Shown piece after piece: positions 1 through 64,000 of a DNA stretch of 64,000 nucleotides. Every line of letters begins with the position of its first letter. Within the stretch, counting starts at the first letter, position 1. The DNA is from a virus. The translations under genes were made by a program, and so were the position numbers. The stretch lies in IMG/VR virus record IMGVR_UViG_3300033143_002694, positions 1-64,000 of that record. One strand, 5' to 3'. The notes under the pieces were generated by a model. That model was not told the origin of the DNA. It was given only the letters and a program-made list of their open reading frames with translations, and made no database searches.

Positions 1-1
1 T

Positions 2-151
2 GAGGACCTACGTGGCATATCAGTGACTGTTGTTGACCATGCTGAGGCACACCTTGAAGGTGGTGGGATGATTGCACGGAATCCTAAGAACTATGATGAT
101 CAGTGGTATGTGGCAAAGAAATATTTTGATGACAATTTTCAGAAAGTGTAA
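2..151 (+). CDS. 3' end of a phage protein, cut by the window edge
   Basis: An open frame runs in from the window edge and ends in TAA at 149-151, giving the last 49 residues. The tail is acidic and aromatic, with the segment GGGMIARNPKN followed by DDQWYVAKKYFDDNF. I do not recognise the family with confidence. It is followed after one base by the next small ORF, so the two are probably co-transcribed. Confidence 0.6.
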   Translation, partial: EDLRGISVTVVDHAEAHLEGGGMIARNPKNYDDQWYVAKKYFDDNFQKV

Positions 152-152
152 G

Positions 153-251
153 ATGACAATATTTGAGATGATATTCATTGGTATCGCACTGGCAGGAGTA
201 GCAGTGTATGTTTATTTTAATAGAGAAAAACGTGACTTTTTAGAATTTTAA
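153..251 (+). CDS. Small single-pass membrane protein (32 aa)
   Basis: ATG at 153, one base after the preceding stop. Residues 4-22 form a hydrophobic helix (IFEMIFIGIALAGVAVYVYF) followed by a charged tail (NREKRDFLEF). It looks like a one-helix membrane peptide with a cytoplasmic basic/acidic tail. No function can be assigned. Tight spacing with its neighbours is the main support. Confidence 0.5.
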   Translation: MTIFEMIFIGIALAGVAVYVYFNREKRDFLEF

Positions 252-262
252 GGGGGTTTATT

Positions 263-454
263 TTGGGGAAGAAAATCGTAGTAAAGCATAAGATTGTTAA
301 TGGCGAGACAATTTGTGGTAGGACTGTTGGTGAATACAGCAGTATCCGGGGTAACAAGACATGGAAAGGCGTAACCTGTAAGAAGTGTTTGGCTCAGAGA
401 GTAGTAAAGAAGGTCAAATCGGTTAAAGTAACTGCTTCAGTAGGTGGTGAGTAA
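263..454 (+). CDS. Small basic cysteine-containing protein
   Basis: TTG start at 263, chosen because an AGGGGG Shine-Dalgarno lies about six bases upstream. The 63 residues are lysine-rich and carry C..R and CKKC elements (ETICGRTVG, then GVTCKKCLA), suggesting a small zinc-ribbon-like fold. The stop TAA overlaps the ATG of the next gene (TAATG), so translation is likely coupled. No specific function is evident. Confidence 0.6.
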   Translation: MGKKIVVKHKIVNGETICGRTVGEYSSIRGNKTWKGVTCKKCLAQRVVKKVKSVKVTASVGGE

Positions 455-780
455 TGGGTGGTGGTCAGGATCATGGAGAGCAGGAGATAGCAAAGAAGCC
501 ATGCGATGTATCATCATTGACTGCGAGGCGTACTACTGAAATTGAGAACCGGGATGTGAAGTCCAGTCAGGTAGATCATCCTGAGCATTACAATCAAGGT
601 AAGATCGAAACAATTGATTTTATTGAGGACCGGGAACATCTTGGCTTTGGCAGACTCAACGCAATTAAGTACATTGATCGTAGTGGGGCTAAGATCGGTG
701 AGAGTAAAGAGCAAAGCATCCGGAAGGCTATATGGTACCTAGAGCGTGAATTAGGTATGCATAAGAAGGGGTTACCATGA
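454..780 (+). CDS. DUF3310 family protein
   Basis: 108 residues. The C-terminal half has the DUF3310 signature: VDHPEHYNQGKIETIDFIED, then the helix NAIKYIDRSGAK and KAIWYLEREL. DUF3310 proteins are widespread in phages; the T7 gp1.7-type nucleotide kinase contains a related domain, but most members have no proven activity. The N-terminal 40 residues are polar and look disordered. Its ATG overlaps the upstream stop and its stop overlaps the next ATG (ATGA), so it belongs to a compact operon of small early-type genes. Confidence 0.8.
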   Translation: MGGGQDHGEQEIAKKPCDVSSLTARRTTEIENRDVKSSQVDHPEHYNQGKIETIDFIEDREHLGFGRLNAIKYIDRSGAKIGESKEQSIRKAIWYLERELGMHKKGLP

Positions 781-866
781 CTGCGGAGCGATGGTCGTTA
801 GTGGCTTGTGGGATTATTTTATTTTTCAGTGTTGGTTGCATATGTTTTGCAATCGCAATCTTATAG
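777..866 (+). CDS. Small hydrophobic membrane peptide (29 aa)
   Basis: ATG at 777 overlaps the upstream stop as ATGA and the frame ends in TAG at 864-866. After MTAERW nearly every residue is hydrophobic (SLVACGIILFFSVGCICFAIAIL), so it is a one-helix membrane peptide. It sits directly before another good ribosome-binding site. Function unknown. Confidence 0.5.
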   Translation: MTAERWSLVACGIILFFSVGCICFAIAIL

Positions 867-874
867 GGGGAACT

Positions 875-1192
875 ATGGGACGAAAATTCGGAATCAAAGA
901 AGCAGAGGCGGCAGGGAAGTTTGCAAGGACTCAGGAGCAGAAAGAGACAGTCGTAGCGATGTTAGGTTTATTGGGCATACCAATCATCCTTAAAAAGCAG
1001 GTTACGAAGATCACAAAGAAGATCACAACAAGAATTGCAAAGACTGCCGACAACGTATGTAATCTCCATGAGAAGGCTGATCGTCTTCATGCGAAGGTTG
1101 ATGTGTTGGAAACCAAGATTTATAGCGATGAAACCAAACGAGAAGAAGCGGAAACAACAGCTCAGGATTGGGCATTTTACGAAGATAAATAG
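875..1192 (+). CDS. Coiled-coil protein with a short hydrophobic segment
   Basis: I place the start at ATG 875, not at the upstream in-frame ATG 791, because a GGGGG Shine-Dalgarno lies at 866-870 and the earlier start would swallow the preceding peptide gene. The 105-residue product has a short hydrophobic stretch at about 26-37 (VVAMLGLLGIPIIL), a lysine/threonine-rich amphipathic helix, then heptad-like repeats (ADRLHAKVDVLETK). It could be a membrane-associated coiled coil. No known family recognised. Confidence 0.6.
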   Translation: MGRKFGIKEAEAAGKFARTQEQKETVVAMLGLLGIPIILKKQVTKITKKITTRIAKTADNVCNLHEKADRLHAKVDVLETKIYSDETKREEAETTAQDWAFYEDK

Positions 1193-1199
1193 ATTCATG

Positions 1200-1272
1200 G
1201 GGGGGGAGACCAAGGCGGCTGCCGGGATTCCAAATCCTGTCGTGGTGGGTTCGATTCCTACACCCTCTGCCA
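1200..1272 (+). tRNA. Probable tRNA-Trp (CCA), D-arm atypical
   Basis: The 3' half is canonical: anticodon stem CGGGA/TCCTG around loop TTCCAAA (anticodon CCA), T-arm GTGGG-TTCGATT-CCTAC, acceptor strand ACCCTCT, discriminator G and encoded CCA at 1270-1272. The 5' half is poor: a run of eight G at 1199-1206 pairs with the acceptor only through several G-T pairs, and the D-arm has a short loop and a mismatch. It may be a decayed or unusual tRNA. Confidence 0.5.
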
Positions 1273-1453
1273 TATTGGGATAGCTTAAAGCAAGCGCACT
1301 GCAGACTGTTGGCGGGGTACCTGCTTACATAAGGCATTGTGGACACACGGTTATAGTCCAAGGAGTGGTTACGGGATTATAGCAAATGTGTAAGCCTCTC
1401 ACCAAGGTTGATGTAGGTGTAAACCCTACTCCCAAAAACTTTTAGGAGATATA
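1273..1453 (+). other. Structured noncoding stretch, possible tRNA-like fold
   Basis: About 180 bases without a convincing ORF between the tRNA-Trp-like gene and the next CDS. GGAGTGG near 1361 can pair over seven bases with CTACTCC near 1428. Inside lies an anticodon-arm-like hairpin (AGCCT, loop CTCACCA, AGGTT). The T-loop is not canonical, so I do not call a tRNA. A separate small hairpin GGAC...GTCC lies near 1341-1360. Confidence 0.3.
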
Positions 1454-1639
1454 ATGAAACCTGTACCAGAAGAATACGAAGAGACCCTGAACAATGCATC
1501 CTTAAAGCTTGAGGAAATAGCCAAGGTGGTTATGTTTGTGGCTGAGATGCTGGATGGTGAAACGTTTGAACTGGACACAGAAGCTGGTTTTCGTATAACG
1601 ATCACGAAGATTGAAGATGGGCAGTTAGTAGAAACTTAA
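1454..1639 (+). CDS. Hypothetical small acidic protein
   Basis: ATG at 1454 preceded by AGGAGAT at a good distance. The 61 residues are acidic, with a helical first half (EEYEETLNNASLKLEEIAKVVMFVAEMLDG) and a short beta-like second half (FRITITKIEDGQLVET). No family recognised. Confidence 0.6.
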   Translation: MKPVPEEYEETLNNASLKLEEIAKVVMFVAEMLDGETFELDTEAGFRITITKIEDGQLVET

Positions 1640-1693
1640 ATAACCACAGTCGTTAATAAAGAAAACGGCTATATTCTTTAACAAGGGGTAGAG

Positions 1694-1957
1694 ATGTCGG
1701 TAAAAATAGACAATGAAGAACTGGTAAAAATATACGACAACATGTTGACGCGACTTAATGGATTTTACAAGAAAGGGTTCTATGGTTGGCTAAAGACAGA
1801 GAATCCTCATTTGGCAAAGAGACTTGAGATACTTGACGAAAAAATCAACGATGTGTGGGAAAAATGCACCACTGGCGATGAAGACGTTATAATGTTTAAA
1901 GCAGGGGTTAAATTTTACGAGGATACTGTAAGGAAGGCAATGGTAGATTATGCGTAG
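1694..1957 (+). CDS. Hypothetical helical protein (87 aa)
   Basis: ATG at 1694 after AAGGGG. A charged, mostly helical 87-residue protein with an aromatic patch (FYKKGFYGWLK) near residue 25. It overlaps the next ORF by eight bases, suggesting coupling. No family recognised. Confidence 0.6.
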   Translation: MSVKIDNEELVKIYDNMLTRLNGFYKKGFYGWLKTENPHLAKRLEILDEKINDVWEKCTTGDEDVIMFKAGVKFYEDTVRKAMVDYA

Positions 1958-2165
1958 TAGGGAAGAAGCGGTAAAGTTTACAACGATACAGTTGGACAAT
2001 TCATCATCTGTTCATGGGATAGATGGAAATAAGCTAAATGGCCGCCATCATTACGGTAAGATGGAAATTCAGGAGTTGCTTGATTTTATCTATAGTCACA
2101 ATTCAAGAGGAGAGAAAGTTGAAACACCCATCAAAGTCGTTAATGAACAAGAAGAGAAAACGTAG
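1950..2165 (+). CDS. Hypothetical protein (71 aa)
   Basis: Starts at ATG 1950 inside the end of the preceding gene. Its Shine-Dalgarno is weak, so the start is uncertain. The sequence is polar and histidine/serine-rich with a short helix (MEIQELLDFIYSH). Its 3' end overlaps the following basic ORF in another frame. Confidence 0.45.
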   Translation: MRSREEAVKFTTIQLDNSSSVHGIDGNKLNGRHHYGKMEIQELLDFIYSHNSRGEKVETPIKVVNEQEEKT

Positions 2166-2253
2166 ACAGAAGGAGCGGTTAGAAAAACAGCATCATCAGA
2201 TCGCACCTTTAATAAAGAAACTTAACCAAATGCTCACAAGGAGAACAACGTAA
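2119..2253 (+). CDS. Small highly basic protein (44 aa)
   Basis: TTG at 2119 follows a good AGGAGAG ribosome-binding site and the frame ends with TAA at 2251-2253, overlapping the next ATG. The product is very basic (MNKKRKRRQKERLEKQHH, then LIKKLNQMLTRRTT) and could bind nucleic acid. It is shorter than the full open frame at 2038-2253, whose upstream ATG has no ribosome-binding site. Confidence 0.45.
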   Translation: MKHPSKSLMNKKRKRRQKERLEKQHHQIAPLIKKLNQMLTRRTT

Positions 2254-3653
2254 TGATTCGGAATATGAAAATTAACATCAATGCCACACAGACACCTGCA
2301 AAGGAAGAAGACTGTTCGAATGGTGCTTGTCAGGTAGAGGTCTCTCCGGAGATGACAGCTATCATGGAAAAGGAAGCAAAGGCATTGTTCGCTAAGAAAG
2401 TACAGAGAGATGATTGGCCAGATCAGTCTACCAAAGATCCGAAGGTTACACTGGCGATGATTGTTCGTGATGAATCAGTACATATCAGAGATTGTCTGGA
2501 AAGTATGAAAGACCACGTTGATGAAATAGTAGTTATCGACACCGGTTCTACAGATGCGACAGTTGAAATATGCAAGTCTTATGGCGCAAGGGTATACAAT
2601 TACCCATGGCAGGATAGTTTTTCAGTCGCACGTAATCAGGCTATCAAGCATGTTCGCACTCCATGGCTTATCCAGTTGGATGCCGATGAGCTTATGAGCA
2701 CTGAAGATGCGGCTAAAGTAAGAGATACCGTTCGTGCTGCTCATAAAACAACAGCGAACCTTGTACATATGGTGTTAGTAAACAAGGCAAAGGGTGACGA
2801 TGAAGTAATGTCTGTTATCAATACCGGGAAGATCATGAGGGTTCAACCTGAGCTCCACTTCGTCAACAGGGTCCATAACAAATTGGTCTGCAATGGCGAC
2901 GTTATTCAGTCAAACCTCACCATTATCCATCACGGATATTCACTTCCAGACAAAGATACAATGGCCGCAAAGAAAGATCGCACAACAAGATTGCTCAAAA
3001 TACAGCGGGAAGAACAGCCAGATGACCCTGAGACAGCACATTATCTCGCTATTCAGTATCTAAGGATGGATGATTGGGAAATGGCTATCGAGATCGGCAA
3101 GGTAGCGGTTGGATTATGGGAGAAGTATGATTGTCTTTCTCAGCTACAGTTGCTTTCTATGCATACAGTGGCCATGGCCTATTATCAGTTGGGATCAAGA
3201 TGTAAAACCAACGAAGAGCAGAGTGCGTTTTTTAGTAAGTCAGTTGTATATTCCAAGATGGCTTTGGGGCATTATCCGGATTACATCGATAGTAATTGCC
3301 TGCTGTCTTCAATATACTTTGCACAGAAAAATCACAAGGAGTGCGAGAAGTATGCAGTTGCATTTTTACGGGTTGCCGACATGCTGAAGAAGGACAATGC
3401 CAAGGCTTTGGTAATCCCCCTGATGTCCATGAAACATGAGTGGATGGTTTGCTTGCAGTTGGCTATCAATTTCTTCGAACAGGCTGATTCAGAAAAAGCA
3501 ATACACTTTATAGGTAAAGGTGAAGATTGTCTTCCTGCCGATCAGAAGTATAAAGTATCTTGGGGTGTCTTCAAGTATATGATTACGCTTGGTGACCCGG
3601 TTAGCCTAAAGAACGCAGAAGCTATATATTCAGTAGGGTATAGGGCAGAATAG
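2253..3653 (+). CDS. Family 2 (GT-A) glycosyltransferase with C-terminal helical repeats
   Basis: 466 residues. After a variable N-terminal 60 residues the GT2 fold begins with VTLAMIVRDESVHIRDCLES (about 66), followed by EIVVIDTGSTDATVEIC (about 92-108) and the DxD-type metal site LDADELM near 143. This pattern is typical of SunS-like GT2 enzymes that move a sugar from a nucleotide donor. From about residue 245 the sequence looks like TPR repeats (AHYLAIQYLRMDDWEMAIEIG). It opens the sugar block and its ATG overlaps the previous stop. Acceptor unknown: a cell-surface glycan, a protein or DNA are all possible. Confidence 0.85.
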   Translation: MIRNMKININATQTPAKEEDCSNGACQVEVSPEMTAIMEKEAKALFAKKVQRDDWPDQSTKDPKVTLAMIVRDESVHIRDCLESMKDHVDEIVVIDTGSTDATVEICKSYGARVYNYPWQDSFSVARNQAIKHVRTPWLIQLDADELMSTEDAAKVRDTVRAAHKTTANLVHMVLVNKAKGDDEVMSVINTGKIMRVQPELHFVNRVHNKLVCNGDVIQSNLTIIHHGYSLPDKDTMAAKKDRTTRLLKIQREEQPDDPETAHYLAIQYLRMDDWEMAIEIGKVAVGLWEKYDCLSQLQLLSMHTVAMAYYQLGSRCKTNEEQSAFFSKSVVYSKMALGHYPDYIDSNCLLSSIYFAQKNHKECEKYAVAFLRVADMLKKDNAKALVIPLMSMKHEWMVCLQLAINFFEQADSEKAIHFIGKGEDCLPADQKYKVSWGVFKYMITLGDPVSLKNAEAIYSVGYRAE

Positions 3654-3663
3654 AAAGGACGAC

Positions 3664-4656
3664 ATGCTTTTGAAAAATACAGGACACATAATGATAGTCG
3701 GAGTATTCGACGTTGAAGGTAGCACAAACATTGAGATGGCTGAGGGATTTCGATCCCTTGGCTACTCAGTTGAAACATATAATTATCGCACAAGGCTTAA
3801 AGAGCTCAAGTACCAAGACAGGATGGAAGCAGAGTATCTCAGTCTTATCCAAGGAAGAAAATTTGATCTACAGATATTTTGTAAAGTCAACCAAATGCAT
3901 CCTGCGGTACTACATCAGGCGAAGGAATCAGGTCCAACTTGGTATTGGTTCATGGATAATTTCGAAGGTTGCCGACAAACGCATGCAGCAACTTATGCCG
4001 CAAATGCGACTTATGCCAGTGCGACAGCCAGCGACGTTGCCGAAAGATTCAGCATGGTTAACAAGAAGGCTTATCATGTATTTGAAGGATACAATCCCAA
4101 GTTGTATTTCAAAGAGGAAGAACGTAAAGTCCGTGATTATATTTTTATAGGCAATGCCACGGTTCCAAGAGTTGTTGCTCTCACTGATCTCCGTAACAAG
4201 GGGTTCAAGATCGACATATTCGGCTATGGCTGGCCTATAGGAATGAAAGCAAGCGGACCCGTAATAGGTGAAGATGAACGGATTGAAATAAATAGTTCTA
4301 AAGTTGTCTTGAATCTTTGTCACGATAATGTTATATTTAGCGACAGAGTAACCAAGGCTTTAGCATGTGGGGCAAACGTTATTTCCCAGAACTGTACCGA
4401 TATCCGGGAGATGGTTAAATGGTTCACTAATAACCCTAAGCAGCAACAAGAGATAGAGGATACAGCAGCCAGTTGGATTGCGGTTATAAACGACAAAAGC
4501 ATCCTTCCTAAGCCTATCTTCAACCCTAGAACATATGTTGTTTATACGGATAGCAACACAGAAACATATACAAGACAGAATCATTCATGGGCATCAGTCG
4601 CAAGCAAACTTATTGAAAGGGTGGTGGTTGATGAGAGTACAATTCGGCAGTCCTGA
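3664..4656 (+). CDS. GT-B type glycosyltransferase (CgeB/GT1-like)
   Basis: 330 residues with two Rossmann-like halves. The N-terminal half starts with IMIVGVFDVEGSTNIEMAEGFRSLGY. The C-terminal half contains YIFIGNATVPRVVALTDLRNKG (about 159-180), IDIFGYGW and SDRVTKALACGANVIS (about 224-240), matching the donor-binding region of GT1/CgeB-like enzymes. Its 3' end overlaps the next gene by 26 bases. It lies between a GT2 enzyme and an aminosugar-type aminotransferase, so it probably acts in the same glycan pathway. Donor and acceptor cannot be read from the sequence. Confidence 0.75.
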   Translation: MLLKNTGHIMIVGVFDVEGSTNIEMAEGFRSLGYSVETYNYRTRLKELKYQDRMEAEYLSLIQGRKFDLQIFCKVNQMHPAVLHQAKESGPTWYWFMDNFEGCRQTHAATYAANATYASATASDVAERFSMVNKKAYHVFEGYNPKLYFKEEERKVRDYIFIGNATVPRVVALTDLRNKGFKIDIFGYGWPIGMKASGPVIGEDERIEINSSKVVLNLCHDNVIFSDRVTKALACGANVISQNCTDIREMVKWFTNNPKQQQEIEDTAASWIAVINDKSILPKPIFNPRTYVVYTDSNTETYTRQNHSWASVASKLIERVVVDESTIRQS

Positions 4657-5629
4657 TATTGATGCAGATTCACTGAGTACAGAAATCAATCATATCCTTA
4701 AGTCTGGATGGGTTTCTATAGGGGAATACGTAGAAGCTCTTGAGAACGCTTTTAAGGTGCGTTTCCGGGTTAAGCATGCCATAGGTACTAACTGTGCCAC
4801 AACAGGGCTTATCATCGCTCTCAAGGCGGCAGGATGGGGAAGAGACGCTCGCGGCACAGATGTTCATCTTCCTGCGTTCACATGGCCGAGTACGCTCTAT
4901 GCCGTGAAGTGTATAGGTGGATTCCCTATTTTTCACGATATTGACCCTGATACGTGGCTGATGAAAGAACCCGGTGATTCGTATGGCAAGCTATTACTGG
5001 TAGATACATTCGGTAATGCCGCAGAACATTTCGAAGGATTTGACAAAGAAGACACGATAATCGATGCAGCACATGGATATGGAAACGATCTTCTTGGTAA
5101 GAGGGGTATCGCTGAGGTAGTTTCCCTGTCATTCACAAAAGTAGTTACAGGCATGGAAGGTGGAATGATCCTTACAGATGATGACAAATTGGCAGAGACT
5201 GCGACAGAATTGCGAAGACTATCAGGTAGAATGGGCGAAATCAATGCGTTAATTGCGTTAAAGTCTATTGAGAATTATAAACCAAGCGTCGCGCAGTTCG
5301 CAGTCAATTACTATAAAGACCATATACAGGTTCCGTTTACATGTCAGTATGTACCCAATGACACCTCTAATAGTGTATTTAGTCTCAGGTTCGAATCTAC
5401 GGCTGTCAGAGATGCCATCAGGATTGCACTTGAGAAGGAAGGTATTGAAACCAAGGTATATCATGATCCACTTCAAGCAGGCCATCCGGAAACTGAAAAG
5501 CTGTACAGCACTATATTGTCTATTCCTACTCATGTTGATGCTGTTGCTATACAAGGCTACATCGTCGATATAATCAATACTGCGGCTCTTTACGCTAAAA
5601 CTCCGGGGAAGGAATTTCTAACAAGATGA
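4631..5629 (+). CDS. DegT/DnrJ/EryC1/StrS-family PLP aminotransferase
   Basis: I choose ATG 4631 over the upstream in-frame ATG 4535 because the product then begins MRVQFGSPDIDAD, as in the family. The 332 residues contain GTNCATTGLIIALKAAG (about 50-66), the substrate loop PAFTWPSTLYAV, DAAHGYG and SFTKVVTGMEGGMI, whose lysine (about 171) should form the Schiff base with PLP. Such enzymes usually aminate keto-sugar nucleotides for O-antigen or antibiotic sugars. The protein is a little shorter than typical (about 370). With the epimerase at 10.9 kb it could make an amino sugar donor. Confidence 0.85.
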   Translation: MRVQFGSPDIDADSLSTEINHILKSGWVSIGEYVEALENAFKVRFRVKHAIGTNCATTGLIIALKAAGWGRDARGTDVHLPAFTWPSTLYAVKCIGGFPIFHDIDPDTWLMKEPGDSYGKLLLVDTFGNAAEHFEGFDKEDTIIDAAHGYGNDLLGKRGIAEVVSLSFTKVVTGMEGGMILTDDDKLAETATELRRLSGRMGEINALIALKSIENYKPSVAQFAVNYYKDHIQVPFTCQYVPNDTSNSVFSLRFESTAVRDAIRIALEKEGIETKVYHDPLQAGHPETEKLYSTILSIPTHVDAVAIQGYIVDIINTAALYAKTPGKEFLTR

Positions 5630-5835
5630 AGTATAATAGATGTGCGAACTGCGGGTTTACAATACTTGACTTAGATGGTGGTATTTTCCTTGGGCATACA
5701 CTTGATTATTGGATTGATCTACAGGCTAGGGTGGATGAAATAGATGCCACGAAACTCGTAGAGGAAATAGTTCGTCTAAAGGCTAAGTTGTTCGATTATC
5801 AGGCAATTGAAAAATTATACAAGGACATAAAATGA
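5626..5835 (+). CDS. Small protein with N-terminal CxxC
   Basis: 69 residues starting with ATGA overlap. An N-terminal CANCG motif is followed by an acidic helical region (DEIDATKLVEEIVRLKAKL). It may be a half zinc ribbon or an accessory to the radical SAM enzyme that starts four bases before its end. No family recognised. Confidence 0.6.
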   Translation: MKYNRCANCGFTILDLDGGIFLGHTLDYWIDLQARVDEIDATKLVEEIVRLKAKLFDYQAIEKLYKDIK

Positions 5836-7220
5836 AAATCACATTTATACAGCCTTATTACGAAAACGTATGGGAAGCTTTAGGTATAGGTTACATAATA
5901 GCTTATGCGAAACTTAAGACAGGGGAAAAACATGACTATCGTTTCTTTCATGGAAATTTTGATGACGAGGCTGATATGGTGCTGCAAGGCTCCAAGTCTG
6001 ATATTGTCGCGATTTCGTGTACCAGTCCTACGTATGGAAATGCCATACATTTGGCCAATAGCATTAAGCTACTTAATTCTAAGGTACATATTGTTTTAGG
6101 TGGATGGCACCCAACAGCATTACCGGAAGAAGTTATCAAGGAGTTGAACGTAGACCAAGTAATTGTCGGTGAAGGGGAACTGGCAATGGTCAGAGTGATA
6201 ATGGGTAGCAGGAAACCAATAATAACCGGTGTCAAATTGTCACCAGATGAATTACCATGGCCAGATCGTGAAGCTATAAAGAATGAAAGAACCATCGATC
6301 TCTGTGAGAGTATGAACGGTAAGCGCATCGCCTCGTTCCAGATGAACAGGGGTTGTAAGGTCCACTGTAAGTTTTGCTCAGAAGTGACAATGACAGGACA
6401 GCACCATTGGAAGAAGAATCCTATTCGCACACGGAACTACGATGCGGTGCTAAATGAGATCGCAGGGGTTAGTGCAGATTTCGGAATTAACTATTTCAAG
6501 TTCGTTGATGCAACTTTTGACAAAGACACACAGACAGTAATTGATTTCTGCAAGAGGAAAGTTGAACGTGGTAATACGATGCCATGGGAAGCAAATATCC
6601 ATCCTAATTTCGTACAGAAGGAAGAAGTTTTCGAGTGGCTTGAGAAGGCGAATTGTGAACAGATTAACGTGGGTGTGGAGTCTGGTAGTCCTTATGTACT
6701 TACGGACGTAGGTAAGGGTACATCTCTTGATGGAATAAAGAGGGTGTTCGCATGGGCAAAGAAGTATAATATCAAGAGACGTGCATTTATTCTGATAGGC
6801 ATGCCTGATGAAACCAATGAAGATATTGATTATACGATTGAGTTGCTTGATGAGATAGAGCCAGATGTTGTTGGCTTTACAATCTTGGCACCATACCCCG
6901 GTGGAGATTATTTTAATTTGTCCTTGCATAAAGATGTAGATTGGAGTAAAGTAGATGAGTATTCTAATGACGTGTGGAGTACTGAGAGCTTTAGCAATAT
7001 AGAGCTGAAGAACACGCAGGCTTACCTGATGGGTAGGTATGACCATTTATTATGCGAGAGGCAGGGTGCCGTGAAAGTACACAAGATGATAAAACCTAAG
7101 CCTTGGGGTAGTGGCCGCTTAAAGAAAGGCCCCCTATGTCATGTAGATACATTCGAGAAACTGTCTTACAGGTGGGACAAAGTGACTTGCGAATTTTGTC
7201 TTAAGAAACGAAAAGCTTAA
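5832..7220 (+). CDS. B12-binding-domain radical SAM protein
   Basis: 462 residues. Residues 1-130 look like a cobalamin-binding Rossmann fold (MKITFIQPYYENVWEALGIGYIIAYAK, IVAISCTSPTYGNA, VLGGWHPTALPEEV). The radical SAM core follows with RGCKVHCKFCSE at about 173-184, the CX3CX2C set that holds the 4Fe-4S cluster. INVGVESGS and GMPDETNED are typical downstream motifs. The C-terminus has an extra CEFC. Class B enzymes of this type often methylate unreactive carbons, but many members are unassigned. Its position between aminotransferase and glycosyltransferase genes suggests a sugar or glycan substrate (inference). Confidence 0.85.
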   Translation: MKITFIQPYYENVWEALGIGYIIAYAKLKTGEKHDYRFFHGNFDDEADMVLQGSKSDIVAISCTSPTYGNAIHLANSIKLLNSKVHIVLGGWHPTALPEEVIKELNVDQVIVGEGELAMVRVIMGSRKPIITGVKLSPDELPWPDREAIKNERTIDLCESMNGKRIASFQMNRGCKVHCKFCSEVTMTGQHHWKKNPIRTRNYDAVLNEIAGVSADFGINYFKFVDATFDKDTQTVIDFCKRKVERGNTMPWEANIHPNFVQKEEVFEWLEKANCEQINVGVESGSPYVLTDVGKGTSLDGIKRVFAWAKKYNIKRRAFILIGMPDETNEDIDYTIELLDEIEPDVVGFTILAPYPGGDYFNLSLHKDVDWSKVDEYSNDVWSTESFSNIELKNTQAYLMGRYDHLLCERQGAVKVHKMIKPKPWGSGRLKKGPLCHVDTFEKLSYRWDKVTCEFCLKKRKA

Positions 7221-7225
7221 CATGT

Positions 7226-7300
7226 GGGGATATGGTATAATGGCTATTACATCAGGTTTTGATCCTGATAATCGTGGTTCGATTCCACATGTCCCTACCA
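7226..7300 (+). tRNA. tRNA-Gln (TTG)
   Basis: Cloverleaf read by eye: acceptor GGGGATA/TGTCCCT, anticodon stem TCAGG/CCTGA around loop TTTTGAT (anticodon TTG), T-loop TTCGATT, discriminator A and encoded CCA. The T-stem has four pairs plus one C-A mismatch. It sits alone inside the sugar block, just before the fusion gene. Confidence 0.85.
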
Positions 7301-7319
7301 ATTTAGAAAGGGGAGCATT

Positions 7320-9281
7320 TTGACAAAGAACAGGTTTGCAATGGTTACAAGGGCAGATGGGAATATTAAGGAGTTGACAGCGGTTACCCATCCTATCTTA
7401 ATGGATTATGCCAAGCAGTGGGGGTGTGACTTCATAGTGCTGGACGAGAAAGAAGCGTGGATGATAGATTATGAATTGGCTCATTATCGCATTTTACGTG
7501 TAAGGGAAATACTTGAACACTACGAGAGGGTACTGGTGATAGATTCAGACATTGTGATTATGCCACACTGTCCTAATCCTTTCGAAGTAGTACCAGTAGA
7601 CAAGATAGGAAGTATCTTTGAGGATGTTGGCAGTAGGCAGTCAATGAGGCAGGGAGTTATAATGTCCATACAGGAAAGGTGGGGAGATGTCGGATGGGAA
7701 GAGGGGTATATTAACACTGGATTCTTCGTTGTATCTCGTCAACATTCGAACATTTTTCAGGCGATACAAGGTCAGCATTGGACAGGATTTGGATACGATG
7801 ATGCGCTTATCGGTTACAACATCCACAAGTTCGGACATGAAGTTCATGAGTTGTCGTTCCAGTTTAATCACATGAGTATGTTTTCGGAAGATTGGAATGG
7901 TAATGCAAGCAGATTTAATTCGTATGTCATCCACTACGCAGGACTGGCAAGGTTTCCAGACGACAGGTCAGGGAGAGCACTGACTAATGGCAATGATATG
8001 GCCTGTAGACTTGAGCTCATTGAAAGCGATATCATAAGAATCACAAACGGTCTTATGGCATTCAATAATGTGAAACCTACCCGGTTACAGGGATATGGCA
8101 GTAGGTGTTACCATGCAACGGTAGGGGTGGCAGAGAAGCGTGTAATATTGAAGATACCAAATACCAAAGAATGCCTGAAGAGAGAACTGAAAGTTCTTTC
8201 ATCGAACATACCCGGAATTGTTAAGTGCCTTGATGTTGGCACTCATGACATAGGCACCTTTATGATGCTCGAAGAACTTTTCCCAATACCAGATCAGTTT
8301 CCGGTAGAAGTTATGTTGACATTGGCAACGGATGTTTTAATCGCAATGAGGCAGTTGTATAAAGCAGGTATACCTTGGATATGCAAGAAAGAGCATATCA
8401 TGATGGATGGTGAAGGGCATATCAAGCTTGTTGATTTTGGCGATGATCCGTATGATAGACCAGTACCGTTCTATGGCGACAAGGAAGCAATAATTAAGGA
8501 TGGGGAATGTGATATAAACGGTGAGTATATAGACCGTGAGCTCTTCCCGTGGTCAGGATATTTGGCCGTAATGAAATGGTTCTGTGATAAGAATAACACA
8601 CCTTACAGCATCCTTGGAGCGGCAGAAACGAATATGATTACGTATGAGTATCAGAATCTCAAAGACGTTCATCATCCTATATGGGATGAAGAGTATAATG
8701 ATATCATGAGGACAGAGTCCGAGAAGGATGACCCTAAGTATGGCCAGTTAGTCCCTGCGAATAGAGACTGCAATGATCGTGCGGATATGATCTACGAGAA
8801 CATTGAGCCTTGGATGACGGATGAAACAACATGGCTGGATATCGGTTGTAATGTCGGTTGGTTCTGTTTTGAGTTTGCTGAACACTTCAAGATGACAGGT
8901 GTTGACTTTGATAACGAGAAGATTCAGTTTGCTCAGATGATGGCAGAGGCTAATAACGTAGAAGCTACGTTCCTGAAGTTCGAAGTAGATATCAATACAA
9001 TCGACATGCTGCCAAGGTATGATGTGATCTCAGTATTAAGCATGATGCACTTGCAGTTGGTAAAAGATAAAGACCCGATTGCATTTTGGAAACTGTTCAA
9101 GGCTATTACAAAGAAAGCCAAGAAGATGTTTATCTTTGAATTCCCAAACCATTCAATAGGGCTCTTGAATATACATCCTAAGTATTTCGCAGATAACGTT
9201 AAGATACATGGCGGGTTTGCAAGTGTTGAAGAGATAGGTGTCAGCGATGCAGGAAGGGCGGTGCTGAAATGTCTCAGATAA
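7320..9281 (+). CDS. Three-domain fusion: glycosyltransferase, kinase-like domain, SAM methyltransferase
   Basis: 653 residues from TTG 7320 (AAGGGGA upstream). Residues 1-240 look like a GT-A glycosyltransferase: FAMVTRADGN, then ERVLVIDSDIVIM with the DxD near 74, and EEGYINTGFFVVS. Residues about 255-470 look like a protein/sugar kinase: VILKIPNTKECLKREL (Lys and Glu pair), GIPWICKKEHIMM in the catalytic-loop position and IKLVDFGDD (DFG, about 370). The usual HRD aspartate is not visible, so activity is uncertain. Residues about 495-653 are a methyltransferase (WLDIGCNVGWFCFEF, VDFDNEKIQFAQ). Kinase plus methyltransferase in one chain recalls WbdD, which caps O-antigen with methyl phosphate, though the domain order differs. 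The next gene overlaps by 13 bases. Confidence 0.75.
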   Translation: MTKNRFAMVTRADGNIKELTAVTHPILMDYAKQWGCDFIVLDEKEAWMIDYELAHYRILRVREILEHYERVLVIDSDIVIMPHCPNPFEVVPVDKIGSIFEDVGSRQSMRQGVIMSIQERWGDVGWEEGYINTGFFVVSRQHSNIFQAIQGQHWTGFGYDDALIGYNIHKFGHEVHELSFQFNHMSMFSEDWNGNASRFNSYVIHYAGLARFPDDRSGRALTNGNDMACRLELIESDIIRITNGLMAFNNVKPTRLQGYGSRCYHATVGVAEKRVILKIPNTKECLKRELKVLSSNIPGIVKCLDVGTHDIGTFMMLEELFPIPDQFPVEVMLTLATDVLIAMRQLYKAGIPWICKKEHIMMDGEGHIKLVDFGDDPYDRPVPFYGDKEAIIKDGECDINGEYIDRELFPWSGYLAVMKWFCDKNNTPYSILGAAETNMITYEYQNLKDVHHPIWDEEYNDIMRTESEKDDPKYGQLVPANRDCNDRADMIYENIEPWMTDETTWLDIGCNVGWFCFEFAEHFKMTGVDFDNEKIQFAQMMAEANNVEATFLKFEVDINTIDMLPRYDVISVLSMMHLQLVKDKDPIAFWKLFKAITKKAKKMFIFEFPNHSIGLLNIHPKYFADNVKIHGGFASVEEIGVSDAGRAVLKCLR

Positions 9282-9868
9282 AAACGTTTGGTAGTCACTT
9301 AGTGGATTTTGATTTAATACCAAAAGAGGGTGGTGTCTTTATAGACGCAGGAACATGTCAGGGGAATTTTATCGATGACATATTTAAGCATGTGAAGAAT
9401 CCTCACATATTCGCACTTGAGCCAAATAGGGATAATTACCGGCTCATTAGGGAAAATTATGGTGGGGATATTAATATGCATACCAATGAAGCAGCACTTG
9501 TTGGTAGTGGTGAGCCAAAGACTATGAGGTTTGCACAGTTCGATGGCTTGCCTGAATGGGGTAATGTTTCAGGGCTGTATTCAATCAGGAAGCACAAGAT
9601 GTATGACGTGGATACTACGACCATCCATGAGGTACTGAAAGAGATTCCAATGGATATAATACACCATCTCAAGATGGACATTGAGGGATGTGAACATAAA
9701 GTAATTAAAGATTTAACAAAGGATGATGCGAAGCGTATTCAGCAGATATCCTTAGAGGTTCATAATGGCTTACAGGGCATGCTTGAACATTTAGAGGTAA
9801 TAGGTTATGATGCCAAGTTCGAGAAAGGCGAACTGTACGCTATTACCAGATTGAAAAAAAATAATTAA
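9269..9868 (+). CDS. FkbM-family SAM-dependent methyltransferase
   Basis: 199 residues. FIDAGTCQGNFIDDI (about 24-38) is the SAM-binding glycine loop. ALEPNRDNYRLIREN supplies the acidic ribose contact, and LKMDIEGCEHKVIKDL (about 133-148) is the strongly diagnostic FkbM motif. The family O-methylates sugars, polyketides or other hydroxyl groups, often in glycan clusters. The start overlaps the end of the fusion protein, so the two methyltransferases are probably made together. Confidence 0.85.
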   Translation: MSQIKTFGSHLVDFDLIPKEGGVFIDAGTCQGNFIDDIFKHVKNPHIFALEPNRDNYRLIRENYGGDINMHTNEAALVGSGEPKTMRFAQFDGLPEWGNVSGLYSIRKHKMYDVDTTTIHEVLKEIPMDIIHHLKMDIEGCEHKVIKDLTKDDAKRIQQISLEVHNGLQGMLEHLEVIGYDAKFEKGELYAITRLKKNN

Positions 9869-9937
9869 TCCTCTTTAATAATACTGAGCTCATTGATATG
9901 ATTGTATTATTGCATAACCTTATTAAGGAGTTTGATT

Positions 9938-10855
9938 GTGAACCTACCAGTTGGTAAGAATTTAAGAATTTATGGAGTAAGTTATGGTATTACAGGTGAC
10001 CTCATTATGGGGTTGCCTGTACTTACCTATTTCGAAAAGCTGTATCCTAATAGCTATAAGATTTGGGCAATAGAGAAGAAGGTCGGATACATGGCACCTT
10101 TCTTCCTTAATCACCCATTGATAGACAGGCTCAAGATTACACAGAAGTGGGACACGTTGGGAGAACAGGATAGACGGATAATAGAGGGATGTTATATCGC
10201 ATGTACGCATGAGAACTGGCAACATTCACGCCTTGATTGGTACAACTATGTCGACTGCATAGAAGAGACTGCATTTGTCGCAGGAGTGAAAGACTTAACA
10301 TCGGTACTTAGTACTGACGATATGTATCCGAAGCTTGAGCAGTGGTTTGACATTGGCACTGATGATTTAAATTTCCAGACTTATTCTAATCGTAGCAATG
10401 CAGATATCCGTGTAAAGCACAAGACTATTGCATTGTGGCCATTCGCTACAGCGACAGGGAATATAGCAAGGTCACCATCGATAGCATGGTACACAAGACT
10501 TGTTGAGGATTTAACCTATCAGGGATATGACGTATTTCAGTTTGGGTACAAGAGAGATCAGATAATTGGGCTCACCCACTCACATACACATATGACGTTT
10601 TTCGATCAAGTGAGACTAGCATTGAGTTGTAAGATGTCGATAGGTACAGACAGTGGAAACATGTGGGTTATGGGGGCATACAGCCATCCTGCGGTACACC
10701 TGATGACTAACTGGATGACTAAGCATACAAAGAATTTTGACGCACTATTACCACGTAATAAAAAAGGACATACATGTTTTGCAGAAGGCGGTGCAAACAA
10801 TATTTCAAGAGAGCAAGTAATAACGGCAGTTGACCTTATAATGGGAGGTAAGTAG
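9938..10855 (+). CDS. GT9 (heptosyltransferase-like) glycosyltransferase
   Basis: GTG 9938 is preferred: AAGGAG lies seven bases upstream, while upstream in-frame starts lack a site. The 305 residues have a GT-B shape, with YGVSYGITGDLIMGLPVL near the N-terminus (the GDxxxxxP region of GT9) and the C-terminal donor site SIGTDSGNMWVMGAYSHPAVHLM. GT9 enzymes add ADP-heptose to LPS core, but phage copies may use other donors. A 69-base AT-rich gap precedes it. Its stop overlaps the next GTG start. Confidence 0.7.
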   Translation: MNLPVGKNLRIYGVSYGITGDLIMGLPVLTYFEKLYPNSYKIWAIEKKVGYMAPFFLNHPLIDRLKITQKWDTLGEQDRRIIEGCYIACTHENWQHSRLDWYNYVDCIEETAFVAGVKDLTSVLSTDDMYPKLEQWFDIGTDDLNFQTYSNRSNADIRVKHKTIALWPFATATGNIARSPSIAWYTRLVEDLTYQGYDVFQFGYKRDQIIGLTHSHTHMTFFDQVRLALSCKMSIGTDSGNMWVMGAYSHPAVHLMTNWMTKHTKNFDALLPRNKKGHTCFAEGGANNISREQVITAVDLIMGGK

Positions 10856-11808
10856 TGAGATTTCTTATAACTGGAATTAATGGATTTGTTGGACCACACC
10901 TAGCTGCAGAGATAAAAAGGCAGGGACATACAGCGGTAGGAATGTCTCATACAGGAGTTGAAGACTTGGCTGACTGTGAAGTGTTGAGTGGTGATATAAG
11001 GGACCAGATGGAGATTGATGATATTATGCGTGACCGTACCTTTGACGGGGTATTCCATTTAGCATCAAAGACACATCCACCAACATCATTCAAAGACCCG
11101 GTGGGCTTCTTTGAGACAAACGCAATGGGTGCTGTTTATTTAGCAGATACAATCGTGGCGCATCAGCCAGATACTTGGTTAATGAATTGCTCAACATGTG
11201 AAGTATACGGTATACACCCAGATGGTACCCGTATAAGCGAAGATACTCCAACGCTGGCATCTAATCCTTATTCAGTCTCTAAGCTTGCCGCAGACTTATA
11301 CATTAAAGAGAGAAGCGAGAATGGGCTGTTGAAATCTTTCACCACTAGAGCCTTCTCGCATACAGGGCCGGGTAGACCTATGAGTTACTCTATATCTTCT
11401 GACGCTTTCCAGATCGCAAAGATCATTAAGGGTAAGCAGAACGCAGAAATAAGTGTAGGTAATCTTAGCTCAAAACGTGTAGTCATGGATGTGAGAGACG
11501 TTGTCGCGGTGTATTGGCAGTTGATGGAGAGCTACATAACCCTACCTTCATGGAAGCATAAAAATGGAGAGGTGTGGAATATAGGTGGTGACGATCTACA
11601 CGACATGGGATATTACCTTCAATTAATGCTGGATATATTCAATCTGGAAGCAGAGACTAAGGTGTGCGATAAGTTGTACAGGAAGTTTGACATACCTGTT
11701 CAGTATCCTGATAGCACAAAAATAAGATCGCAATTAGGATGGGACCCGAAATACAATATCACTCGCACATTATCAGACTTGGTTAACTATTGGTTAGAAA
11801 GGGTATAA
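10855..11808 (+). CDS. Extended SDR: NDP-sugar epimerase/4,6-dehydratase
   Basis: 317 residues from GTG 10855 (GGGAGG upstream). The NAD(P) loop is ITGINGFVGPHLA (about 5-17). Further motifs are GDIRD, VFHLASKTHPPTS, NCSTCEVYG and YSVSK near residue 140 with the catalytic Tyr and Lys. TRAFSHTGPGRP resembles GDP-mannose 4,6-dehydratase and its relatives. It likely makes the keto or epimerised nucleotide sugar used by the aminotransferase and glycosyltransferases nearby (inference). Overlaps both neighbours by one base. Confidence 0.85.
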   Translation: MRFLITGINGFVGPHLAAEIKRQGHTAVGMSHTGVEDLADCEVLSGDIRDQMEIDDIMRDRTFDGVFHLASKTHPPTSFKDPVGFFETNAMGAVYLADTIVAHQPDTWLMNCSTCEVYGIHPDGTRISEDTPTLASNPYSVSKLAADLYIKERSENGLLKSFTTRAFSHTGPGRPMSYSISSDAFQIAKIIKGKQNAEISVGNLSSKRVVMDVRDVVAVYWQLMESYITLPSWKHKNGEVWNIGGDDLHDMGYYLQLMLDIFNLEAETKVCDKLYRKFDIPVQYPDSTKIRSQLGWDPKYNITRTLSDLVNYWLERV

Positions 11809-12863
11809 TGGGGGTAGAAGACGCTGACTCACACAAATTGGGGTTACACCCACATAAGGTATCGAGATGGCTCCAAGGAGTGTCGGTGCCGTTTCATGCC
11901 GAAATAGGTATTACGAATAGATGTAATCATAAATGTAGTTTCTGTACACTTGACTGGATTACTCATGGTAGCACGGATCTCAACCCATCCATATTATTCA
12001 AGGCATTGCAGGAATTAAAATACATGGGTGTCAAGTCAATATATCTTGCAGGTGAAGGCGAGCCAACAATGCACCCGGATTTCACTGCGATTGTCAATCA
12101 GATCAAGCATATGGATATGCAAGTAGCAGTTTCTACTAATGGGCAACGGTTCACAGACAGTGTAGCAGATCGCACATTAAAGGACATATCGTGGATAAGG
12201 TTCAGTTTAGAGACCATTGATCCATCTACTTACCAGAGAATACATGGGGTTGGGTATAACTGTTTGCGGAAGGTGACTGAGAATATCCAAGACGCTGTAT
12301 CTATAAAGAAAGAGCGCAACCTTTCTGTAGACATAGGTGTCCAGATTATCCTCACAGAAGAAACCGCATTAACGTTAAATGACACAGTTGAGTATCTCAA
12401 GGGGATCGGTGTAGACAATGTCCAGATAAAACCCTGTCACACGCACCCAAATAGCTCACATCAAGAGCAGATGGACTTAAGCATGTATGACCATGTTAAG
12501 GTCGAGATGGAGGACTACGTAGACGATAAGTTCAATGTCATCGTAAGGACCCTGAGTATGAATCGATTACTGGAGCCTCGCACGTATTCCCGCTGTCACG
12601 GCTTCGATTTCTATGTTCTTATAAATGCAAACGGTGAGGTGGTTCCATGTAACGTTTTCTACCATAAACCTGAGTTTGTGTATGGAAATATAAACATGCA
12701 ATCAATTGGCGAGATATGGAGATCGGAAAGAAGGCAGTATATCATAAAGAGTATAGAATGCTCAAAATTTTCACATTGTGGTGATTACAGATGCAGGCTG
12801 GATGTTATGAATAGGCATCTTGACCGAGTAAAGCACCCAGAAAGGAATGACGTGTTCATATGA
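11808..12863 (+). CDS. Radical SAM protein with SPASM-like C-terminal cysteines
   Basis: ATG 11808 overlaps the upstream stop (TAATG); length 351 aa. EIGITNRCNHKCSFCTLDW holds CX3CX2C at about 40-47, followed by GVKSIYLAGEGEPTMHPDF. The C-terminal region has cysteines in RCHGFDFYVLINANGEVVPCN and in CSKFSHCGDYRC, as expected for an auxiliary Fe-S cluster domain (SPASM). GEGEPT and the ANGEV.PC motif are family hallmarks. SPASM enzymes modify peptides or sugars; BtrN-like members oxidise sugar alcohols. Substrate unknown. Confidence 0.85.
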   Translation: MGVEDADSHKLGLHPHKVSRWLQGVSVPFHAEIGITNRCNHKCSFCTLDWITHGSTDLNPSILFKALQELKYMGVKSIYLAGEGEPTMHPDFTAIVNQIKHMDMQVAVSTNGQRFTDSVADRTLKDISWIRFSLETIDPSTYQRIHGVGYNCLRKVTENIQDAVSIKKERNLSVDIGVQIILTEETALTLNDTVEYLKGIGVDNVQIKPCHTHPNSSHQEQMDLSMYDHVKVEMEDYVDDKFNVIVRTLSMNRLLEPRTYSRCHGFDFYVLINANGEVVPCNVFYHKPEFVYGNINMQSIGEIWRSERRQYIIKSIECSKFSHCGDYRCRLDVMNRHLDRVKHPERNDVFI

Positions 12864-13021
12864 GTGAGTGTAACCATATAGAGGTCCGCAAGTTAAGTTC
12901 TTTTTTTCCATGGATACCACCGGATGAAGATAAGGACGTTAGGTGTTTTAATAAAACCGAGGCAGATCAATGCCGTGTATGCAAGGGAATAATAAAGGAG
13001 AGTTATGATACGACAGATTGA
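12860..13021 (+). CDS. Small four-cysteine protein (53 aa)
   Basis: ATG 12860 overlaps the previous stop as ATGA and the frame ends at TGA 13019-13021, overlapping the next gene by 17 bases. CNH near the start, a central C, and CRVCKG near residue 38-43 suggest one zinc site. Similar short zinc proteins are scattered through this genome. Function unknown. Confidence 0.55.
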   Translation: MSECNHIEVRKLSSFFPWIPPDEDKDVRCFNKTEADQCRVCKGIIKESYDTTD

Positions 13022-14006
13022 AAAGATGATTGAGTATAAAAACCGGGGAGGTGCTTACGATCAGTCAAGAAGGGCAAGCAAGCACATAACGCAGATAAAT
13101 ACCGAAGACAAGATCCTGCTTGGCGCGTCACAAGGCATTGGTAATGCTATACTTACGACACCACTGATTAAAGCGTTAACCGATATGCACCTGCATGTTG
13201 ATATAATTTGCTCCGGTACCGGCATGATGAATGGTGCAGAGTTTGTATTCGATGGAATGGAAAACGTAAAAGTTTTACCAGAAGAAGGGATCGAAGGCAG
13301 GCGTTATCTGTTGGGTATCCAGACAATGTGGCCGTATCCGGGGATTGAGAAATACGTGTCTCAGATCAGGTTTGCTCCAAATATTAACAAGGTCTGGGAA
13401 GACGGTATTCTTGCGCATGAGGTAGATATTAATATGTCAGTAGCTCGTTCTCTTAAGTTTGCAGGTGCTACTCCGGATCTATATTGCAATTACAGTGAGA
13501 TACCTGATTTCAACAAGCATCGCGACAAGAAGAATATCGGTATACATATTTGTCGGAAATATAATCATCAGTTCATGGCCAACCGTAGGCTATCAGATCC
13601 CTTGGCTATTGGTAGGGAGTTGATCAAGCAGGGGCATAGAGTGTTTATCATAGGACGTGAAGACGCTGTACAGTCTGAATATAGACGTGCGCACTCCGAC
13701 TTTGTGTATTGTTTAGGCCAGCCTCTTCCAGAGGTAGCAGGATTAATAAGGGAATTGGACTGCATAGTCAATGAGGATTCCGGTATAATGCATATTACAG
13801 CAGCAATGAAAACTCCACAGGTGGCAATTTTTGGACCAACAACCGATGTTAAAAACTCGCCATGGTCAGACGTTGCGAAGGTTGTCAGGAAAGATATCCA
13901 GTGCGCACCATGTCAATATACGGAGCGTGCGACTAATTGTTGTAAGAACATTTGCATGGACATAGACGCATCCTATATAGTAAAACATGTTAATGAGTTA
14001 CTTTAA
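13005..14006 (+). CDS. GT9 ADP-heptose:LPS-type glycosyltransferase
   Basis: 333 residues. ILLGASQGIGNAILTTPLIKAL (about 37-58) is the N-terminal GT9 signature. The C-terminal donor half has LDCIVNEDSGIMHITAAMKTPQVAIFGPTT (about 249-278), and the tail with several cysteines (CAPCQYTERATNCCKNIC) is common in heptosyltransferase-like enzymes. It is the second GT9 protein of the block and clearer than the first. It implies work on an LPS-like or other heptose-bearing glycan, consistent with a Gram-negative host (inference). Confidence 0.85.
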   Translation: MIRQIEKMIEYKNRGGAYDQSRRASKHITQINTEDKILLGASQGIGNAILTTPLIKALTDMHLHVDIICSGTGMMNGAEFVFDGMENVKVLPEEGIEGRRYLLGIQTMWPYPGIEKYVSQIRFAPNINKVWEDGILAHEVDINMSVARSLKFAGATPDLYCNYSEIPDFNKHRDKKNIGIHICRKYNHQFMANRRLSDPLAIGRELIKQGHRVFIIGREDAVQSEYRRAHSDFVYCLGQPLPEVAGLIRELDCIVNEDSGIMHITAAMKTPQVAIFGPTTDVKNSPWSDVAKVVRKDIQCAPCQYTERATNCCKNICMDIDASYIVKHVNELL

Positions 14007-14012
14007 TCTTAA

Positions 14013-14089
14013 AGCGGTGTAGAGAAGTGGCCTATCTCGCGAGCCTCATAAGCTCGAAATCGCTGGTTCGAATCCAGCCACCGCCACCA
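14013..14089 (+). tRNA. tRNA-Met (CAT), with initiator-like features
   Basis: Anticodon arm CGAGC-CTCATAA-GCTCG, D-stem GAGA/TCTC, T-arm GCTGG-TTCGAAT-CCAGC and encoded CCA. The acceptor pairs from position 2, leaving A1 opposite C72 unpaired. Pair 11-24 is A-T, as in bacterial initiator tRNA. The three G-C pairs usual in initiator anticodon stems are missing, so class is uncertain: initiator-like, elongator, or Ile-CAT. Confidence 0.85.
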
Positions 14090-14103
14090 ATAAGGGGAAT
14101 GCC

Positions 14104-14784
14104 TTGACCAACTTAGACAAACGAAACGTGCTTGTAATCGGGGATACACATATACCATTCGAGCATGCCGGGTACTTGAAATTCTGTAGGGAAGTCCAGA
14201 AGAAACATAATTGTGGTACTGTGGTACATGTAGGCGATTTAGTTGATAATCATTCAATTTCGTATCATGAGCACGACCCTGATCTATGGAGTCCTGTAGA
14301 CGAAATGGAAGAGTCTGACATTACATTAGCAAAGTGGTTCAAAGCTTTCCCGGAAGTACATCTGTGTAGAGGTAATCATGATGCCTTGGTAGATCGTAAA
14401 GCAAAGACAATCGGATTGCCCAAGAGATGCTTCAAGCCTTATAGAGAAATATGGGAACTTCCTGATGGGTGGGTAGACGACTTTAAGTTCACAATCGACG
14501 GAGTTATATACGAGCATGGTACTGGATCATCCGGTAAGTTAGCTCATTTGAATAAGGCCATAAACAACAGGGCATCGACTGTTATAGGCCATTCCCACTC
14601 ATTTGCAGGGATCTCGTTTACAGCCAGTCCATTGGATTGTATATTCGGAATGAATGTAGGGTGTGGCATAAATGCAAAGCAGTTAGCATTCGCATACGGC
14701 AAAGACTTTCCTCATAAACCGATTGTATCATGTGCGGTTGTAGAGAGAGGAATTAACCCCACTATATATAGGATGTCGTTATGA
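14104..14784 (+). CDS. Calcineurin-like metallophosphoesterase
   Basis: 226 residues from TTG 14104 with AAGGGGA upstream. The five metal-binding blocks are visible: GDTHIPF (about 13), GDLVDNH (about 43), RGNHDA (about 89), EHGTG, and GHSHS (about 162). Such enzymes hydrolyse phosphomono- or diesters or cyclic nucleotides. Phages also carry relatives acting on DNA ends. It closes the sugar block after the tRNA-Met and could remove a phosphate made in that pathway, but that is only positional inference. Confidence 0.85.
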   Translation: MTNLDKRNVLVIGDTHIPFEHAGYLKFCREVQKKHNCGTVVHVGDLVDNHSISYHEHDPDLWSPVDEMEESDITLAKWFKAFPEVHLCRGNHDALVDRKAKTIGLPKRCFKPYREIWELPDGWVDDFKFTIDGVIYEHGTGSSGKLAHLNKAINNRASTVIGHSHSFAGISFTASPLDCIFGMNVGCGINAKQLAFAYGKDFPHKPIVSCAVVERGINPTIYRMSL

Positions 14785-14990
14785 ATGAAGAGCGAGATTA
14801 TTTCATAGATCTAAAGGTTGGCCTTGAATTCAAGGGTTGTGAAATACCGTGTGAAGAAATATTGATCGCACCTATTAAGGCGTTTATCAAGAACCATATA
14901 AAGTGCTACAAAAACACAACCAGAATTATTGATATGGAAACCAAAATTTACGAAGCAGGTCGCGAAGAACCTGATATCGAAGGAACTTAA
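14781..14990 (+). CDS. Hypothetical protein (69 aa)
   Basis: ATG overlaps the phosphoesterase stop (ATGA). An acidic 69-residue protein with two cysteines near the middle (FKGCEIPCEE) and a helical C-terminal half. No family recognised. Confidence 0.55.
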   Translation: MNEERDYFIDLKVGLEFKGCEIPCEEILIAPIKAFIKNHIKCYKNTTRIIDMETKIYEAGREEPDIEGT

Positions 14991-15005
14991 CACAAGGAGA
15001 ACATT

Positions 15006-15533
15006 ATGAAGTATATTGTTTTAGTATTGTCGTTGATCGCAGTGTTATCAAGTGGATGTATGATGACAAAGATGCTTATACCAGATGTAGATACCCGGAT
15101 GAGTCAGAAGGAACTCGAACACGTAGAGACAATTAATGGCGATTTCAATGATACGCTATTAGCATTGATGGACGATGAGACAGAGAAGGATAAGACGAAA
15201 CTTATTCTGGCGAAGATATTGCTCAAGTCTAATAAGGACGCACAGGGAGTATCTCCAAGTGCTGCAGAGAATGTATTCCAACAGTATATGAGGATGCAGG
15301 GACAGGGAGCGTTAGACGAACAATTGAATGTAGCTGCAGGATGGTCAAAGACTTTAATAACCGAAGTGGCAGGGGGAGGAGTAGCCGGGATAGGGGGTAT
15401 TGGCTTTTTGCTGAATATGATAAGACGTAAAAACAAGACGCTAAAAGTCGTTAATTCTGAGCTTGGCGATGAAGCAAAGGCTGCTGTTAAGAAAGCACTG
15501 CGACATACAGGTTTGGAGAAAGAGGTAACATAG
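15006..15533 (+). CDS. Predicted lipoprotein with a second membrane segment
   Basis: 175 residues. A lipoprotein signal peptide is clear: MKYIVLVLSLIAVLSSGC, with the lipobox ending at Cys18. A second hydrophobic, glycine-rich segment (VAGGGVAGIGGIGFLLNMI, about 117-135) is followed by a basic patch. AAGGAGA precedes the ATG. Lying just before another membrane protein and TerL, it could belong to the lysis or envelope-interaction set, for example a spanin-like or exclusion lipoprotein, but there is no diagnostic motif. Confidence 0.7.
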   Translation: MKYIVLVLSLIAVLSSGCMMTKMLIPDVDTRMSQKELEHVETINGDFNDTLLALMDDETEKDKTKLILAKILLKSNKDAQGVSPSAAENVFQQYMRMQGQGALDEQLNVAAGWSKTLITEVAGGGVAGIGGIGFLLNMIRRKNKTLKVVNSELGDEAKAAVKKALRHTGLEKEVT

Positions 15534-15535
15534 GA

Positions 15536-15970
15536 ATGTCAACTATGGAGACGAGGGATCAGTGGAACCGAAGGGTGGATCTAGACATGAGAAGCTGTAA
15601 CGAAATGCGTGTACGGCTAGAAGAACATGACAAGGCCCAACAGAAGGAGATTGACAGTAACAAAGAAGAGATATCGGAATTGTATGATTATAAGAATGAC
15701 ATCTATAGAAAGGTTACTGAGAACAAGGCAAACGCTGCAACTGTGGCCGATTACAATACCATGAAAGAACAGGTCACTCAGCTTCGAACAGAGAAGAAGT
15801 TTCTGCCGTATGTTGTAATGATTATATCTCTTATAGGTACGATCATGTCGGGGATCTATATTACAAACAAATTTTCAAGGGGAGAGCATGTCAGCAAGTC
15901 AAGCAATAAGAATGAGGCTCATGAACGACTTCCTGTACTACGCACCCCGGTGTCTAAAGATAGTAGGTAA
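15536..15970 (+). CDS. Coiled-coil membrane protein, possible XhlA/holin-like
   Basis: 144 residues. The first 85 are charged and heptad-patterned (RVRLEEHDKAQQKEIDSNKEEISELYDYKNDI). A single transmembrane helix follows at about 86-107 (FLPYVVMIISLIGTIMSGIYIT), then a basic tail. This layout resembles haemolysin XhlA-type proteins associated with phage lysis. The gene overlaps TerL by 83 bases, so the extreme C-terminus may be constrained by the second frame. Confidence 0.6.
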   Translation: MSTMETRDQWNRRVDLDMRSCNEMRVRLEEHDKAQQKEIDSNKEEISELYDYKNDIYRKVTENKANAATVADYNTMKEQVTQLRTEKKFLPYVVMIISLIGTIMSGIYITNKFSRGEHVSKSSNKNEAHERLPVLRTPVSKDSR

Positions 15971-17600
15971 AGATGGAACGTTACAACCATTCGTATTGAA
16001 TAAAGCTCAAATACTTATTCATGGGATGATAGAGAAGCAGAAGAAAGAGAAGGGTTATGTAAGGGTCTTAGCACTAAAGCCACGAAAGTTAGGGCTTTCT
16101 ACTTATACAGAAGGTAGATTTTATCATAACACATCACATCGGACTGGTGTTGGTGCAATGATAATGACGGAAGCCGATCAAAGCAGGGATGGTTTGTTTC
16201 GCATGGTGAAGACTTATCATGAGAATATTCCGGATGAGATAAGACCGCAGACTCTCCAGTCCAACGAGAAAGCTTTAGTATTTGATACTCCAAAGGGAAC
16301 TGGCTTAAAGAGCCGCTATGACGTAAAAACGTGTGACTCCAAGGGTGGTAAAGGTATCACCACTCATTTCAATCATTGGTCAGAATGCGCCTACTTTAGC
16401 AAGAACTCTTTGGATAATCTAAGTGGATTGCTTGAATCAATTCCATCTGGATGGCCACACATCCTTGACACTGAGGTCATTAAAGAAACTACTGCAAACG
16501 GAACTGCAGGTCATTTCTACGATCACTGGTGCGAGATGGACGATATTAGGAAGAAGGGCAAGGTCCCTGAGTATCTTCAGGTATTTATCCCGTGGACTTA
16601 TGATGAGGACTACCGCCTCCCGGTTACAGCAGAGCAGCGGAAATACATTCTTAATACGCTTACCGATGAAGAGAAGTGGTTATTAAGGTTTGTGAACCCC
16701 GATGGCTCTCGTACAACTGTGGAGAATGTCGCATGGCGAAGGTGGAAGATAGGAGAGGTTATCGCTCCTCTGGGGTTTACCAAGGAGGACTTCTTTAAAC
16801 AGTGGTTCCCTATGACTCCAGAGGAAGCCTTTGTTTTTTCTGGAAAGAGTATATTTGGTATCTCGGATTTAATAGCGGCTCAACTTGAATGTTATCCACC
16901 GGAAGCAGTAGGTACCTTTAATTACTACGGCAAGTTTGTAGAGCATAAAGAAGGTATCATGCAGGTATGGCAGACACCAAGACTCGGAGAGAAGTATGTC
17001 ATCGGTGCTGACGTGGCAGAAGGTATTGCGGGAGACAAACATGACTATTCATCCGCAGATGTAATTAAGTGTTCTAACGGACAGCAGGTAGCTCATATCA
17101 ACTGCAAACTGGACCCTGACCAATGGGGTGCTTTCCTTAATCATCTTGGTAGGTACTACAACAACGCTCTGATAGGCTGTGAGGCGAATAACCATGGCTT
17201 AACGACTCTTACCACCCTTAAGCACAAGAGCTATCCAAAGGTGTACCAGAGGGAGAAATTAGATGCTAATGCTACAGGACGAAAACAAAAACAAGCAGGC
17301 TGGCTTACTACAGTTAAAAGCAAGTTCAAAATTATTGACGGACTTGTTACGATTGTCAGAGATCGTGACACAGGAATTGTCTGCTGCGAAACCATTGAAG
17401 AGTTTAAGAACTACTCCATCTTGGAAGATGGTGCTTTTGGAGCAATGCCGGGAAAACACGATGACCGGGTCATGAGCTATGCGATTGCGCATGAGATGTA
17501 TATGACCATGCCGCTTATGAGATTAACACAGAATCAGAGACAGGCAAGGGAGACAGGCAAGGTGTTAAACCTCAAAGAAGCAGAGGTGACAGTTGCATAA
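15888..17600 (+). CDS. terL: Terminase large subunit
   Basis: 570 residues; ATG 15888 has GGGGAGAG upstream. The ATPase part has the degenerate Walker A LALKPRKLGLST (about 61-72) and a later acidic motif. The nuclease part starts with YVIGADVAEGIAGDKHDYSSADV (about 369-391), giving the RNase-H-like acidic residues. It cuts concatemeric phage DNA and drives packaging through the portal encoded just downstream. No small terminase subunit was recognised nearby. A promoter and leader follow its stop codon. Confidence 0.9.
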   Translation: MSASQAIRMRLMNDFLYYAPRCLKIVGKDGTLQPFVLNKAQILIHGMIEKQKKEKGYVRVLALKPRKLGLSTYTEGRFYHNTSHRTGVGAMIMTEADQSRDGLFRMVKTYHENIPDEIRPQTLQSNEKALVFDTPKGTGLKSRYDVKTCDSKGGKGITTHFNHWSECAYFSKNSLDNLSGLLESIPSGWPHILDTEVIKETTANGTAGHFYDHWCEMDDIRKKGKVPEYLQVFIPWTYDEDYRLPVTAEQRKYILNTLTDEEKWLLRFVNPDGSRTTVENVAWRRWKIGEVIAPLGFTKEDFFKQWFPMTPEEAFVFSGKSIFGISDLIAAQLECYPPEAVGTFNYYGKFVEHKEGIMQVWQTPRLGEKYVIGADVAEGIAGDKHDYSSADVIKCSNGQQVAHINCKLDPDQWGAFLNHLGRYYNNALIGCEANNHGLTTLTTLKHKSYPKVYQREKLDANATGRKQKQAGWLTTVKSKFKIIDGLVTIVRDRDTGIVCCETIEEFKNYSILEDGAFGAMPGKHDDRVMSYAIAHEMYMTMPLMRLTQNQRQARETGKVLNLKEAEVTVA

Positions 17601-17612
17601 AGACAATTGCTG

Positions 17613-17641
17613 TTTACATTTCCCTCTGTACATAGTATAAA
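17613..17641 (+). promoter_or_regulatory. Sigma-70-like promoter before the portal gene
   Basis: TTTACA at 17613-17618 and TATAAA at 17636-17641 with an exact 17-base spacer, in the 138-base gap after TerL. It would start transcription near 17648 and drive the structural genes. Confidence 0.6.
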
Positions 17642-17663
17642 AATATTATTACAAAGCTATATT

Positions 17664-17729
17664 GGACTGGTTTGATATTGCGTGTGAACCCACACAGTCA
17701 CATTCGTATTGTTCCGGTCCTGTTTTTTT
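17664..17729 (+). terminator. Long-loop hairpin plus T-run in the portal leader
   Basis: GGACTGG (17664-17670) can pair with CCGGTCC (17714-17720, one G-T), followed by TG and seven T. A second hairpin, GTGTG/CACAC with loop AACC, is nested at 17682-17695. Because it lies between the promoter and the portal start it would act on the leader RNA, as a terminator, attenuator or processing site. Confidence 0.5.
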
Positions 17730-17738
17730 GGAGATAAA

Positions 17739-19904
17739 ATGTCAGGATTAGTTCAGACCGCATCTATTCAGGCTGTTAACGAAGAAGAAAAACAACGAGA
17801 GTTGTTAGGGATTGAAGGAGAGGCAGAAGCCCTTACTTTCGGTTCACAGCTACAATCAAGATGGCAATCGTGGAAAGATATTCGTACTCCACAGGAAGAG
17901 CAATGGCTGATCAACCTAAGACAATTTTATTCTCAGTATGAATCAGAAATAGAAAATGCTATAAAAGCTGGCAGGTCAAGGACTTACGTAGGTATAACTC
18001 GGATGAAAGTCATGGCTGCATACTCCAGACTTGTTGATGTGTTTTTCCCTGCAACTGGCAAGAGGCATTGGCAAATCAAGCCGACTCCAGAGCCAACAGA
18101 ATTTGCAGGAACAAGAGCAAAGGCAGAAGTCTTAACCGGTATTCCGGATGCACCACAAGTCGATTCGGAGAAATCACCAGCCGACAAAGCCGCAGAAGCA
18201 ATGTCATTTAGGATTAACGATCAGTTGGTTGAGTCCGATTACGATCTTTTATTCCTTGAATCAATATTAGAGCAAGTTATCTTAGGCTCAGGTTGCATAA
18301 AATCAGCGTCCATTAAGGTAGAGAGAGACTTTGGGTGGATGGATACTGATGAGGGATGGATGTTCCAGCCAAGAGAAGAACTTGAAATCAAGCCACAAAT
18401 AGAAGCACCATCAATATTTGATGTGTATCCGGACCCTGATGCATCTGATATGAAAGCAGGTATAGGATGCTTCCAACGTCATGTATTAAACAAGCACGAA
18501 TTCAGAAAACTAAAGAAGTTTGCAGGATTTGATAAGCAACAGATTGATACGTATTTGCTGCGGTATCCGAACGGTGATCACTTGGATGAATGCCATGAGA
18601 TCGAAAGGAAGAAGCTTGCACATCAATCACAAATTCAGGAAACCCATACACGATACGATGTCCTTGAATATTGGGGATACGTAGACGGTGAGGAACTTAG
18701 TACCATGGGAATCGACATTACAGAGAAGCAGATGTCAGAGGAATTCATGGCTAACGTATGGACTGTCGGTAGTGAGGTTATTAAAGTAGTATTAGATCCG
18801 TCTGTAGATGATGGTTTGCCATTCTTCATATTCCCTTACGAGAAGGTCTCTAAGAAGATATGGGGCCGTGGAGTGCCTGAGATATGTGCAGATAGTCAAG
18901 AGATATTAAATGCGGCTGCAAGACGATTATTAGATGATGTAGCATTGCTTGGTCCACAAATAGAGATCAACGTAGATGACTTATCTCCAGAGGCAGTTAA
19001 ATTGATAGACGAAGTTTATCCGTTTAAAGTACATCCAAGAACAGGTGGAGATGCCCAAACACCATTAATGCGAGTGCATAACCTTCAAAGCGTAAGTAGA
19101 GAACTGGTTGAAATTATCAATATATTCAGAGGCTTTATTGATGAAGAAACTAATCTGCCAACTGCGGGAACAAGTGGTGTTGGAGATATGGGTGGTAACG
19201 AAACCGCACAGGGTACACAACTTCTACAGAATGCCGCAAACATAGTACAAAGAGCAGTGGTTAGTAACATAGACAGATACGCTATTGACCCGTTCTTCAC
19301 GAAGCTATACATGTTTTTCATGCAATGGAGTGATGATGAGTCTATCAAGGGCGACCAGAAGGTTAATGCAATGGGTTCTAGCACCTTACTAAAAGCGGAG
19401 GTCATGACTACTCAGTTAATTAATATGCTGAATATCACGAACAACCCTACCGATATACAACTCACAAAGCGTGATAACATGTTGAGAATGGTTGCAGAAA
19501 ATCAGGGACTTGATGAGGATGAAGTTGTTAAGACTCCGGAAGAGATCAAGGAACTTGCAAACGACCCTGTCAAGAAACAAATGGATCAGTTGGCAATGAA
19601 TAGAGCCACTCTTGAGAATGAAGAAATTTCTTCCAAGATAGAGAAGGAGCAGTCAGAGGTTTCACGAAACCAAGCAGCTATTGAAAACGATATCGAACTT
19701 ATGAGATTAAAGGCGATAGAACTGCAGGGTAAGGAAATCGAAGCTGCTGCCTTATTAAGACTTAAGGAGAAGGAGATTGACGCAAACATCCTTCATCAGT
19801 CTACGGAGAGTAAGAAGACTGCAGGTGAGAAGAAAACATCTGTAGGTGCAACAAATAAAACATCAAAGAATGATGGCGCAAAGACCAATAACAAGAAGGG
19901 GTAA
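17739..19904 (+). CDS. Portal (head-to-tail connector) protein
   Basis: 721 residues from ATG 17739, which follows TTGGAG; the upstream TTG would extend into the leader T-run. Size, position right after TerL, and motifs such as FYSQYESEIENAIKAGRSRTYVGITRMKV, PDPDASDMKAGIGCFQ and IFPYEKVSKKIWGRGVPEICADSQEILNAAARRLLDD fit the podovirus-type portal. The C-terminal 110 residues are a charged coiled coil with a Lys/Thr-rich tail. Twelve copies would form the DNA entry channel and tail attachment site. Confidence 0.85.
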   Translation: MSGLVQTASIQAVNEEEKQRELLGIEGEAEALTFGSQLQSRWQSWKDIRTPQEEQWLINLRQFYSQYESEIENAIKAGRSRTYVGITRMKVMAAYSRLVDVFFPATGKRHWQIKPTPEPTEFAGTRAKAEVLTGIPDAPQVDSEKSPADKAAEAMSFRINDQLVESDYDLLFLESILEQVILGSGCIKSASIKVERDFGWMDTDEGWMFQPREELEIKPQIEAPSIFDVYPDPDASDMKAGIGCFQRHVLNKHEFRKLKKFAGFDKQQIDTYLLRYPNGDHLDECHEIERKKLAHQSQIQETHTRYDVLEYWGYVDGEELSTMGIDITEKQMSEEFMANVWTVGSEVIKVVLDPSVDDGLPFFIFPYEKVSKKIWGRGVPEICADSQEILNAAARRLLDDVALLGPQIEINVDDLSPEAVKLIDEVYPFKVHPRTGGDAQTPLMRVHNLQSVSRELVEIINIFRGFIDEETNLPTAGTSGVGDMGGNETAQGTQLLQNAANIVQRAVVSNIDRYAIDPFFTKLYMFFMQWSDDESIKGDQKVNAMGSSTLLKAEVMTTQLINMLNITNNPTDIQLTKRDNMLRMVAENQGLDEDEVVKTPEEIKELANDPVKKQMDQLAMNRATLENEEISSKIEKEQSEVSRNQAAIENDIELMRLKAIELQGKEIEAAALLRLKEKEIDANILHQSTESKKTAGEKKTSVGATNKTSKNDGAKTNNKKG

Positions 19905-19906
19905 CG

Positions 19907-20137
19907 ATGGCGAATCCATTTGACGATACAGAGTGTGAAGCGATTGCACTGTTGGGTGCAGGTAATCCTATGGCATTCCGTAAGATGTTAGATTACTTTG
20001 AGCGTATGTATGCGAAGGAAATGATAGCATGTGTAGATTGCAATATTGATGTTGTTGATATACACCGAGGCAAGGCAAGGGCATGGAGAGATGCAAAGAA
20101 TATTCATGTGGACGCTACTAAAAGATTGAACAGTTAA
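19907..20137 (+). CDS. Hypothetical protein between portal and scaffold
   Basis: 76 residues, starting two bases after the portal stop with AAGGGG upstream. It contains DYFERMYAKEMIACVDCNIDVVDIHRGKARAWRD. Small genes in this place are common in podovirus head modules, but I recognise no family. Confidence 0.65.
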   Translation: MANPFDDTECEAIALLGAGNPMAFRKMLDYFERMYAKEMIACVDCNIDVVDIHRGKARAWRDAKNIHVDATKRLNS

Positions 20138-20164
20138 TTTTACGAGGGGAAGGTAAGGGGAATC

Positions 20165-21208
20165 ATGGAAGACAAACTAACGACTGAAGAGAAATTAGCT
20201 CAGAGTACCGGAAATGATACTGAGAAATTCGGCAAACAACTTGAAGACGAAGCAGATGAACTTATAAGACAAGCTTACGGTGGAGACAAGGCTGATGAAA
20301 ATGATGCAGATGGTGAAGATGATGATGGTGAGAAGGGCGATAAAGAGGGCGAAGCTGAAGGTAATGGATCTGACGATCAGGATGCTGATAAGGACGGCAG
20401 CGAAGATAGCGAAAAGGTTATAGATCCAGAGATCAAGGAACTCCTTGGCAAGTTGGATAAGTCCGAGAAGAGAATCAAAGATACACGTGCAGATCATACC
20501 AGAGGAAGGCAGGAGCTTAAGGATGAGAAATCAAGGAACTCTGAGCTTGAAGATACTGTATTCAAACTAAAGACTCAGATGGAAGCATTGCAGAATGCTC
20601 AGACTGCTAAACAGGAAGTAAAAACTGAAAAAGCTGTTGAGAAAACTTCCGGGGCTTTGGCAGATCAGATCGCTGCTATGGAGAAGGTTGACCCTGAAAT
20701 GGCAAGCGCAATGAAGCCTATTGTAGAGGGTATGTTTGGCCAGATAGATGGCCTTAAAGATCAATTGGCAACCGAGAAAGAGAACAACGCAAACCAGAAG
20801 ATTCAGGATGAGAATGACAGGCATTTCAGGAAGATAGACAAGGCGCATGATGGATGGGAAAACACAATGCAGACTCCGGAATTTGCGTCATTCCTACAGG
20901 ACCTTTCTCCACGTGCAAAGAGGTTGGCAATGCTTGACCTTGATAATGGTTCTGCAGAAAACGTCATAGAAGTGTTTGACGAATTCAAAGCTTCTCAGAA
21001 AACAGAAGAAGATGCAGGAGAGTCTAAGCTTGAAAAAGCACAGAGATTGTCTAATCCGGACAACAAGAAGTCTAAGAATATTGATACTCGTACAAAGAAG
21101 ATGTTGTTTACAAGGACACAGATCAACAACATGAGCGATGCAGAGTATGCAAAGAATGAAGATGCAATTGATGCTGCGATGGCTGGTCATCAAATACAAC
21201 AGATATAA
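20165..21208 (+). CDS. Scaffold-like acidic coiled-coil protein
   Basis: 347 residues. Residues 20-90 are extremely rich in Asp, Glu and Gly, and a long coiled coil (KSEKRIKDTRADHTRGRQELKD onwards) follows. The C-terminus is basic. This composition and the place directly before the capsid gene are typical of internal scaffolding proteins that guide procapsid assembly and then leave. No protease domain is visible. Confidence 0.75.
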   Translation: MEDKLTTEEKLAQSTGNDTEKFGKQLEDEADELIRQAYGGDKADENDADGEDDDGEKGDKEGEAEGNGSDDQDADKDGSEDSEKVIDPEIKELLGKLDKSEKRIKDTRADHTRGRQELKDEKSRNSELEDTVFKLKTQMEALQNAQTAKQEVKTEKAVEKTSGALADQIAAMEKVDPEMASAMKPIVEGMFGQIDGLKDQLATEKENNANQKIQDENDRHFRKIDKAHDGWENTMQTPEFASFLQDLSPRAKRLAMLDLDNGSAENVIEVFDEFKASQKTEEDAGESKLEKAQRLSNPDNKKSKNIDTRTKKMLFTRTQINNMSDAEYAKNEDAIDAAMAGHQIQQI

Positions 21209-21226
21209 TTTTATTGGGGAATAAAA
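21209..21226 (+). promoter_or_regulatory. GGGG-loop hairpin ribosome-binding site
   Basis: TTTTATT-GGGG-AATAAAA is a perfect seven-base inverted repeat whose loop is the Shine-Dalgarno and whose last A is the first base of the ATG. The identical element recurs at 32587-32604. Confidence 0.6.
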
Positions 21227-21552
21227 TGACGTTATTTAAGAAGTGGCTTAAGAGAGCATTGGATTCACGCAAAGCAATAGAAGTGCCTTGTCAGGCTGAA
21301 CACCTTAGAAGAGAGCTCAGTATATCGAATAAAAACCGAGATGAGTGGAAGGGTCAGGCGAATGTTGACGCAACGGAGAATTTAGCTCTCAAGCAGAAGC
21401 TGAAAAACATAAGGGATTTACTAGGCAAAGACGATGAAGTCTTTAGTAAGTATTCAAGAAGTCAAATTGAAGATATGAGTATTGAAGAGTTTACCAAACT
21501 AGAACACCTGATCGATAAGGATGTTTTTGAAGGCAAGCTTTTTCTACAGTAG
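21226..21552 (+). CDS. Hypothetical charged protein before the capsid gene
   Basis: 108 residues from ATG 21226, which the GGGG hairpin presents; the upstream in-frame TTG would lie inside that hairpin. The protein is basic and amphipathic at its N-terminus (MTLFKKWLKRALDSRK) and helical afterwards. It could be an accessory head protein. No family recognised. Confidence 0.6.
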   Translation: MTLFKKWLKRALDSRKAIEVPCQAEHLRRELSISNKNRDEWKGQANVDATENLALKQKLKNIRDLLGKDDEVFSKYSRSQIEDMSIEEFTKLEHLIDKDVFEGKLFLQ

Positions 21553-21591
21553 TAGATGTAAAGTATTAGCGGTTTAACTGTGATTCTCATT

Positions 21592-21677
21592 TTGTTGGGG
21601 AACAAGTGACCACAACTCCTAAACGAGCTAATAAGAATGTGAGTTTTTTATTAACACGTAATTATTATTTAATTTAG
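21592..21677 (+). CDS. Possible leader peptide with hairpin ribosome-binding site
   Basis: A small frame from GTG 21606 to TAG 21675-21677 encodes 23 residues (MTTTPKRANKNVSFLLTRNY...). It is preceded by another GGGG-loop hairpin, TTGTT-GGGG-AACAA (21592-21605), placed as in the two identical elements elsewhere. The gene, if real, lies just ahead of the capsid gene. A T-run (TTTTTT) inside it could also be part of a weak terminator. Confidence 0.3.
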
Positions 21678-21688
21678 GAGAATGAGAG

Positions 21689-22564
21689 ATGGCAAGACAA
21701 GTTAGCGTAGCCGCTGGTTATAGTTCGTTACCTAATGGTAATTTTATACCTGAAATATGGTCTAAAAAGATGCAGGCAAAGTTTTATGCTTCAACAGTAT
21801 TGGGTGAGATTGCTAACCATGATTGGGAAGGCGAGATCAAAGGTTCTGGTAGTAAGGTTATAATCAGAGCGATTCCTACTGTTACCATTGGTGACTACGG
21901 TATTGGTGGTACCATAAACTATCAGGATTTAGAAGATGACAAGATTGAATTGCTTATCGACAAAGCCAAATACTTTGCATTTAAAGTAGATGACGTTGAT
22001 GAAGTTCAGTCTGACATTGCAATCGTAAACAAAACTACTCAGGATGCATCTGAACAGATGAAGATTACTGTCGATACAGATGTCCTTGGAAATGTCTACT
22101 CTGACGCAGCTAACACGCTGGCATCTACAGTTGTTACAGCTACGAACGTTTTGACATGGATAATCAATGCAGGTACTGCACTGGACGAAGCAAATGTCCC
22201 GGAAGCAGGACGTTGGATGGTTATACCTCCTTGGATTGCTGGTATGATAAAGCAGTCTGATTTGAAGGATGCATCACTGGCTGGAGACGGACAATCAATA
22301 ATGAGGAATGGTAGACTTGGTATGATCGATAGGTTTACGTTGTACAACTCAAACAACATTGCTCTCACAGGTGTTGCTGCGTCTGGTACATTCCACTGTA
22401 TGGCAGGAACTAAGCACTTCATAAGTTTCGCTTCTCAGTTTGTAAAGACTGAAACGCTAAGACTGCAGAATAGCTTCGGTGATGCAATCAGGGGTCTCAA
22501 GGTGTATGGTTACAAAGCAACGAAGCCAGAAGCCGGGGTTTACATGCCAGCAACTAAAGTGTAA
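21689..22564 (+). CDS. Major capsid protein
   Basis: 291 residues following TTAGGAG. Beginning MARQVSVAAGYSSLPNGNFIPEIWSKKMQAKFYASTVLGEIAN, it has the typical start of HK97-fold coat proteins (long N-arm then E-loop). Features such as VIIRAIPTVTIGDY, DVLGNVYSDAANTL and RWMVIPPWIAGMIKQSD resemble P22-like or N4-like coat proteins. Position after portal and scaffold supports the call. No delta domain or processing site is obvious. Confidence 0.85.
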   Translation: MARQVSVAAGYSSLPNGNFIPEIWSKKMQAKFYASTVLGEIANHDWEGEIKGSGSKVIIRAIPTVTIGDYGIGGTINYQDLEDDKIELLIDKAKYFAFKVDDVDEVQSDIAIVNKTTQDASEQMKITVDTDVLGNVYSDAANTLASTVVTATNVLTWIINAGTALDEANVPEAGRWMVIPPWIAGMIKQSDLKDASLAGDGQSIMRNGRLGMIDRFTLYNSNNIALTGVAASGTFHCMAGTKHFISFASQFVKTETLRLQNSFGDAIRGLKVYGYKATKPEAGVYMPATKV

Positions 22565-22607
22565 GCTGATTATATTATTCTATTATTTATCATAAGGAGG
22601 ACGCAAG

Positions 22608-23069
22608 ATGGCTTTAAGAAATTTAACACTTGGAGGCAATGTCGGTATTTCGGAGAAGGATATGCCGAAGATGGTGTTGCTCCAAAGAACAAGGGATTTT
22701 AGTGTTGCGGCTAATACCGTAACGGCTGCAGATGTATTGCAGATGGTTAACGTTCCTGCAGGATTCTTCTGCATGGGAGTATTCGTTGACACCCAGACTG
22801 TTGAGTGGTCAACTTCTACACCATGTCAGGTAGGTGATGGAGCAGATACTGACGGTTGGCTAACAACTGCGATGTGTCTACTTAACAACACTGCCACTGA
22901 TTTCTGTAGCTCAACGTCTGCCTATGGCGCACTGTTGAGTGGACGTGGTAAATTCTATCCTTCTGCTGACACGATTGATATCATACCAAAGATCAGTCTT
23001 GACGCGGCTAAGGTTAGAGTCGGAGCTTGGGGTTTTATGGCTGAACCCGGCAACGATACAGCACACTAG
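22608..23069 (+). CDS. Head decoration or minor head protein
   Basis: 153 residues behind AAGGAGG. Rich in Ala, Thr, Val and Asp, with beta-type alternation (FSVAANTVTAADVLQMVNVPAGFFCMGVFVDTQTVEWS). Its fold features match small decoration proteins, and it sits directly after the capsid gene and before a terminator, so the two are probably made in bulk together. No exact family recognised. Confidence 0.6.
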   Translation: MALRNLTLGGNVGISEKDMPKMVLLQRTRDFSVAANTVTAADVLQMVNVPAGFFCMGVFVDTQTVEWSTSTPCQVGDGADTDGWLTTAMCLLNNTATDFCSSTSAYGALLSGRGKFYPSADTIDIIPKISLDAAKVRVGAWGFMAEPGNDTAH

Positions 23070-23084
23070 ATTGTAATTAACGAA

Positions 23085-23141
23085 CCGAGGGAAGGAGTGA
23101 CGTGGCTGCTGCGGCAAACCGATTCCTTCTCTCGGGGTTTT
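23085..23141 (+). terminator. Terminator after the capsid genes
   Basis: CCGAGGGAAGGA (23085-23096) pairs with TCCTTCTCTCGG (23124-23135) over twelve bases with one G-T, loop of 27, then GGTTTTAT. It would partly end the high-level capsid transcript. Confidence 0.7.
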
Positions 23142-23168
23142 ATCTAATAATATCAAGGGGGAACAACA

Positions 23169-23630
23169 ATGGGTAGTGAGGGTGATAAGCTTATAGAACA
23201 GTTAGAACAGGGTGAGAGTGCGGTAGCAGAAAAACCGGATTTAGTACAGACCGAAGAGGCTTTGGCGATGGGTGAAGGCAAGGCTCATAGACCTGAGCTA
23301 ACATGCAGAGAAGATATCCTGAAGGTTGTTGAGATGGATAAGGTTGCATTACAGAAGTATGCAGAATCTCGTTTAGGAAAACGACTTGATCTAAGCAAGA
23401 GACTTAAAATGCTCAGGACAGAAGTAGTTGTTCTTATTAAAGGTAAGCTTCAATTACCAACAGATACAAATAGTAACAATGCCACAGTTAAAGAGGGTGG
23501 CGAAAAACAAGTTCCGGAATTTATATTTAACCCGAAGAACAGGCGTGTGTTTGAATGGACAGAGCTGCTTGCAAAGAGGGCTGATTTAATTGAGTGCTGG
23601 ATGGTTGACGATAAAGGAAAACGCTTATAA
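23169..23630 (+). CDS. Hypothetical head-completion-like protein
   Basis: 153 residues after AAGGGGGAA. Acidic N-terminus, then CREDILKVVEMDKVALQKYAESRLGKRLDLSKRLKMLRTEVVVLIKG, which reads like a SAP/HeH-type helix-extension-helix seen in phage head proteins. The C-terminal part (PEFIFNPKNRRVFEWTELLAKRADLIECW) is often found beside capsid genes. Stop overlaps the next ATG (TAATG). Confidence 0.6.
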   Translation: MGSEGDKLIEQLEQGESAVAEKPDLVQTEEALAMGEGKAHRPELTCREDILKVVEMDKVALQKYAESRLGKRLDLSKRLKMLRTEVVVLIKGKLQLPTDTNSNNATVKEGGEKQVPEFIFNPKNRRVFEWTELLAKRADLIECWMVDDKGKRL

Positions 23631-24292
23631 TGTCATTGAATATATTAGACTTCAGACTTAAGATATTGGCTGAGTTGCCAGATGCGAAGGATTTATTCGT
23701 TGAACAACTCATGCTTGATGGTATACAAGACTTGTGCCGGGAAACTTCCTGTTGGACGGAAGAGGTATCAGGTTTGTCAACTGTCGCAGATACAGCCTCG
23801 TATGCCGTTTCGGTTATGACTGCTAACACAGACATGATTGGATTATGGCAAGCCAAATACAATAACAAGACTCTGGACCCGATTAGCAATAGAGCGATGG
23901 ATCAAAGGGATTCAGAATGGGAGCAAAGATCAGGCACACCTGACGGAGCTATATACGATGGCGATAATGGTATACGTTTTAATGTTACTCCAGACACTGT
24001 AACATCTTATTCAGTAGAAGCTATTATCGAGCCTAATAGTGTGGATGGTGTGGTTCCACCAAGGATAGAGAGAAGACATAAGGAAGCAGTAAAATCTTAC
24101 GTCAAATGGAAAGTATTTATTTCCCCGAAAACATTCAATGCGGAAATGGCAGTATACTTTGAACGGGATTATATTAAACGCAAGAACAGACTTAAGGTTG
24201 AGATTGCTAAAGATGGTGATGAAATAGAAGTAAGACCAAGGAGCTTTGTGACTGGCAGGGTAAAATCGCCACGAAGCGTAACAGTTGATTAA
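23630..24292 (+). CDS. Head-tail adaptor-like protein 1
   Basis: 220 residues. Helical N-terminus (LNILDFRLKILAELPDAKDLFVEQLMLDGIQDLCRETSCW), a beta-rich middle and helical C-terminus. The pattern TGTP/SGTPDGAIYDGDNGIRFNVTPD and the later KEAVKSYVKWKVFI match the adaptor-type family that forms a ring below the portal in podoviruses. It has the same layout as the next gene and may be a duplicate. Confidence 0.6.
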   Translation: MSLNILDFRLKILAELPDAKDLFVEQLMLDGIQDLCRETSCWTEEVSGLSTVADTASYAVSVMTANTDMIGLWQAKYNNKTLDPISNRAMDQRDSEWEQRSGTPDGAIYDGDNGIRFNVTPDTVTSYSVEAIIEPNSVDGVVPPRIERRHKEAVKSYVKWKVFISPKTFNAEMAVYFERDYIKRKNRLKVEIAKDGDEIEVRPRSFVTGRVKSPRSVTVD

Positions 24293-24301
24293 GGAGAAAT
24301 A

Positions 24302-24907
24302 ATGGATTTTTCATCTATGGAATTATCGGCAAGGCAAACACTCGATGACAATTCAACATCAGATCGATTATGGTCTCAGTTGGAATTACTTGAGTATGCT
24401 CAGGATGCTGAGAACGAAGCTTGTGAAAGAGCCGACCTTATAATTGACACAGAGAGCAGCCTCACAAATATTACTATAATTGCCTCAACAGGTACATACG
24501 GAATAGCTTCAACCGTGATTTCTGTAAGATCGGCCATGCTATCTACCGGGACAGAGCCTTTAATGGAAACTTCAGAGAAAGTTTTAGATTTAAGTGTCTC
24601 AGGATGGCGCACAGTAACCGGAACGCCACGAAGCTATGTCATGACCCCAACTAACAAGATCATCCTCTACCCGATGCCCTCAGCGGTCTCTGTATTGAAT
24701 ATGACTGTATCGAGGTTTCCTAACACTCCGATGACGTTAACCGGAAGCCCGGAAGTAGATTCGAGGTATCATCAAGGGTTGGTTTTGTGGATGTGCTACA
24801 GGGCGTATCTAAAGAATGATTCCGAAACGCTGAATACTGATAAAGCAGCAGATTACCTAAAACTATTTGAAAAATACTTTGGTCCTAAGAGGATACTAAA
24901 CGATTAA
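24302..24907 (+). CDS. Head-tail adaptor-like protein 2
   Basis: 201 residues after AAGGAGA. LWSQLELLEYAQDAENEACERADLIIDTESSLTNITI and GWRTVTGTPRSYVMTPTNKIILYPMPSAVSVLNMTVSRFP show the same order of elements as the preceding protein (helices, beta core with a GTP-x-Y turn, helix with VLWMCYRAYL). It probably belongs to the portal-to-tail adaptor ring. Confidence 0.65.
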   Translation: MDFSSMELSARQTLDDNSTSDRLWSQLELLEYAQDAENEACERADLIIDTESSLTNITIIASTGTYGIASTVISVRSAMLSTGTEPLMETSEKVLDLSVSGWRTVTGTPRSYVMTPTNKIILYPMPSAVSVLNMTVSRFPNTPMTLTGSPEVDSRYHQGLVLWMCYRAYLKNDSETLNTDKAADYLKLFEKYFGPKRILND

Positions 24908-24920
24908 CAGGAGGCAAGCG

Positions 24921-25676
24921 ATGTTTATAGAAAATGATTTTGATTTAGAAGTGGCAAGAGGTAGAGTTGGTAAAGTAGAGACCGTGACTCAGTTTGGTAA
25001 GAATATGGATGTTGATGTTGGGGCAGCGGAAGATATATGGAACGAAGGCGGCTTGTATACAGGATTCCCTGCAGTAGCCGAACAGATGGAGATCTTCTCT
25101 GGTGACACGTCATCGGCAGATTCCGCAAGTGGTACTGGTGCGAGGACGGTTAGAATAAGTAAATTACTGAATGCAGGATATCAAGAGATGCCAGACGTGA
25201 TTGTATCTTTGGATGGAACAACTGCGGTGTCTCTAGGTTCTATAGAATATCTCAGGGGGGCAGGTATGGACGTGGTTACTGCAGGTTCAGGGGGGACTAA
25301 TGCAGGGAGCTTGACCTTGCGACACGTAACGACTACTGCGAATATATTTGCAGTAGTACCTATTGGTAGGAATAGTTCGAATGCTATGGTAATGACTGTT
25401 CCTGATGGTAAAAATTTCTATATAAAGTCTGTGAGTCTGGGCATGGTAGTTCCGTTCGGGTCTACCGGTTGGGTTGATATCGCATTATTACACAGACCTG
25501 AAGGCGAAGTTTGGCGGTTATTAAAGTATCCCGGGTTTGGAGTTGGAAATATTCAATATTCAGGCGAGTATGTCAAGATAGATGGACGGTCTGATATCAA
25601 GGGCCATGTATTTTCAATTTCGAATAGTGATGCTATTGTATCTGCAAGTATTTCAGGAAAAATGGTTGATGACTAA
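24921..25676 (+). CDS. Virion structural protein, paralogue of the 31 kb protein
   Basis: 251 residues after AGGAGG. The first 40 residues (LEVARGRVGKVETVTQFGKNMDVD...DIWNEGGLY) align with those of the protein at 30963 (ISLGRVPKMEHIEKYGQTTGL...IWDGDGVW), and the C-terminal beta domains also correspond. An immunoglobulin-like or jelly-roll tail or decoration domain is likely. Its stop overlaps the next ATG (TAATGG). Confidence 0.6.
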   Translation: MFIENDFDLEVARGRVGKVETVTQFGKNMDVDVGAAEDIWNEGGLYTGFPAVAEQMEIFSGDTSSADSASGTGARTVRISKLLNAGYQEMPDVIVSLDGTTAVSLGSIEYLRGAGMDVVTAGSGGTNAGSLTLRHVTTTANIFAVVPIGRNSSNAMVMTVPDGKNFYIKSVSLGMVVPFGSTGWVDIALLHRPEGEVWRLLKYPGFGVGNIQYSGEYVKIDGRSDIKGHVFSISNSDAIVSASISGKMVDD

Positions 25677-26596
25677 TGGCAAGAAATATAGATATAAATA
25701 CCCCGGAGATACCCTTTAAGAATTTCAAAGGTATCAATAATGTTGCTGATGCTAACAACCTTGAGGTTGAAGAGTTATCAGAGGCTGAGAATGTGGACAT
25801 TGACAATGAAGGAAAGGTGAAGAGGCGATATGGGTATACGAGGGTATTTACTCCTTCCGATAAAATGCATAGCCTTTGGAGTAATGATCGTATCTGTCTA
25901 TTTGTGGACGGAACTACTCTAAAGAGATTGTGGGCAGATTATAGTTCTACGACAATAAGGACTGACTGTGGAAACCATCCAATGAGTTTTGTAGATGTCA
26001 ACGAGAATGTTTATTATTCAAACGCCACGGTTAATGGGTATATCGATTCAACTGGTGCTGACAACCAGTACGCTACTCCTTCTGATAATTATAAAGAGGC
26101 CACGAAGGTAGGTCAGCACATTGAGTATTATAACGGCAGACTTTTCATTGCCAAGAACGAAACCATTTGGTACACTGACGCATATAACTATGGTGTTATT
26201 GATATGAGAACTAATGCCATGAAGATGAAGGACGAAGTTACCATGATGAAAGCAGTGGATGACGGGTTGTACATATCCATTGGTGATATAAATGACAGGA
26301 GCTCAGTATTGTTTCTGGCAGGGAGTACTCCGGAAGACATGCAGTCAAGAGAGGTTGCACACTACGGAGCTATCGAAGGTACTGCAGTGAAGACAAAATC
26401 TGCTTATGTCGGTGATGGAAACGTAGGCAAGAAAGTAATTTGGACTTCACGCAAAGGAATCTGTCTTGGAGAGAACGGTGGAAGGTTAACCAATTTAACA
26501 GCAACTAAATACGAAGTGGCTCAGAATCGTTATGGTTCCGGTCAATTTAAAATCACAGATGGTGTACCTCAGTATATCGCATCTCTGTGGACATAA
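25676..26596 (+). CDS. Beta-propeller-like tail protein
   Basis: 306 residues. EIPFKNFKGINNVADANNLEVEELSEAENVDIDNEGKVKRRYGYTRVF is the common start of podovirus tail or stabilising proteins with a propeller fold, and repeated short strands with aromatic/GxD turns follow. At this place it likely belongs to the tail tube or tail base (gp12-like). It is only about 300 residues, short for such a protein. Confidence 0.6.
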   Translation: MARNIDINTPEIPFKNFKGINNVADANNLEVEELSEAENVDIDNEGKVKRRYGYTRVFTPSDKMHSLWSNDRICLFVDGTTLKRLWADYSSTTIRTDCGNHPMSFVDVNENVYYSNATVNGYIDSTGADNQYATPSDNYKEATKVGQHIEYYNGRLFIAKNETIWYTDAYNYGVIDMRTNAMKMKDEVTMMKAVDDGLYISIGDINDRSSVLFLAGSTPEDMQSREVAHYGAIEGTAVKTKSAYVGDGNVGKKVIWTSRKGICLGENGGRLTNLTATKYEVAQNRYGSGQFKITDGVPQYIASLWT

Positions 26597-26626
26597 GCAA
26601 CAAAGAGAATAATGCTATTTAGCAAT

Positions 26627-26692
26627 TTGACTCTGACTCCCTAAATACTAATTTAGTTTCAATTAGTACCTAATTAGTACTTAGACCAGAAC
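26627..26692 (+). repeat. AT-rich nested inverted and direct repeats
   Basis: The 161-base gap before the next gene holds CTAAAT-ACTA-ATTTAG (26641-26656), an overlapping ACTAATT...AATTAGT, and a tandem AATTAGTACC/AATTAGTACT. A weak promoter-like TTGACT (26627) with TAATTT sixteen bases on overlaps it. Role unknown: promoter, operator or processing site. Confidence 0.4.
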
Positions 26693-26757
26693 TCCCGAAT
26701 ACGCTAGAGGTGATGAATTAATTTATTTTAATACCTTTACTATTTAAGGAGAGAGTT

Positions 26758-27201
26758 ATGACTTTAAGTCTAAGTACAGGGCTCCGTCAAGGAATCCTAC
26801 ACACCGCAGGTCTGAATACGTTACTTGCTGCAGGAGAGATCCACATTTGGTCTGGTTCTGCACCATCTTCGGCTGACGACACCGCAACTGGAACATTGCT
26901 TGTGACAATAAACACGGTTACAGGTAGTGGCTTCAATCTACATTTCTTAAACACAGCAGTCGCAGGAGTACTATCTAAGTCAGCAAATACTTGGGATGGT
27001 GTCGCTGTAGCTACTGGAACGGCAGGATACTTTAGGTATTGTGCGAGTACATCTGATGCTAACGGAACAAGTACTTCTGAAGTTCGTATACAAGGTGCCG
27101 TATCCACATCTGGTGCAGAATTGAATATGAGTTCGACTTCAATTACGTCTGCAGCTACGACAACGATTGATACGTTCGACATCACTATGCCTGCTGCGTA
27201 A
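26758..27201 (+). CDS. Small beta-rich virion protein
   Basis: 147 residues behind AAGGAGAGAG. Almost entirely Ser, Thr, Ala, Gly and Val in beta alternation (SLSTGLRQGILHTAGLNTLLAAGEIHIWSGSAPSSADD). This composition fits a structural or tail-associated protein and the N-terminus resembles small phage proteins found next to tail genes. Function not assignable. Confidence 0.6.
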   Translation: MTLSLSTGLRQGILHTAGLNTLLAAGEIHIWSGSAPSSADDTATGTLLVTINTVTGSGFNLHFLNTAVAGVLSKSANTWDGVAVATGTAGYFRYCASTSDANGTSTSEVRIQGAVSTSGAELNMSSTSITSAATTTIDTFDITMPAA

Positions 27202-27304
27202 GGTTAATTTGAATCTCTGGACATGAACTTTGATGCCCCACATCATTGTTGTTCCCCCTTAGAAGGAGATTCTAATCGGCTTTCGTTTGCAGGTTTTTAT
27301 TCGA

Positions 27305-27349
27305 GGGCTGATAGTGTCGGCATATGCTGATGCTGTCGGCCCTTTTTTT
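27305..27349 (+). terminator. Strong rho-independent terminator
   Basis: GGGCTGATAG pairs with CTGTCGGCCC (two G-T pairs), with an inner TCGGCA/TGCTGA helix, and is followed by seven T (27343-27349). The most regular terminator in the window; it separates the 26.8 kb gene from the tail-fibre genes. Confidence 0.85.
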
Positions 27350-27365
27350 ATAGGGGAATATCAAC

Positions 27366-28625
27366 GTGAGGAATATAAATATACAATCAGGGAACGGAGT
27401 GATTTTGTCTGGAGACAGGCAGAGGGCAGCGACGTATTATAAGATAGCAAAGAGACGCATGTTTGAGATGAAGCAAATGATGAGGATGGGTAATCTTCAA
27501 TATATGAAGAAGGTGCATTATTTGGACCGAGATTGTGTGTGGGTGCATCTAACTTCTATAGACGGTGCGGATTTCATCAGAATACATTCTTGCTCAGAAG
27601 GTTGTAAGTGTAGTATATCACTTACGGTAGATGATGAACTGGTAGTTTATAGGGCTGAAGGAGACAATGAATTAGGTGAAGCACTGGTTGACTTGGTTCC
27701 AAAGTGTTTTGAGCCAGAACGCGATTTCGGTAACGGTAAAGTCCAAGCAGCGAGGGTATTTATTGATTGGGGTGATGGCACTGTGACCCTTTCAGGTACT
27801 GCAGGAGAGCAAACACGGACCCATACGTATTGGGCATCCGGAGTGTATGATATAAGCGCAATAGCCATACCAACATTTAACAAAGATGATACAAACGCTA
27901 GTCATACAGTACCAATTGTCAGTGTGCAGACTTTCGGAAGACACAGTGCTTACCATCCGTGGATGGGTGCTTTAGCACCAGATAGAGATGAAGATACTGT
28001 GAATGCAGAAGCACATGCTGATTGTGTCGGGCAAGGGTGGGCAACTACAAGTCTTGGGAATGGTGTGTATATGGAGCAAAGATGTTCGTCTCAAATAGGT
28101 GCGGGATGGGATAACCCAGAAGGTAGTTGGGGTTTTTATGGATATCAATACACACAGAAATATTCAATCCTCACGTATAGTATAGATGAAATATTAAGTG
28201 GCGAAAATATACTTGCATGGGTAGGTGGTGGGTGTTTCCATCCTAGAACAACTGCCTATCAAGGTGCCAGAATGGACCCTGATGTTTTATACGAAAGACG
28301 GAACAAGCCTCATAATAAATTAAAGTGGACAATTAATGGTCAGGTGTTTCTTCCGCAATTCGCTGATTCTAAAAACGGTTCACTGTTTGGGGTGTGGGTG
28401 ACCGACTTATTTAAAGCACTTAAGGCAAGTGGAAGTGGAACATTTTCAATAACAGTAGGTAGTTTCGATGACTTTGCAGGTTTGTCACCAACGCCATTGC
28501 ACCTTACGCCACAAGCGGGAATAGCAGATCAAGGATATTGGTCGACCCGACCAAACTTTCCGCAATCATCAGCGTATACATGTAAAGCAACGGCATCAAA
28601 GCAAGGGCTTGTAACTATAATTTAA
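27366..28625 (+). CDS. Tail-associated protein with a PKD-like domain
   Basis: 419 residues from GTG 27366 (TAGGGGAA upstream). Residues about 132-160 read ARVFIDWGDGTVTLSGTAGEQTRTHTYWASGVYDISAIAI, the core of a PKD/Ig-like domain (DWGDGT plus HTY..G.Y). The remainder is aromatic, glycine-rich and beta-like. PKD domains often bind carbohydrate or form stalks, so a host-surface-binding tail part is a fair guess. Remaining domains are not recognised. Confidence 0.6.
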   Translation: MRNINIQSGNGVILSGDRQRAATYYKIAKRRMFEMKQMMRMGNLQYMKKVHYLDRDCVWVHLTSIDGADFIRIHSCSEGCKCSISLTVDDELVVYRAEGDNELGEALVDLVPKCFEPERDFGNGKVQAARVFIDWGDGTVTLSGTAGEQTRTHTYWASGVYDISAIAIPTFNKDDTNASHTVPIVSVQTFGRHSAYHPWMGALAPDRDEDTVNAEAHADCVGQGWATTSLGNGVYMEQRCSSQIGAGWDNPEGSWGFYGYQYTQKYSILTYSIDEILSGENILAWVGGGCFHPRTTAYQGARMDPDVLYERRNKPHNKLKWTINGQVFLPQFADSKNGSLFGVWVTDLFKALKASGSGTFSITVGSFDDFAGLSPTPLHLTPQAGIADQGYWSTRPNFPQSSAYTCKATASKQGLVTII

Positions 28626-28635
28626 AGGAGGTATA

Positions 28636-30951
28636 ATGGCTGATATAATATGGAGTGACTTTACCGGTAGTAAATTGGTAGTACAGTCTGGTGAGTTTAC
28701 AGCCACAATCAAGACAAGTATAGATGTCTCTAGCGTTGATACACAACCCCATGGACAGACATATGACCTTGTAAACACTCCATGGTGTGGAATACAAGCA
28801 CGTAAGTTATACCTCCAATCAGGGCAATACACTTCTACGTTAAAAACAAGTGAGGATGTAAGTGCTATAGAGTCAGGCATAACAGGTATGTCGTATGACT
28901 GGCAGAACACCCCATGGATAGGGCAAAATGGCGATAAGCTGTACTTGACATCTGGACAATTTTCCTCAACGCTAAAGGACAGTACGACTACTACTACATG
29001 GGACAGCGTACCAAGAGGTGTCTCGTTTGACGGTGATAATACACCATGGGGTGCCACTACAGCCGATAAGTTAATGCTGCAGTCTGGTCAATTTACTACC
29101 ACGCTTAAAACCAGTGAGTATATTGGCGGTGTAGATTCACAGCCATACGGCATTTCATGGAACGGAACGGATACTCTTTGGTCGGGAATTACTGCCCAAA
29201 AAGTATATCTCCAGTCAGGACAATTCACATCAACACTAAAGAATTCTCAGGCAACTAGCGCAAATGCCGTATCGGTAGATACAACTGATTATAACAGTAG
29301 AATGGGTATTGTAACAGCTTCCTTAACAGATGTTATTTGGTCTGCCCCCGGAATTGACAAGCTAATGCTGCAGTCTGGCAAGTTCTCGTCTACAATAAAA
29401 ACCAGTAAGTTGGTTACAGGTATCGATACTGATATAACAGGTATTTCGTGGGACGGTACCAATACCCCATGGGTAGGTGGGCAGGCTGATAAGCTGTACT
29501 TGACATCAGGTTTGTTCACGGCAACAATAAAGACCAGTGAAAGTGTTGGCGGTGTAGATACGCAACCAACCGATATATCATGGGACGGTACAAATACCCC
29601 ATGGTGCGGACAGACAGCAGACAAGTTGTATTTACAATCAGGTCAGTTCACATCAACGACAAAGACCAGTGAAAGTGTTGGCGGTGTAGATTTAGTTCCA
29701 ATGGGTATCACGTGGGACGGTACAAATACCCCATGGACAGGTGTGATCGGTCAGAAGTTATACCTAACGTCAGGTCAATTTACATCAACATTAAAAGATA
29801 GTTTGGCCGCTGTAGATGCATCAAGTAATGGTATATCGTTTGACGGAACCGACACTCCATGGATAGGTGCGTTTTACGATAAGCTATATTTGCAGTCTGG
29901 CCAGTTTACTTCTACAGTAAAAACCAGTCAATCTATTGTTGCGGTAGAAAACTATTCCAGCGGTATAGATGTAGTTGATTATGCTTCAAGAGTCCCGTCT
30001 CCCGATGTTACAGGCGATGGGGTTATTGGCTTGCCAATGCTGTTTGGTTTCACGAATAACACTATCTCGTTACCTTCGCTTTCAGTTCAGGCAGGTAGTG
30101 GTGCGACAGGCGCAGTTACATTGGCACTTCCAACAGTGCTTTCATATACGGCTGCAGCAGGTGCATTTTCTTTCCCTTCATTGGGGGTGACATCATCTGG
30201 TACTCCTGCTGATAGTACAGGTGCGGTCACACTGCCAATTCTCACAGTAGTAGGAACGGTAATAGTGATAACGGGAGATGGTGCTTTTGATTTACCAGTA
30301 CTAACAGTGGATTCTGCAGCTTCGATTCCGGGTGGGTATGTTGATTTTCCTGCGATGACATTAAATGCGATAGCATTCGCAAATGAGGCAAGTGTAACTC
30401 TGCCAATATTCACAGTTGATTCAAAAGCGGATATGCCACGTGCGGTTGGTAATATAACATTGCCGAGATTTACATTCTACACGGTAGGAGAACAAGGCTC
30501 TGTTGAGAACTTAGACCTGACACTGCCAATGATGACACTGAACGCATATAGTGGGCATGTAGTGGCTTTAGACTTCCCTAGATTTGTATTAACTGCATCT
30601 GGTGGCAATGGTTTTGTTGGTATGTTCAGTAATAGCCTGTCAAGGTTGACGGTAAATGTTAAAGCAGGTCAAGAGAATATAGCAACATTCACTAATTCCT
30701 TACCACAATTTAGCTTGGTCTTCTCAGGATTGCAGGGTATAGTATCAACATCAGTTGGGAATAGAACGCTTCCAATGTTTGGTATCAATGCTCATATATT
30801 TAGAGGTGAGAACGGAAATGCCTCAATTACTCTGCCTGTTTTATCATTAGTAACCAGTACGTCTGTGGACCCGAATGGAACATTGTCCCAATCACTGTTC
30901 ATGCTTACGCTTGATGCGTATGCTGACGTTTATACCAATAGATTTATTTAA
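28636..30951 (+). CDS. Large repeat protein, tail fibre or receptor-binding candidate
   Basis: 771 residues. Ten units of about 42 residues cover residues 1-440, each with an NTPW.G element, KLYLQSGQFTSTLKTS and GISWDG. The unit length and strand pattern suggest propeller blades. From about 455 a different repeat of about 31 residues takes over, based on (V/I)TLPxLTV or TLPxFTV (at least nine copies). Several repeats are nearly identical in DNA, for example two 30-base matches near 29530 and 29660. The shorter relative at 33249 shares both repeat types. It is probably a trimeric or elongated fibre. Confidence 0.65.
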   Translation: MADIIWSDFTGSKLVVQSGEFTATIKTSIDVSSVDTQPHGQTYDLVNTPWCGIQARKLYLQSGQYTSTLKTSEDVSAIESGITGMSYDWQNTPWIGQNGDKLYLTSGQFSSTLKDSTTTTTWDSVPRGVSFDGDNTPWGATTADKLMLQSGQFTTTLKTSEYIGGVDSQPYGISWNGTDTLWSGITAQKVYLQSGQFTSTLKNSQATSANAVSVDTTDYNSRMGIVTASLTDVIWSAPGIDKLMLQSGKFSSTIKTSKLVTGIDTDITGISWDGTNTPWVGGQADKLYLTSGLFTATIKTSESVGGVDTQPTDISWDGTNTPWCGQTADKLYLQSGQFTSTTKTSESVGGVDLVPMGITWDGTNTPWTGVIGQKLYLTSGQFTSTLKDSLAAVDASSNGISFDGTDTPWIGAFYDKLYLQSGQFTSTVKTSQSIVAVENYSSGIDVVDYASRVPSPDVTGDGVIGLPMLFGFTNNTISLPSLSVQAGSGATGAVTLALPTVLSYTAAAGAFSFPSLGVTSSGTPADSTGAVTLPILTVVGTVIVITGDGAFDLPVLTVDSAASIPGGYVDFPAMTLNAIAFANEASVTLPIFTVDSKADMPRAVGNITLPRFTFYTVGEQGSVENLDLTLPMMTLNAYSGHVVALDFPRFVLTASGGNGFVGMFSNSLSRLTVNVKAGQENIATFTNSLPQFSLVFSGLQGIVSTSVGNRTLPMFGINAHIFRGENGNASITLPVLSLVTSTSVDPNGTLSQSLFMLTLDAYADVYTNRFI

Positions 30952-30962
30952 GGAGAAGTAGG

Positions 30963-31952
30963 GTGATTAATATGGACATGTTAATAGAGATATCATTGGG
31001 CAGGGTTCCTAAGATGGAACATATTGAGAAGTATGGTCAGACTACCGGACTAGCGAGCACATCTGTACCTGCTCCTATTTGGGATGGTGACGGAGTTTGG
31101 ATTCCACCCACTGCTCCAAGGAAACACGACATAAGCTCTTCTTCAACACAGGACAAAGGGAGCTTGGTGTCTACGGGCATTATAACAGAAACAAGTAGGT
31201 TGGAAATAATTGATGAAACCGCAACATTTTCTTCTGATGGTGTCAGTGCCGGAGATGCCGTAATTAATGACAATAATCATGAACATAGCATAGTTACTTC
31301 GGTTGAGTCAGAAACAAAACTGATAATGCTCCCGACCAGACATAATAAGTTTTTTAATACTGGTGATACTTATAGAGTGGTAACTCCATTAGGAACCGGA
31401 GCATCCGTTGCTCATTGGTTCGGTTTGGATAGCATCATGGGGGAACAAGAAGAATTTGTTATACTGGATGGAACAACTTCCGTTTCGACAGTGAGTGATT
31501 ACTGGAGAGTCCATAGAGGACATATAGACGGTGCGGCTGATAGGGACAATACGAATATCGGAGTGATAGATGCTACTGCACAAACAGATGGAACGGTAAC
31601 TGCTAGGATTAAAGAAGGAAAAGGGTCCACGCTGATGGCTATCTATACGGTTCCTAGAGGAAAGAGAGCACTAATGACTGCATGGGAAGGTAGTTTAAAT
31701 CAAAAGGGAGGCGGTACCGCATTGGCATCTTTGGCATTAAAAGAATATCCATTTGCCTCAGTCGGTAAGGCAGGTAATAGGTTGGAACATGTCATGGGTC
31801 TTAGTGAAGCAGGGGTTAATAATAATCGCCATCCATTCTTACCATTCAAATTATTCGAAGCCGAAACAGATATAATGGTTACGGTAGATACCGTGTCGGC
31901 AAGCAACACAAATATTACAGGTGGATTCGATCTGATTTTAGTGGATCATTAA
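30963..31952 (+). CDS. Virion structural protein, paralogue of the 25 kb protein
   Basis: 329 residues; GTG 30963 sits behind AAGGAGAAG. The N-terminal region matches the 24921 protein (GRVPKMEHIEKYG, IWDGDGVWIPP) and the C-terminal domain also corresponds, with an extra insert in the middle (about 75-190). Mostly beta-strand. Probably a tail or fibre-attachment protein built on the same domain set. Confidence 0.6.
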   Translation: MINMDMLIEISLGRVPKMEHIEKYGQTTGLASTSVPAPIWDGDGVWIPPTAPRKHDISSSSTQDKGSLVSTGIITETSRLEIIDETATFSSDGVSAGDAVINDNNHEHSIVTSVESETKLIMLPTRHNKFFNTGDTYRVVTPLGTGASVAHWFGLDSIMGEQEEFVILDGTTSVSTVSDYWRVHRGHIDGAADRDNTNIGVIDATAQTDGTVTARIKEGKGSTLMAIYTVPRGKRALMTAWEGSLNQKGGGTALASLALKEYPFASVGKAGNRLEHVMGLSEAGVNNNRHPFLPFKLFEAETDIMVTVDTVSASNTNITGGFDLILVDH

Positions 31953-31973
31953 TTTTAAATAAGGAGAAATACG

Positions 31974-32528
31974 ATGGCAAGGAATTTGGTAGCACTAAGG
32001 TTTTGCGCAGGGATTCACACAGAGGACAAAGGTGGTCACAAAATAGGACACGCAAAGTATCCTGAGTTCAACAAGGTAAGTAACGTGGCAAGGAAGGGCA
32101 TGGACTGGTGCTCTTATATTGATGCCTTTGGTATCGGAATGCAGTATGACAAAAACTGTGGTCACAAGGAAGAGGGAGATACTCCATTCGGTGAGCAGTG
32201 TTGTGTCGTAGCTGTTGAGGAAGCTTTTGCTGATGAAGCGGTTCTGCTATTTCCGGGGGTTGTTACAGAGATGACTGCCGCTGAGTTCGAAGCATTCTAT
32301 AACGACAAGGCTCACGCACACGAAGCTGTAGAGAGCGTAGACAAGGACGTGATTGATGCTATTGCTCAGAAGGAAGCACTTGGATTGCCAGTTCCTGAAA
32401 AGGCAGACGCGGTTGATGTTACCACGGAGACAAGAGGTATCAGGAAGAATCACAACAAGTTTTGGGCTGACAAGAAAGTAAAGTCCGGAGTTAATGTGTT
32501 GGACAGAAAAGCACTTAAAATAGTTTAA
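31974..32528 (+). CDS. Hypothetical structural-region protein
   Basis: 184 residues after AAGGAGAA. Begins MARNLVALRFCAGIHTEDKGGHKIGHAKYPEFNKV, has several cysteines (FCAG, DWCSYI, NCGHKEE, EQCCVVAVEE) and an acidic Ala/Val-rich second half. No family recognised. It is followed by a terminator-like hairpin. Confidence 0.6.
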   Translation: MARNLVALRFCAGIHTEDKGGHKIGHAKYPEFNKVSNVARKGMDWCSYIDAFGIGMQYDKNCGHKEEGDTPFGEQCCVVAVEEAFADEAVLLFPGVVTEMTAAEFEAFYNDKAHAHEAVESVDKDVIDAIAQKEALGLPVPEKADAVDVTTETRGIRKNHNKFWADKKVKSGVNVLDRKALKIV

Positions 32529-32534
32529 CTAGTC

Positions 32535-32590
32535 GGGGAGGGAGTGCATATGGAAGTAGTTTAACCCTGTCTCCTTCCCCACCATATTTT
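32535..32590 (+). terminator. Long-loop hairpin terminator
   Basis: GGGGAGGGAG (32535-32544) pairs with CTCCTTCCCC (32571-32580), one G-T, loop of 26, then ATATTTTATT. The T tract is weak and overlaps the hairpin ribosome-binding site that follows. Confidence 0.55.
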
Positions 32591-32604
32591 ATTGGGGAAT
32601 AAAA
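32587..32604 (+). promoter_or_regulatory. GGGG-loop hairpin ribosome-binding site, second copy
   Basis: TTTTATT-GGGG-AATAAAA, identical to 21209-21226, with the last A forming the ATG of the next gene. Confidence 0.6.
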
Positions 32605-33248
32605 TGAAAATACTCGTTACAGTACCGAACACATCATACGTACATAAGTTAGTCAGTTTAGCAACAAACAGGATTTTAACAGACAGTAGGCATCAAAGTA
32701 GAATTATTTATCCAACACACAATCCGTATGAAAACAACCTTCACCACATAGTGAATGAGTTCATGGAAAGTGATTGTGATTTCTGGTTAAATATAGATTC
32801 AGATAATCCACCGTTCAATAACCCATTGGACCTAGTAAATTTCAATCTTGACATTATAGGACTACCAACACCAGTGTGGCACTTTACCGACAAGGTTAAG
32901 GGAGAGCGGCCTATATATGAAAACGCATATAAGTATGTAGAAAAAGAAAAAGCATACACAGAGTGGCCAGATAAAGTAGGCTTGCAAAAAGTAGATGCTG
33001 TTGGAACTGGATGTGTGCTTTATGCACGAAGAGTATTTGAGAATCCGGAAATGAGAAAAGCTCCGTTCCAGAGAATATGGAATGAAGACGGTACTGTAGA
33101 AAGAGGAAACGATATAGCGTTTTGTGAGAGAGCTAAGAAGCAAGGGTTTACAATCTTTGCTCATTACGATTACAGATGCATGCATTTTAATGACCTTGAA
33201 TTACATGAAGTTGCAAGAGCAATGCATGGAGTATATAAAGGAGACTAG
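32604..33248 (+). CDS. GT-A glycosyltransferase-like protein in the tail module
   Basis: 214 residues from ATG 32604. MKILVTVPNTSYVHKLVSLATNRILTDSRHQ and CDFWLNIDSDNPPFNNPLDLV give a GT-A-like start with DSD near residue 61. The 150-170 region (ERGNDIAFCERAKKQGFTIFAHYDYRCMH) resembles the DIxFCxRA motif of glycosyltransferases. It lies between two related repeat-protein genes, so it may glycosylate a tail or fibre protein, or be a mobile cassette. It is distant from the main sugar block. Confidence 0.65.
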   Translation: MKILVTVPNTSYVHKLVSLATNRILTDSRHQSRIIYPTHNPYENNLHHIVNEFMESDCDFWLNIDSDNPPFNNPLDLVNFNLDIIGLPTPVWHFTDKVKGERPIYENAYKYVEKEKAYTEWPDKVGLQKVDAVGTGCVLYARRVFENPEMRKAPFQRIWNEDGTVERGNDIAFCERAKKQGFTIFAHYDYRCMHFNDLELHEVARAMHGVYKGD

Positions 33249-34733
33249 ATGGCATTAAATGACACACCATGGATTGGTACAGAAGCACGTAAGCTATACC
33301 TACAATCAGGACAGTTTACGTCAACACTAAAAACTAGTGTGAGTGTTGCCGCGATTGAGAATATTCCTAATGATATATCATGGGACGGTACAGATACTCC
33401 TTGGATTGGGGCATTCGATGACAAGTTATACCTTACGTCAGGGCAGTTTACGTCAACACTAAAAGATAGCCAAGGCGTACCGGGTACCAGAACCGAGAGT
33501 GGTATAACATGGGACGGTGCTAACACTCCATGGTGTGATCCGGGCAATGATAAGCATTACTTGCAGTCTGGTCAATTCACATCAACTATCAAAACAAGCC
33601 TTAATGTTTCCGCTGTTGATATTACTACAAATGGTGTTTCTTTTGACGGTACCAATACTCCGTGGTGTGCTTCGAATGGTGGTAAATTAGTACTTACATC
33701 AGGCCAATTCACGAATACGGTAAGAGATAGCCAAGCAGTATCAGGCGGTACCACCCTGACCGGTATATCATGGGACGGTGCTAACACTCCGTGGTGTGCC
33801 GAATCTTTAAATAAGTTAAACCTCCAATCAGGACAGTTTACGTCAACCGTAAAAACCAGTCAGTCAATATCAAGCGTTGATACTTCGATCAGGGGCATAT
33901 CCACTAACGATGTTGTTGCCCGGCTTAACCTGCCTACAGATGATGGCACTGTTGATTTGCCAATCTTTACAATAGGTGGATTTGGGGGTGGAGTTGAAGA
34001 GGCTGATATCATCCTTCCGGTGATTACTTTAGTTGTGGAATCAGGAGAGTTGTCAATAGGCTATGGTGCTATAACCTTACCACTGACAGTAAATGGATTC
34101 GCTTTCGCTACAATAAGTTCTGGTATCGCAGGTTTGACTCTGCCAATAATCGGAATAGAAAGTACTGTCTTGCAAGGAGAGGTTGGCACATTTGCTAATG
34201 CGTTGTTTAGCTTGGGTCTTGGATTAAGCATACGAGCACATAAAGGTTCGGCTCCAGAGTGCGTTGTGATGAATACAAAGAACCTTGCAGTGTCGGAGTA
34301 TGTGAGTTACGGCTTTAATAGTATGACCGAATTTGATGGGGTATACCTCATTGCAGACCAGAACGGCATCTATGCGGCTGATACTTCCGACTCTGACAAT
34401 GCAGGAGTTGATGACTATGCAATTAAAGCTCACATCAAAACTGGTAGAATTGATATCCACAAGAACAATAAAAACAAGTTGGCAAACGCTTGGATAAATT
34501 ACCAGACAGACGGTAGTATCCAGATGGTATCAACAGGAGATAAGAAAGCAACAAGGACGTACCTATTACCGTACCATTTAGGACTAAGCGGTATCAACGA
34601 GAGAAGAGTTAAGTTTGAGAAGGGAATCAGAAATAGATTCTTTGATTTTAAAATACAGAACATAATAGGCTCACAGCTAGAGATTGACAAGCTTACTATT
34701 ATGCTTGAACCAGTAGTTTCAAAAAGGAGATAA
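33249..34733 (+). CDS. Second repeat protein, shorter relative of the 28.6 kb fibre
   Basis: 494 residues. Five of the same 42-residue units fill residues 1-215 (KLYLQSGQFTSTLKTS, GISWDGANTPW), then three TLP-type repeats, then a new C-terminal domain from about 330 (CVVMNTKNLAVSEYVSYGF to EIDKLTIMLEPVV) with a pattern seen in tail proteins. The ATG follows AAGGAG and directly abuts the glycosyltransferase. The C-terminal domain differs completely from that of the longer protein, so the two share a head and vary in their ends. Confidence 0.65.
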   Translation: MALNDTPWIGTEARKLYLQSGQFTSTLKTSVSVAAIENIPNDISWDGTDTPWIGAFDDKLYLTSGQFTSTLKDSQGVPGTRTESGITWDGANTPWCDPGNDKHYLQSGQFTSTIKTSLNVSAVDITTNGVSFDGTNTPWCASNGGKLVLTSGQFTNTVRDSQAVSGGTTLTGISWDGANTPWCAESLNKLNLQSGQFTSTVKTSQSISSVDTSIRGISTNDVVARLNLPTDDGTVDLPIFTIGGFGGGVEEADIILPVITLVVESGELSIGYGAITLPLTVNGFAFATISSGIAGLTLPIIGIESTVLQGEVGTFANALFSLGLGLSIRAHKGSAPECVVMNTKNLAVSEYVSYGFNSMTEFDGVYLIADQNGIYAADTSDSDNAGVDDYAIKAHIKTGRIDIHKNNKNKLANAWINYQTDGSIQMVSTGDKKATRTYLLPYHLGLSGINERRVKFEKGIRNRFFDFKIQNIIGSQLEIDKLTIMLEPVVSKRR

Positions 34734-34736
34734 TCG

Positions 34737-36587
34737 ATGAGTGTGGCGGGAGATGTTGCAACGACCAAGGGTTTTATTGAAACACAGATAGGTAATGCAG
34801 AGGGCAGGGCTGACTCTTCAATATCTGCGGCCTTTGATGCGATCAATCAAATGGCTCAAGCCGCAAGTGAGGTAACGCCTAGTTTAGATTTTTCGGCACC
34901 GAGTATCAATATCAATACGCCTATAATTAGTGGAACGGGTCCTACGGCACCAACCCTTACAAGTATTAGAGCTGCAATTGGCTCTGCACCCGGAGGCTTC
35001 ACTGCCACCATTGCCGAGAGAGCTATGCAGTCTGCCCCACAGGAAGGGTTTGTTTCACCTACTATTAATTTTCCGACAGCACCGGTAAGCTCTACACTGG
35101 TAAAGCCAAGTGCTTTGGCGATTGCATTACCCGGAAATATGCCTGATGCTCCATCAATAACGTTGCCAACAGACTTGACTATAAACAGAACGGTACCAGT
35201 ACTGCCAACTATATCTTTACCTGCATGGGGAGAAACACTTCCCGTACTGGACATCAGCCTTCCGGAAACTACACTGGCTTATGTTGAACCTGCTTATACG
35301 TCTCTATTGAAAACGGCAATAACATCCAACTTGCTAGATGGTGTGAATAACGGAGGCACTGGTTTGGGTGCTACTGTTCAAACAGCGATCTGGAATAAAG
35401 ACATAGAGAGACTGAGCCAGCAAAAAGACGATGATGTTGAAGAGGTACTCGCTAAATTTTCTGGACGTGGTTTTGATATGCCAACAGGTATGGTTGCACA
35501 ACAAGTCAATGAGGTACTTAAGGAATTCACGAATAATAGATCGCAAAACTCAAGAGATGTTATGATCAAGGAAGCTGAGATGGCATTTGATATGTCAAAG
35601 TTCTTCCTGTCGACCGGGTTGAATCTTGAGCAGATAGAGATTAACCATGCGAACAATATTGCCAATAGAGCATTAGAGGCAGAGAAAGCCGTTATCCAGT
35701 TCAGTATTGATCTATTCAATTCTAAGGTCACTAAACATAATTTAGACCTAGAGACGTACAAAGCCAAAGCAATCGAGGTAGAGGTCGCTCTGAAGGTACA
35801 GGAGCTTATCTTGAGTCAGTATCTAGCAGAGATCAACGGTGTTGAGGCAGGAGTGAAGATAGATAGTACGAAGATCGCAAATTACAACGCTATTCTGGCA
35901 AAGCACACAGTGAGTATTGCTTTGTACGAAGCTGAGATAGGTGCAGTTGTGGCCCAATTGAACATTGAGAGGGCGAAGTCTGAGATATTCAAAGCGCAAA
36001 TAGATGGATATATAGCAGAGATACAAGGGCAGAAAAACGAGTACGATCTATACCTTGCTAAGATTGAAGGAGAATCAGCGAAGATAGACATCCACAAGAC
36101 AGAGGTTGAGGCATACGCAACACGTGTGAACGCAGTCAAGGTTTCCAACGACGTTGTTATTGCTCAGATCAATGCAGATATTTCAGAGGAAGAGTTAAAC
36201 CTCAAAGCACACCTTGCGACTATCGAAACCTACAAGGCAAGATCAGACCAAGGCATAGCAGAGATGAATGTCGAAGCAGATTTATACAGGACAAATAGCG
36301 GAGTATTTGATACACTAATAAAAAATGCTTCAGCTAATGCGGAGTTAAACGTACAGACTCAGATTAGAGCAGAAGCTTTAACTCAGGCAAATGCCGCTAT
36401 GTCACTAGAAGCTGCAAAGGCAAACCTACAAGCAACATTGCAAGCAAACGAAATGAGGGTTCAGGCTGCATCAGCACAAGCTTCTGCGTCATCTGCTATG
36501 TCGGGTATGGTGGCAGGTGCGATACAAGGTATGTTGCAACTAGGTGGTCAGGGTACTTCAATTGAAACAGTAGATAATACACCGTAA
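34737..36587 (+). CDS. Long coiled-coil virion protein
   Basis: 616 residues. An N-terminal domain with many Ser-Ala-Pro-Thr segments (DFSAPSININTPIISGTGPTAPT) is followed by about 400 residues of near-continuous helix, with heptad repeats built on Ala, Glu and Lys (AKIEGESAKIDIHKTEVEAYATRVNAVK). Composition and place suggest an internal virion or tail-needle-like protein, possibly ejected with DNA. No tape-measure motif. Confidence 0.6.
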   Translation: MSVAGDVATTKGFIETQIGNAEGRADSSISAAFDAINQMAQAASEVTPSLDFSAPSININTPIISGTGPTAPTLTSIRAAIGSAPGGFTATIAERAMQSAPQEGFVSPTINFPTAPVSSTLVKPSALAIALPGNMPDAPSITLPTDLTINRTVPVLPTISLPAWGETLPVLDISLPETTLAYVEPAYTSLLKTAITSNLLDGVNNGGTGLGATVQTAIWNKDIERLSQQKDDDVEEVLAKFSGRGFDMPTGMVAQQVNEVLKEFTNNRSQNSRDVMIKEAEMAFDMSKFFLSTGLNLEQIEINHANNIANRALEAEKAVIQFSIDLFNSKVTKHNLDLETYKAKAIEVEVALKVQELILSQYLAEINGVEAGVKIDSTKIANYNAILAKHTVSIALYEAEIGAVVAQLNIERAKSEIFKAQIDGYIAEIQGQKNEYDLYLAKIEGESAKIDIHKTEVEAYATRVNAVKVSNDVVIAQINADISEEELNLKAHLATIETYKARSDQGIAEMNVEADLYRTNSGVFDTLIKNASANAELNVQTQIRAEALTQANAAMSLEAAKANLQATLQANEMRVQAASAQASASSAMSGMVAGAIQGMLQLGGQGTSIETVDNTP

Positions 36588-36601
36588 TAAGGAGATATAG
36601 T

Positions 36602-37594
36602 ATGGCATTGAATGATTTGGATGAAAAGAGGAAAGGGGCAGGAGGTACCAATAGGGTACAGACTACCGACATAGGCAATAAGCCACTTACAAGGATAGGT
36701 GCTTCTGGTGATGGTAAGAATACTATCACAAAAAGAAGTGTCCATACAGGTGGTGCAGGTGATGGTGTAAAGAGGAAGATTCGCAATAGTAAAGTTTCTT
36801 CCGATGACTTTATCTCAGACCTTGCAGGCGGTACGGGTAAATCAGGTACAAGCCGTAAGTCATTTGGAAAGTTCTTAAGCAAGGAGAGGGTTGCTCTGCC
36901 TGACCCTACTGACACTGCAGGGCAGCTACAAACAATAACCAGAGCCACGAAGGATATACGGGGTGTTGCAGGTGCTGGTCCTCAACGTGCAGGATTCTCT
37001 AGGGGTATACAAAAAGGCAAACCCATCAGGAGAGATATTATAGATGACAGACCTGAGAGTATATTAAAAGTTGGTGGTACTGACAGAGGTGAGCCGAAAG
37101 ATAAAAATATCATAACATCTAAATCGGTACTAAAGGGTACCAAGTTAAAAGGTGGTGGATTTACTGACCAAGGTTCATTTAAGAAGGGTGGCAAAACACT
37201 CAGGGAGATTTCTAAGCAAGGAAAAAAGGTTAGCCCTTTCAGTGAACAAGGTATAGAGCAGTTATTTGGAAGTGCCGCAGATTTAGCAAAACTATTCACA
37301 AGTAAAGAATTTCAGTCAAGAAAAGCGAAGGGTATTCAATCTGCTGCAGGAGTAAAGGGTAGACGTGCTGACACCAAAGCGAAGACAGAAAAAATCAAAG
37401 CACTATCAGGAGTACTCGAAGACTTGAGTGCCAGTGGTGGTGATAATGAGGGATTGATGGCAAACGTACAAGAGCAGATACAGAATCTTATTTCCGGGAA
37501 TGACGGAAGTGGACCATCAGGGGAGGTCTTGGGAAAACTTGCTTCACAGTTTGAGCCTGACCAAGTTAAAACAATCTTAGGGATACTACAATAA
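36602..37594 (+). CDS. Glycine-, lysine- and serine-rich internal virion protein
   Basis: 330 residues after AAGGAGA. Low-complexity, strongly basic and almost free of long hydrophobic stretches. Basic, disordered proteins of this kind next to the giant ejection protein are usually DNA-binding core or ejection proteins. Overlaps the next gene by one base (ATAATG). The family is not recognised. Confidence 0.55.
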   Translation: MALNDLDEKRKGAGGTNRVQTTDIGNKPLTRIGASGDGKNTITKRSVHTGGAGDGVKRKIRNSKVSSDDFISDLAGGTGKSGTSRKSFGKFLSKERVALPDPTDTAGQLQTITRATKDIRGVAGAGPQRAGFSRGIQKGKPIRRDIIDDRPESILKVGGTDRGEPKDKNIITSKSVLKGTKLKGGGFTDQGSFKKGGKTLREISKQGKKVSPFSEQGIEQLFGSAADLAKLFTSKEFQSRKAKGIQSAAGVKGRRADTKAKTEKIKALSGVLEDLSASGGDNEGLMANVQEQIQNLISGNDGSGPSGEVLGKLASQFEPDQVKTILGILQ

Positions 37595-40500
37595 TGACAA
37601 TCGAAATAGATCAGTTTCTTAATGACTTTCAGACTGCAAAGGCAGCACAAGGTGACTCGTTCGATGGTGCCGGGTTCGGCAGAGATTATGACCGAGGAGC
37701 ACAAAGAAATAGGACTCAGCCAGAAGACGATGAATCTTTAGGCCGTAAGGGGTTTGTTACTGAGACCGCAGAGGCTTTGGCTGGAGGTGCTGTAGATACA
37801 GCAGAATTATGGATGAGAGCGGTTAGGGCAATTGACCCACAAGGGGGAAATGAAACTATAAGGAACTTCGCTACCTTTGGACTTGATGCTATCAAGAACT
37901 TTACGGCAAAACACCCTTCGCTCTCTCCAGACAATCAAGCTCAGGAAGGTGTGTCAAGGTGGTGGCAACAAGGTGTCAGGTCTATGATACCAAGTATGTC
38001 TGCTGCGATCCCCGGTATGCTTGCAGGTGCCGTGGGAGGGCCTATCGGTGCGTCTGTTGGTGGTGGTATTGCGTCTGGTGCTATATTCGGGTTAGCTGAA
38101 TTTGACTCTGTCAGAGAAGAAGGCGAGGATATGATAGCAGAGAAGATGGCCTCGGGTGATATGACAAGGGAAGAAGCCGCACAGGTACGTGAAGAGATTG
38201 CCACGGCTGCAAAGCTATCTGCACTTACAGAGGGAGGCTTAGAAGGCGTTGCGAATGCAGTACAAGTCAAGGTGCTTTCAAAGTGGTTTCCGGGCAGAAA
38301 GACTTTAAAGAATTTAATCAAGGCTCCAATTAAAGATATATTCAAGAAGGGTGTGAAGGAGACAGTAAAGACCGGAGCAAAACAACTTGCGTTGACCACA
38401 CCAGTTGAGGTTGGTACTGAGTTTGCACAGTCAGCGTTAGAAACTAAATTCCGTAGGGATGTCGGGCTTACAGATATGAGTTCATGGGGTGCTGGTATGG
38501 ACGCACTTGGACCTGCTTTTGTAACAAACTTATTGTTCTTTGGTGCAGGTAAGTCTGCAAATGCCGCACAGAGATGGGGTATCAGACACGCACTGGAAGA
38601 CGCAAAGACAAGCCCACACAAGAGGATGAAGGCAGTTAAAGATATTTCAAAGATTGTACGCGGCATGGATGACGTGAATGCAGAAGGTATCGCTAATAAG
38701 ATGGAGGCGGTTGGACTGTCTTATGTAGCTTCAGGCATGAAGATGGATATCAATAGTGATCTAGGTATGGAGACTATGCTTGAGCAGTATAGAAAGGGCA
38801 TACAAGACAAGAGTATAAATAATATATCATCCAAGAGGCTACAGACTTCGTTGACAAATGAGATGAACAGGGAGGATATGCCATTACAGAATCGTATTCC
38901 TGCATTCCAAATGATGCAAGGTGTCACTAAAATTAATGAAGAACAGGCCGCTATAGATAAGGTGCGTAAAGAGGAAGATGCCACCAAGGTAACAAAGGAA
39001 GCTACTGCCGCAGATATGCTTGATCAGAATGCTGCAAGTGCAACCGATAAGAATGTTACAGTTGAAAAAACAATTAAGGTTGAGAAGGAAGAGAAGCCTA
39101 AGCAGGATGAAAAACCTAAGAAGAAGGTGAAGGTAACAGAGAAAGCTCAGAAAGACCTTATCAATGTGGGTAAAGATGCTGTTGTTCCGGATGCCACAAA
39201 GGATGCCAAGATGGACGAAGAGAGGGAGAAGGCAAAATCAATTGCCCCAGAACCTGTTGTTTCCAAGACGGTTAAGCCAACTGTAGACAAAGCGGAGACG
39301 GTTGCTGCAAAGAAGGCAACACCTGTAGTTGAAGTAATCAGCAAGGACGAAGAGGTTAAGAAGGCTGTGGAAAAAGAGGTAGAACCAGAGCCAGTTGTAG
39401 AAAAAGAGGTAGCACCTGAGCCGATTGAAAAGTCTCCTGAGCCGATCAAGAAACCTAAAGAGCGTGACTTAATTTCCAAAGAACAAGAGAGACAGGTACG
39501 TAAGGAGCTCAAGGACCCTGAATTATTGCCAGATGAGAAGGCAGACCTAGAGAAGATATTGGTTGACGCAGGGCTTGACGTTACAGTTGCAAAGAAAGAA
39601 GCAGTTGAGGCTGAACCTAAGAAAGAAGAGGGTGTATCAATAACGGGACTCGCTCCACGTGATGCAAATAGGAAGCTCAAGAAAGGTGATGAACCGTATA
39701 CTGAATCCGAGAAACAAGATGCTGTGCTTAGTAAGCGAATCAGTAGGGCTATTGCAGGATTCAATACTTCTAGTGCGAAGAAAAAAGCGGCTGCACAGGC
39801 TGATTATAAAGAGGCAGTAGCTGAGAGAAACAAACTTAGGAAGGGTGTGCTTTCCGGAGCCATCAAAGATAGCCAGACTCAGGTGAAGACCAAGCAGGAA
39901 GATACCGTAGTTGTGAAGGAGAAGAAAGCCAAGGAGAAGAAGGCAGTTGAAGTGAAGATGGCAGAGAAACATCCTGAGCTTAAGAAAGATATCGTTAATC
40001 TGGAAATCGGATCAGAGGCACTTATAAGTACCGAGAACATAGTCAGAGGTAATGCTATTTCACCAAAGATGATGAAGCAGGGCAAGATCGAAATCAATGG
40101 AATGAAAGCTGAAACAGCAGAAGATATTGCAGTATTGTCTCAGATGTTTAGAAACCCTCAGTATGAAACATTTAGATTGATATACACAAGAGATGGACAC
40201 ATTGTTGGTCACGAAGCAAGGACCAGTAGGCTTCCGGGCAGTGTCAGGGTATTTATAGACGATCAGAAAACTGAGTTGGATAATATAAGGGCAAAGCAAG
40301 CACACTTGAAAGCCGATAAGATATGGATGGTACATAATCATCCAAGTGGAAAAGCGACACCTTCTGCTGCAGACAAGAAGTTCACTAAGCAGATGGCCGC
40401 AAATATATCCACACTGGAAGGGCATGTAGTTGTTGACTCAGGAGAGTTCTCACACATAAACCGTTCTGGGGTCGCAAGGGTAAGGCCGCTTTCAACTGAC

Positions 40501-43068
40501 GATGCAATACTGAAACCATCGGTACCTCATAAGTTATTGGGAAGAAAGATGCAATCAATGAGTGATGTGGTTATGTACGGTAAAGAGTTACAACACCAAG
40601 AAGGTTTTATGACTGCCACGTTTATCGCTACAAACACAGAGATAAGGGGTATTGTTGATATACCAATCAAGCAGGTTATGGGCAAGGACATAAAACAGCT
40701 CAGAAAAGATATCAGAGAGCTTGCGGGTATGTTTGGTTCTACACAGATAACGCTTGCACTGGATACTTCATTGAATCCGGAAGCAGGTTCGAATCCTGAT
40801 GGGTTTATTGAGTTGATCAGAGACAACATAATTGTTGATGCTATTCTGTACCAAGAAGATCAGCAGGTGTCTATCAGGAGGATGTTCGCTGTTAAGCCAA
40901 AGAGGGCCAACAAGAAGAAGTTTCTTGGTGGAGACATACAGACAACTATCGCAGAAAATAAGTCTGAGTTTGAAGAAGAAGGTGGAAGGACGCAGAAGTA
41001 TACAGATAAAGATTTCACGAATAACCCACATGTAGATAAAGCTACTCAGGATATATTCAACAAAAAGCTTAGTCCTAAAGTCGAAGGTGCGACAATCAAG
41101 GAGAGATTTGCTGAATGGAAGAAGAATTGGTGGGTCAAACTACAACAAGGTGCTGTTGATCAGTTTGCAAGTCTCAGAAAACTGGATGATAAGATATGGA
41201 AGCTGGCCCAAGTTACCACATCTTCTTCTGGTGCCGTAGACGCATTGCTTAACATGGGACCATTGAAGCTGACAGATGGCGTGCCTGACATAAAGGATAT
41301 TAAGGGTAATAAGGGACTCTTTAAGATCGTCAAGCCGTTAGGAGAAGAATTAGAGCTTTGGTTGGGATGGGTAGCAGGTAACCGTGCAGAACAATTATAC
41401 GGTGAAGGCAAAGAGAGGAACCTCACACCAGAGGAGATTACTAAACTAAAGGAGCTGAACAAGGGTACCATGAAAGATGGCCGAAGCAGAAGGTCTGTGT
41501 ACCGGGATGTATGGAATGATTTCAGTGAGCTCCACCAATCAGTATTGGATATTGCACAAGAGACAGGAACAATCGGTAAGGAAGAACGTGAATCTTGGAG
41601 AGAAGGGTTTTACCTACCGTTTTTCCGTCAGATCGAGAAGTCACAGAAGAATGAGACTAAAGGTCCGAAGACTCTGGGTGGAGTTGCAAATCAAACTGCG
41701 TTCAAAGAGTTGAAGGGTAAAGAGGTTCCGATAGCCGACATGATGACAAATATAATTCTTAACTGGAATCACTTGATTGGAGCCAGTATGAAGAACCAGA
41801 TAGCTGTGAAGTCTCTACACAAAGCGGCTACTATGAAGATCCAAGGTGGTCAGCCCGTAGCTGAGAAGATTAATGTTGACATTGAAGTAGTAAAAGATGA
41901 GTCGGGACAGTTCAGGGTAATCGATGCGCTAACTGGTAAGAGTAGAGGTGCTTTTGATACCTTTGCAGAGGCTCAGGAACACCAAGAACAATTGACACGT
42001 ATCATTGAAGAGAGACTGGCGAAGAAGAGTGAGAACGCTGTGTTTGTCCGGGAGAATGGCAAGAAGGTTTGGTATGAAATTAATGAGCCAAATATTTATC
42101 AGGCGTTGACGAATTTAAACTTTGAAGGATTTAACAACAGGCCCATGAAGGCATTGAGATCATTCAAGAGGTTGTTAACCTTCGGAGTTACAGCGTCTCC
42201 GGACTTTAAGGCTAGAAACTTATTGCGTGATACATTGTCGTCTGCAGCTACAAGTAAGATTAGCTTGGACTTAGTTGGTAATGTCTTTGGCAGTGGAAGG
42301 AAATCAACACAGAAGGGCAGTGAGGCTTTCATGAGAATGATGGCAGGTGGTGGTAATATTCAGTTCGGCCACTTGTATGGTACTGACCCGGAGAAGGTAC
42401 AGGCAGCTTTAGCTTCAAACCTGCGTAAAGAGGGTATCCTTGATAATCCTACAGGATGGGGAAAATTCAAGACCGCTCTTTTGAAGGGTAAGGATAAATG
42501 GGATGACTTTGGAAGTAGGCTGGAGAACCTTAACAGGGCAGCATTATTCTCCCAAACCCTAGAAGCAAAGAAAGGTGAGGAAGGAGCATTCCTTGAGGCA
42601 AACTTTGAAGCGAGAGATTTGTTAGATTTCAACAGGCATGGTGCATGGCCAGCGATTAGATTCTTAATCGATACTGTACCGTTTATGAACGCTCGTATCC
42701 AAGGCTTGAGTAAGCTTGGTAGAAGTATGACCAAAGAGCAGGGAGCAAGGCTTGCCATCGTATCAGGTGGAGTCGCAATGGCTAGTATGGCATTGTATTT
42801 AGCATATAAAGATGACCCAGATTTTCAAGATAGAGAGGAATGGGACAGAGATACTTATTGGTGGTTCAAAATACCCGGTACTGACAAGACCTTTAGGCTT
42901 CCAAAGCCGTTTGAAATAGGGGTTATAGGGACAATAGCAGAGAGAACACTTGAGCAAATTACAGATGACAAGGTACACGGAGCACTGTTTGCCGAACGAT
43001 TGAAGTTGAAAACTTATCACCAACAGAACGCAGGAAAGCTTGGACTTCTGAGACAGCAATTCTCTTGA
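37594..43068 (+). CDS. Giant polyvalent/ejection protein with JAMM motif
   Basis: 1824 residues. A glycine- and alanine-rich hydrophobic segment (about 130-167, SMSAAIPGMLAGAVGGPIGA) looks membrane-active. A Lys/Glu/Pro linker (about 460-680) follows, then a RadC-like JAB domain containing HNHPSGKATPSAAD (about 914-927), which fits HxH-x7-SxxD of zinc metallo-deubiquitinase-type proteases. The last 800 residues match phage large polyvalent-protein associated regions (DKIWKLAQVTTSSSGAVDAL, FKRLLTFGVTASPDFKARNLLRD). Such proteins enter the cell with the DNA and may protect it. The frame stops early at TGA 43066: the expected C-terminus is found in another frame just downstream. Confidence 0.7.
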   Translation: MTIEIDQFLNDFQTAKAAQGDSFDGAGFGRDYDRGAQRNRTQPEDDESLGRKGFVTETAEALAGGAVDTAELWMRAVRAIDPQGGNETIRNFATFGLDAIKNFTAKHPSLSPDNQAQEGVSRWWQQGVRSMIPSMSAAIPGMLAGAVGGPIGASVGGGIASGAIFGLAEFDSVREEGEDMIAEKMASGDMTREEAAQVREEIATAAKLSALTEGGLEGVANAVQVKVLSKWFPGRKTLKNLIKAPIKDIFKKGVKETVKTGAKQLALTTPVEVGTEFAQSALETKFRRDVGLTDMSSWGAGMDALGPAFVTNLLFFGAGKSANAAQRWGIRHALEDAKTSPHKRMKAVKDISKIVRGMDDVNAEGIANKMEAVGLSYVASGMKMDINSDLGMETMLEQYRKGIQDKSINNISSKRLQTSLTNEMNREDMPLQNRIPAFQMMQGVTKINEEQAAIDKVRKEEDATKVTKEATAADMLDQNAASATDKNVTVEKTIKVEKEEKPKQDEKPKKKVKVTEKAQKDLINVGKDAVVPDATKDAKMDEEREKAKSIAPEPVVSKTVKPTVDKAETVAAKKATPVVEVISKDEEVKKAVEKEVEPEPVVEKEVAPEPIEKSPEPIKKPKERDLISKEQERQVRKELKDPELLPDEKADLEKILVDAGLDVTVAKKEAVEAEPKKEEGVSITGLAPRDANRKLKKGDEPYTESEKQDAVLSKRISRAIAGFNTSSAKKKAAAQADYKEAVAERNKLRKGVLSGAIKDSQTQVKTKQEDTVVVKEKKAKEKKAVEVKMAEKHPELKKDIVNLEIGSEALISTENIVRGNAISPKMMKQGKIEINGMKAETAEDIAVLSQMFRNPQYETFRLIYTRDGHIVGHEARTSRLPGSVRVFIDDQKTELDNIRAKQAHLKADKIWMVHNHPSGKATPSAADKKFTKQMAANISTLEGHVVVDSGEFSHINRSGVARVRPLSTDDAILKPSVPHKLLGRKMQSMSDVVMYGKELQHQEGFMTATFIATNTEIRGIVDIPIKQVMGKDIKQLRKDIRELAGMFGSTQITLALDTSLNPEAGSNPDGFIELIRDNIIVDAILYQEDQQVSIRRMFAVKPKRANKKKFLGGDIQTTIAENKSEFEEEGGRTQKYTDKDFTNNPHVDKATQDIFNKKLSPKVEGATIKERFAEWKKNWWVKLQQGAVDQFASLRKLDDKIWKLAQVTTSSSGAVDALLNMGPLKLTDGVPDIKDIKGNKGLFKIVKPLGEELELWLGWVAGNRAEQLYGEGKERNLTPEEITKLKELNKGTMKDGRSRRSVYRDVWNDFSELHQSVLDIAQETGTIGKEERESWREGFYLPFFRQIEKSQKNETKGPKTLGGVANQTAFKELKGKEVPIADMMTNIILNWNHLIGASMKNQIAVKSLHKAATMKIQGGQPVAEKINVDIEVVKDESGQFRVIDALTGKSRGAFDTFAEAQEHQEQLTRIIEERLAKKSENAVFVRENGKKVWYEINEPNIYQALTNLNFEGFNNRPMKALRSFKRLLTFGVTASPDFKARNLLRDTLSSAATSKISLDLVGNVFGSGRKSTQKGSEAFMRMMAGGGNIQFGHLYGTDPEKVQAALASNLRKEGILDNPTGWGKFKTALLKGKDKWDDFGSRLENLNRAALFSQTLEAKKGEEGAFLEANFEARDLLDFNRHGAWPAIRFLIDTVPFMNARIQGLSKLGRSMTKEQGARLAIVSGGVAMASMALYLAYKDDPDFQDREEWDRDTYWWFKIPGTDKTFRLPKPFEIGVIGTIAERTLEQITDDKVHGALFAERLKLKTYHQQNAGKLGLLRQQFS

Positions 43069-43595
43069 GTCAAGGATTTTCCAAAATACCATGGGACAAA
43101 GTACAGCTTTCTCCTGTGCAGATAGAACATTTAGTTGGAGCTTATACAGGCTGGCTAGGTGGTTGGGTTCTTGGTGGAGTTGACATGCTAACACAAAAAG
43201 CAGGTGGATTCCCCGACAAGCCGTCATTCAGGATAGAAGATTATTCCTTAGTGGGCTCATTCCTTGGAGAGACACCATCGAGAAACACGAAATATTCTAG
43301 CGTATTCTATGAAGGATTGAAAGAAATGAATCAGACGTATGCAGACATTCGGAATTACCGATCTTTAGGTGAAACCGAGAAGGCATTGAGTTATGCACGT
43401 AAGCATAAGGATAAACTGAGATTCAGAAAGCTTGCAAATAAAATCCAGAAGAATGTAGCGGCTATCACCAAGCGAGTCAGGTTAACCCGATTGGACAAGA
43501 ATATGTCTGCTCAGGAAAAACGTGTAAAAATTGACCGCTTAACTGTGATGAAGAATAAACTGTTGAAGATGGCTGTCGAAAAGACCAAACTCTAA
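43065..43595 (+). pseudogene. C-terminal fragment of the giant polyvalent protein, other frame
   Basis: 176 residues from TTG 43065. It carries the typical end of the polyvalent protein family (IPWDKVQLSPVQIEHLVGAYTGWLGGW). The same frame is open back to 42969, and its upstream part reads ENLSPTERRKAWTSETAILLSQGF, which normally directly precedes this region. So the 1824-residue frame and this one belong to one ancestral protein, shifted by -1 near 43000, probably with a small deletion of coding sequence. No strong ribosome-binding site is seen for the TTG. It could still be translated by coupling, or the break could be a sequencing or assembly error. Confidence 0.6.
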
Positions 43596-43646
43596 AATAC
43601 TACCGTATCAACACTTACAACACTGAAAAATAAATATATTTTATTG

Positions 43647-43675
43647 TTGCAATCGTAATGCACTTCTGATAGACT
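43647..43675 (+). promoter_or_regulatory. Promoter with extended -10 before the tRNA cluster
   Basis: TTGCAA at 43647-43652, 17-base spacer, and TAGACT at 43670-43675 preceded by TGA. The same TGATAGACT box is found at the leftward promoter at 59808-59837. It would drive the tRNA-Leu cluster. Confidence 0.5.
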
Positions 43676-43694
43676 TTCAAAACATTAGCACTGT

Positions 43695-43743
43695 TTCGGT
43701 CATGGCAATACCGAATGGGAGTGGGAACTGTCAGGGTTCTCAC
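43695..43743 (+). ncRNA. Two leader hairpins ahead of tRNA-Leu
   Basis: TTCGGT/ACCGAA (43695-43715, perfect six pairs) and GTGGGAAC/GTTCTCAC (43721-43743, one G-T) stand between the promoter and the tRNA. No T-run follows, so this is a transcribed structured leader, possibly for tRNA processing. Confidence 0.35.
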
Positions 43744-43760
43744 CCCAACTTTAACTTTAA

Positions 43761-43833
43761 GCCTGAGTAGCCGAACGGCATAGGCAGCGGACTTAAAATC
43801 CGTAATCTGTAGGTTCGACTCCTACCTCGGGCA
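43761..43833 (+). tRNA. tRNA-Leu (TAA) with short variable loop
   Basis: Acceptor GCCTGAG/CTCGGGC, discriminator A, no encoded CCA. Anticodon arm GCGGA-CTTAAAA-TCCGT (anticodon TAA), T-arm GTAGG-TTCGACT-CCTAC. The variable region is only five bases (AATCT), whereas bacterial leucine tRNAs normally have a long variable arm. Confidence 0.8.
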
Positions 43834-43853
43834 TTTATTTTTCAAGGAAAGCT

Positions 43854-44132
43854 ATGAACACAGCCGAATACGATTCACAAATGAAGGAGATCAGAGATGA
43901 TTATTTAGTCAAGTGTAAGAAGTTGAGGATTCAGTTTGTGGCAAGTAACACAACGGTTAGGGTAGGCGATGTTATCAAGGATCATAGTGGCTCTATCGTA
44001 GTTGAGAAAACAGGAGTTAATGTTCCACTTACAGGATACCCTGAGCCAAAGTTTTATGGTATCGAATTGAAGAAGGATGGCACACCAAGGAAAGATAAGG
44101 CGAAGCGTTGGTTATTTGGATGTAACATGTAA
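43854..44132 (+). CDS. Hypothetical protein between tRNAs
   Basis: 92 residues after CAAGGAA. Charged N-terminal helix, then a beta-rich part (SNTTVRVGDVIKDHSGSIVVEKTGVNVPL) and FYGIELKKDGTPRKDKAKRWLFG at the end. The fold resembles small beta-barrels found in several phages, but I assign no function. Confidence 0.6.
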   Translation: MNTAEYDSQMKEIRDDYLVKCKKLRIQFVASNTTVRVGDVIKDHSGSIVVEKTGVNVPLTGYPEPKFYGIELKKDGTPRKDKAKRWLFGCNM

Positions 44133-44167
44133 TAAGCATCTGGCAGGTCACTCCATTATTTTATTTT

Positions 44168-44242
44168 GCGTGTATAGTTTAATTGGGAAAACCGGAGGCT
44201 TCCAACCTCAAATTGCGGGTTCGATTCCTGCTACACGCTCCA
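44168..44242 (+). tRNA. tRNA-Gly (TCC)
   Basis: Perfect acceptor GCGTGTA/TACACGC, anticodon arm GAGG-CTTCCAA-CCTC (anticodon TCC), T-arm GCGGG-TTCGATT-CCTGC, discriminator T and encoded CCA. Confidence 0.9.
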
Positions 44243-44262
44243 CGTTTCAACAAGGAGTTTCG

Positions 44263-44526
44263 ATGAGAATAGGTACTTTTGATAAGATATGCGGTACAAG
44301 TTTGTTGCTTGGCTTTATAGTTGTCTGCCTTTTGGGTACGGGCTGGATAATGAACTGCGTAGCGTTCGCAAAGCTTGACTTCAAGTCACCAGTAAAGGCA
44401 GAGATAGTAAGGGGAATTGGGCTATTTCCTCCGTTTGGCGCAGTACTAGGGTGGGTAGATATCGATGATACGCCACGTGAAACCAGTCGGCCTGTAGAAA
44501 TGCTTGAAATCGTACCGGTAAAATAG
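44263..44526 (+). CDS. Small membrane protein (87 aa)
   Basis: ATG 44263 after AAGGAG. One or two hydrophobic segments: TSLLLGFIVVCLLGTGWIMN (about 12-31) and a shorter one with FPPFGAVLGWVDID. Probably inner-membrane. Neighbours are tRNAs and a band-7-like protein. Confidence 0.6.
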   Translation: MRIGTFDKICGTSLLLGFIVVCLLGTGWIMNCVAFAKLDFKSPVKAEIVRGIGLFPPFGAVLGWVDIDDTPRETSRPVEMLEIVPVK

Positions 44527-44564
44527 TTTATTTTTTGTTTAACGTTTTGAATAAGGGGATTATT

Positions 44565-44963
44565 TTGGACAAAGAACTTAAGTCGCGGTGTTGGGTACTT
44601 GGTGTTTTAATAGCAGTGATTCTTGCCATTGTCATAACAAGCATGGCATGTTTACCGAAGTACAGGGTGTACAAGCAGAATCTGGCAGGACAGGCAACAT
44701 TGAGAGAAGCAGAGTGGACCAAGAAAATTAACATTGAGTCTGCGAAGGCAAAGAAAGTATCAGCTACATTACTGGCAGACGCTGAAGTGGAAAGAGCAAA
44801 GGGTGTAGCGAAGGCCAATAAGATAATTGGTGACAGTTTAAAGAATAACGAAGGGTATTTGCAGTACCTATTTATTGACAGCCTGAGTGAGACGAATAAC
44901 AAGATCATATATATTCCGACTGAGGCGAATATGCCGATACTTGAAGCAGGACGAAGAGATTAA
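44565..44963 (+). CDS. Band-7/SPFH-like membrane-anchored protein, short
   Basis: TTG 44565 follows AAGGGG; 132 residues. One N-terminal membrane helix (VLGVLIAVILAIVITSMACL, about 9-30) then a helix-rich part that matches the end of SPFH/prohibitin proteins: ADAEVERAKGVAKANKIIG, EGYLQYLFIDSL, NKIIYIPTEANMPILEAGR. The usual SPFH core of about 150 residues is missing, so the gene keeps only the coiled-coil tail. Phage copies may shape or mark membrane domains. Confidence 0.6.
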   Translation: MDKELKSRCWVLGVLIAVILAIVITSMACLPKYRVYKQNLAGQATLREAEWTKKINIESAKAKKVSATLLADAEVERAKGVAKANKIIGDSLKNNEGYLQYLFIDSLSETNNKIIYIPTEANMPILEAGRRD

Positions 44964-44964
44964 T

Positions 44965-45050
44965 TCGAGATAGCATAATTGGTAATGCAACTGGCTGTTA
45001 ACCAGTGACGATGCTTGTCAATGCAGGTTCGACCCCTGCTCTCGGAGCCA
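44965..45050 (+). tRNA. tRNA-Asn (GTT) with long variable arm
   Basis: Acceptor TTCGAGA/TCTCGGA, anticodon arm ACTGG-CTGTTAA-CCAGT (anticodon GTT), T-arm GCAGG-TTCGACC-CCTGC, G73, encoded CCA. Between anticodon stem and T-stem lie 16 bases, including GAC-GATGCTT-GTC, a small class II type variable stem-loop not expected for Asn. Confidence 0.8.
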
Positions 45051-45095
45051 TACGTAAGCGGTGCGGGGACGCTATATAAAACGGTGCCATAATAC

Positions 45096-45281
45096 TTAAG
45101 CTCTGTTTTGGTATCCGATCTCTTGCAAGACAACAAGGCCGTAAGGATATCCTTCCTTCAGAACTCGAATTTCTTGAGGAGGTGGCTTATAACCATCTAC
45201 GGCATCCATAATGGCAGTTTTCATTTGGGGGTTCTGCATGAACCAAAATAAAAAACCTCCATCCAATATTCGCATGACCAA
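45096..45281 (-). CDS. Doubtful leftward ORF within the tRNA cluster
   Basis: 61 residues in the 315-base space between two tRNAs: MVMRILDGGFLFWFMQNPQMKTAIMDAVDGYKPPPQEIRVLKEGYPYG. Composition looks protein-like, but it has no Shine-Dalgarno and opposes all its neighbours. Nothing else convincing fills this stretch. Confidence 0.25.
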   Translation of the reverse strand: MVMRILDGGFLFWFMQNPQMKTAIMDAVDGYKPPPQEIRVLKEGYPYGLVVLQEIGYQNRA

Positions 45282-45364
45282 ACTTTTACATGCAGGGAGA
45301 TTTTAGAAACTTCTCTAACGGAAATCGCATCTGGGTCTCTCTGCATGTTATTAAAACTATACTT

Positions 45365-45454
45365 GGAAGATTGACAGAGCTTGGTAATGTGCCAGTTTGC
45401 TAAACTGAGGCTAGGGTTACACTTACGGAGGTTCAAATCCTCCATCTTCCGCCA
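45365..45454 (+). tRNA. tRNA-Ser (GCT)
   Basis: Acceptor GGAAGAT/ATCTTCC, anticodon arm CAGT-TTGCTAA-ACTG (anticodon GCT), long variable arm, T-arm GGAGG-TTCAAAT-CCTCC, G73 and CCA. A TATACT box lies just upstream. Confidence 0.85.
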
Positions 45455-45501
45455 TAAGCGAGAACGGCCATGTAACTCGGTAAAAACTAGGCTACCAAAT
45501 T

Positions 45502-45732
45502 ATGTACTATATACAACACAAATACTATACTTGGCTTAAGTGGGAGAGATGGGGAACTTATCCATCTAAAGAAAAATCTGAAAAAGCATTTGACAAACTG
45601 AAAGTGCTTGTTATACTAAAACCGATAACCATGAATGGTGTTGATTTTCACGACATTTATAAGGGTTATGATTATAGACTTACAGAAGATGCGCCAATGG
45701 TGGCAAGCAGTCTTGAAAACTGTGGGGTGTAA
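45502..45732 (+). CDS. Small ORF ending inside a tRNA gene
   Basis: 76 residues, aromatic and basic (MYYIQHKYYTWLKWERWGTYPSKEKSEKAFDKLK). Its last 16 codons run into the tRNA-Ser(TGA) gene, so the C-terminus is tRNA sequence, as if the tRNA had inserted into and truncated a gene. The ribosome-binding site is weak. Real but truncated, or spurious. Confidence 0.4.
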   Translation: MYYIQHKYYTWLKWERWGTYPSKEKSEKAFDKLKVLVILKPITMNGVDFHDIYKGYDYRLTEDAPMVASSLENCGV

Positions 45733-45767
45733 AAGCCTAGAGGGTTCGATTCCCTTGTCTTCTGCCA
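45684..45767 (+). tRNA. tRNA-Ser (TGA)
   Basis: Acceptor AGAAGAT/GTCTTCT with a G-T pair, anticodon arm GCAGT-CTTGAAA-ACTGT (anticodon TGA), long variable arm, T-loop TTCGATT, discriminator G, encoded CCA. It overlaps the end of the upstream small ORF. Confidence 0.85.
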
Positions 45768-45777
45768 ATTTTAACAT

Positions 45778-45855
45778 CAGTGGGTAGGTCAGTCTGGTTA
45801 GACCGCTCGCCTTGGACGCGAGAGATCGGAGGTTCGAATCCTCCCCCACTGACCA
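45778..45855 (+). tRNA. tRNA-Pro (TGG)
   Basis: Acceptor CAGTGGG/CCCACTG (C1-G72) with A73, D-stem GGTC/GACC, anticodon arm CTCGC-CTTGGAC-GCGAG (anticodon TGG), T-arm GGAGG-TTCGAAT-CCTCC, encoded CCA. Confidence 0.9.
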
Positions 45856-45876
45856 TTTTATGAAAGGGGTTTCATA

Positions 45877-47064
45877 ATGAGAGTATTACCGCCAGTACCA
45901 TCCGAGCAGAATTTACCAATCAAATCATGGTGTCCTGTCGTAGACGAGAAGACATTCAGGCAGGCAATCAACATATCAAACCTACCATTCACATTCAAAC
46001 ATATAGCACTAATGCCAGATGCCCACATGGGCTACGGTATGCCTATTGGTGGAGTATTAGCTACCAAGGGGTATATAGTACCGAACGCTGTTGGTGTTGA
46101 TATAGGGTGTGGTATGGCTGCAGTAAGACTGCCATTGAAGGAAGCTCCAGATGAAATGACTCTCAAGTATTTGATGAACATAATCAGAAGAGACATACCA
46201 TTCGGATTCAAGAAGCACTATAAGGCAAAGCCAATAACAAAGATGCCAAAGCCACATGAACCACAGTTTTTACAGCACAGGGTTGCAGGTACAGAGAATA
46301 TCAACGCAAGGAAGTCTCTAGGTACCCTTGGTGGCGGTAACCACTTCATAGAGATACAGATGGGCTCTGATGGGTATATCTGGATAATGATTCACAGTGG
46401 CTCTAGAAATTTAGGCAAACAGGTTGCTGATTATTACAACAAAGTGGCTATTGTCAAGAACAAAGAGTATCACTCTAAGGTACCAATTAAACATGAACTG
46501 GCATTTCTTCCAATAGATAGTGTTGATGGCAAGAACTACATCGATGAGATGAACTATTGCGTTGAGTTTGCGCGATTGAACAGGAAGGAAATGATGTCAA
46601 GGGTTGTCGGTGCATTCTATACCCTGTTGGATATCAAAGACGATCATGACCCGGTTATCGACGTGGTTCATAACTATGCACGTATGGAAAGCCACTATGG
46701 TAATAATGTCATGGTCCATCGTAAAGGTGCAACTTCTGCAAAGCTTGGCGAAACAGGAATCATTCCCGGATCACAAGGCTCAATGAGCTATATTGTCAAG
46801 GGCAAGGGGAATTCTGAGTCATTCACTTCATGTAGTCATGGAGCAGGTAGAAAGATGGGAAGGAAAGAAGCGAGTAAGAGACTTAATCTACAGGACGAAA
46901 TAGATAACCTTAATGACAAGGGTATTATCCATTCTATCCGTGTTGAGAGCGACCTAGAAGAGGCTACAGGGGCATACAAAGACATCGAAGAGGTAATGGA
47001 TCACCAGATGGACTTAGTATCTCCTATGATACAGCTACGACCTTTAGCAGTACTGAAAGGATAA
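45877..47064 (+). CDS. rtcB: RtcB-type RNA ligase
   Basis: 395 residues after AAAGGGG. Diagnostic motifs: PDAHMGYGMPIGGVLATKGYIVPNAVGVDIGCGMAA (about 48-81, metal-binding Asp and Cys), LGTLGGGNHFIEIQ, IHSGSRNLGK, and TSCSHGAGRKMGR (about 318-330), whose histidine forms the GMP adduct. RtcB seals 2',3'-cyclic phosphate or 3'-phosphate RNA to 5'-OH ends, the products of anticodon nucleases. It lies directly downstream of five tRNAs, so it probably repairs cleaved tRNAs during infection. Slightly shorter than typical RtcB (about 400-480). Confidence 0.92.
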   Translation: MRVLPPVPSEQNLPIKSWCPVVDEKTFRQAINISNLPFTFKHIALMPDAHMGYGMPIGGVLATKGYIVPNAVGVDIGCGMAAVRLPLKEAPDEMTLKYLMNIIRRDIPFGFKKHYKAKPITKMPKPHEPQFLQHRVAGTENINARKSLGTLGGGNHFIEIQMGSDGYIWIMIHSGSRNLGKQVADYYNKVAIVKNKEYHSKVPIKHELAFLPIDSVDGKNYIDEMNYCVEFARLNRKEMMSRVVGAFYTLLDIKDDHDPVIDVVHNYARMESHYGNNVMVHRKGATSAKLGETGIIPGSQGSMSYIVKGKGNSESFTSCSHGAGRKMGRKEASKRLNLQDEIDNLNDKGIIHSIRVESDLEEATGAYKDIEEVMDHQMDLVSPMIQLRPLAVLKG

Positions 47065-47069
47065 GAACC

Positions 47070-47906
47070 GTGAAGATACAGGCGACTTTAAATCTATCAG
47101 AAGGATTCGGAAAGTATGGAAGAACTATACCCTTTAAGACTTCAAAATACCCTGCAGGTGAAGTGTATATCAAGACAGAAGTACCTCTTGGTACCAGCAC
47201 AGTAAGAATTAATAGCAGGTGCAGGAGCAGTGACCATCTCGTGATCATACTCATGGCGGTTGATACGCTCCAGAGACAGGGTGTAAAATACATCGAGTTA
47301 TTCATACCATACTTCCCATACTCAAGGCAGGACAGAGCCTGTGACTACGGAGAGGCTTTCTCGTTGAAGGTTATAGCGTGGATGTTAAGCCATACCCTTG
47401 ATAAAGTAATAACGTATGACGTTCATAGCGATGTTGCATCTTCTATTCTGGACCTGAGACTGGAGAATCGTAACAATCACATAGAGGTCATAGATTTCGT
47501 AAAATGCCTTAATGTCAAGGGTAAGAAGTTGGCGTTAATTGTTCCAGATGCAGGTGCCTTAAAAAAATCTCAGAAATTATTTGACAATACAGGAATTTTT
47601 GATACACTTGTTATATGTCATAAGAAACGTGTCTACGGGAAAGTCCAATATATGGATATCCCTGACAATCTCAATGGCATGGAAGCAGTCGTTGTTGATG
47701 ATATATGTGACGGTGGAGCTACTTTCCTTGCATTATCAGAGAAGCTTGACCAGATAGATGTTGGCGCAAAGCACTTGTTCGTAAGTCATGGCATATTTTC
47801 TGCGGGTATGGAGAAGCTGAGAGAATGCTACAAGACAATCGGAACGACAAACAGTATGCGGTGGATGGCACCAACAGATGTCAAGCGTTTTAATTTAGAT
47901 TATTAA
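47070..47906 (+). CDS. Prs-like enzyme, probable Adps of NARP1
   Basis: 278 residues from GTG 47070. PRPP-synthetase family motifs: FIPYFPYSRQDRACDYGEAFSLKVIAWML (about 76-104), DVHSDVA and the phosphoribosyl-binding loop VVVDDICDGGATF (about 208-220). Cellular Prs makes PRPP; in the phage NARP1 pathway the related Adps adds pyrophosphate to ADP-ribose. Its pairing with a NAMPT-like gene supports the second role. The intervening HNH gene separates the pair. Sequence alone does not prove substrate choice. Confidence 0.8.
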   Translation: MKIQATLNLSEGFGKYGRTIPFKTSKYPAGEVYIKTEVPLGTSTVRINSRCRSSDHLVIILMAVDTLQRQGVKYIELFIPYFPYSRQDRACDYGEAFSLKVIAWMLSHTLDKVITYDVHSDVASSILDLRLENRNNHIEVIDFVKCLNVKGKKLALIVPDAGALKKSQKLFDNTGIFDTLVICHKKRVYGKVQYMDIPDNLNGMEAVVVDDICDGGATFLALSEKLDQIDVGAKHLFVSHGIFSAGMEKLRECYKTIGTTNSMRWMAPTDVKRFNLDY

Positions 47907-47926
47907 ACATTAGAGAAGGAGGAGAT

Positions 47927-48388
47927 ATGTCGAAGTACCTAAGAAGTGCTCCAGTTAAGAAACTCGGATTTGTGTGGAGAAACATGAAATATAGATGTTT
48001 CAGGAAAGAGAATAAGGATTACAAGTATTACGGTGGCAAGGGTATCACGGTATGCAAGGAGTGGCTGGAGTTTGAAAACTTCTTAGCATGGGCATTGAGA
48101 GCAGGGTATGATGATAGTCTTACTATTGACAGGTTGGACTCCAACAAAGACTATGAACCGGAGAACTGTGTTTGGCATACACGTGGTGCAAATTCAAGGA
48201 GAGCTACTGAGAAGTTTACAATAGCGGAGTCCGAGGAAATACGTGACCTGTATGCATGTGGTAGATTTACTTACAAGGACCTTGGAGAGGCTTATGGCTG
48301 TACTGGCGTGTGTATCTGGGCCGCAGTTAACCGCAAAACTTATAGAAAAGGGGATGACCGTGGAGATATCACCGTTACATCAAATTGA
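47927..48388 (+). CDS. HNH-type (homing-like) endonuclease
   Basis: 153 residues after GGAGGAG. The central pattern YKYYGGKGITVCKEWLEFENFLAWALRAGYDDSLTIDRLDSNKDYEPENCVW is the HNH-variant common in phage free-standing endonucleases (YGGxGI.V...W, IDRxDxxxxYxPxNCxW). The C-terminal half is helical, probably a DNA-binding helix-turn-helix (FTYKDLGEAYGCTGVCIWAAVN). It sits between two genes that are usually adjacent and its end overlaps the next gene by 35 bases, as expected for a selfish insertion. Confidence 0.75.
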   Translation: MSKYLRSAPVKKLGFVWRNMKYRCFRKENKDYKYYGGKGITVCKEWLEFENFLAWALRAGYDDSLTIDRLDSNKDYEPENCVWHTRGANSRRATEKFTIAESEEIRDLYACGRFTYKDLGEAYGCTGVCIWAAVNRKTYRKGDDRGDITVTSN

Positions 48389-50081
48389 TTTCTACAAATC
48401 AGGGCATATGTATCAGTACCCTGACAATACAGAGTTAGTGTTCAGCAACCTTACACCAAGGGCAAGTAGGATGAAAGAGGTAGACAGGGTAGTATTTTTC
48501 ATGTTGCAGTATTTCATCAAAGAGTACTTGATGGACCAGTGGCAGAGGAATTTCTTCGACAAGGATTTGACTGGAATTATCCTAGAGTTTCAAGACCGCA
48601 TGGATAATGCCCTTGGAGCAGGTAAGGTGAAGGCTCACCACATCGAAGAACTTCACCACTTGGGATACTTACCATTGGAGATCAGGGCAGTGCCAGAGGG
48701 TAGCAGGGTTAACCTGAGAGTGCCGATGATGGTGATGTGGAATACTAATCCTGATTTCGGATGGCTCACAAACTACCTTGAAACTATCATGAGTACCACG
48801 GTATGGGGTGGGTGTACTTCTGCTACAATGGCGAATGAGTACAGAGGTATAATGGAACAATACGCAGAGAAAACTGGAGGCGATAAAGCTTTCATTGATT
48901 TCCAAGGACATGACTTTTCTTGTCGTGGTATGTTTGGATTCGAAGCGGCTTGTATGTCTGGAGCAGGGCATTTGTTATCATTCAAAGGAACCGATACAGT
49001 AGGTGCAGTTGACTTTATTGAGAAGTACTACAAGGTGTGGTCTGGCGATAATGAGGTAGATGATGAGTTAATCGGATGCTCAGTACCTGCAACCGAACAT
49101 AGTGTCATGTGTCTTGGTGGTGATGGTGATGATGAATACGATACTATCAAGAGATTGATAACAGAGACATACCCAACAGGCCCTATAAGTATAGTATGTG
49201 ATACGTGGGACTTCTTCAAGGTACTCACGGAGATCCTTCCGAGATTAAAGGATATTATCATGGCAAGGGATGGCAAAGTAATTATCAGGCCAGATTCAGG
49301 TGACCCTGCTGATATAATTTGCGGTACAGCAAAGATTGTAGATTACGGAGATGAGGTTTCTAGCCTAGGAGAGTTAAAGCTTTGGGCTAAAGATGATATC
49401 ACTGACAAGGTCAACGAAGATACACCGCATGGAGAGTGTGGGACATTTGAAGAGTTCGGGCTTTTTAGGTTTAATGGTTTAATTTACAAGATCGAAGTAG
49501 CGATGGAGTGGAATAGGCATGACAAACAATACTACTACATGGAAGAGAGTCATGTAAGTGGCTGTGAAGTTGTCAATCTTACACCAGAGCAGAAGGGTGC
49601 GGTAGAGTTATTATGGGAAACTTTTGGCGGTACAACAACCGAGAAAGGATACAAACAACTTGACAGTCATATCGGACTTATTTACGGAGACAGTATTACT
49701 TTGGATAGATGTAGAGACATATGTTCCAGACTATCTGACAAAGGTTTCGCAAGCACTAATGTGGTTTTTGGGATAGGTTCTTACACCTACACTTACACGA
49801 CCAGAGATGTATTTGGATTTGCAGTAAAGGCTACTTATGCAGAGATCGATGGCAAGCCTGTTGAGATATATAAGAAGCCGAAAACGGACGATGGAACGAA
49901 GAATAGTGCCAAAGGGCTGACTGCAGTTTACATGTCTCAGGATGGTAATTTCCATATGCAAGATCAGGCAACGTGGGATCATGTCAAAAACTGCTCATTA
50001 GAATTAGTATACAGAGATGGAGCACTGATAAGAAATACAGACATCTCTGAAATCAGAGAAACTTTAAGGAGACAAAGATGA
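48354..50081 (+). CDS. NAMPT-like enzyme, probable Namat of NARP1
   Basis: 575 residues. ATG 48354 is chosen because AAGGGG stands just before it; earlier in-frame starts lie in the HNH gene. NAMPT motifs: the start IDFYKSGHMYQYPDNTELVFSNLTPR, FIDFQGHDFSCRGMFGFEAACMSGAGHLLSFKGTDTVGAV (about 182-221) and VIIRPDSGDPADII (about 309-322), which bind the phosphoribosyl and nicotinamide groups. Standard NAMPT makes NMN; in NARP1, Namat joins ADP-ribose pyrophosphate to nicotinamide and restores NAD+ directly. Length matches the family (about 490-600). Paired with the Prs-like gene. Confidence 0.85.
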   Translation: MTVEISPLHQIDFYKSGHMYQYPDNTELVFSNLTPRASRMKEVDRVVFFMLQYFIKEYLMDQWQRNFFDKDLTGIILEFQDRMDNALGAGKVKAHHIEELHHLGYLPLEIRAVPEGSRVNLRVPMMVMWNTNPDFGWLTNYLETIMSTTVWGGCTSATMANEYRGIMEQYAEKTGGDKAFIDFQGHDFSCRGMFGFEAACMSGAGHLLSFKGTDTVGAVDFIEKYYKVWSGDNEVDDELIGCSVPATEHSVMCLGGDGDDEYDTIKRLITETYPTGPISIVCDTWDFFKVLTEILPRLKDIIMARDGKVIIRPDSGDPADIICGTAKIVDYGDEVSSLGELKLWAKDDITDKVNEDTPHGECGTFEEFGLFRFNGLIYKIEVAMEWNRHDKQYYYMEESHVSGCEVVNLTPEQKGAVELLWETFGGTTTEKGYKQLDSHIGLIYGDSITLDRCRDICSRLSDKGFASTNVVFGIGSYTYTYTTRDVFGFAVKATYAEIDGKPVEIYKKPKTDDGTKNSAKGLTAVYMSQDGNFHMQDQATWDHVKNCSLELVYRDGALIRNTDISEIRETLRRQR

Positions 50082-50302
50082 TTGGAACGATGAAAAATGA
50101 GCATAATACGGCCTTGCCTTTCCCTAAGTTAATGATCAATGAAAACGTAGTCGCATTGTTTACTAACGCGAAAGAAGGGGTGGTAGTGTGTGAGATAAGC
50201 GAAGATGCCGTATCCGTTGGAGAGTCTTTAGGTAGAGGAACATTTGATGTTAATCGCTTTTCTGATTACCACGGAACTATATCACTTTCTAACACTAAGT
50301 AA
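50078..50302 (+). CDS. Hypothetical protein (74 aa)
   Basis: ATGA overlap with the NAMPT-like stop. Beta-rich 74-residue protein (FPKLMINENVVALFTNAKEGVVVCEISEDAVSVGESL). Small proteins of this type often accompany recombination or replication operons. Unassigned. Confidence 0.55.
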   Translation: MIGTMKNEHNTALPFPKLMINENVVALFTNAKEGVVVCEISEDAVSVGESLGRGTFDVNRFSDYHGTISLSNTK

Positions 50303-50313
50303 GGGAGATTATT

Positions 50314-51306
50314 TTGCTGACCGAAGAACAAAAAGTAGCAAGACGTAAAGGCGTTGGAGGCAGTGATGTCTCCAGCGTCTTCGGACTAGAGCCATATGGT
50401 TGTAAGCTCAAACTGTTCCATGATAAAACAGGGGTGAAGCCAGATTTTGATAACAGTAACCCCGCCATGGACAGAGGTAATGCTCTGGAAGAATTAGCTG
50501 TTCAGTTTTATGAAGAAAAATCCGGGAATGAAGTTGAGAGAACTGATGAGCACTTCAAGAGTAAAATATATCCCCATATGCTGGCCAATGTTGATGGTAA
50601 AGTTACACTCGCAGAAGTACTTGGTTGTATATTGGAAGTAAAGTGTCCGGGACGGGAATCATACTACCGTATCAAGAGAGAAGGCATCCCTGATGCATAT
50701 ATACTTCAAGGTCAGCATTACATGTATGTTACTGATGCCCCGGCAATGGAGTATGCTATATTCTGTGCTGACGCATGGGAGATGGAGATCGTTAGGGTAG
50801 AGAGAGACGATGCTCTTATCAACAAGATCATAGAGGCAGAGAATAAATTTTGGGACTTGATAGTAGCTACCCGTAAAAACCCAGAACTTGATGTCTCTCC
50901 AGATCGTTTACCATACGGTGACAGTAGATGCAAGATGTGTGAATGGAGATTGCACTGTTGGAAGAATGAATGGAATGAAGTTGATTTCGAGTTCATTAAA
51001 AACTCAGATTACGAAGAGATTGATGAACCTGAGTTTGAGCTTGCGCTGATTGAGCACAAAGACAACCTCGCACTGGCTAAACGTGCAGAAGCACTGGTAG
51101 ATAAATCAAAGAGAACTATTATGACTCATATGCAAGACAGGAATAAGGTTCAATTAACTACCGGGAAAGTCAGTTTTAAGTGGGAGAAGAAGTCCTATGT
51201 TAATACCAAGGGACTGTGCAAAGACCATCCGGATTTGGCTGAGAAATATACCTATGAGAATGGTAATAAATCTCTGCGAACTTATTTCCCAAAGGAGAAA
51301 AAATAA
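50314..51306 (+). CDS. YqaJ-type exonuclease (viral recombinase)
   Basis: 330 residues from TTG 50314 after AGGGAGA. The YqaJ fold is clear: RRKGVGGSDVSSVFGLEPYGCKLKLFHDKTG (about 10-40), MDRGNALEELAVQFYEEKSG, LANVDGKV, then the catalytic segment CILEVKCPG (about 106-114) and YILQGQHYMYV. The exonuclease resects double-stranded DNA 5'-3', and the ssDNA annealer RecT is encoded downstream. C-terminal zinc-like cysteines (CKMCEWRLHCW). Confidence 0.85.
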   Translation: MLTEEQKVARRKGVGGSDVSSVFGLEPYGCKLKLFHDKTGVKPDFDNSNPAMDRGNALEELAVQFYEEKSGNEVERTDEHFKSKIYPHMLANVDGKVTLAEVLGCILEVKCPGRESYYRIKREGIPDAYILQGQHYMYVTDAPAMEYAIFCADAWEMEIVRVERDDALINKIIEAENKFWDLIVATRKNPELDVSPDRLPYGDSRCKMCEWRLHCWKNEWNEVDFEFIKNSDYEEIDEPEFELALIEHKDNLALAKRAEALVDKSKRTIMTHMQDRNKVQLTTGKVSFKWEKKSYVNTKGLCKDHPDLAEKYTYENGNKSLRTYFPKEKK

Positions 51307-51309
51307 GCT

Positions 51310-52272
51310 ATGACAGAAGGAACTATTGACATTACTACTTCATGGCATGCCTACCCCAAATCACTGGCGGTAGGGCATCGCTACCTAAGAGACATCTTTT
51401 TAGATGAAGTTTCCATAACAGAAAAGATCGACGGTTCGCAATTCTCATTTGGGATCTTTAAAGGTGTTATCAAGTGCAAGTCTAAGAACCAGCATATTAA
51501 TATGGATGCAGGTGTGTCTGATCTTGGTATGTTTCGTAAGGCTGTTGAGACTGTGAGGGAGATAGCAGACATGCTGACTGATGGATATACCTATCGCGCA
51601 GAGTACCTGCAGAAGCCAAAGCATAACGTGCTGGCATATGACAGGGTGCCTGATAGAAATCTTATCATCTTTGACATTGCAAGAGGGCATGAGGACTACT
51701 TGGGTCACAAAGAGATGGAAGCCGAGTCTAGTTATATTGGGTTGGAGTGCGTACCTCTGATATACTGCGGTAAGATTGTGGATGCAGACTCATTCGTCCA
51801 GTTCCTTGAACGTGATTCTATTCTTGGTGGCCAGAAGATAGAGGGAGTTGTTGCTAAGAATTATGATCGTTTCGGGAACGATGGCAAGATACTGATGGCA
51901 AAGTATGTATCTCCGAAGTTCAAAGAGATTCATAACAAGGACTACAAAGAGAAGAATCCTTCAGGTCTGGATATACTAGGTGTCCTTGGAGCGAAGTATC
52001 ACAGTGAAGCACGATTTGCAAAAGCAGTACAGCACTTGAGGGAAGAGGGCCTTCTTATAGATGAGCCAAAAGATATCGGTATCCTGATTGAAGAGGTAAG
52101 GAGAGATATCTTGGAAGAGTGTGGTGCAGACATCATGAACGATTTGTTTAAGTGGGCTTGGAAGCGATTGGGAAAATCTGTGATAGCAGGTTTCCCTGAG
52201 TGGTACAAGAATTTATTACTAGAAAACGCTTTAGAAGAGGAGGATGACTTTGACCAGTTCGACCAAGAATGA
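51310..52272 (+). CDS. T4 Rnl2-like RNA ligase
   Basis: 320 residues. Nucleotidyl-transfer motif I is TEKIDGSQFSFG (KxDGS, lysine about 39), then YRAEYLQKPKHN, LIIFDI, IEGVVAKNY (about 175-184) and MAKYV, the successive motifs of Rnl2-type ATP-dependent RNA ligases that seal nicks in RNA duplexes. The C-terminal half is helical. Overlaps RecT by 29 bases. Together with RtcB and the tRNAs it suggests two routes of RNA repair. Confidence 0.85.
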   Translation: MTEGTIDITTSWHAYPKSLAVGHRYLRDIFLDEVSITEKIDGSQFSFGIFKGVIKCKSKNQHINMDAGVSDLGMFRKAVETVREIADMLTDGYTYRAEYLQKPKHNVLAYDRVPDRNLIIFDIARGHEDYLGHKEMEAESSYIGLECVPLIYCGKIVDADSFVQFLERDSILGGQKIEGVVAKNYDRFGNDGKILMAKYVSPKFKEIHNKDYKEKNPSGLDILGVLGAKYHSEARFAKAVQHLREEGLLIDEPKDIGILIEEVRRDILEECGADIMNDLFKWAWKRLGKSVIAGFPEWYKNLLLENALEEEDDFDQFDQE

Positions 52273-53272
52273 AATAACAAAGAAGCGGGATGTAAAGCAG
52301 TTCCTGATGGAGAAGCAGAACGAGATAGCACAGGCATGTACAAACTCGATTAGCTCTAAGAGGTTGATCAGTGTTGTGCTCAATAGCTTCAAGGGTAATC
52401 CGGATCTAGAGAAGTGTACCTTTGAGTCACTGATTGATTGTGTTAAAAAGTCTGCGTCTCTTGGTCTGGAGCCTGATGGCATTACTGGTCAGGCATACAT
52501 CATTCCTTACGAAGACAAGAAGAAGAGAGTGTTCGAAGCTCAGTTCCAGATCGGCTATAAGGGCTTGATAACACTTGCACGTAGGAGTGGCTTTATTAAG
52601 TCTCTGTCTGCGCAGCCTGTGTATGAGAAGGATTTCTTTGAGTATGAATACGGTCTTGACGAAAAACTTGTTCATCGGCCAGCTACAGGTCCACGTGGTA
52701 AACTTAAATTTGCATATGCTGTCGCTAAGTTTAAGGATGGTGGGCATCACTTTGAGGTAATGACAAAGACTGATATCGACAAGATCAGGAATAGTAGTAT
52801 GGGTGCAAACAGTAAGTACTCTCCATGGACTAAGTGGGAAGAAGAGATGTGGAGAAAGACTGCGACCAAGAAGCTTTGTAAGTTCTTACCATTTGCCGCA
52901 GAATTAGCAAGTGCCGCAGAGCATGATGAATACACTGACATGAATTTGAAGGAAGCTCAGGTTACACCATTGGAGCAGATAACAGATTCAAACAAGAATG
53001 ATCTTCTGGATAAGTTGACAAAGAAGGAAGAGGATTTACCTCCTCTACCGACTCTTGAAAAACCTGCAGAGACATTGGCAGAGAACGATTTCCGGAAAGA
53101 AATATTTGCTTTAATCGAAAAGGTTGACCCGAAGAATGCGTTCGCCCTTGACCAGATGGTACCTGAGTTACTTGCAGGTATGGGATATGTGGATATTGAC
53201 GGTGTGCCTTATACTGACTGCACGATGGTTATCGATCACTGCGAGAAAGAGTTTAAGAAGGTGGTAGGTTGA
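52244..53272 (+). CDS. recT: RecT-family ssDNA-annealing recombinase
   Basis: 342 residues. LEKCTFESLIDCVKKSASLGLEPDGITGQAYIIPYEDKKKRVFEAQFQIGYKGLITLARRSG (about 50-112) is the RecT core, with GYKGL and NSFK, and the MGANSKYSPWTKWEEEMWRKTATKKLCKFLP region follows. It anneals complementary single strands for recombination. The C-terminal 90 residues are acidic and helical (EKVDPKNAFALDQMVPE), which may contact a partner. Encoded right after the YqaJ exonuclease and RNA ligase. Confidence 0.88.
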   Translation: MTLTSSTKNEITKKRDVKQFLMEKQNEIAQACTNSISSKRLISVVLNSFKGNPDLEKCTFESLIDCVKKSASLGLEPDGITGQAYIIPYEDKKKRVFEAQFQIGYKGLITLARRSGFIKSLSAQPVYEKDFFEYEYGLDEKLVHRPATGPRGKLKFAYAVAKFKDGGHHFEVMTKTDIDKIRNSSMGANSKYSPWTKWEEEMWRKTATKKLCKFLPFAAELASAAEHDEYTDMNLKEAQVTPLEQITDSNKNDLLDKLTKKEEDLPPLPTLEKPAETLAENDFRKEIFALIEKVDPKNAFALDQMVPELLAGMGYVDIDGVPYTDCTMVIDHCEKEFKKVVG

Positions 53273-53679
53273 AGATATTGTTTGCTAGGGAATTTGATAT
53301 AATACCACATGCTCAGGAACGTCCAAGGGTAAGAGTGATATCGAAGAAAGATGGTAGCAAGCCATTCGCTACTGTCTATGATCCTATTCGTTCTAAGGCG
53401 TTCAAACAAAATATTATTAATATGTTGACATTGAACCCACCTTCTGATATTCTTGACGAACCTATGATATTATCTTGTAAGATATATATCGTGAAGCCGA
53501 AAACGGTCAAGAGGGAATACCCGGAAGTGAAGCCTGACTTGAGTAATTATATCAAGGGTATTGAAGATGCAATGAACAAGATTGTCTATACAGATGATAG
53601 TAAGATAATAGGTTATACAGAGTGCATGAAATTATACAGGAGACATCCCGGTATTTCTGTTACTTTGTATAGCGTGTAG
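53269..53679 (+). CDS. RusA-family Holliday junction resolvase
   Basis: 136 residues from TTG 53269, overlapping the RecT stop. VKPDLSNYIKGIEDAMNKIVYTDDSKIIGYTECM (about 86-119) is the RusA core with KPDLSN and the acidic DD pair. RusA nicks four-way junctions produced during recombination and packaging. Completes the exonuclease-annealer-resolvase set. Confidence 0.85.
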   Translation: MKILFAREFDIIPHAQERPRVRVISKKDGSKPFATVYDPIRSKAFKQNIINMLTLNPPSDILDEPMILSCKIYIVKPKTVKREYPEVKPDLSNYIKGIEDAMNKIVYTDDSKIIGYTECMKLYRRHPGISVTLYSV

Positions 53680-53737
53680 TGTGTTGAGGTAAGAGAGGGT
53701 GTGAGTGAATACCATCCGTCTTCCTCTTCATATACGG

Positions 53738-53848
53738 TAGGGAAGGTGGTGTTAGAGGGTTTTCAAATATAGAGTGAAGATAGGACTTACTTGCTTGTCT
53801 TTGCCTGTTTTGTTTTTTTACCTCGTCAAAGGCGCACCATCTTCCCTA
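53738..53848 (+). terminator. Long-loop terminator-like hairpin after the recombination operon
   Basis: TAGGGAAGGTGGTG (53738-53751) pairs with CACCATCTTCCCTA (53835-53848) over 14 bases with one G-T, spanning an 83-base loop that contains TTTGTTTTTTTAC. TTTTTATATT follows. It may be a terminator or a leader structure for the following gene. Confidence 0.5.
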
Positions 53849-53886
53849 TTTTTATATTCTTAAACAAGGTAACTAAAGGAGATGTC

Positions 53887-54180
53887 ATGACAGAACAGAA
53901 TGCAGTTTACGTATCTAAACACGCACAAGAGAAGTACAGAAAATTCACAAACTTCACAGGCCCTTGGAACAAAACACTCACCAAATTAATCTACATGCTG
54001 GATGACGCAAAACCATTCGAACCAGATCCTGAGTACAAAGTCAAATCACTTATCAGGCATCAATTCCGTCCTACCGAATACTTCTTAGCTCAAGGTTATG
54101 TCATGGTGGTAGTCAATGGGAATCTTGCTACTCTATTCAAGCACAAAGAGGGTGACAAGCAGATGTGGAGGGCATATTGA
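53887..54180 (+). CDS. Hypothetical RelE-like fold protein
   Basis: 97 residues from ATG 53887 with AAGGAG upstream. VYVSKHAQEKYRKFTNFTGPWNKTLTKLIYMLDDAKPF then a beta sheet with FLAQGYVMVVVNGNLATLFKH. The order resembles compact RelE/MqsR-like beta-alpha proteins, but no active-site residues can be fixed. Unassigned. Confidence 0.55.
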   Translation: MTEQNAVYVSKHAQEKYRKFTNFTGPWNKTLTKLIYMLDDAKPFEPDPEYKVKSLIRHQFRPTEYFLAQGYVMVVVNGNLATLFKHKEGDKQMWRAY

Positions 54181-54181
54181 T

Positions 54182-54481
54182 ATGGGATGTTCACCGTTTA
54201 AGTCTTGCTCAACAAACTATACAGCACCCGCACCTAATCCATCTCCATCACGGTGGACAATGATAACTAAAGTGCAGTTAGATAATGCTTATGTATTAAA
54301 AGTAAGATATCACGATTGTAATAATTTTGAAGGAGTAAAGATAATGGTATATAAAGGTCAGTATAAACCAAGAGCTGTTCTTGACCCACATTTCGAAGAT
54401 ACCACTTGTTCTCCGATTGCAAGGTTTAAGCCAACGGATGAAGGCTGGAGACTTGCCGTTGATTTATGCGGGAGGTATTAA
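54182..54481 (+). CDS. Hypothetical cysteine-containing protein (99 aa)
   Basis: ATG 54182, one base after the previous stop codon. N-terminal MGCSPFKSCSTN, Pro/Thr-rich segment, then beta strands (VQLDNAYVLKVRYHDCNNFEGVKIMVYKG). Start GC could be lipidation-like but no signal peptide exists. Unassigned. Confidence 0.5.
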   Translation: MGCSPFKSCSTNYTAPAPNPSPSRWTMITKVQLDNAYVLKVRYHDCNNFEGVKIMVYKGQYKPRAVLDPHFEDTTCSPIARFKPTDEGWRLAVDLCGRY

Positions 54482-54636
54482 TGGAGTTCCTAAAAAAGTT
54501 TAGCCGTACCTATCCAGAGGGAGCAGAGCCAATGAAAATTATCAAGGGCTGTGGGAATCCTCCTAATATTAAGATCGTAGAATACTCTATGGTTAAGAGG
54601 GTGGGAGACCTTGTGATATACAGGAGATCAAATTGA
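54481..54636 (+). CDS. Small basic protein (51 aa)
   Basis: ATG overlaps the previous TAA (TAATG); stop TGA overlaps the next TTG. MEFLKKFSRTYPEGAEPMKIIKG, then VEYSMVKRVGDLVIYRRSN. Overlap on both sides supports translation. Function unknown. Confidence 0.5.
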   Translation: MEFLKKFSRTYPEGAEPMKIIKGCGNPPNIKIVEYSMVKRVGDLVIYRRSN

Positions 54637-54863
54637 CCAAACCAGAGTGGCACAAGACATACCGTGATCTCTTGGTTTCAATGGCCGGGATGAATAAGCA
54701 ACAAGCATTTGATTATAACAACCAGAACATGCATCTTGTTGACTACGGATATTCTCCGGAATGGTATGTAAGGGAAGAGATGGCATGTCTAGATAATTAT
54801 TCTATTTTTAAAGTATGTCATATGTTTGGAGGGAAGGTTACCAGTGTTATACGACAAAGTTAA
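54633..54863 (+). CDS. Hypothetical protein (76 aa)
   Basis: TTG 54633 behind CAGGAGA. MTKPEWHKTYRDLLVSMAGMNKQQAFDYNNQNMHLVDYGYSPEWYVREEMAC reads like a small helical protein rich in aromatic residues. No family recognised. Confidence 0.55.
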   Translation: MTKPEWHKTYRDLLVSMAGMNKQQAFDYNNQNMHLVDYGYSPEWYVREEMACLDNYSIFKVCHMFGGKVTSVIRQS

Positions 54864-55023
54864 ATTCTCAGACTTATTTGCCAATGAACGACAGGCAGTG
54901 GTTTGTTTCCTCAGCCTTGAAAAACGATTTATGGCACTATACAAAGATTATTCCTTAGAAATTAACTCTAAAGATTCTTCCTTAGACACCAACTCTAACA
55001 AAAAAATACAGGAGGAGCGATGA
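54844..55023 (+). CDS. Hypothetical small protein (59 aa)
   Basis: GTG 54844 follows GGAGGGAAGG; an upstream in-frame TTG gives 65 aa. KVKFSDLFANERQAVVCFLSLEKRF then a Ser/Asp/Asn-rich tail. Overlaps both neighbours. Function unknown. Confidence 0.45.
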   Translation: MLYDKVKFSDLFANERQAVVCFLSLEKRFMALYKDYSLEINSKDSSLDTNSNKKIQEER

Positions 55024-55658
55024 GAACGCATGAAGTGATACCAAGGGAGCCTAGATACTGCACTGAATGTGGTAATCAGCTAAGGGTGCATTATAACAAG
55101 AATGAAACTGTATGCGGTCAGCCTAAAGTAACCAAGACGCAATCTCGATGCCAGTTAGATAGATCAGTTAGACTGAAAACTAATAATCAGGCAAAGAATA
55201 CTGAGGGCCGACAGTGTAAGATATGTGGCGATGTGATGATCTATAAGGCGAACGCCAATCAGGAGATATGCAACAGGCCAAAGGATATCCGGTATTTATT
55301 TGTCGACCACAGGACGTTGTGTCAAGTAAAAAACCAAAGAAAGGTGGAGTTTGACTGGAAGAGAGGCCGCAAAGACAATCCGGTAGAGAAAACCGAGGAA
55401 GAGTTAATTGAAGAGGCCATTGACCTTACATGGTATCCCGCACTGAAAGAGCCTACAAGCGATGGTATAATGCGTAGGTGCTTAGGTGTGCTTTCCGCTG
55501 ACGATGCCCTTGGAGAGCATTACTTCAAGTCTGATGGTGATCATAATCGTATATGTCCGAAGTGTAAGGAAGCCAGAGAGAAGAACAGGGAATTCGATAA
55601 CATTAGAAATGATGGACATAGTACTCGAATAACAAATAAAGTCGTATACAAGGAATAG
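55020..55658 (+). CDS. Multi-zinc-finger-like protein (212 aa)
   Basis: AGGAGG precedes ATG 55020. Cysteine pairs recur in ribbons: YCTECGNQL, VCGQPKVTKTQSRC, QCKICGDVM, ICNRPKD...LCQ and ICPKCKEAREK. The arrangement suggests several zinc ribbons for nucleic acid binding. Between them lies an acidic segment (EKTEEELIEEAIDLTWYPA). Possibly a replication or transcription accessory, just before the helicase-loader-like and primase-helicase genes. Confidence 0.6.
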   Translation: MRTHEVIPREPRYCTECGNQLRVHYNKNETVCGQPKVTKTQSRCQLDRSVRLKTNNQAKNTEGRQCKICGDVMIYKANANQEICNRPKDIRYLFVDHRTLCQVKNQRKVEFDWKRGRKDNPVEKTEEELIEEAIDLTWYPALKEPTSDGIMRRCLGVLSADDALGEHYFKSDGDHNRICPKCKEAREKNREFDNIRNDGHSTRITNKVVYKE

Positions 55659-55665
55659 GAGACTA

Positions 55666-56349
55666 ATGGAATACTTGCACGTAATTAATATTGACAAGCA
55701 TAATAATGGGTACAGAGACAGAACTACCAAGTGGATAAAGTTCAATCTTAGCTGTTATAATGACCATGGTTGGACCCGCCTATGTGAGATAGACCAGATG
55801 AGATTTATCAATTTTATCAGACTACAAATCACAACAAAAAAGGCAGTTCCTCTGGATAATGAGTACTTAAAAACTCAGGGATTTGAGCTTAAAACCAGAT
55901 GCTTAACATCCACGATCAGACAACTAGCAGAGTCGAAGCTCATCGAGATCAGGTCAGAAGCAGAACAACAGCAGAACAACAGCAGGATAGAAGCAGAACA
56001 TGAGCAGAAAACAAAATGTCAACCAGAGCAAGGACTTACGACAAAATCTGTTACTAAGATAAGAGTAGATAAGAGTAGAGTAGATAAGAAGAAGACTGTG
56101 CGTAAAAAGATTGAGCCTATGATACCTCCAACTTACCTAGATGTTAGCTCATATATTAAAGAGAAAGGTTATCAGGTAAATGCACGTACTTTCTTTGATA
56201 AGTATGAGAATGAAAATCCTCCTTGGTCGAACAATAAAGGTAAACCGATGACAAGCTGGAAATCGACACTGGTTACATGGAATGGTAATGCTCAGAGTAA
56301 TATTCAGAATAATCCACGACTTGGCACTGTGAACGGTGCTGTATTTTAG
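55666..56349 (+). CDS. Replication initiator/helicase-loader-like protein
   Basis: 227 residues. The N-terminal half (TTKWIKFNLSCYNDHGWTRLCEIDQMRFINFIRLQITTKKAVP) resembles phage winged-helix replication proteins. After a Gln/Glu/Lys linker with repeats of KIRVDKSRVDK (nucleotides about 56058-56092), the C-terminal DnaD/DnaT-like tail occurs: YQVNARTFFDKYENENPPWSNNKGKPMTSWKSTLVTWNGN. Such proteins load the replicative helicase, which is encoded next. Confidence 0.65.
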   Translation: MEYLHVINIDKHNNGYRDRTTKWIKFNLSCYNDHGWTRLCEIDQMRFINFIRLQITTKKAVPLDNEYLKTQGFELKTRCLTSTIRQLAESKLIEIRSEAEQQQNNSRIEAEHEQKTKCQPEQGLTTKSVTKIRVDKSRVDKKKTVRKKIEPMIPPTYLDVSSYIKEKGYQVNARTFFDKYENENPPWSNNKGKPMTSWKSTLVTWNGNAQSNIQNNPRLGTVNGAVF

Positions 56350-56361
56350 AAAGGAGCTAAG

Positions 56362-58020
56362 ATGACCCAGAGATTAGAATTGTGTCCAAAATGTAGCCAC
56401 TTAAGATCAAGGAAGAACCAGAACACCAAATGTCTATCGATTAACACCGAGACGGGAGCCTACAAGTGTCACCACCCTCACTGCGATCACCAAGGGTACA
56501 TTGACAACGATGGTAAGCTTCCATACGTCGCACCAAGGATTAAGCCGACAGTTATACTGCCAGAAGGTGACATGCCTGAATGGGCTAAGATACTCTTCAA
56601 GGCAAGGGGCATCGGTATGGAAGTACTGAAGAGGAATAAGGTCACTGCGAATAACAGAGAGATAATATTCCCATTCTTCCGGGAAGGCAAGATCGTAAAT
56701 GCCAAATACAGATCACGTGACAAGAAGTTCAGACAGGAAGCAGGTGCTGATAAAATATTCTATGGCTTGGATGATATCGAACACATGAGGGAAGTGATTG
56801 TTGTCGAAGGAGAATTTGACAAGCTTGCACTTGAAGAGGCATCATACAAAAACGTTATATCGGTACCGGACGGAGCTCCTGATGTGAAGTCTAAGAATTA
56901 TGCATCTAAATTCAGCTACATTGAGAATTGTCTGGAAGAACTGAAGCACGTTGAGAAGTTTATCATCGCAGTTGATGAAGATCCCGCAGGTAAACTACTT
57001 GAACAGGAACTGGTAAGAAGGCTTGGGCCTGAGAAATGCTTCATCGCAACATGGCCAGAGGGCTGCAAAGATGCTAACGATGCACTGAAGAAGGACTTAT
57101 ATGAATGTGTGAGCGCAATTGATGGTGCAAAACCAGTGCCAGTATCCGGGATATTCACCATAGATGATGTGAGAGAATTACTTAACGATCTGTATCACAA
57201 CGATGGACGTGAAGGTGGAACTTTGACAGGATGGTCAAACCTCAATGAGTTGTATAGTGTTCGTCCGGGCGAGGTTACGGTAGTCACAGGTATTCCATCT
57301 CATGGTAAATCTGAGTTTATCGATGCCTTGATGGTGAATATTGCAATGGAGAAGGAATGGAGATTTGCTATGTTCTCTCCGGAGAATCATCCGATTGAAT
57401 TACATTGCAGTAAATTAGCTCAGAAATTCATCGGTAAGCCATTCAGCAAGAGTTATACGGACTACATGAATGAGAAGGAATTTGAATCAGCCAAGGACTT
57501 TGTTGAAGAACGCTTTATATTCCTTGCACCTGAAGATAATGAGCTCTCAATTGACAGCATACTTGCCAAGGCCAAGATTTGTGTCACACGTCAGGGTATC
57601 AGTGGCTTAAGTATTGATCCATGGAATGAAGTTGACCACACACGTCCTGCAGGAATGACCGAGACTGACTATATTTCAATAGCACTGGCTAAGATCCGTA
57701 GATTTGCAAGGACTTACAAGGTTCACGTATGGGTTATTGCACATCCGACTAAGATGATGAAGGACAAAGACGGTAAGTATATGTGCCCAACCCCTTATGA
57801 CATCGCAGGTTCTGCCAATTTCCGTAACAAAGCAGATAATTGTATCGCAGTGTATCGTAACTTAGCTGATGACGCAAAGGCAGTAGAAATACATATCCAG
57901 AAGGTCAGATTCAGAGAGATAGGCAAAGTTGGACGGGCAGACCTATATTACCAGATTAATTCCGGAAGATACACTACCGACGCTCCTATCGTCTACACAG
58001 AGACTAAATACATGGGGTAG
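56362..58020 (+). CDS. Primase-helicase (T7 gp4-like)
   Basis: 552 residues. Zinc site near the start (LCPKCSH, KCLS, KCHHPHCDH). TOPRIM domain: VIVVEGEFDKLALEEA (about 145-160) and IAVDEDPAGK (about 206-215). DnaB/RecA-like helicase part with Walker A VTGIPSHGKSEF (about 308-319), a Walker B-like LSIDPWNEV (about 414) and AHPTKM. Zn-TOPRIM-helicase order matches T7 gene 4 primase-helicase, which unwinds DNA and primes lagging-strand synthesis. No DNA polymerase is seen in this window. Confidence 0.88.
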   Translation: MTQRLELCPKCSHLRSRKNQNTKCLSINTETGAYKCHHPHCDHQGYIDNDGKLPYVAPRIKPTVILPEGDMPEWAKILFKARGIGMEVLKRNKVTANNREIIFPFFREGKIVNAKYRSRDKKFRQEAGADKIFYGLDDIEHMREVIVVEGEFDKLALEEASYKNVISVPDGAPDVKSKNYASKFSYIENCLEELKHVEKFIIAVDEDPAGKLLEQELVRRLGPEKCFIATWPEGCKDANDALKKDLYECVSAIDGAKPVPVSGIFTIDDVRELLNDLYHNDGREGGTLTGWSNLNELYSVRPGEVTVVTGIPSHGKSEFIDALMVNIAMEKEWRFAMFSPENHPIELHCSKLAQKFIGKPFSKSYTDYMNEKEFESAKDFVEERFIFLAPEDNELSIDSILAKAKICVTRQGISGLSIDPWNEVDHTRPAGMTETDYISIALAKIRRFARTYKVHVWVIAHPTKMMKDKDGKYMCPTPYDIAGSANFRNKADNCIAVYRNLADDAKAVEIHIQKVRFREIGKVGRADLYYQINSGRYTTDAPIVYTETKYMG

Positions 58021-58044
58021 AGTAGGCTTTATTTAACCGTGGGC

Positions 58045-58086
58045 GTGTCTAAGGTGCCAAAGTGGTGTCTAGACATGTCCTTGGCA
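58045..58086 (+). promoter_or_regulatory. Concentric palindrome, candidate operator
   Basis: TGTCTAGACA (58066-58075) is a perfect ten-base palindrome. TGCCAA (58055-58060) and TTGGCA (58081-58086) flank it symmetrically around the same centre. A further half-site GTGTCTAAGG lies at 58045-58054. The motif from GGTGTCTAGACAT to CCTTG recurs, with two changes, on the other strand near 63829-63848. Confidence 0.6.
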
Positions 58087-58102
58087 TTTGGAGGGCTTAG
58101 AA

Positions 58103-58294
58103 ATGACACAACTGGCGTTTGATTTTTCTCCTGCTAAAGATAAGAGGGTGGATCTGGATGAGGGGCCACTTGGTATTAAGTGGAGAGATGGAAACATGTT
58201 CATGTTTGAGTGTAAGCTTTGTGGTAAAATAACAAGCAGTGGTATAAGTGAGACTTCTCATGAAGAAGGATGTGGACATCCATATGCTAAATAA
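58103..58294 (+). CDS. Small zinc-ribbon-like protein (63 aa)
   Basis: ATG 58103 with GGAGGG seven bases upstream; an in-frame upstream start lies in the palindrome. A CKLCG...EEGCGH pattern suggests zinc binding in the second half. The first half has QLAFDFSPAKDKRVDL. First gene after the candidate operator. Confidence 0.55.
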   Translation: MTQLAFDFSPAKDKRVDLDEGPLGIKWRDGNMFMFECKLCGKITSSGISETSHEEGCGHPYAK

Positions 58295-58315
58295 TTTTTT
58301 CAAGGGAGACATGAT

Positions 58316-58576
58316 GTGAACATATACGAAGAGGCATTAGTTGTTTGGGGAGTAAAGAGTCAGATAGCCAAGGCAAGTGAAGAATTAGGTGAGTTATTGG
58401 TTGCAATGCACCACTGGAATGAGGGCAAATGCCTTAGTGTGGATCTAGCTGAGGAAGTGGCAGACGTTGAGATCATGTGTAATCAACTAAGAAAGCTGGT
58501 AGGAGATGAATTAGTGACCGGCCTTAAAATAAAGAAGTTGCGAGAGCTTAGGAAGAGAGTGGACGGTTGGCAATAA
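58316..58576 (+). CDS. MazG-like nucleotide pyrophosphohydrolase
   Basis: 86 residues from GTG 58316. The MazG-type acidic helices are visible: SQIAKASEELGELLVAMHHW (EELGEL, about 21-26) and DLAEEVADVEIMCNQL (EEVAD, about 45-49). These bind magnesium and hydrolyse NTPs to NMP and pyrophosphate. Phage members can lower alarmone or damaged nucleotide levels. Single-domain length is right. Confidence 0.75.
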   Translation: MNIYEEALVVWGVKSQIAKASEELGELLVAMHHWNEGKCLSVDLAEEVADVEIMCNQLRKLVGDELVTGLKIKKLRELRKRVDGWQ

Positions 58577-59028
58577 GGAAAATACAAGTAGTGATAGACA
58601 GCAGTGGCAATCCGGTTGAATGTTTCACTATTGGATTAGCTGCAGACTACCTTGGCATGAAGAAGGATGAGCTAAAGCTTCAGCTATTTAAGCAAAGAAG
58701 AATACCGTACTACAAAGTTACCGGGAAGTCAGGAAGCAGGTTAATACGCATAACCAAGAAGGATCTGGACGACTTTGTTCTTGACAAGGGTATCTATGAC
58801 GGGATAGCGGATCGTATTAGACAGGCACGTGCAGAACATGTTCAGGTTGTCAAGGGTATATCTCAGGTAGGGCTCGCAAGGGAACTTGGAATGTCTGCGG
58901 TGCGTATGAATTACATTGAGCGAAAGAAGGAAAGGGTATCGATTAAAACATTGGAAAGGATCGGTAAGATACTCGGTAAAGACTTGGAATGGTTTCTGGA
59001 CACTGATCAGGACAAAGTGTCTACATAA
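58567..59028 (+). CDS. Regulator with excisionase-type and XRE-type HTH
   Basis: 153 residues from TTG 58567 (alternative GTG 58591 has a better-placed AAGGA). Residues 20-62 (CFTIGLAADYLGMKKDELKLQLFKQRRIPYYKVTGKSGSRLIRITKKDLDDFV) look like a MerR/excisionase HTH. Residues 80-146 look like a Cro/CI-type HTH (GISQVGLARELGMSAVRMNYIERKKERVSIKTLERIGKILGK). A two-HTH fusion could read a complex operator such as the concentric palindrome upstream. Convergent with the leftward genes. Confidence 0.75.
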   Translation: MAIRKIQVVIDSSGNPVECFTIGLAADYLGMKKDELKLQLFKQRRIPYYKVTGKSGSRLIRITKKDLDDFVLDKGIYDGIADRIRQARAEHVQVVKGISQVGLARELGMSAVRMNYIERKKERVSIKTLERIGKILGKDLEWFLDTDQDKVST

Positions 59029-59079
59029 AAAAACCCTCTCTCCTGCCAATCACTCTGTGGAGGTTGACGGAAGAGAGGG
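59027..59079 (-). terminator. Terminator of the leftward gene block
   Basis: Read on the minus strand, CCCTCTCT pairs with AGAGAGGG (59072-59079 with 59034-59041), loop about 30, then seven T (A-run 59027-59033 on the plus strand). It overlaps the end of the regulator gene. Confidence 0.75.
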
Positions 59080-59095
59080 CGTAACACAGCATCTG

Positions 59096-59524
59096 TTACA
59101 GTGCGTTTACTGCTTTGAGTGCTGCTTTCTGATGCTCGGTCTTGTATCCTGACTGGCCATAACTGCCTTTCTGCCTGTCTCTCAACTCACCAATCTTGGA
59201 TTTGTTCCAGTTATGAGTTCTTGAGTAATAACCCACGATACGAGTCACGCCTTGACAGACAATAGCACCTCTGTCTCCATTGATAACATCGATAAACCCT
59301 TGAGCACCACGGCAATCTTTAACCACTGCGAAAATCTCAGATAAGTCTACAGCACTTTCGTGACCCTCAATATCATTGGCAATTTTGTTGTTTGCAACTA
59401 CCAAGATATCCTTACCGTCCACGTCAGTACCCTCCCACACAATGTCAAGATTGCTTGTTCTTTCAACGGCACTTACAAATAGCTCTAAGCTCTGCTCGAT
59501 GCCTTCCCTGATTACGTCTGCCAT
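59096..59524 (-). CDS. Stand-alone domain resembling the C-terminus of class III ribonucleotide reductase
   Basis: 142 residues. The last third reads IVCQGVTRIVGYYSRTHNWNKSKIGELRDRQKGSYG, which matches the glycyl-radical end of anaerobic reductase NrdD (R-x-x-G-Y ... W/F-N-x-x-K ... E-L-x-x-R). The N-terminal part (DIVWEGTDVDGKDILVVANNKIANDIEGHESAVD) is not NrdD-like. A separate glycyl-radical piece recalls YfiD/GrcA, which replaces a damaged pyruvate formate-lyase end. No full NrdD is in the window. Inference only; a different family is possible. Confidence 0.45.
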   Translation of the reverse strand: MADVIREGIEQSLELFVSAVERTSNLDIVWEGTDVDGKDILVVANNKIANDIEGHESAVDLSEIFAVVKDCRGAQGFIDVINGDRGAIVCQGVTRIVGYYSRTHNWNKSKIGELRDRQKGSYGQSGYKTEHQKAALKAVNAL

Positions 59525-59557
59525 AGTGACTCCATTCTATTATCTCTTCTGGTTGAA

Positions 59558-59602
59558 TAAAAAACCGAACCTCCGCAGAAGAGCACGAAGACCCGGTTTT
59601 TG
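59558..59602. terminator. Bidirectional hairpin terminator
   Basis: AAAAACCG (59560-59567) pairs with CGGTTTTT (59594-59601); T-runs exist on both sides. On the minus strand it ends a leader or RNA that starts at the 59808-59837 promoter. Confidence 0.6.
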
Positions 59603-59801
59603 ATAAGTTCATATGTTATATACAATCGCTCATGCGTAGCTCGCCAGCATGATTTCTACCTCATGATACACCTCTCTTTCAACATAAGTGTCAGGACTAC
59701 TCTAAGAAATAGAATAGGTTATTTACAAAAAGATTATACGGCATGGCTGCTGCACTCCTTAGGTAAAGTGTTAATCTCGGTCTTTAGTTGATGCGTCAAA
59801 G
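59603..59801 (-). ncRNA. Candidate transcribed leader or small RNA (about 240 nt)
   Basis: This 318-base gene-free stretch runs from a leftward promoter to a terminator ahead of the 59524 gene. It contains a 15-codon ORF (59697-59744 minus, MPYNLFVNNLFYFLE) with AAGGAG ten bases upstream, and a CATGC...GCATG hairpin near 59620-59660. It could be an attenuator leader or a small RNA. Confidence 0.35.
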
Positions 59802-59807
59802 TTCTAC

Positions 59808-59837
59808 AGTCTATCATATGGTCTTACCAATTGTCAA
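59808..59837 (-). promoter_or_regulatory. Leftward promoter with extended -10
   Basis: On the minus strand: TTGACA (59832-59837), 18-base spacer, TAGACT (59808-59813) preceded by TGA. It shares the TGATAGACT box with the promoter at 43647. Confidence 0.6.
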
Positions 59838-59842
59838 GATTA

Positions 59843-60055
59843 TTATCCGTAACCTGCTCTTATCAACTGATGATAGAACTGGACATTCTTCCTGCCCTTC
59901 TCATTCAGGATGGTACACTTCTTGTCTGACATATGAGTAATAATACCTGTTATGAAATTACGATAACCTAGCTCCATATATATGACTCTGGACCCGACTG
60001 TTACCTCTTTCTCCACAAAATCTTTCCTCACTGTCACCTTTATGTTACTCACCAT
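59843..60055 (-). CDS. Hypothetical protein (70 aa)
   Basis: I take ATG at 60055 (AAAGGA eight bases upstream) rather than the longer frame. The protein is beta-rich and basic, with VTVGSRVIYMELGYRNFITGIITHMSDKKCTILNE looking like a small beta-barrel. Unassigned. Confidence 0.5.
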   Translation of the reverse strand: MVSNIKVTVRKDFVEKEVTVGSRVIYMELGYRNFITGIITHMSDKKCTILNEKGRKNVQFYHQLIRAGYG

Positions 60056-60069
60056 TGCTTGTGTCCTTT

Positions 60070-60222
60070 CTAGGAGCACTGACATGTTCCGTATGGATTG
60101 TGGTGGCATTTTGTCGTCATTACCTGACAACACTCGCACCAGTGGCTACTTACATCTTCCTCGTCACATCCGCATTCTGCTTTCCCTTCCTCTTCCTTGA
60201 CCTCTTTCTCTTTCTCAGTCAC
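60070..60222 (-). CDS. Small cysteine-rich acidic protein (50 aa)
   Basis: GTG at 60222 with GGGAG seven bases upstream. Acidic start (TEKEKEVKEEEGKA) then nine cysteines in CGCDEEDVSSHWCECCQV and CHHNPYGTCQC. A cluster of metal sites is likely. Its GTG overlaps the stop of the upstream gene (GTGA). Confidence 0.5.
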   Translation of the reverse strand: MTEKEKEVKEEEGKAECGCDEEDVSSHWCECCQVMTTKCHHNPYGTCQCS

Positions 60223-60404
60223 TCTATTTCTCCCAGAATAAGATTAAACTCCTCTAGCTCATTACTGTAATGTTTTGCTGAGAGCTTGTAGTCACCACCC
60301 AACTTAACAGCCAAATGGTTGTATGTCTTCACCTGACTCTCAAGGTGACTCTTAAATCTGGCAATTGCAGTGGCAAACTGGATAACATCTTCTGGTTTAA
60401 TCAC
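60219..60404 (-). CDS. Small helical protein (61 aa)
   Basis: GTG start at 60404 behind GGAGAG, overlapping the upstream stop. MIKPEDVIQFATAIARFKSHLESQVKTYNHLAVKLGG looks like a helical hairpin. Unassigned. Confidence 0.55.
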   Translation of the reverse strand: MIKPEDVIQFATAIARFKSHLESQVKTYNHLAVKLGGDYKLSAKHYSNELEEFNLILGEIE

Positions 60405-60585
60405 CGCTCTCTCCGAATAAGGTTGTAATATTGTCTAATGCATTTGCATATGCGTCTCTTACTTCCCTGTGGGCATTTACCCCAATTGATTCAGACTCCA
60501 AGAACTCATGCTTTTCGACCATCTTCTTCAGGTGTGCTTTATGCTTCTCATACATTTCTAGTAATGCCTCGGTTATCTCAGTCAT
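60397..60585 (-). CDS. Small helical protein (62 aa)
   Basis: ATG at 60585, which overlaps the end of the upstream gene; a longer frame from 60615 lacks a ribosome-binding site. MTEITEALLEMYEKHKAHLKKMVEKHEFLESESIGVNAHREVRDAYANAL suggests a coiled helix. Unassigned. Confidence 0.5.
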   Translation of the reverse strand: MTEITEALLEMYEKHKAHLKKMVEKHEFLESESIGVNAHREVRDAYANALDNITTLFGESGD

Positions 60586-60859
60586 TATCCCACTCTTTGC
60601 CAACATGATCATCAACCTTGACCTGAGTTGTTCCTTCTTCCGGATACTCTTCCATGTGCTTGCGAATTGCTATCAGGTTCTCTGGTTTCATCAAAGCACG
60701 TAACTGAGACAGTCCATAACCTTTCATCTTACCAAAACCGGTATCAGGATTAACATTCAATGGGATGTGCAACATGTGATGTGTCCCATAATCTGTCTTA
60801 AAATCTGAATACTCTATTTTGTTACTATACTTCGGTTCCCACGGTTTCTTCTCTGCCAT
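60578..60859 (-). CDS. TGFG-motif protein, paralogue of the 62.8 kb gene (93 aa)
   Basis: ATG with AAGGAG upstream. Its middle, TGFGKMKGYGLSQLRALMKPENLIAIRKHMEEYPE, matches TGFGRSKGVAVAYLRDLIKPTNLMKIRKYVESNPE in the protein at 62713-62880, so they are duplicated members of one family. The N-terminal extension (HHMLHIPLNVNPD) is unique. Driven by the consensus promoter at 60899. Confidence 0.55.
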   Translation of the reverse strand: MAEKKPWEPKYSNKIEYSDFKTDYGTHHMLHIPLNVNPDTGFGKMKGYGLSQLRALMKPENLIAIRKHMEEYPEEGTTQVKVDDHVGKEWDND

Positions 60860-60898
60860 CTTGCTCTCCTTGCTAAAGTTAACAACTAATAAAACACT

Positions 60899-60926
60899 AT
60901 TATAACATATTGGTAATACCTGTCAA
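60899..60926 (-). promoter_or_regulatory. Consensus sigma-70 promoter for leftward genes
   Basis: Minus strand TTGACA (60921-60926), 16-base spacer, TATAAT (60899-60904) with an extended TGT. The best promoter match in the window. It drives the five genes from 60859 leftward to 59843. Confidence 0.8.
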
Positions 60927-61078
60927 TCTTTTTCTGGAGGATATAATATCCCGCACTTGTACAACTTCTCATTAATCCCTACTTCTATCATTGCCATACA
61001 GCTAACACACTGACCATGCTTATTAGTCCATGGACAGAAGATGCCACTCTTCTCATGATCTTTAATTGTTTTTGTCAT
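60923..61078 (-). CDS. Small cysteine protein (51 aa)
   Basis: ATG overlaps the upstream stop (ATGA). MTKTIKDHEKSGIFCPWTNKHGQCVSCMAMIEVGINEK carries FCPW, QCVSC and KCG, a possible zinc site. Stop overlaps the -35 box of the leftward promoter. Confidence 0.55.
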   Translation of the reverse strand: MTKTIKDHEKSGIFCPWTNKHGQCVSCMAMIEVGINEKLYKCGILYPPEKD

Positions 61079-61275
61079 ATCACCCATACCCTTTCTGAAT
61101 CTACAATAGTCTTCTTTGCATACCTGAGATACGAACCACTAAAACCGTCTTCATCATACAACTCTAGCTTGCCATGTGGGAGTAATGCAATCACCTCTCC
61201 CTCTTGTTCAGTGTCTGACTTAAACCCAACAAAATCACCCAACACAATTCTGTTACCATCTGCATCTGCATGCAT
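61075..61275 (-). CDS. Small beta-rich protein (66 aa)
   Basis: AAGGAG precedes the ATG. MHADADGNRIVLGDFVGFKSDTEQEGEVIALLPHGKLELYDEDGFSGSYLR looks like a small SH3- or KOW-like beta barrel (VLGDFVGFKSDTEQEGEVIAL). Unassigned. Confidence 0.55.
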   Translation of the reverse strand: MHADADGNRIVLGDFVGFKSDTEQEGEVIALLPHGKLELYDEDGFSGSYLRYAKKTIVDSERVWVI

Positions 61276-61279
61276 AATA

Positions 61280-61504
61280 CTACTCTCCTTTCTGCCGTTC
61301 GCATTTTTCAGTGGCTATGAATGATATATTCTTTCTCTCTACTCCAGAGAACTTTGTCTGCTTAAGATAAGGATCATCATCAAATGTTATACACGGTACA
61401 TCGTCGACAAGCACTCGTTTTGGTAGCTTGTACGGATGAAGTATACCTGCGTAAACAAAAGATGCGACTAGTAATATTATTATCCAGATTGCAATAAACC
61501 TCAT
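61280..61504 (-). CDS. Small secreted or membrane-anchored protein (74 aa)
   Basis: An N-terminal hydrophobic helix (MRFIAIWIIILLVASFVYAG) is followed by a polar domain with two cysteines (VPCITF, EKCERQ). Probably a signal anchor with a periplasmic domain. Unassigned. Confidence 0.55.
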   Translation of the reverse strand: MRFIAIWIIILLVASFVYAGILHPYKLPKRVLVDDVPCITFDDDPYLKQTKFSGVERKNISFIATEKCERQKGE

Positions 61505-61506
61505 AG

Positions 61507-61761
61507 TTAATAATCCTCCAGTAATCTGTCAAGCTCAGACTCTGTGTTATGTAAATCAACAGCGAACCTCTTCTCTCTATCAGCATCTTCACGTATAACA
61601 CTCTCTGATCCATTGTCAAGGTACAAATTATCATTGTAGGTACGCTGACACTCCTTACACCTGAACAGGCCAATATTAGCCGACTTCATTAAAGTATGAG
61701 TCTTCATCCCTTTGCCGCAATCTGAGCATGTTACCTGTGGTACGGTTTTCTTTGCTTCCAT
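61507..61761 (-). CDS. Zinc-ribbon protein (84 aa)
   Basis: AGGAGG precedes its ATG, which overlaps the upstream stop (TAATG). CSDCGKGMKTHTLMKSANIGLFRCKECQRTYND shows two CxxC pairs, a C4 zinc ribbon, then an acidic helical tail. May be a transcription or nucleic-acid accessory. Confidence 0.65.
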   Translation of the reverse strand: MEAKKTVPQVTCSDCGKGMKTHTLMKSANIGLFRCKECQRTYNDNLYLDNGSESVIREDADREKRFAVDLHNTESELDRLLEDY

Positions 61762-61871
61762 TAGTTCTGCCTCCTGAATAAATTTTCATCTAAATAAAAA
61801 AATAATAAGGTTCCCGCTACTGCTGCCACCGCTAAACAAAGTATCACTCCAATAGCACATACTATATCCAA
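61761..61871 (-). CDS. Small membrane protein (36 aa)
   Basis: TTG at 61871 with the conserved GAAGGGAG element upstream. MDIVCAIGVILCLAVAAVAGTLLFFYLDENLFRRQN has one transmembrane helix. Function unknown. Confidence 0.5.
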   Translation of the reverse strand: MDIVCAIGVILCLAVAAVAGTLLFFYLDENLFRRQN

Positions 61872-62013
61872 TTGTGACTCCCTTCTATAAATTAGAATAA
61901 CTACTTTCAGGTACTGCCTATCACCCACCCACCCTTGGAGCAGTGGAGCAGTACCCTCAAGTGGTTACTCTACTATTTTACCCTTGTTCAATTTTCCGCT
62001 CCCTTCTATGTGT
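61872..62013 (-). other. Gene-free interval with an orphan ribosome-binding element
   Basis: A copy of the conserved GAAGGGAGCG element (61997-62007) is followed by a TTG frame that stops after eight codons, so a gene here is lost or very small. An alternative 17-codon frame begins a little further on. Nothing else is visible in about 140 bases. Confidence 0.4.
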
Positions 62014-62094
62014 TTAACCAACAAATTTAATGTATGACAGACGATAAACTAAAACTCCAACGTTTGCAAGAAAAAAACAAAATAAATATTTCAT
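62014..62094 (-). CDS. Small membrane peptide (26 aa)
   Basis: ATG overlaps the upstream stop (ATGA). MKYLFCFFLANVGVLVYRLSYIKFVG is one hydrophobic helix. Function unknown. Confidence 0.4.
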   Translation of the reverse strand: MKYLFCFFLANVGVLVYRLSYIKFVG

Positions 62095-62321
62095 GCGTGA
62101 CACCTGCCTATTAATAAATATTTACGTAGCCTGTCAACGTCCTTCCATCCGTTGTTCACGTCTTCATGTTTACTGATGTATACTTGCCTGCTCCCCACTG
62201 TAACTCTGACCTCATAGTATACACTCTTAAATATACCGCCTTCTGTTGTCCTGCACTCAGTCATAACACCTCTGATGCTGTCGTGTTTAGTTGAAGACAT
62301 TTCCCGTCTTTCAATCTGCAT
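62091..62321 (-). CDS. Hypothetical protein (76 aa)
   Basis: ATG at 62321 directly after the conserved element (AGAAGGGAGCAGCAC). MQIERREMSSTKHDSIRGVMTECRTTEGGIFKSVYYEVRVTVGSRQVYIS suggests beta structure with a basic start. Unassigned. Confidence 0.55.
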   Translation of the reverse strand: MQIERREMSSTKHDSIRGVMTECRTTEGGIFKSVYYEVRVTVGSRQVYISKHEDVNNGWKDVDRLRKYLLIGRCHA

Positions 62322-62347
62322 GTGCTGCTCCCTTCTATAAACTATAC

Positions 62348-62509
62348 TCAATTATAAATCCTTAACTTTGCTTGCGCTGCTACCCTCTTTAGCTGGTTAC
62401 TCTTTTTGCGGTATGCCTTGTGGAATACGTCATTAATAAAATCAATATCATCTAAAGAGTGGTTGCGTTTGCCAGTCAGTGCAATTAATCTCTCATTGTT
62501 GTTTTTCAT
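62348..62509 (-). CDS. Small basic protein (53 aa)
   Basis: ATG after AGAAGGGAGCAGAG. MKNNNERLIALTGKRNHSLDDIDFINDVFHKAYRKKSNQLKRVAAQAKLRIYN is helical and basic. Unassigned. Confidence 0.5.
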   Translation of the reverse strand: MKNNNERLIALTGKRNHSLDDIDFINDVFHKAYRKKSNQLKRVAAQAKLRIYN

Positions 62510-62521
62510 CTCTGCTCCCTT

Positions 62522-62716
62522 CTACATCTGTTTAAAATGTCTGTAAATAATAAACTCAAAGAATGTCAATAAATCAATATCACTCAAGCCTCTGTATGCA
62601 ACATCTTTTACATGTGTGTCATGCCAGAAACAATCTCTCCACCTGCTACAACTACCTTTAAAGCCTTTGTGTATTTTAACAAGTCCATCCAATCTTACAA
62701 GAACTAATTTTCTCAA
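62522..62716 (-). CDS. Hypothetical protein (64 aa)
   Basis: TTG at 62716, overlapping the upstream stop and preceded by the conserved element; the longer frame to 62758 would include that element. MRKLVLVRLDGLVKIHKGFKGSCSRWRDCFWHDTHVKDV has two cysteines and many basic residues. Unassigned. Confidence 0.5.
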   Translation of the reverse strand: MRKLVLVRLDGLVKIHKGFKGSCSRWRDCFWHDTHVKDVAYRGLSDIDLLTFFEFIIYRHFKQM

Positions 62717-62880
62717 TGCTCTTCGCTCCCTTCTATAATTTGCTCCATAATAGCACATGTGATAGTCACTTCAGGATTACTTTCTACGTATTTTCTTATC
62801 TTCATCAGGTTTGTAGGTTTTATTAAATCCCTTAAGTATGCAACCGCCACCCCTTTCGACCGACCAAATCCAGTATGCAT
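62713..62880 (-). CDS. TGFG-motif protein, paralogue of the 60.7 kb gene (55 aa)
   Basis: ATG after the conserved element. MHTGFGRSKGVAVAYLRDLIKPTNLMKIRKYVESNPEVTITC aligns with the core of the 93-residue protein at 60578. Its C-terminus IIEGSEEH is encoded by the copy of the conserved element that serves the next gene. Confidence 0.55.
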   Translation of the reverse strand: MHTGFGRSKGVAVAYLRDLIKPTNLMKIRKYVESNPEVTITCAIMEQIIEGSEEH

Positions 62881-62893
62881 TTTTCGCTCCCTT

Positions 62894-63079
62894 CTAAAGT
62901 GTTATACAATATTTCTTGTTAATGGTAATACTCTTGATACAATGTGATTGACTCGGTGGAAATGTTACCCTTCGCACATCCTTGAATTCTTGCCGAAGAT
63001 CTTCACCCTCATATTCTGGCACTGCTTCACCGATGAAACCATCACACCTGTGACCAAATTGTCTTACTATTACTTGCAT
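62894..63079 (-). CDS. Hypothetical protein (61 aa)
   Basis: ATG after GAAGGGAGCGAAAA. MQVIVRQFGHRCDGFIGEAVPEYEGEDLRQEFKDVRRVTF is beta then helical, with one Cys near the start and two near the end. Unassigned. Confidence 0.5.
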   Translation of the reverse strand: MQVIVRQFGHRCDGFIGEAVPEYEGEDLRQEFKDVRRVTFPPSQSHCIKSITINKKYCITL

Positions 63080-63315
63080 TTTTCGCTCCCTTCTGTATCT
63101 GTTTTAAATTCTTCAAACGGTGCAAAGCTATCACCAAATAATAATATTTGCCTTGCCTTCTGTTCAACGTATACGGGTATTTTGTAAGGTGTATATTCAA
63201 GCCTCTTTGTACCATCTTTAAACACAACGCCTTGCCTGCCAAACTTCCTATTCGTGAGGTATACAATTATGCAATCTCCGGATTTTTGCAGGTAATACAA
63301 TTCAGGTTTTTTCAA
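63070..63315 (-). CDS. Hypothetical protein (81 aa)
   Basis: TTG at 63315 overlaps the upstream stop. A basic beta-rich protein (LQKSGDCIIVYLTNRKFGRQGVVFKDGTKRLEYTPYKIPVYV). The C-terminal TDTEGSEKCK is encoded by the conserved element that acts as ribosome-binding site for the next gene. Confidence 0.55.
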   Translation of the reverse strand: MKKPELYYLQKSGDCIIVYLTNRKFGRQGVVFKDGTKRLEYTPYKIPVYVEQKARQILLFGDSFAPFEEFKTDTEGSEKCK

Positions 63316-63512
63316 TGTCCTTCGCTCCCTTCTGTCTGGTTTTCTAATATATCAGATTGCACTTGTACTAATCTTTCCCTTGCGTCGTGTAAATCAATTG
63401 AATCTTGTGCCCTGTTACCTGTTGGAAAGTCTCGTATTATATTGTATTGTGATTGTGCTATCCTTAAGGCTTGATTAAGTGGTATTGGAATTCCGCATAT
63501 AGTGTATTCCAT
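63312..63512 (-). CDS. Hypothetical helical protein (66 aa)
   Basis: ATG after GAAGGGAGCGAAAAAC. MEYTICGIPIPLNQALRIAQSQYNIIRDFPTGNRAQDSIDLHDARERLVQVQSD is helical. The end reads TEGSEGH, again from the conserved element. Unassigned. Confidence 0.55.
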   Translation of the reverse strand: MEYTICGIPIPLNQALRIAQSQYNIIRDFPTGNRAQDSIDLHDARERLVQVQSDILENQTEGSEGH

Positions 63513-63540
63513 GTTTTTCGCTCCCTTCTATGTGTTTGAA

Positions 63541-63756
63541 TTAACCGGTTTCTTTAGCTTGTACTATCTTATCATGTGCGTAATCTTTATCAGTCCCTAA
63601 TCTGTCGAAGTCACTAAAACCATCAACCTCAATCATTGTACCGTCCCATGACCAGCTCGCAAATAGTGCAGCCTTAGAGCCTAGTATCTCAAGAATCTTT
63701 TTGGCATCCTCTTTGTTATCCGGACTAATTACAACACGATAATCAAAACTATGCAT
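63541..63756 (-). CDS. Hypothetical protein (71 aa)
   Basis: ATG at 63756 after GAAGGGAGCGAAAA; the longer frame to 63879 runs through the candidate operator. MHSFDYRVVISPDNKEDAKKILEILGSKAALFASWSWDGTMIEVDGF is a mixed alpha-beta fold. First gene of the leftward block after the palindrome. Confidence 0.55.
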   Translation of the reverse strand: MHSFDYRVVISPDNKEDAKKILEILGSKAALFASWSWDGTMIEVDGFSDFDRLGTDKDYAHDKIVQAKETG

Positions 63757-63828
63757 TTTTCGCTCCCTTCTATGTGTTTGAATAGTAAATAGGCTTACAT
63801 CCTGATACACGCTATGCTTTGAATGTAT

Positions 63829-63857
63829 CAAGGGTATGTCTAGACACCTTAAGTCAA
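63829..63857 (-). promoter_or_regulatory. Second TGTCTAGACA operator with a -35-like TTGACT
   Basis: TGTCTAGACA at 63837-63846, with TTGACT (AGTCAA 63852-63857 on the plus strand) five bases before it on the minus strand. The shared GGTGTCTAGACAT..CCTTG string matches the site at 58064-58083. No clear -10 is visible. Confidence 0.5.
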
Positions 63858-63879
63858 TTCTAAACGTCCCACAGGGCAT

Positions 63880-63999
63880 TCAGTGGGCCGGGAAATAGAT
63901 TTCTTTGTCCTTATGCTTAAGCGCAAAACATATTTTACAGGTGTCACACTTTAAACCGTTTGATTTATTCGACTTACAAATAAAATGTTTACCCTTTGG
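63880..63999 (-). CDS. C-terminal end of a small cysteine protein, cut by the window edge
   Basis: The last 39 residues of a leftward frame ending at TGA 63882-63880: ICKSNKSNGLKCDTCKICFALKHKDKEIYFPAH. The pattern C-x8-C-x2-C-x2-C suggests a zinc ribbon. Continues outside the window. Confidence 0.5.
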   Translation of the reverse strand, partial: PKGKHFICKSNKSNGLKCDTCKICFALKHKDKEIYFPAH

Positions 64000-64000
64000 C

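Follow-up and report, generated by a model that had tools for sequence, protein, structure and literature searches.

The fusion gene and its surroundings

The DNA analyzed here is a stretch of 64,000 nucleotides (the window), drawn from the 68,188-base record of an uncultured phage. A single uninterrupted reading frame at positions 7320-9281 of the plus strand encodes a protein of 653 amino acids in which a glycosyltransferase, a kinase-like domain, and a methyltransferase are fused; one metagenomic relative (L002) is fused over its complete length. The gene begins with a TTG codon, preceded at a distance of four bases by a sequence, AAAGGGGAG (7307..7315, plus strand), that is probably its ribosome-binding site. 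Two relatives (L013 and L014) likewise start with TTG at the same position. A tRNA-Gln gene (7226-7300) ends 19 bases before the start of the fusion gene, and the last 13 bases of the fusion gene overlap the next gene, which begins at 9269. This tRNA gene and a tRNA-Met gene (14013-14089) occupy short gaps within and at the end of the cassette described below.

The fusion gene is part of a cassette spanning 2253-14006, which also contains four other glycosyltransferase genes and sugar and radical enzymes, all on the plus strand. Upstream of the fusion gene, annotation identified a GT2 glycosyltransferase with TPR repeats that resembles SunS (2253..3653), a glycosyltransferase of the Glyco_trans_1_2 family (3664..4656), a DegT/DnrJ/EryC1 aminotransferase (4535..5629), and a B12-binding radical SAM enzyme (5832..7220) of a type that recurs near the GT8-like glycosyltransferase in many viral loci. 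Downstream are an FkbM-family methyltransferase (9269..9868), a GT9-like glycosyltransferase with a weak family match (9902..10855), an NAD-dependent epimerase/dehydratase of the SDR type (10855..11808), a radical SAM/SPASM enzyme (11790..12863), and a GT9 glycosyltransferase (13005..14006). The cassette is followed on the same strand by the annotated genes for the large terminase (15888..17600) and the portal (17709..19904). Reading of the open reading frames in L062, a contig carrying part of a relative of the fusion gene, revealed a similar gene order as far as the terminase- and portal-like genes. No flippase, polymerase, ABC transporter, or predicted membrane protein was found in the cassette, and a hydropathy scan of the cassette proteins gave no peak typical of a membrane segment.

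Elsewhere in the window, positions 43761-53272 hold a tRNA cluster followed by an RtcB ligase, a phosphoribosyl pyrophosphokinase-like gene, NAMPT, YqaJ, an RNA ligase, and RecT, so that genes for RNA repair and NAD salvage adjoin recombination genes. Positions 37594-43068 encode a protein of 1824 amino acids with a RadC-like JAB domain and an LPD38 domain.

Three domains and a rebuilt catalytic loop

An earlier note on this DNA had described one 653-residue chain with a DxD-containing glycosyltransferase, a kinase-like middle apparently lacking the HRD aspartate, and a SAM methyltransferase at its end. The frame is intact and this description held throughout; the motifs are located at residues 74-78 (IDSDI), 275-278 (VILK), 287-290 (KREL), and 371-374 (VDFG). 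An AlphaFold run of the whole chain from the single sequence reached a pLDDT of 32 and was set aside; the folds proposed for the glycosyltransferase and methyltransferase, as well as the domain interfaces, are therefore predictions from sequence.

The N-terminal domain (residues 1-225; 7320..7994, plus strand) is predicted to be a GT8-like glycosyltransferase. Its own score against GT8 (Pfam PF01501) is 12.8 bits, below the cut-off of 24.3, whereas relatives exceed the cut-off (26.0 bits for L016 and 38.4 bits for L057). We aligned this domain with 30 relatives, some of which pass the GT8 cut-off; D75 and D77 of the DSD motif (75-77), H205, and G208 are invariant across the 31 sequences. Both hallmarks of GT8 enzymes, the DxD motif and the C-terminal histidine, are thus present. 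A search of the glycosyltransferase profile against the PDB gave only weak matches (WbbM, 0.055; LgtC, 0.27). Stand-alone GT8-like proteins are common among environmental viruses (L033-L060 and L016 are viral contigs), and B12-radical SAM and SDR genes often adjoin the stand-alone gene, forming a recurrent viral sugar module.

A linker (EYQ...VHHPIW) and a class I SAM methyltransferase make up the C-terminal part (residues 443-653; 8646..9278, plus strand), recognized by Pfam, by its motifs, and by a match to WbdD. The methyltransferase proper covers residues ~470-653 and passes the gathering score of Methyltransf_25 (PF13649; 32.9 bits versus 27); its glycine-containing SAM motif, LDIGCNVGWF, is at residues 506-515. 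The closest solved structure is WbdD, with an E value of 4e-5 from the single sequence and 9.8e-13 from a five-member profile searched against the PDB. The sulphate pocket of WbdD is formed by R31, C33, and R36 (PMC3482155). These residues align with R482-x-C484-x-x-R487, which is invariant in five relatives; a bacterial methyltransferase in L023 has a similar R-x-C-x-x-R. The pocket motif shared with WbdD could indicate a phosphate substrate. The equivalent of WbdD H132 is retained in the fusion methyltransferases, whereas that of H133, which is essential in WbdD (PMC3482155), is Leu or Trp, and for this reason the motif is suggestive but not diagnostic of such a substrate. For R203 and Y16 of WbdD, the alignment gave no assignable counterpart in the fusion methyltransferase.

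The middle domain (residues ~250-440; 8067..8639, plus strand) was assigned a kinase fold by alignment, profile search, an AlphaFold model, and structure search. The match to Pfam Pkinase is weak (15.5-18.2 bits versus a cut-off of 31.7). A six-sequence profile found protein kinases with a best E value of 0.0017; all 60 of the 60 matches listed were protein kinases, and these align with the motifs in register. The earlier note had proposed fold prediction and a structural search for this segment, and both returned a kinase fold: a model built from the six-member alignment had a pLDDT of 77.2 and a pTM of 0.76, and Foldseek against the PDB gave a best E value of 3.9e-7 at a probability of 1.0, with kinases accounting for 50 of the 50 matches listed. 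The model also matches protein kinases in viral structure libraries. TM-scores against kinases are ~0.4-0.6, because the C-lobe is short and partly modeled at low confidence.

Six kinase domains were aligned (the window, L002, L013, L062, L003, and L053; two of the six proteins are incomplete in other domains). The motifs in the window are the Gly-loop Q257-G-x-G260, K278, E289, P352-W353-I354...H359, and D372-F-G-D375-D376. No variation occurs among the six domains in the Q-G-x-G of the Gly-loop, in the αC Glu, or at D372 and D375, and the position of D376 is always acidic; the Lys is retained in all of them, with a slight shift of the alignment required for L003 and L053. HRD is absent from every one. 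The position of the catalytic Asp is occupied by Ile or Pro, and that of the Mg-binding Asn by His (I354 and H359 in the window), and the Trp immediately before the lost Asp is invariant. The replaced residues sit 18 and 13 positions before the DFG Asp, a spacing identical to that of D351, N356, and D369 in WbdD, which makes both assignments unambiguous. Of the residues expected in an active protein kinase, the Lys, Glu, and DFG Asp are therefore present, and the HxD Asp and the Asn are gone. The earlier note had suggested looking for an acidic residue in place of HRD; no conserved acidic residue lies within the catalytic loop in the six aligned domains. Purifying selection acts on the kinase domain (pN 0.22 and pS 0.73 between the window and L013; dN/dS values are approximate, since synonymous sites are close to saturation). 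Judged by the alignment, its site is conserved and rebuilt, as opposed to decayed.

These residues bear on whether the enzyme works in the manner of WbdD, with a non-canonical but active kinase phosphorylating the added sugar and the methyltransferase converting the product into a methyl phosphate cap. Catalysis might then depend on D375/D376 after the DFG or on a metal held by H359. Consistent with such a mechanism, the nucleotide site is retained, the methyltransferase is nearest to that of WbdD with the pocket residues in place, and the kinase and methyltransferase domains are never found apart among the relatives. However, the equivalents of D351 and N356 are replaced in every relative, as is that of H133, and mutation of D351 to Ala or Glu abolishes the activity of WbdD (PMC3482155). 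Methyl phosphate capping by the known mechanism, which the earlier note had put forward, is therefore unlikely, and we consider a WbdD-like reaction by other catalytic means rather improbable. The likeness to WbdD that the note had pointed out stands for the methyltransferase and fails in the catalytic loop.

Relatives and proposed function

All the relatives of the fusion protein are metagenomic. The full fusion in L002 (674 amino acids, 61% identity) is on an unrelated contig. A second, incomplete fusion covers the glycosyltransferase and kinase in L013, a contig of 3.7 kb whose placement in a gammaproteobacterial bin says little about the host. The third fused relative belongs to one virus divided between contigs L014 and L062, which overlap inside the fusion gene: the end of L014 and the start of L062 have identical residues there, and the two contigs look like pieces of one virus of ~69 kb. 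In L003 and L053 the glycosyltransferase and the kinase-methyltransferase are separate genes within one shared cassette, and therefore act in one pathway. In a phylogeny of the glycosyltransferases, the four fused sequences group together in a single, fully supported clade, which fits one fusion event. Searches of the INPHARED phages by tblastn, using the whole protein and the L003 and L010 kinase-methyltransferases as queries, gave no match. Plasmid matches span the methyltransferase only, and in 274 genomes around L013 only methyltransferase-level matches were found besides L013 itself. L053 also has a radical SAM/SPASM gene (10652-12802) in which, read by eye, the Cys motif appears to be interrupted by an intein-like insert of ~300 extra in-frame residues, with a Cys start, a VHN-Cys end, and a DAEGH-type endonuclease motif.

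The separate genes in L003 and L053 would fit a frame or assembly error that merges neighboring genes, an outcome under which, according to the earlier note, its reading would fail. The fused relatives, assembled independently and either complete (L002), continuous from glycosyltransferase to kinase (L013), or overlapping within the fusion (L014/L062), rule this out, as does the single clade of the fused glycosyltransferases; we assign such an error practically no weight.

Starting from the established domains, their fusion, the conserved change in the catalytic loop, and the cassette, we consider it about an even chance (a probability of roughly 0.5) that the protein is a cytosolic multi-domain enzyme that finishes glycans, with a virion acceptor. 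The GT8-like domain would transfer a sugar from a nucleotide-sugar onto a growing glycan, and the methyltransferase would then methylate the new end and so finish it; we infer that the methyl group is placed, most simply, on a sugar hydroxyl. The kinase fold between them is most likely a pseudokinase that binds nucleotide or substrate and organizes or regulates both transferases, without donating phosphate. Glycosylation would probably take place in the cytoplasm, with a virion protein as the acceptor. By analogy, the SunS-like GT2 enzyme in the cassette suggests direct glycosylation of protein, and there is a precedent in mycobacteriophages, which glycosylate proteins of their own capsid and tail tube (PMC12363180).

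The same chemistry might instead be directed at the host surface, where lipopolysaccharide or capsule would be remodeled and other phages excluded. The heptosyltransferase-family (GT9) genes of the cassette fit this possibility, and the published interpretation of phage sugar clusters, including those of cyanophages, favors surface polysaccharide (PMC7824862). However, genes for membrane proteins, such as a flippase, polymerase, or ABC transporter, are missing from the cassette, and the terminase and portal genes adjoin it, as they do in L062. Since no export machinery was seen and head genes are adjacent, decoration of the virion is favored over host surface glycans, which we think an unlikely target; the suggestion in the earlier note that host surface glycans are frozen after infection is not supported. 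Gene position and the absence of export genes are the sole basis on which a virion target is the more likely one.

Phage DNA or a small molecule could also serve as the acceptor, in which case the cassette would produce a hypermodified base or a secondary metabolite. Pathways of these kinds frequently include radical SAM and aminotransferase enzymes, both found in the cassette. Phage bases bearing sugars exist (PMC12838424). However, no base-modifying gene was recognized within the annotated parts of the window, and the multiple glycosyltransferases suggest an oligosaccharide; we regard a DNA or small-molecule acceptor as very unlikely.

The W-[IP]-x-x-x-x-H loop might also define a new class of kinase-fold enzymes that perform ATP-dependent glycan chemistry without the HRD Asp and the Asn. 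The reaction could be phosphotransfer, nucleotidylation, or another; of the two fused partners of the domain, the transferase would supply its substrate and the methyltransferase would cap its product. We hold this class to be distinctly doubtful. Among the papers searched, none unites bacteriophage, pseudokinase, glycosyltransferase, and methyltransferase.

If the glycan-finishing enzyme with a pseudokinase is the correct reading, phages, like giant viruses, finish their own glycans with multi-domain enzymes, and a kinase fold with a rebuilt catalytic loop has been retained for its nucleotide site. With the parts encoded by separate genes in L003 and L053, each can be assayed on its own, and the role of a pseudokinase in a glycan enzyme becomes open to direct testing.

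Comparison with glycan-capping and related proteins

WbdD from E. coli O9a (PDB 4azw and 4uw0) is a kinase-methyltransferase that terminates O-antigen chains. The fusion protein resembles it in having a related methyltransferase with the R31/C33/R36 pocket residues, a neighboring kinase fold, and the same spacing to the DFG. The order of the domains differs, as the earlier note had recognized: in WbdD the methyltransferase precedes the kinase, whereas in the fusion protein the kinase precedes the methyltransferase and a glycosyltransferase is fused in front. The fusion chain also stops after the methyltransferase, leaving no room for the C-terminal coiled coil of WbdD, and it has the equivalents of D351, N356, and H133 replaced.

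A group of bacterial and viral proteins of ~400-550 amino acids (L010 and L068-L073), which we take to be NoeA-like, places a related methyltransferase behind an N-terminal domain, in the same order as in the fusion (hhalign probability between the methyltransferases, 95.8%). Unlike the fusion protein, these proteins keep a D-x-x-x-x-N motif and have no glycosyltransferase; homology between their N-terminal domain and the kinase domain received no support from hhalign.

ORF6 of Klebsiella O7 (PMC11231755) likewise carries kinase, methyltransferase, and glycosyltransferase modules on one chain. It differs in that the methyltransferase comes first, the GT2 modules lie behind, and a coiled coil is present; its kinase is of another type, in which the catalytic Asp, D441, is active (PMC11231755).

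By analogy of layout, the closest functional analogue may be A064R of chlorovirus PBCV-1. This protein of 638 amino acids (GT-A, GT, and methyltransferase) acts on the chlorovirus capsid glycan, to which it adds two rhamnoses and whose end it methylates (PMC9614988). Its middle domain is a second glycosyltransferase, whereas that of the fusion protein has a kinase fold, and it comes from a eukaryotic virus as opposed to a phage. The two proteins are similar in size, and A064R, too, places a retaining GT-A domain with a DXD motif before a middle domain and a C-terminal methyltransferase.

Follow-up and report, generated by a model that had tools for sequence, protein, structure and literature searches.

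Introduction

NARP1 is a two-gene system in which Adps transfers pyrophosphate from ATP onto ADP-ribose to give ADPR-PP and Namat combines ADPR-PP with nicotinamide to give NAD+, reactions that together reverse the NAD+ depletion with which bacteria halt infection through TIR-, SIR2- or SEFIR-type defence enzymes. In the system of Bacillus phage SPbetaL1 (Adps WIT26982, Namat WIT26983; 9W5W and 9W5X) the two genes abut on one strand, Adps before Namat. A selectivity clamp has been defined from the structure of the SPbetaL1 Namat-NAD+ complex: it consists of loop residue Arg40 and the helix motif GSX-Phi-X-Phi-X-Phi-TRD, the aromatic third and seventh residues of which stack against the adenine (PMC12774641); there is no solved Adps structure on which the ADP-ribose contacts could be mapped (PMC12774641). 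The NARP1 operon of phage DyoEdafos holds an extra gene, RyDEP, a cADPR glycosidase that feeds NARP1 (PMC13232231). The free-standing homing endonucleases of T4 and ICP1 lie beside or between functional genes and vary among relatives (PMC2988022, PMC10448857).

The locus described here is, convincingly, a new example of the known NARP1 system and not a new system. Its genes and their relatives indicate that it is very probably the NARP1 operon of a tailed, podovirus-like phage, with a homing-type HNH gene inserted between adps and namat. A counter-defence operon would in this case host both a homing-type nuclease and a labile Namat insert.

A NARP1-type operon in an uncultivated tailed phage

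The window, the whole stretch of 64,000 nucleotides that we analysed, belongs to a linear IMG/VR virus record of 68,188 bases. PHROG matches in the window include terminase, portal/head-tail adaptor, major head protein, RecE/RecT-like recombination proteins, primase-helicase, RtcB and RNA ligase; this set marks the source as a tailed phage, and the family of the head-tail adaptor suggests a podovirus-like particle. Megablast of the 40–64 kb region found no match to a named phage.

RtcB is followed by three plus-strand genes, which encode Prs-like, HNH and NAMPT-like proteins; all three open reading frames are where the preliminary description had placed them. The adps and namat genes thus share one strand with the HNH gene alone between them. 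Among the 130 viral loci having adps first, 75 have a gap of 60 bases or less between adps and namat. The promoter scan returned 11 promoter-like sites where 8.9 were expected, and the terminator scan 7 terminator-like sites where 2.0 were expected; neither gene junction has a terminator-like site on the plus strand. PADLOC models matched neither the Adps/Namat pair nor the six other window genes tested, and no macro-domain, Nudix or RyR-type ADP-ribose gene was present among the window proteins scanned with Pfam, a subset of the window's genes.

On either side of the NARP1 operon (43761–47064 and 51310–52272) are six tRNA genes in all, RtcB and an RNA ligase, possibly a tRNA-repair set. A glycan-type cluster occupies the opposite end of the window (2253–14006), with glycosyltransferases, a DegT aminotransferase, a GDP-mannose dehydratase-like epimerase, a radical SAM protein and an FkbM methyltransferase.

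The NAMPT-like protein carries the Namat selectivity clamp

The NAMPT-fold protein (48360–50081, plus strand, GTG start, 573 aa) matches PHROG 448 with E=7e-188 and the SPbetaL1 Namat chain 9w5x with E=1e-161; the family assignments of the pair and of the HNH protein lie far beyond chance. It is 52% identical to SPbetaL1 Namat, with which it shares the predicted fold, the whole clamp and the catalytic set. The clamp-helix motif reads GSYTYTYTTRD (residues 473–483, nucleotides 49776–49808, plus strand; aligned to SPbetaL1 Namat 390–400), with aromatics at positions 3 and 7, so that the clamp comprises Arg37, Tyr475, Tyr479 and the TRD, Arg37 aligning with the SPbetaL1 stacking residue Arg40. 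Of the 20 residues listed as NAD+ contacts in SPbetaL1 Namat (PMC12774641), 18 are identical in the window protein, and the other two differ by conservative changes, A362S and F392Y. The catalytic core is kept as well: Phe186, Asp212, His247, Arg310 and Asp312 correspond to Phe189, Asp215, the His of ATEHS, Arg306 and Asp308.

The AF2 model (pLDDT 90.7) finds its best fold match in the Namat-NAD+ complex 9w5w (Z 47.7, 1.5 Å over 472 residues, 52% identity), followed by HdNadV (44%) and human NAMPT (32%). HdNadV (9ke8, 9keo) and human NAMPT share the fold and catalytic core of the window protein but are without the adenine-binding clamp aromatics, the HdNadV helix reading GAQTYQRNTRD. Because an enzyme with 44% identity lacks these aromatics, general similarity does not account for the clamp motif. 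A tree of 161 sequences sets 153 Namats, those of the window and SPbetaL1 among them, apart from the eight NAMPTs that have no clamp, with a support of 0.75 and a branch length of 1.65. We conclude that the NAMPT-like protein is, by its sequence, a Namat, predicted to make NAD+ from ADPR-PP and nicotinamide.

These features bear on whether the pair might instead be an ordinary salvage pair, that is, a PRPP synthase acting on ribose-5-phosphate together with an NMN-making NAMPT, NAD+ then being produced through a host NMN adenylyltransferase. General databases do label the two proteins ribose-phosphate pyrophosphokinase and nicotinate/nicotinamide phosphoribosyltransferase, and SPbetaL1 Namat itself keeps a PRPP-dependent NMN activity (PMC12774641). 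The full clamp of the window Namat argues against salvage, as does the placement of both proteins in clades separate from the ordinary enzymes. The Prs-like partner, considered next, supplies the remaining evidence on both sides.

The Prs-like protein groups with Adps

The Prs-fold gene (47070–47906, plus strand, GTG start, 278 aa) encodes a predicted ADP-ribose pyrophosphate synthetase that matches PHROG 619 with E=3e-57. It scores 264.9 bits against an Adps profile, built from Namat-partnered Prs-like proteins with the window's phage clade left out, and 122.2 bits against a profile of the Prs-like outgroup, ten PRPP-synthase-like sequences comprising E. coli Prs, eight Prs from other bacterial genomes and the paralogue L285. 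In the tree it falls in a clade with SPbetaL1 Adps (support 0.97), apart from the ten outgroup sequences; apart from that of SPbetaL1, our trees contain no NARP1 that has been tested experimentally, the DyoEdafos and Bas63 sequences having been left out.

Sixteen positions separate Namat-partnered Prs-like proteins from the Prs-like outgroups. The window protein has the Adps residue at 14 of them and the Prs residue at one; the corresponding counts of Adps residues are 11 for SPbetaL1 Adps and 0 for E. coli Prs. Outgroup residues are thus replaced at 15 of the 16 positions, 14 times by the Adps residue, which speaks against ordinary salvage. Where canonical Prs proteins have the motifs HAxQxQGFF and DTGGT/DTAGT, the window protein has HSDVASSIL and DDICDGGATF, with DGGAT in the place of DTGGT. 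The catalytic flexible loop reads KKRVYGK as against K-x-RD--TGEI; it is shorter than in most Adps and retains the Lys and Arg (K185 and R187). The AF2 model (pLDDT 91.5) has PRPP synthetases as its best PDB fold matches, which is expected because no Adps structure exists.

Some Adps-like proteins are, on the other hand, paired with clamp-less NAMPT, which speaks for salvage. Eight such proteins are nested in the Adps clade, and Adps-type residues at the discriminating positions occur in them too. Clade membership alone is therefore no proof of ADP-ribose use, and it is the Namat partner and the clade together that support the assignment to Adps. The operons with clamp-less NAMPT (GVGGILRNHSRD) are L204, L216, L240, L249, L262, L264, L269 and L060, and their hosts include Pedobacter, Mucilaginibacter, a Paceibacterota MAG and a 192-kb phage.

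Taking both partners together, we regard an ordinary salvage pair as highly improbable. The Prs-like protein is by sequence an Adps, predicted to make ADPR-PP from ADP-ribose and ATP, and with Namat it would counteract NAD+-depleting host defences. The preliminary description had read the pair as Adps and Namat of NARP1 and had named active sites like those of ordinary Prs and NAMPT as the observation that would overturn this; what we found is the full Namat clamp, Adps-type residues and grouping within the Adps clade, and the reading is upheld.

The window Adps is just 24% identical to the tested SPbetaL1 Adps. NARP1 would reach into an uncultivated podovirus-like lineage whose Adps is very divergent, and such an enzyme would be a useful test of which residues set ADP-ribose specificity. 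A scan of viral contigs with this Adps alone returned no relative; relatives were found when an alignment was used. Adps at 35–44% identity to the window's occur in many Bacteroidota chromosomes (Larkinella, Aquimarina, Siphonobacter, Kordia and others; L196–L274), nearer to it than SPbetaL1 Adps is, and several of these adjoin a Namat with the signature.

An HNH gene between adps and namat

The middle gene (47927–48388, plus strand, ATG start, 153 aa) encodes an HNH endonuclease matching the phage HNH families PHROG 3377 (E=3e-34) and PHROG 374; its C-terminal segment is HTH-like, with weak profile matches. Its end overlaps the start of namat. The overlap of 35 bases given in the preliminary description presupposes an ATG at 48354, and while the overlap itself stands, its length is 29 bases if namat begins at GTG 48360, most likely the true start. 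We prefer this codon because the Shine-Dalgarno-like sequence AAAAGGGG (48346–48353, plus strand), which lies within the HNH coding sequence, abuts ATG 48354 yet suits the spacing to the GTG, and because the Namats of two more distant operons, L036 and L037, begin at the aligned residue (MNIFPPHMIDFYK and MNLSPAHMIDFYK, against MEISPLHQIDFYK in the window). The nearest relative, L012, has AAAGGAG at the same place.

L012 (uncultivated phage IMGVR_UViG_3300037246_000474) has the same order, RtcB-Adps-HNH-Namat, with an HNH protein 81%, a Namat 86% and an Adps 62% identical to those of the window. A third member of the lineage, L195, is a 4.7-kb contig binned with a Gammaproteobacteria MAG; it is syntenic with the window phage and has a partial HNH gene after Adps at the contig end. 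L036 and L037 come from other phages, outside the window's lineage. There the adps stop codon is followed by a short SD and the ATG of namat, and an HNH of the window family is absent from both contigs. The HNH gene is thus present in L012 and L195 and absent from L036 and L037, with the flanking genes intact. In the SPbetaL1 operon, too, the genes abut without an HNH.

L012 carries a second HNH gene of the same family (8911–9423, 43% identical) between exonuclease and RNA ligase genes, a feature that the window phage lacks: its exonuclease and RNA ligase genes are only 3 bases apart, and the site is empty. The stop codons of this gene and of the window HNH gene each fall within an ATTGAT (Ile-Asp) stretch of the gene that follows, and the two insertions overlap their downstream genes by 29 bases (window) and 17 bases (L012). 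A homing-type gene that tends to insert immediately before start codons would leave such a pattern, and the window HNH gene looks like a free-standing homing endonuclease gene that has entered between the end of adps and the start of namat. Like the enzymes of T4 and ICP1 it sits between functional genes and varies among relatives, although unlike theirs its cleavage and transfer are presumed from sequence.

We propose that a free-standing HNH gene, carrying its own ribosome-binding site, inserted precisely where the adps stop codon is followed by the start codon of namat. Its last codons overlap the first namat codons out of frame. Translation of namat would now begin from the SD within the HNH coding sequence and is probably coupled to that of the HNH gene; such coupling is the likely effect of the HNH gene on namat.

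Might the HNH gene instead have a function in the operon, perhaps as a defence or regulatory gene that was recruited and now governs how Namat is translated? The L012 copy stands at the same place with 81% identity, an intact motif and a conserved overlap, a partial copy follows Adps in L195, and function-matched genes such as RyDEP in phage DyoEdafos do occur within other NARP1 operons (PMC13232231). The window and DyoEdafos operons are alike in holding an extra gene, but RyDEP feeds NARP1 whereas the HNH nuclease is without a metabolic link and probably has no metabolic part. Other phages have operons without the HNH gene, the same family occurs at an unrelated gene start in L012, and no further HNH of the family lies between Adps and Namat in the fetched loci (L195, whose contig ends before Namat, is not counted). 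We therefore consider a working role quite unlikely. The HNH-free junctions in two other phages and the second HNH gene in L012 favour a selfish insertion that left both partners intact, as had been suggested.

The insertion is not, however, a recent event in the window phage. No HNH-free member was found among the three sampled members of the window's own lineage, and because all three carry the gene the insertion predates their divergence.

Genes of other kinds also occur at this junction: in Bacillus phage KLEB27-3 (L003:426–4719) Adps and Namat are separated by two genes whose annotation is glucosamine N-acyltransferase.

An additional segment in Namat

Approximately residues 324–405 of the window Namat (49329–49574, plus strand) are extra relative to the Namat of L012, which is otherwise 86% identical and is without this segment of about 80 residues; the 491-aa SPbetaL1 Namat is without it as well. 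The insert is alpha/beta in the model, carries the motif WNRHDKQYYY and lies, in the sequence, between the ribose-binding RPDSGDP and the AMP-phosphate-binding GDS/GDA loops. It has no Pfam match above the cut-off. Homologues that share a WNR(Y/H)DKQYYY-like motif are present in 38 records of named phages, and among the matches listed the annotated ones are in NAMPT/Namat genes or in unnamed genes.

Long inserts are found in many viral contigs, whereas all 20 bacterial Namats measured have only a linker of 22–24 residues. The long form changes at least 29 times on the core tree, against an average of 51 with shuffled labels, and the insert is a labile module. It is doubtful, though conceivable, that it is a phage-specific interchangeable module that adjusts which substrate is chosen or helps the enzyme to evade a host inhibitor; if it were, phage NARP1 would have swappable modules that bacterial NARP1 lacks.

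In the Namat of L037 (4840–7257; phage contig IMGVR_3300003886_000013) the catalytic motif appears to be split, as RPD|SGDP, by an intein some 310 residues long, with weak matches to Intein_splicing (E=3e-4), Hint_2 and LAGLIDADG_3, all below the Pfam cut-offs.
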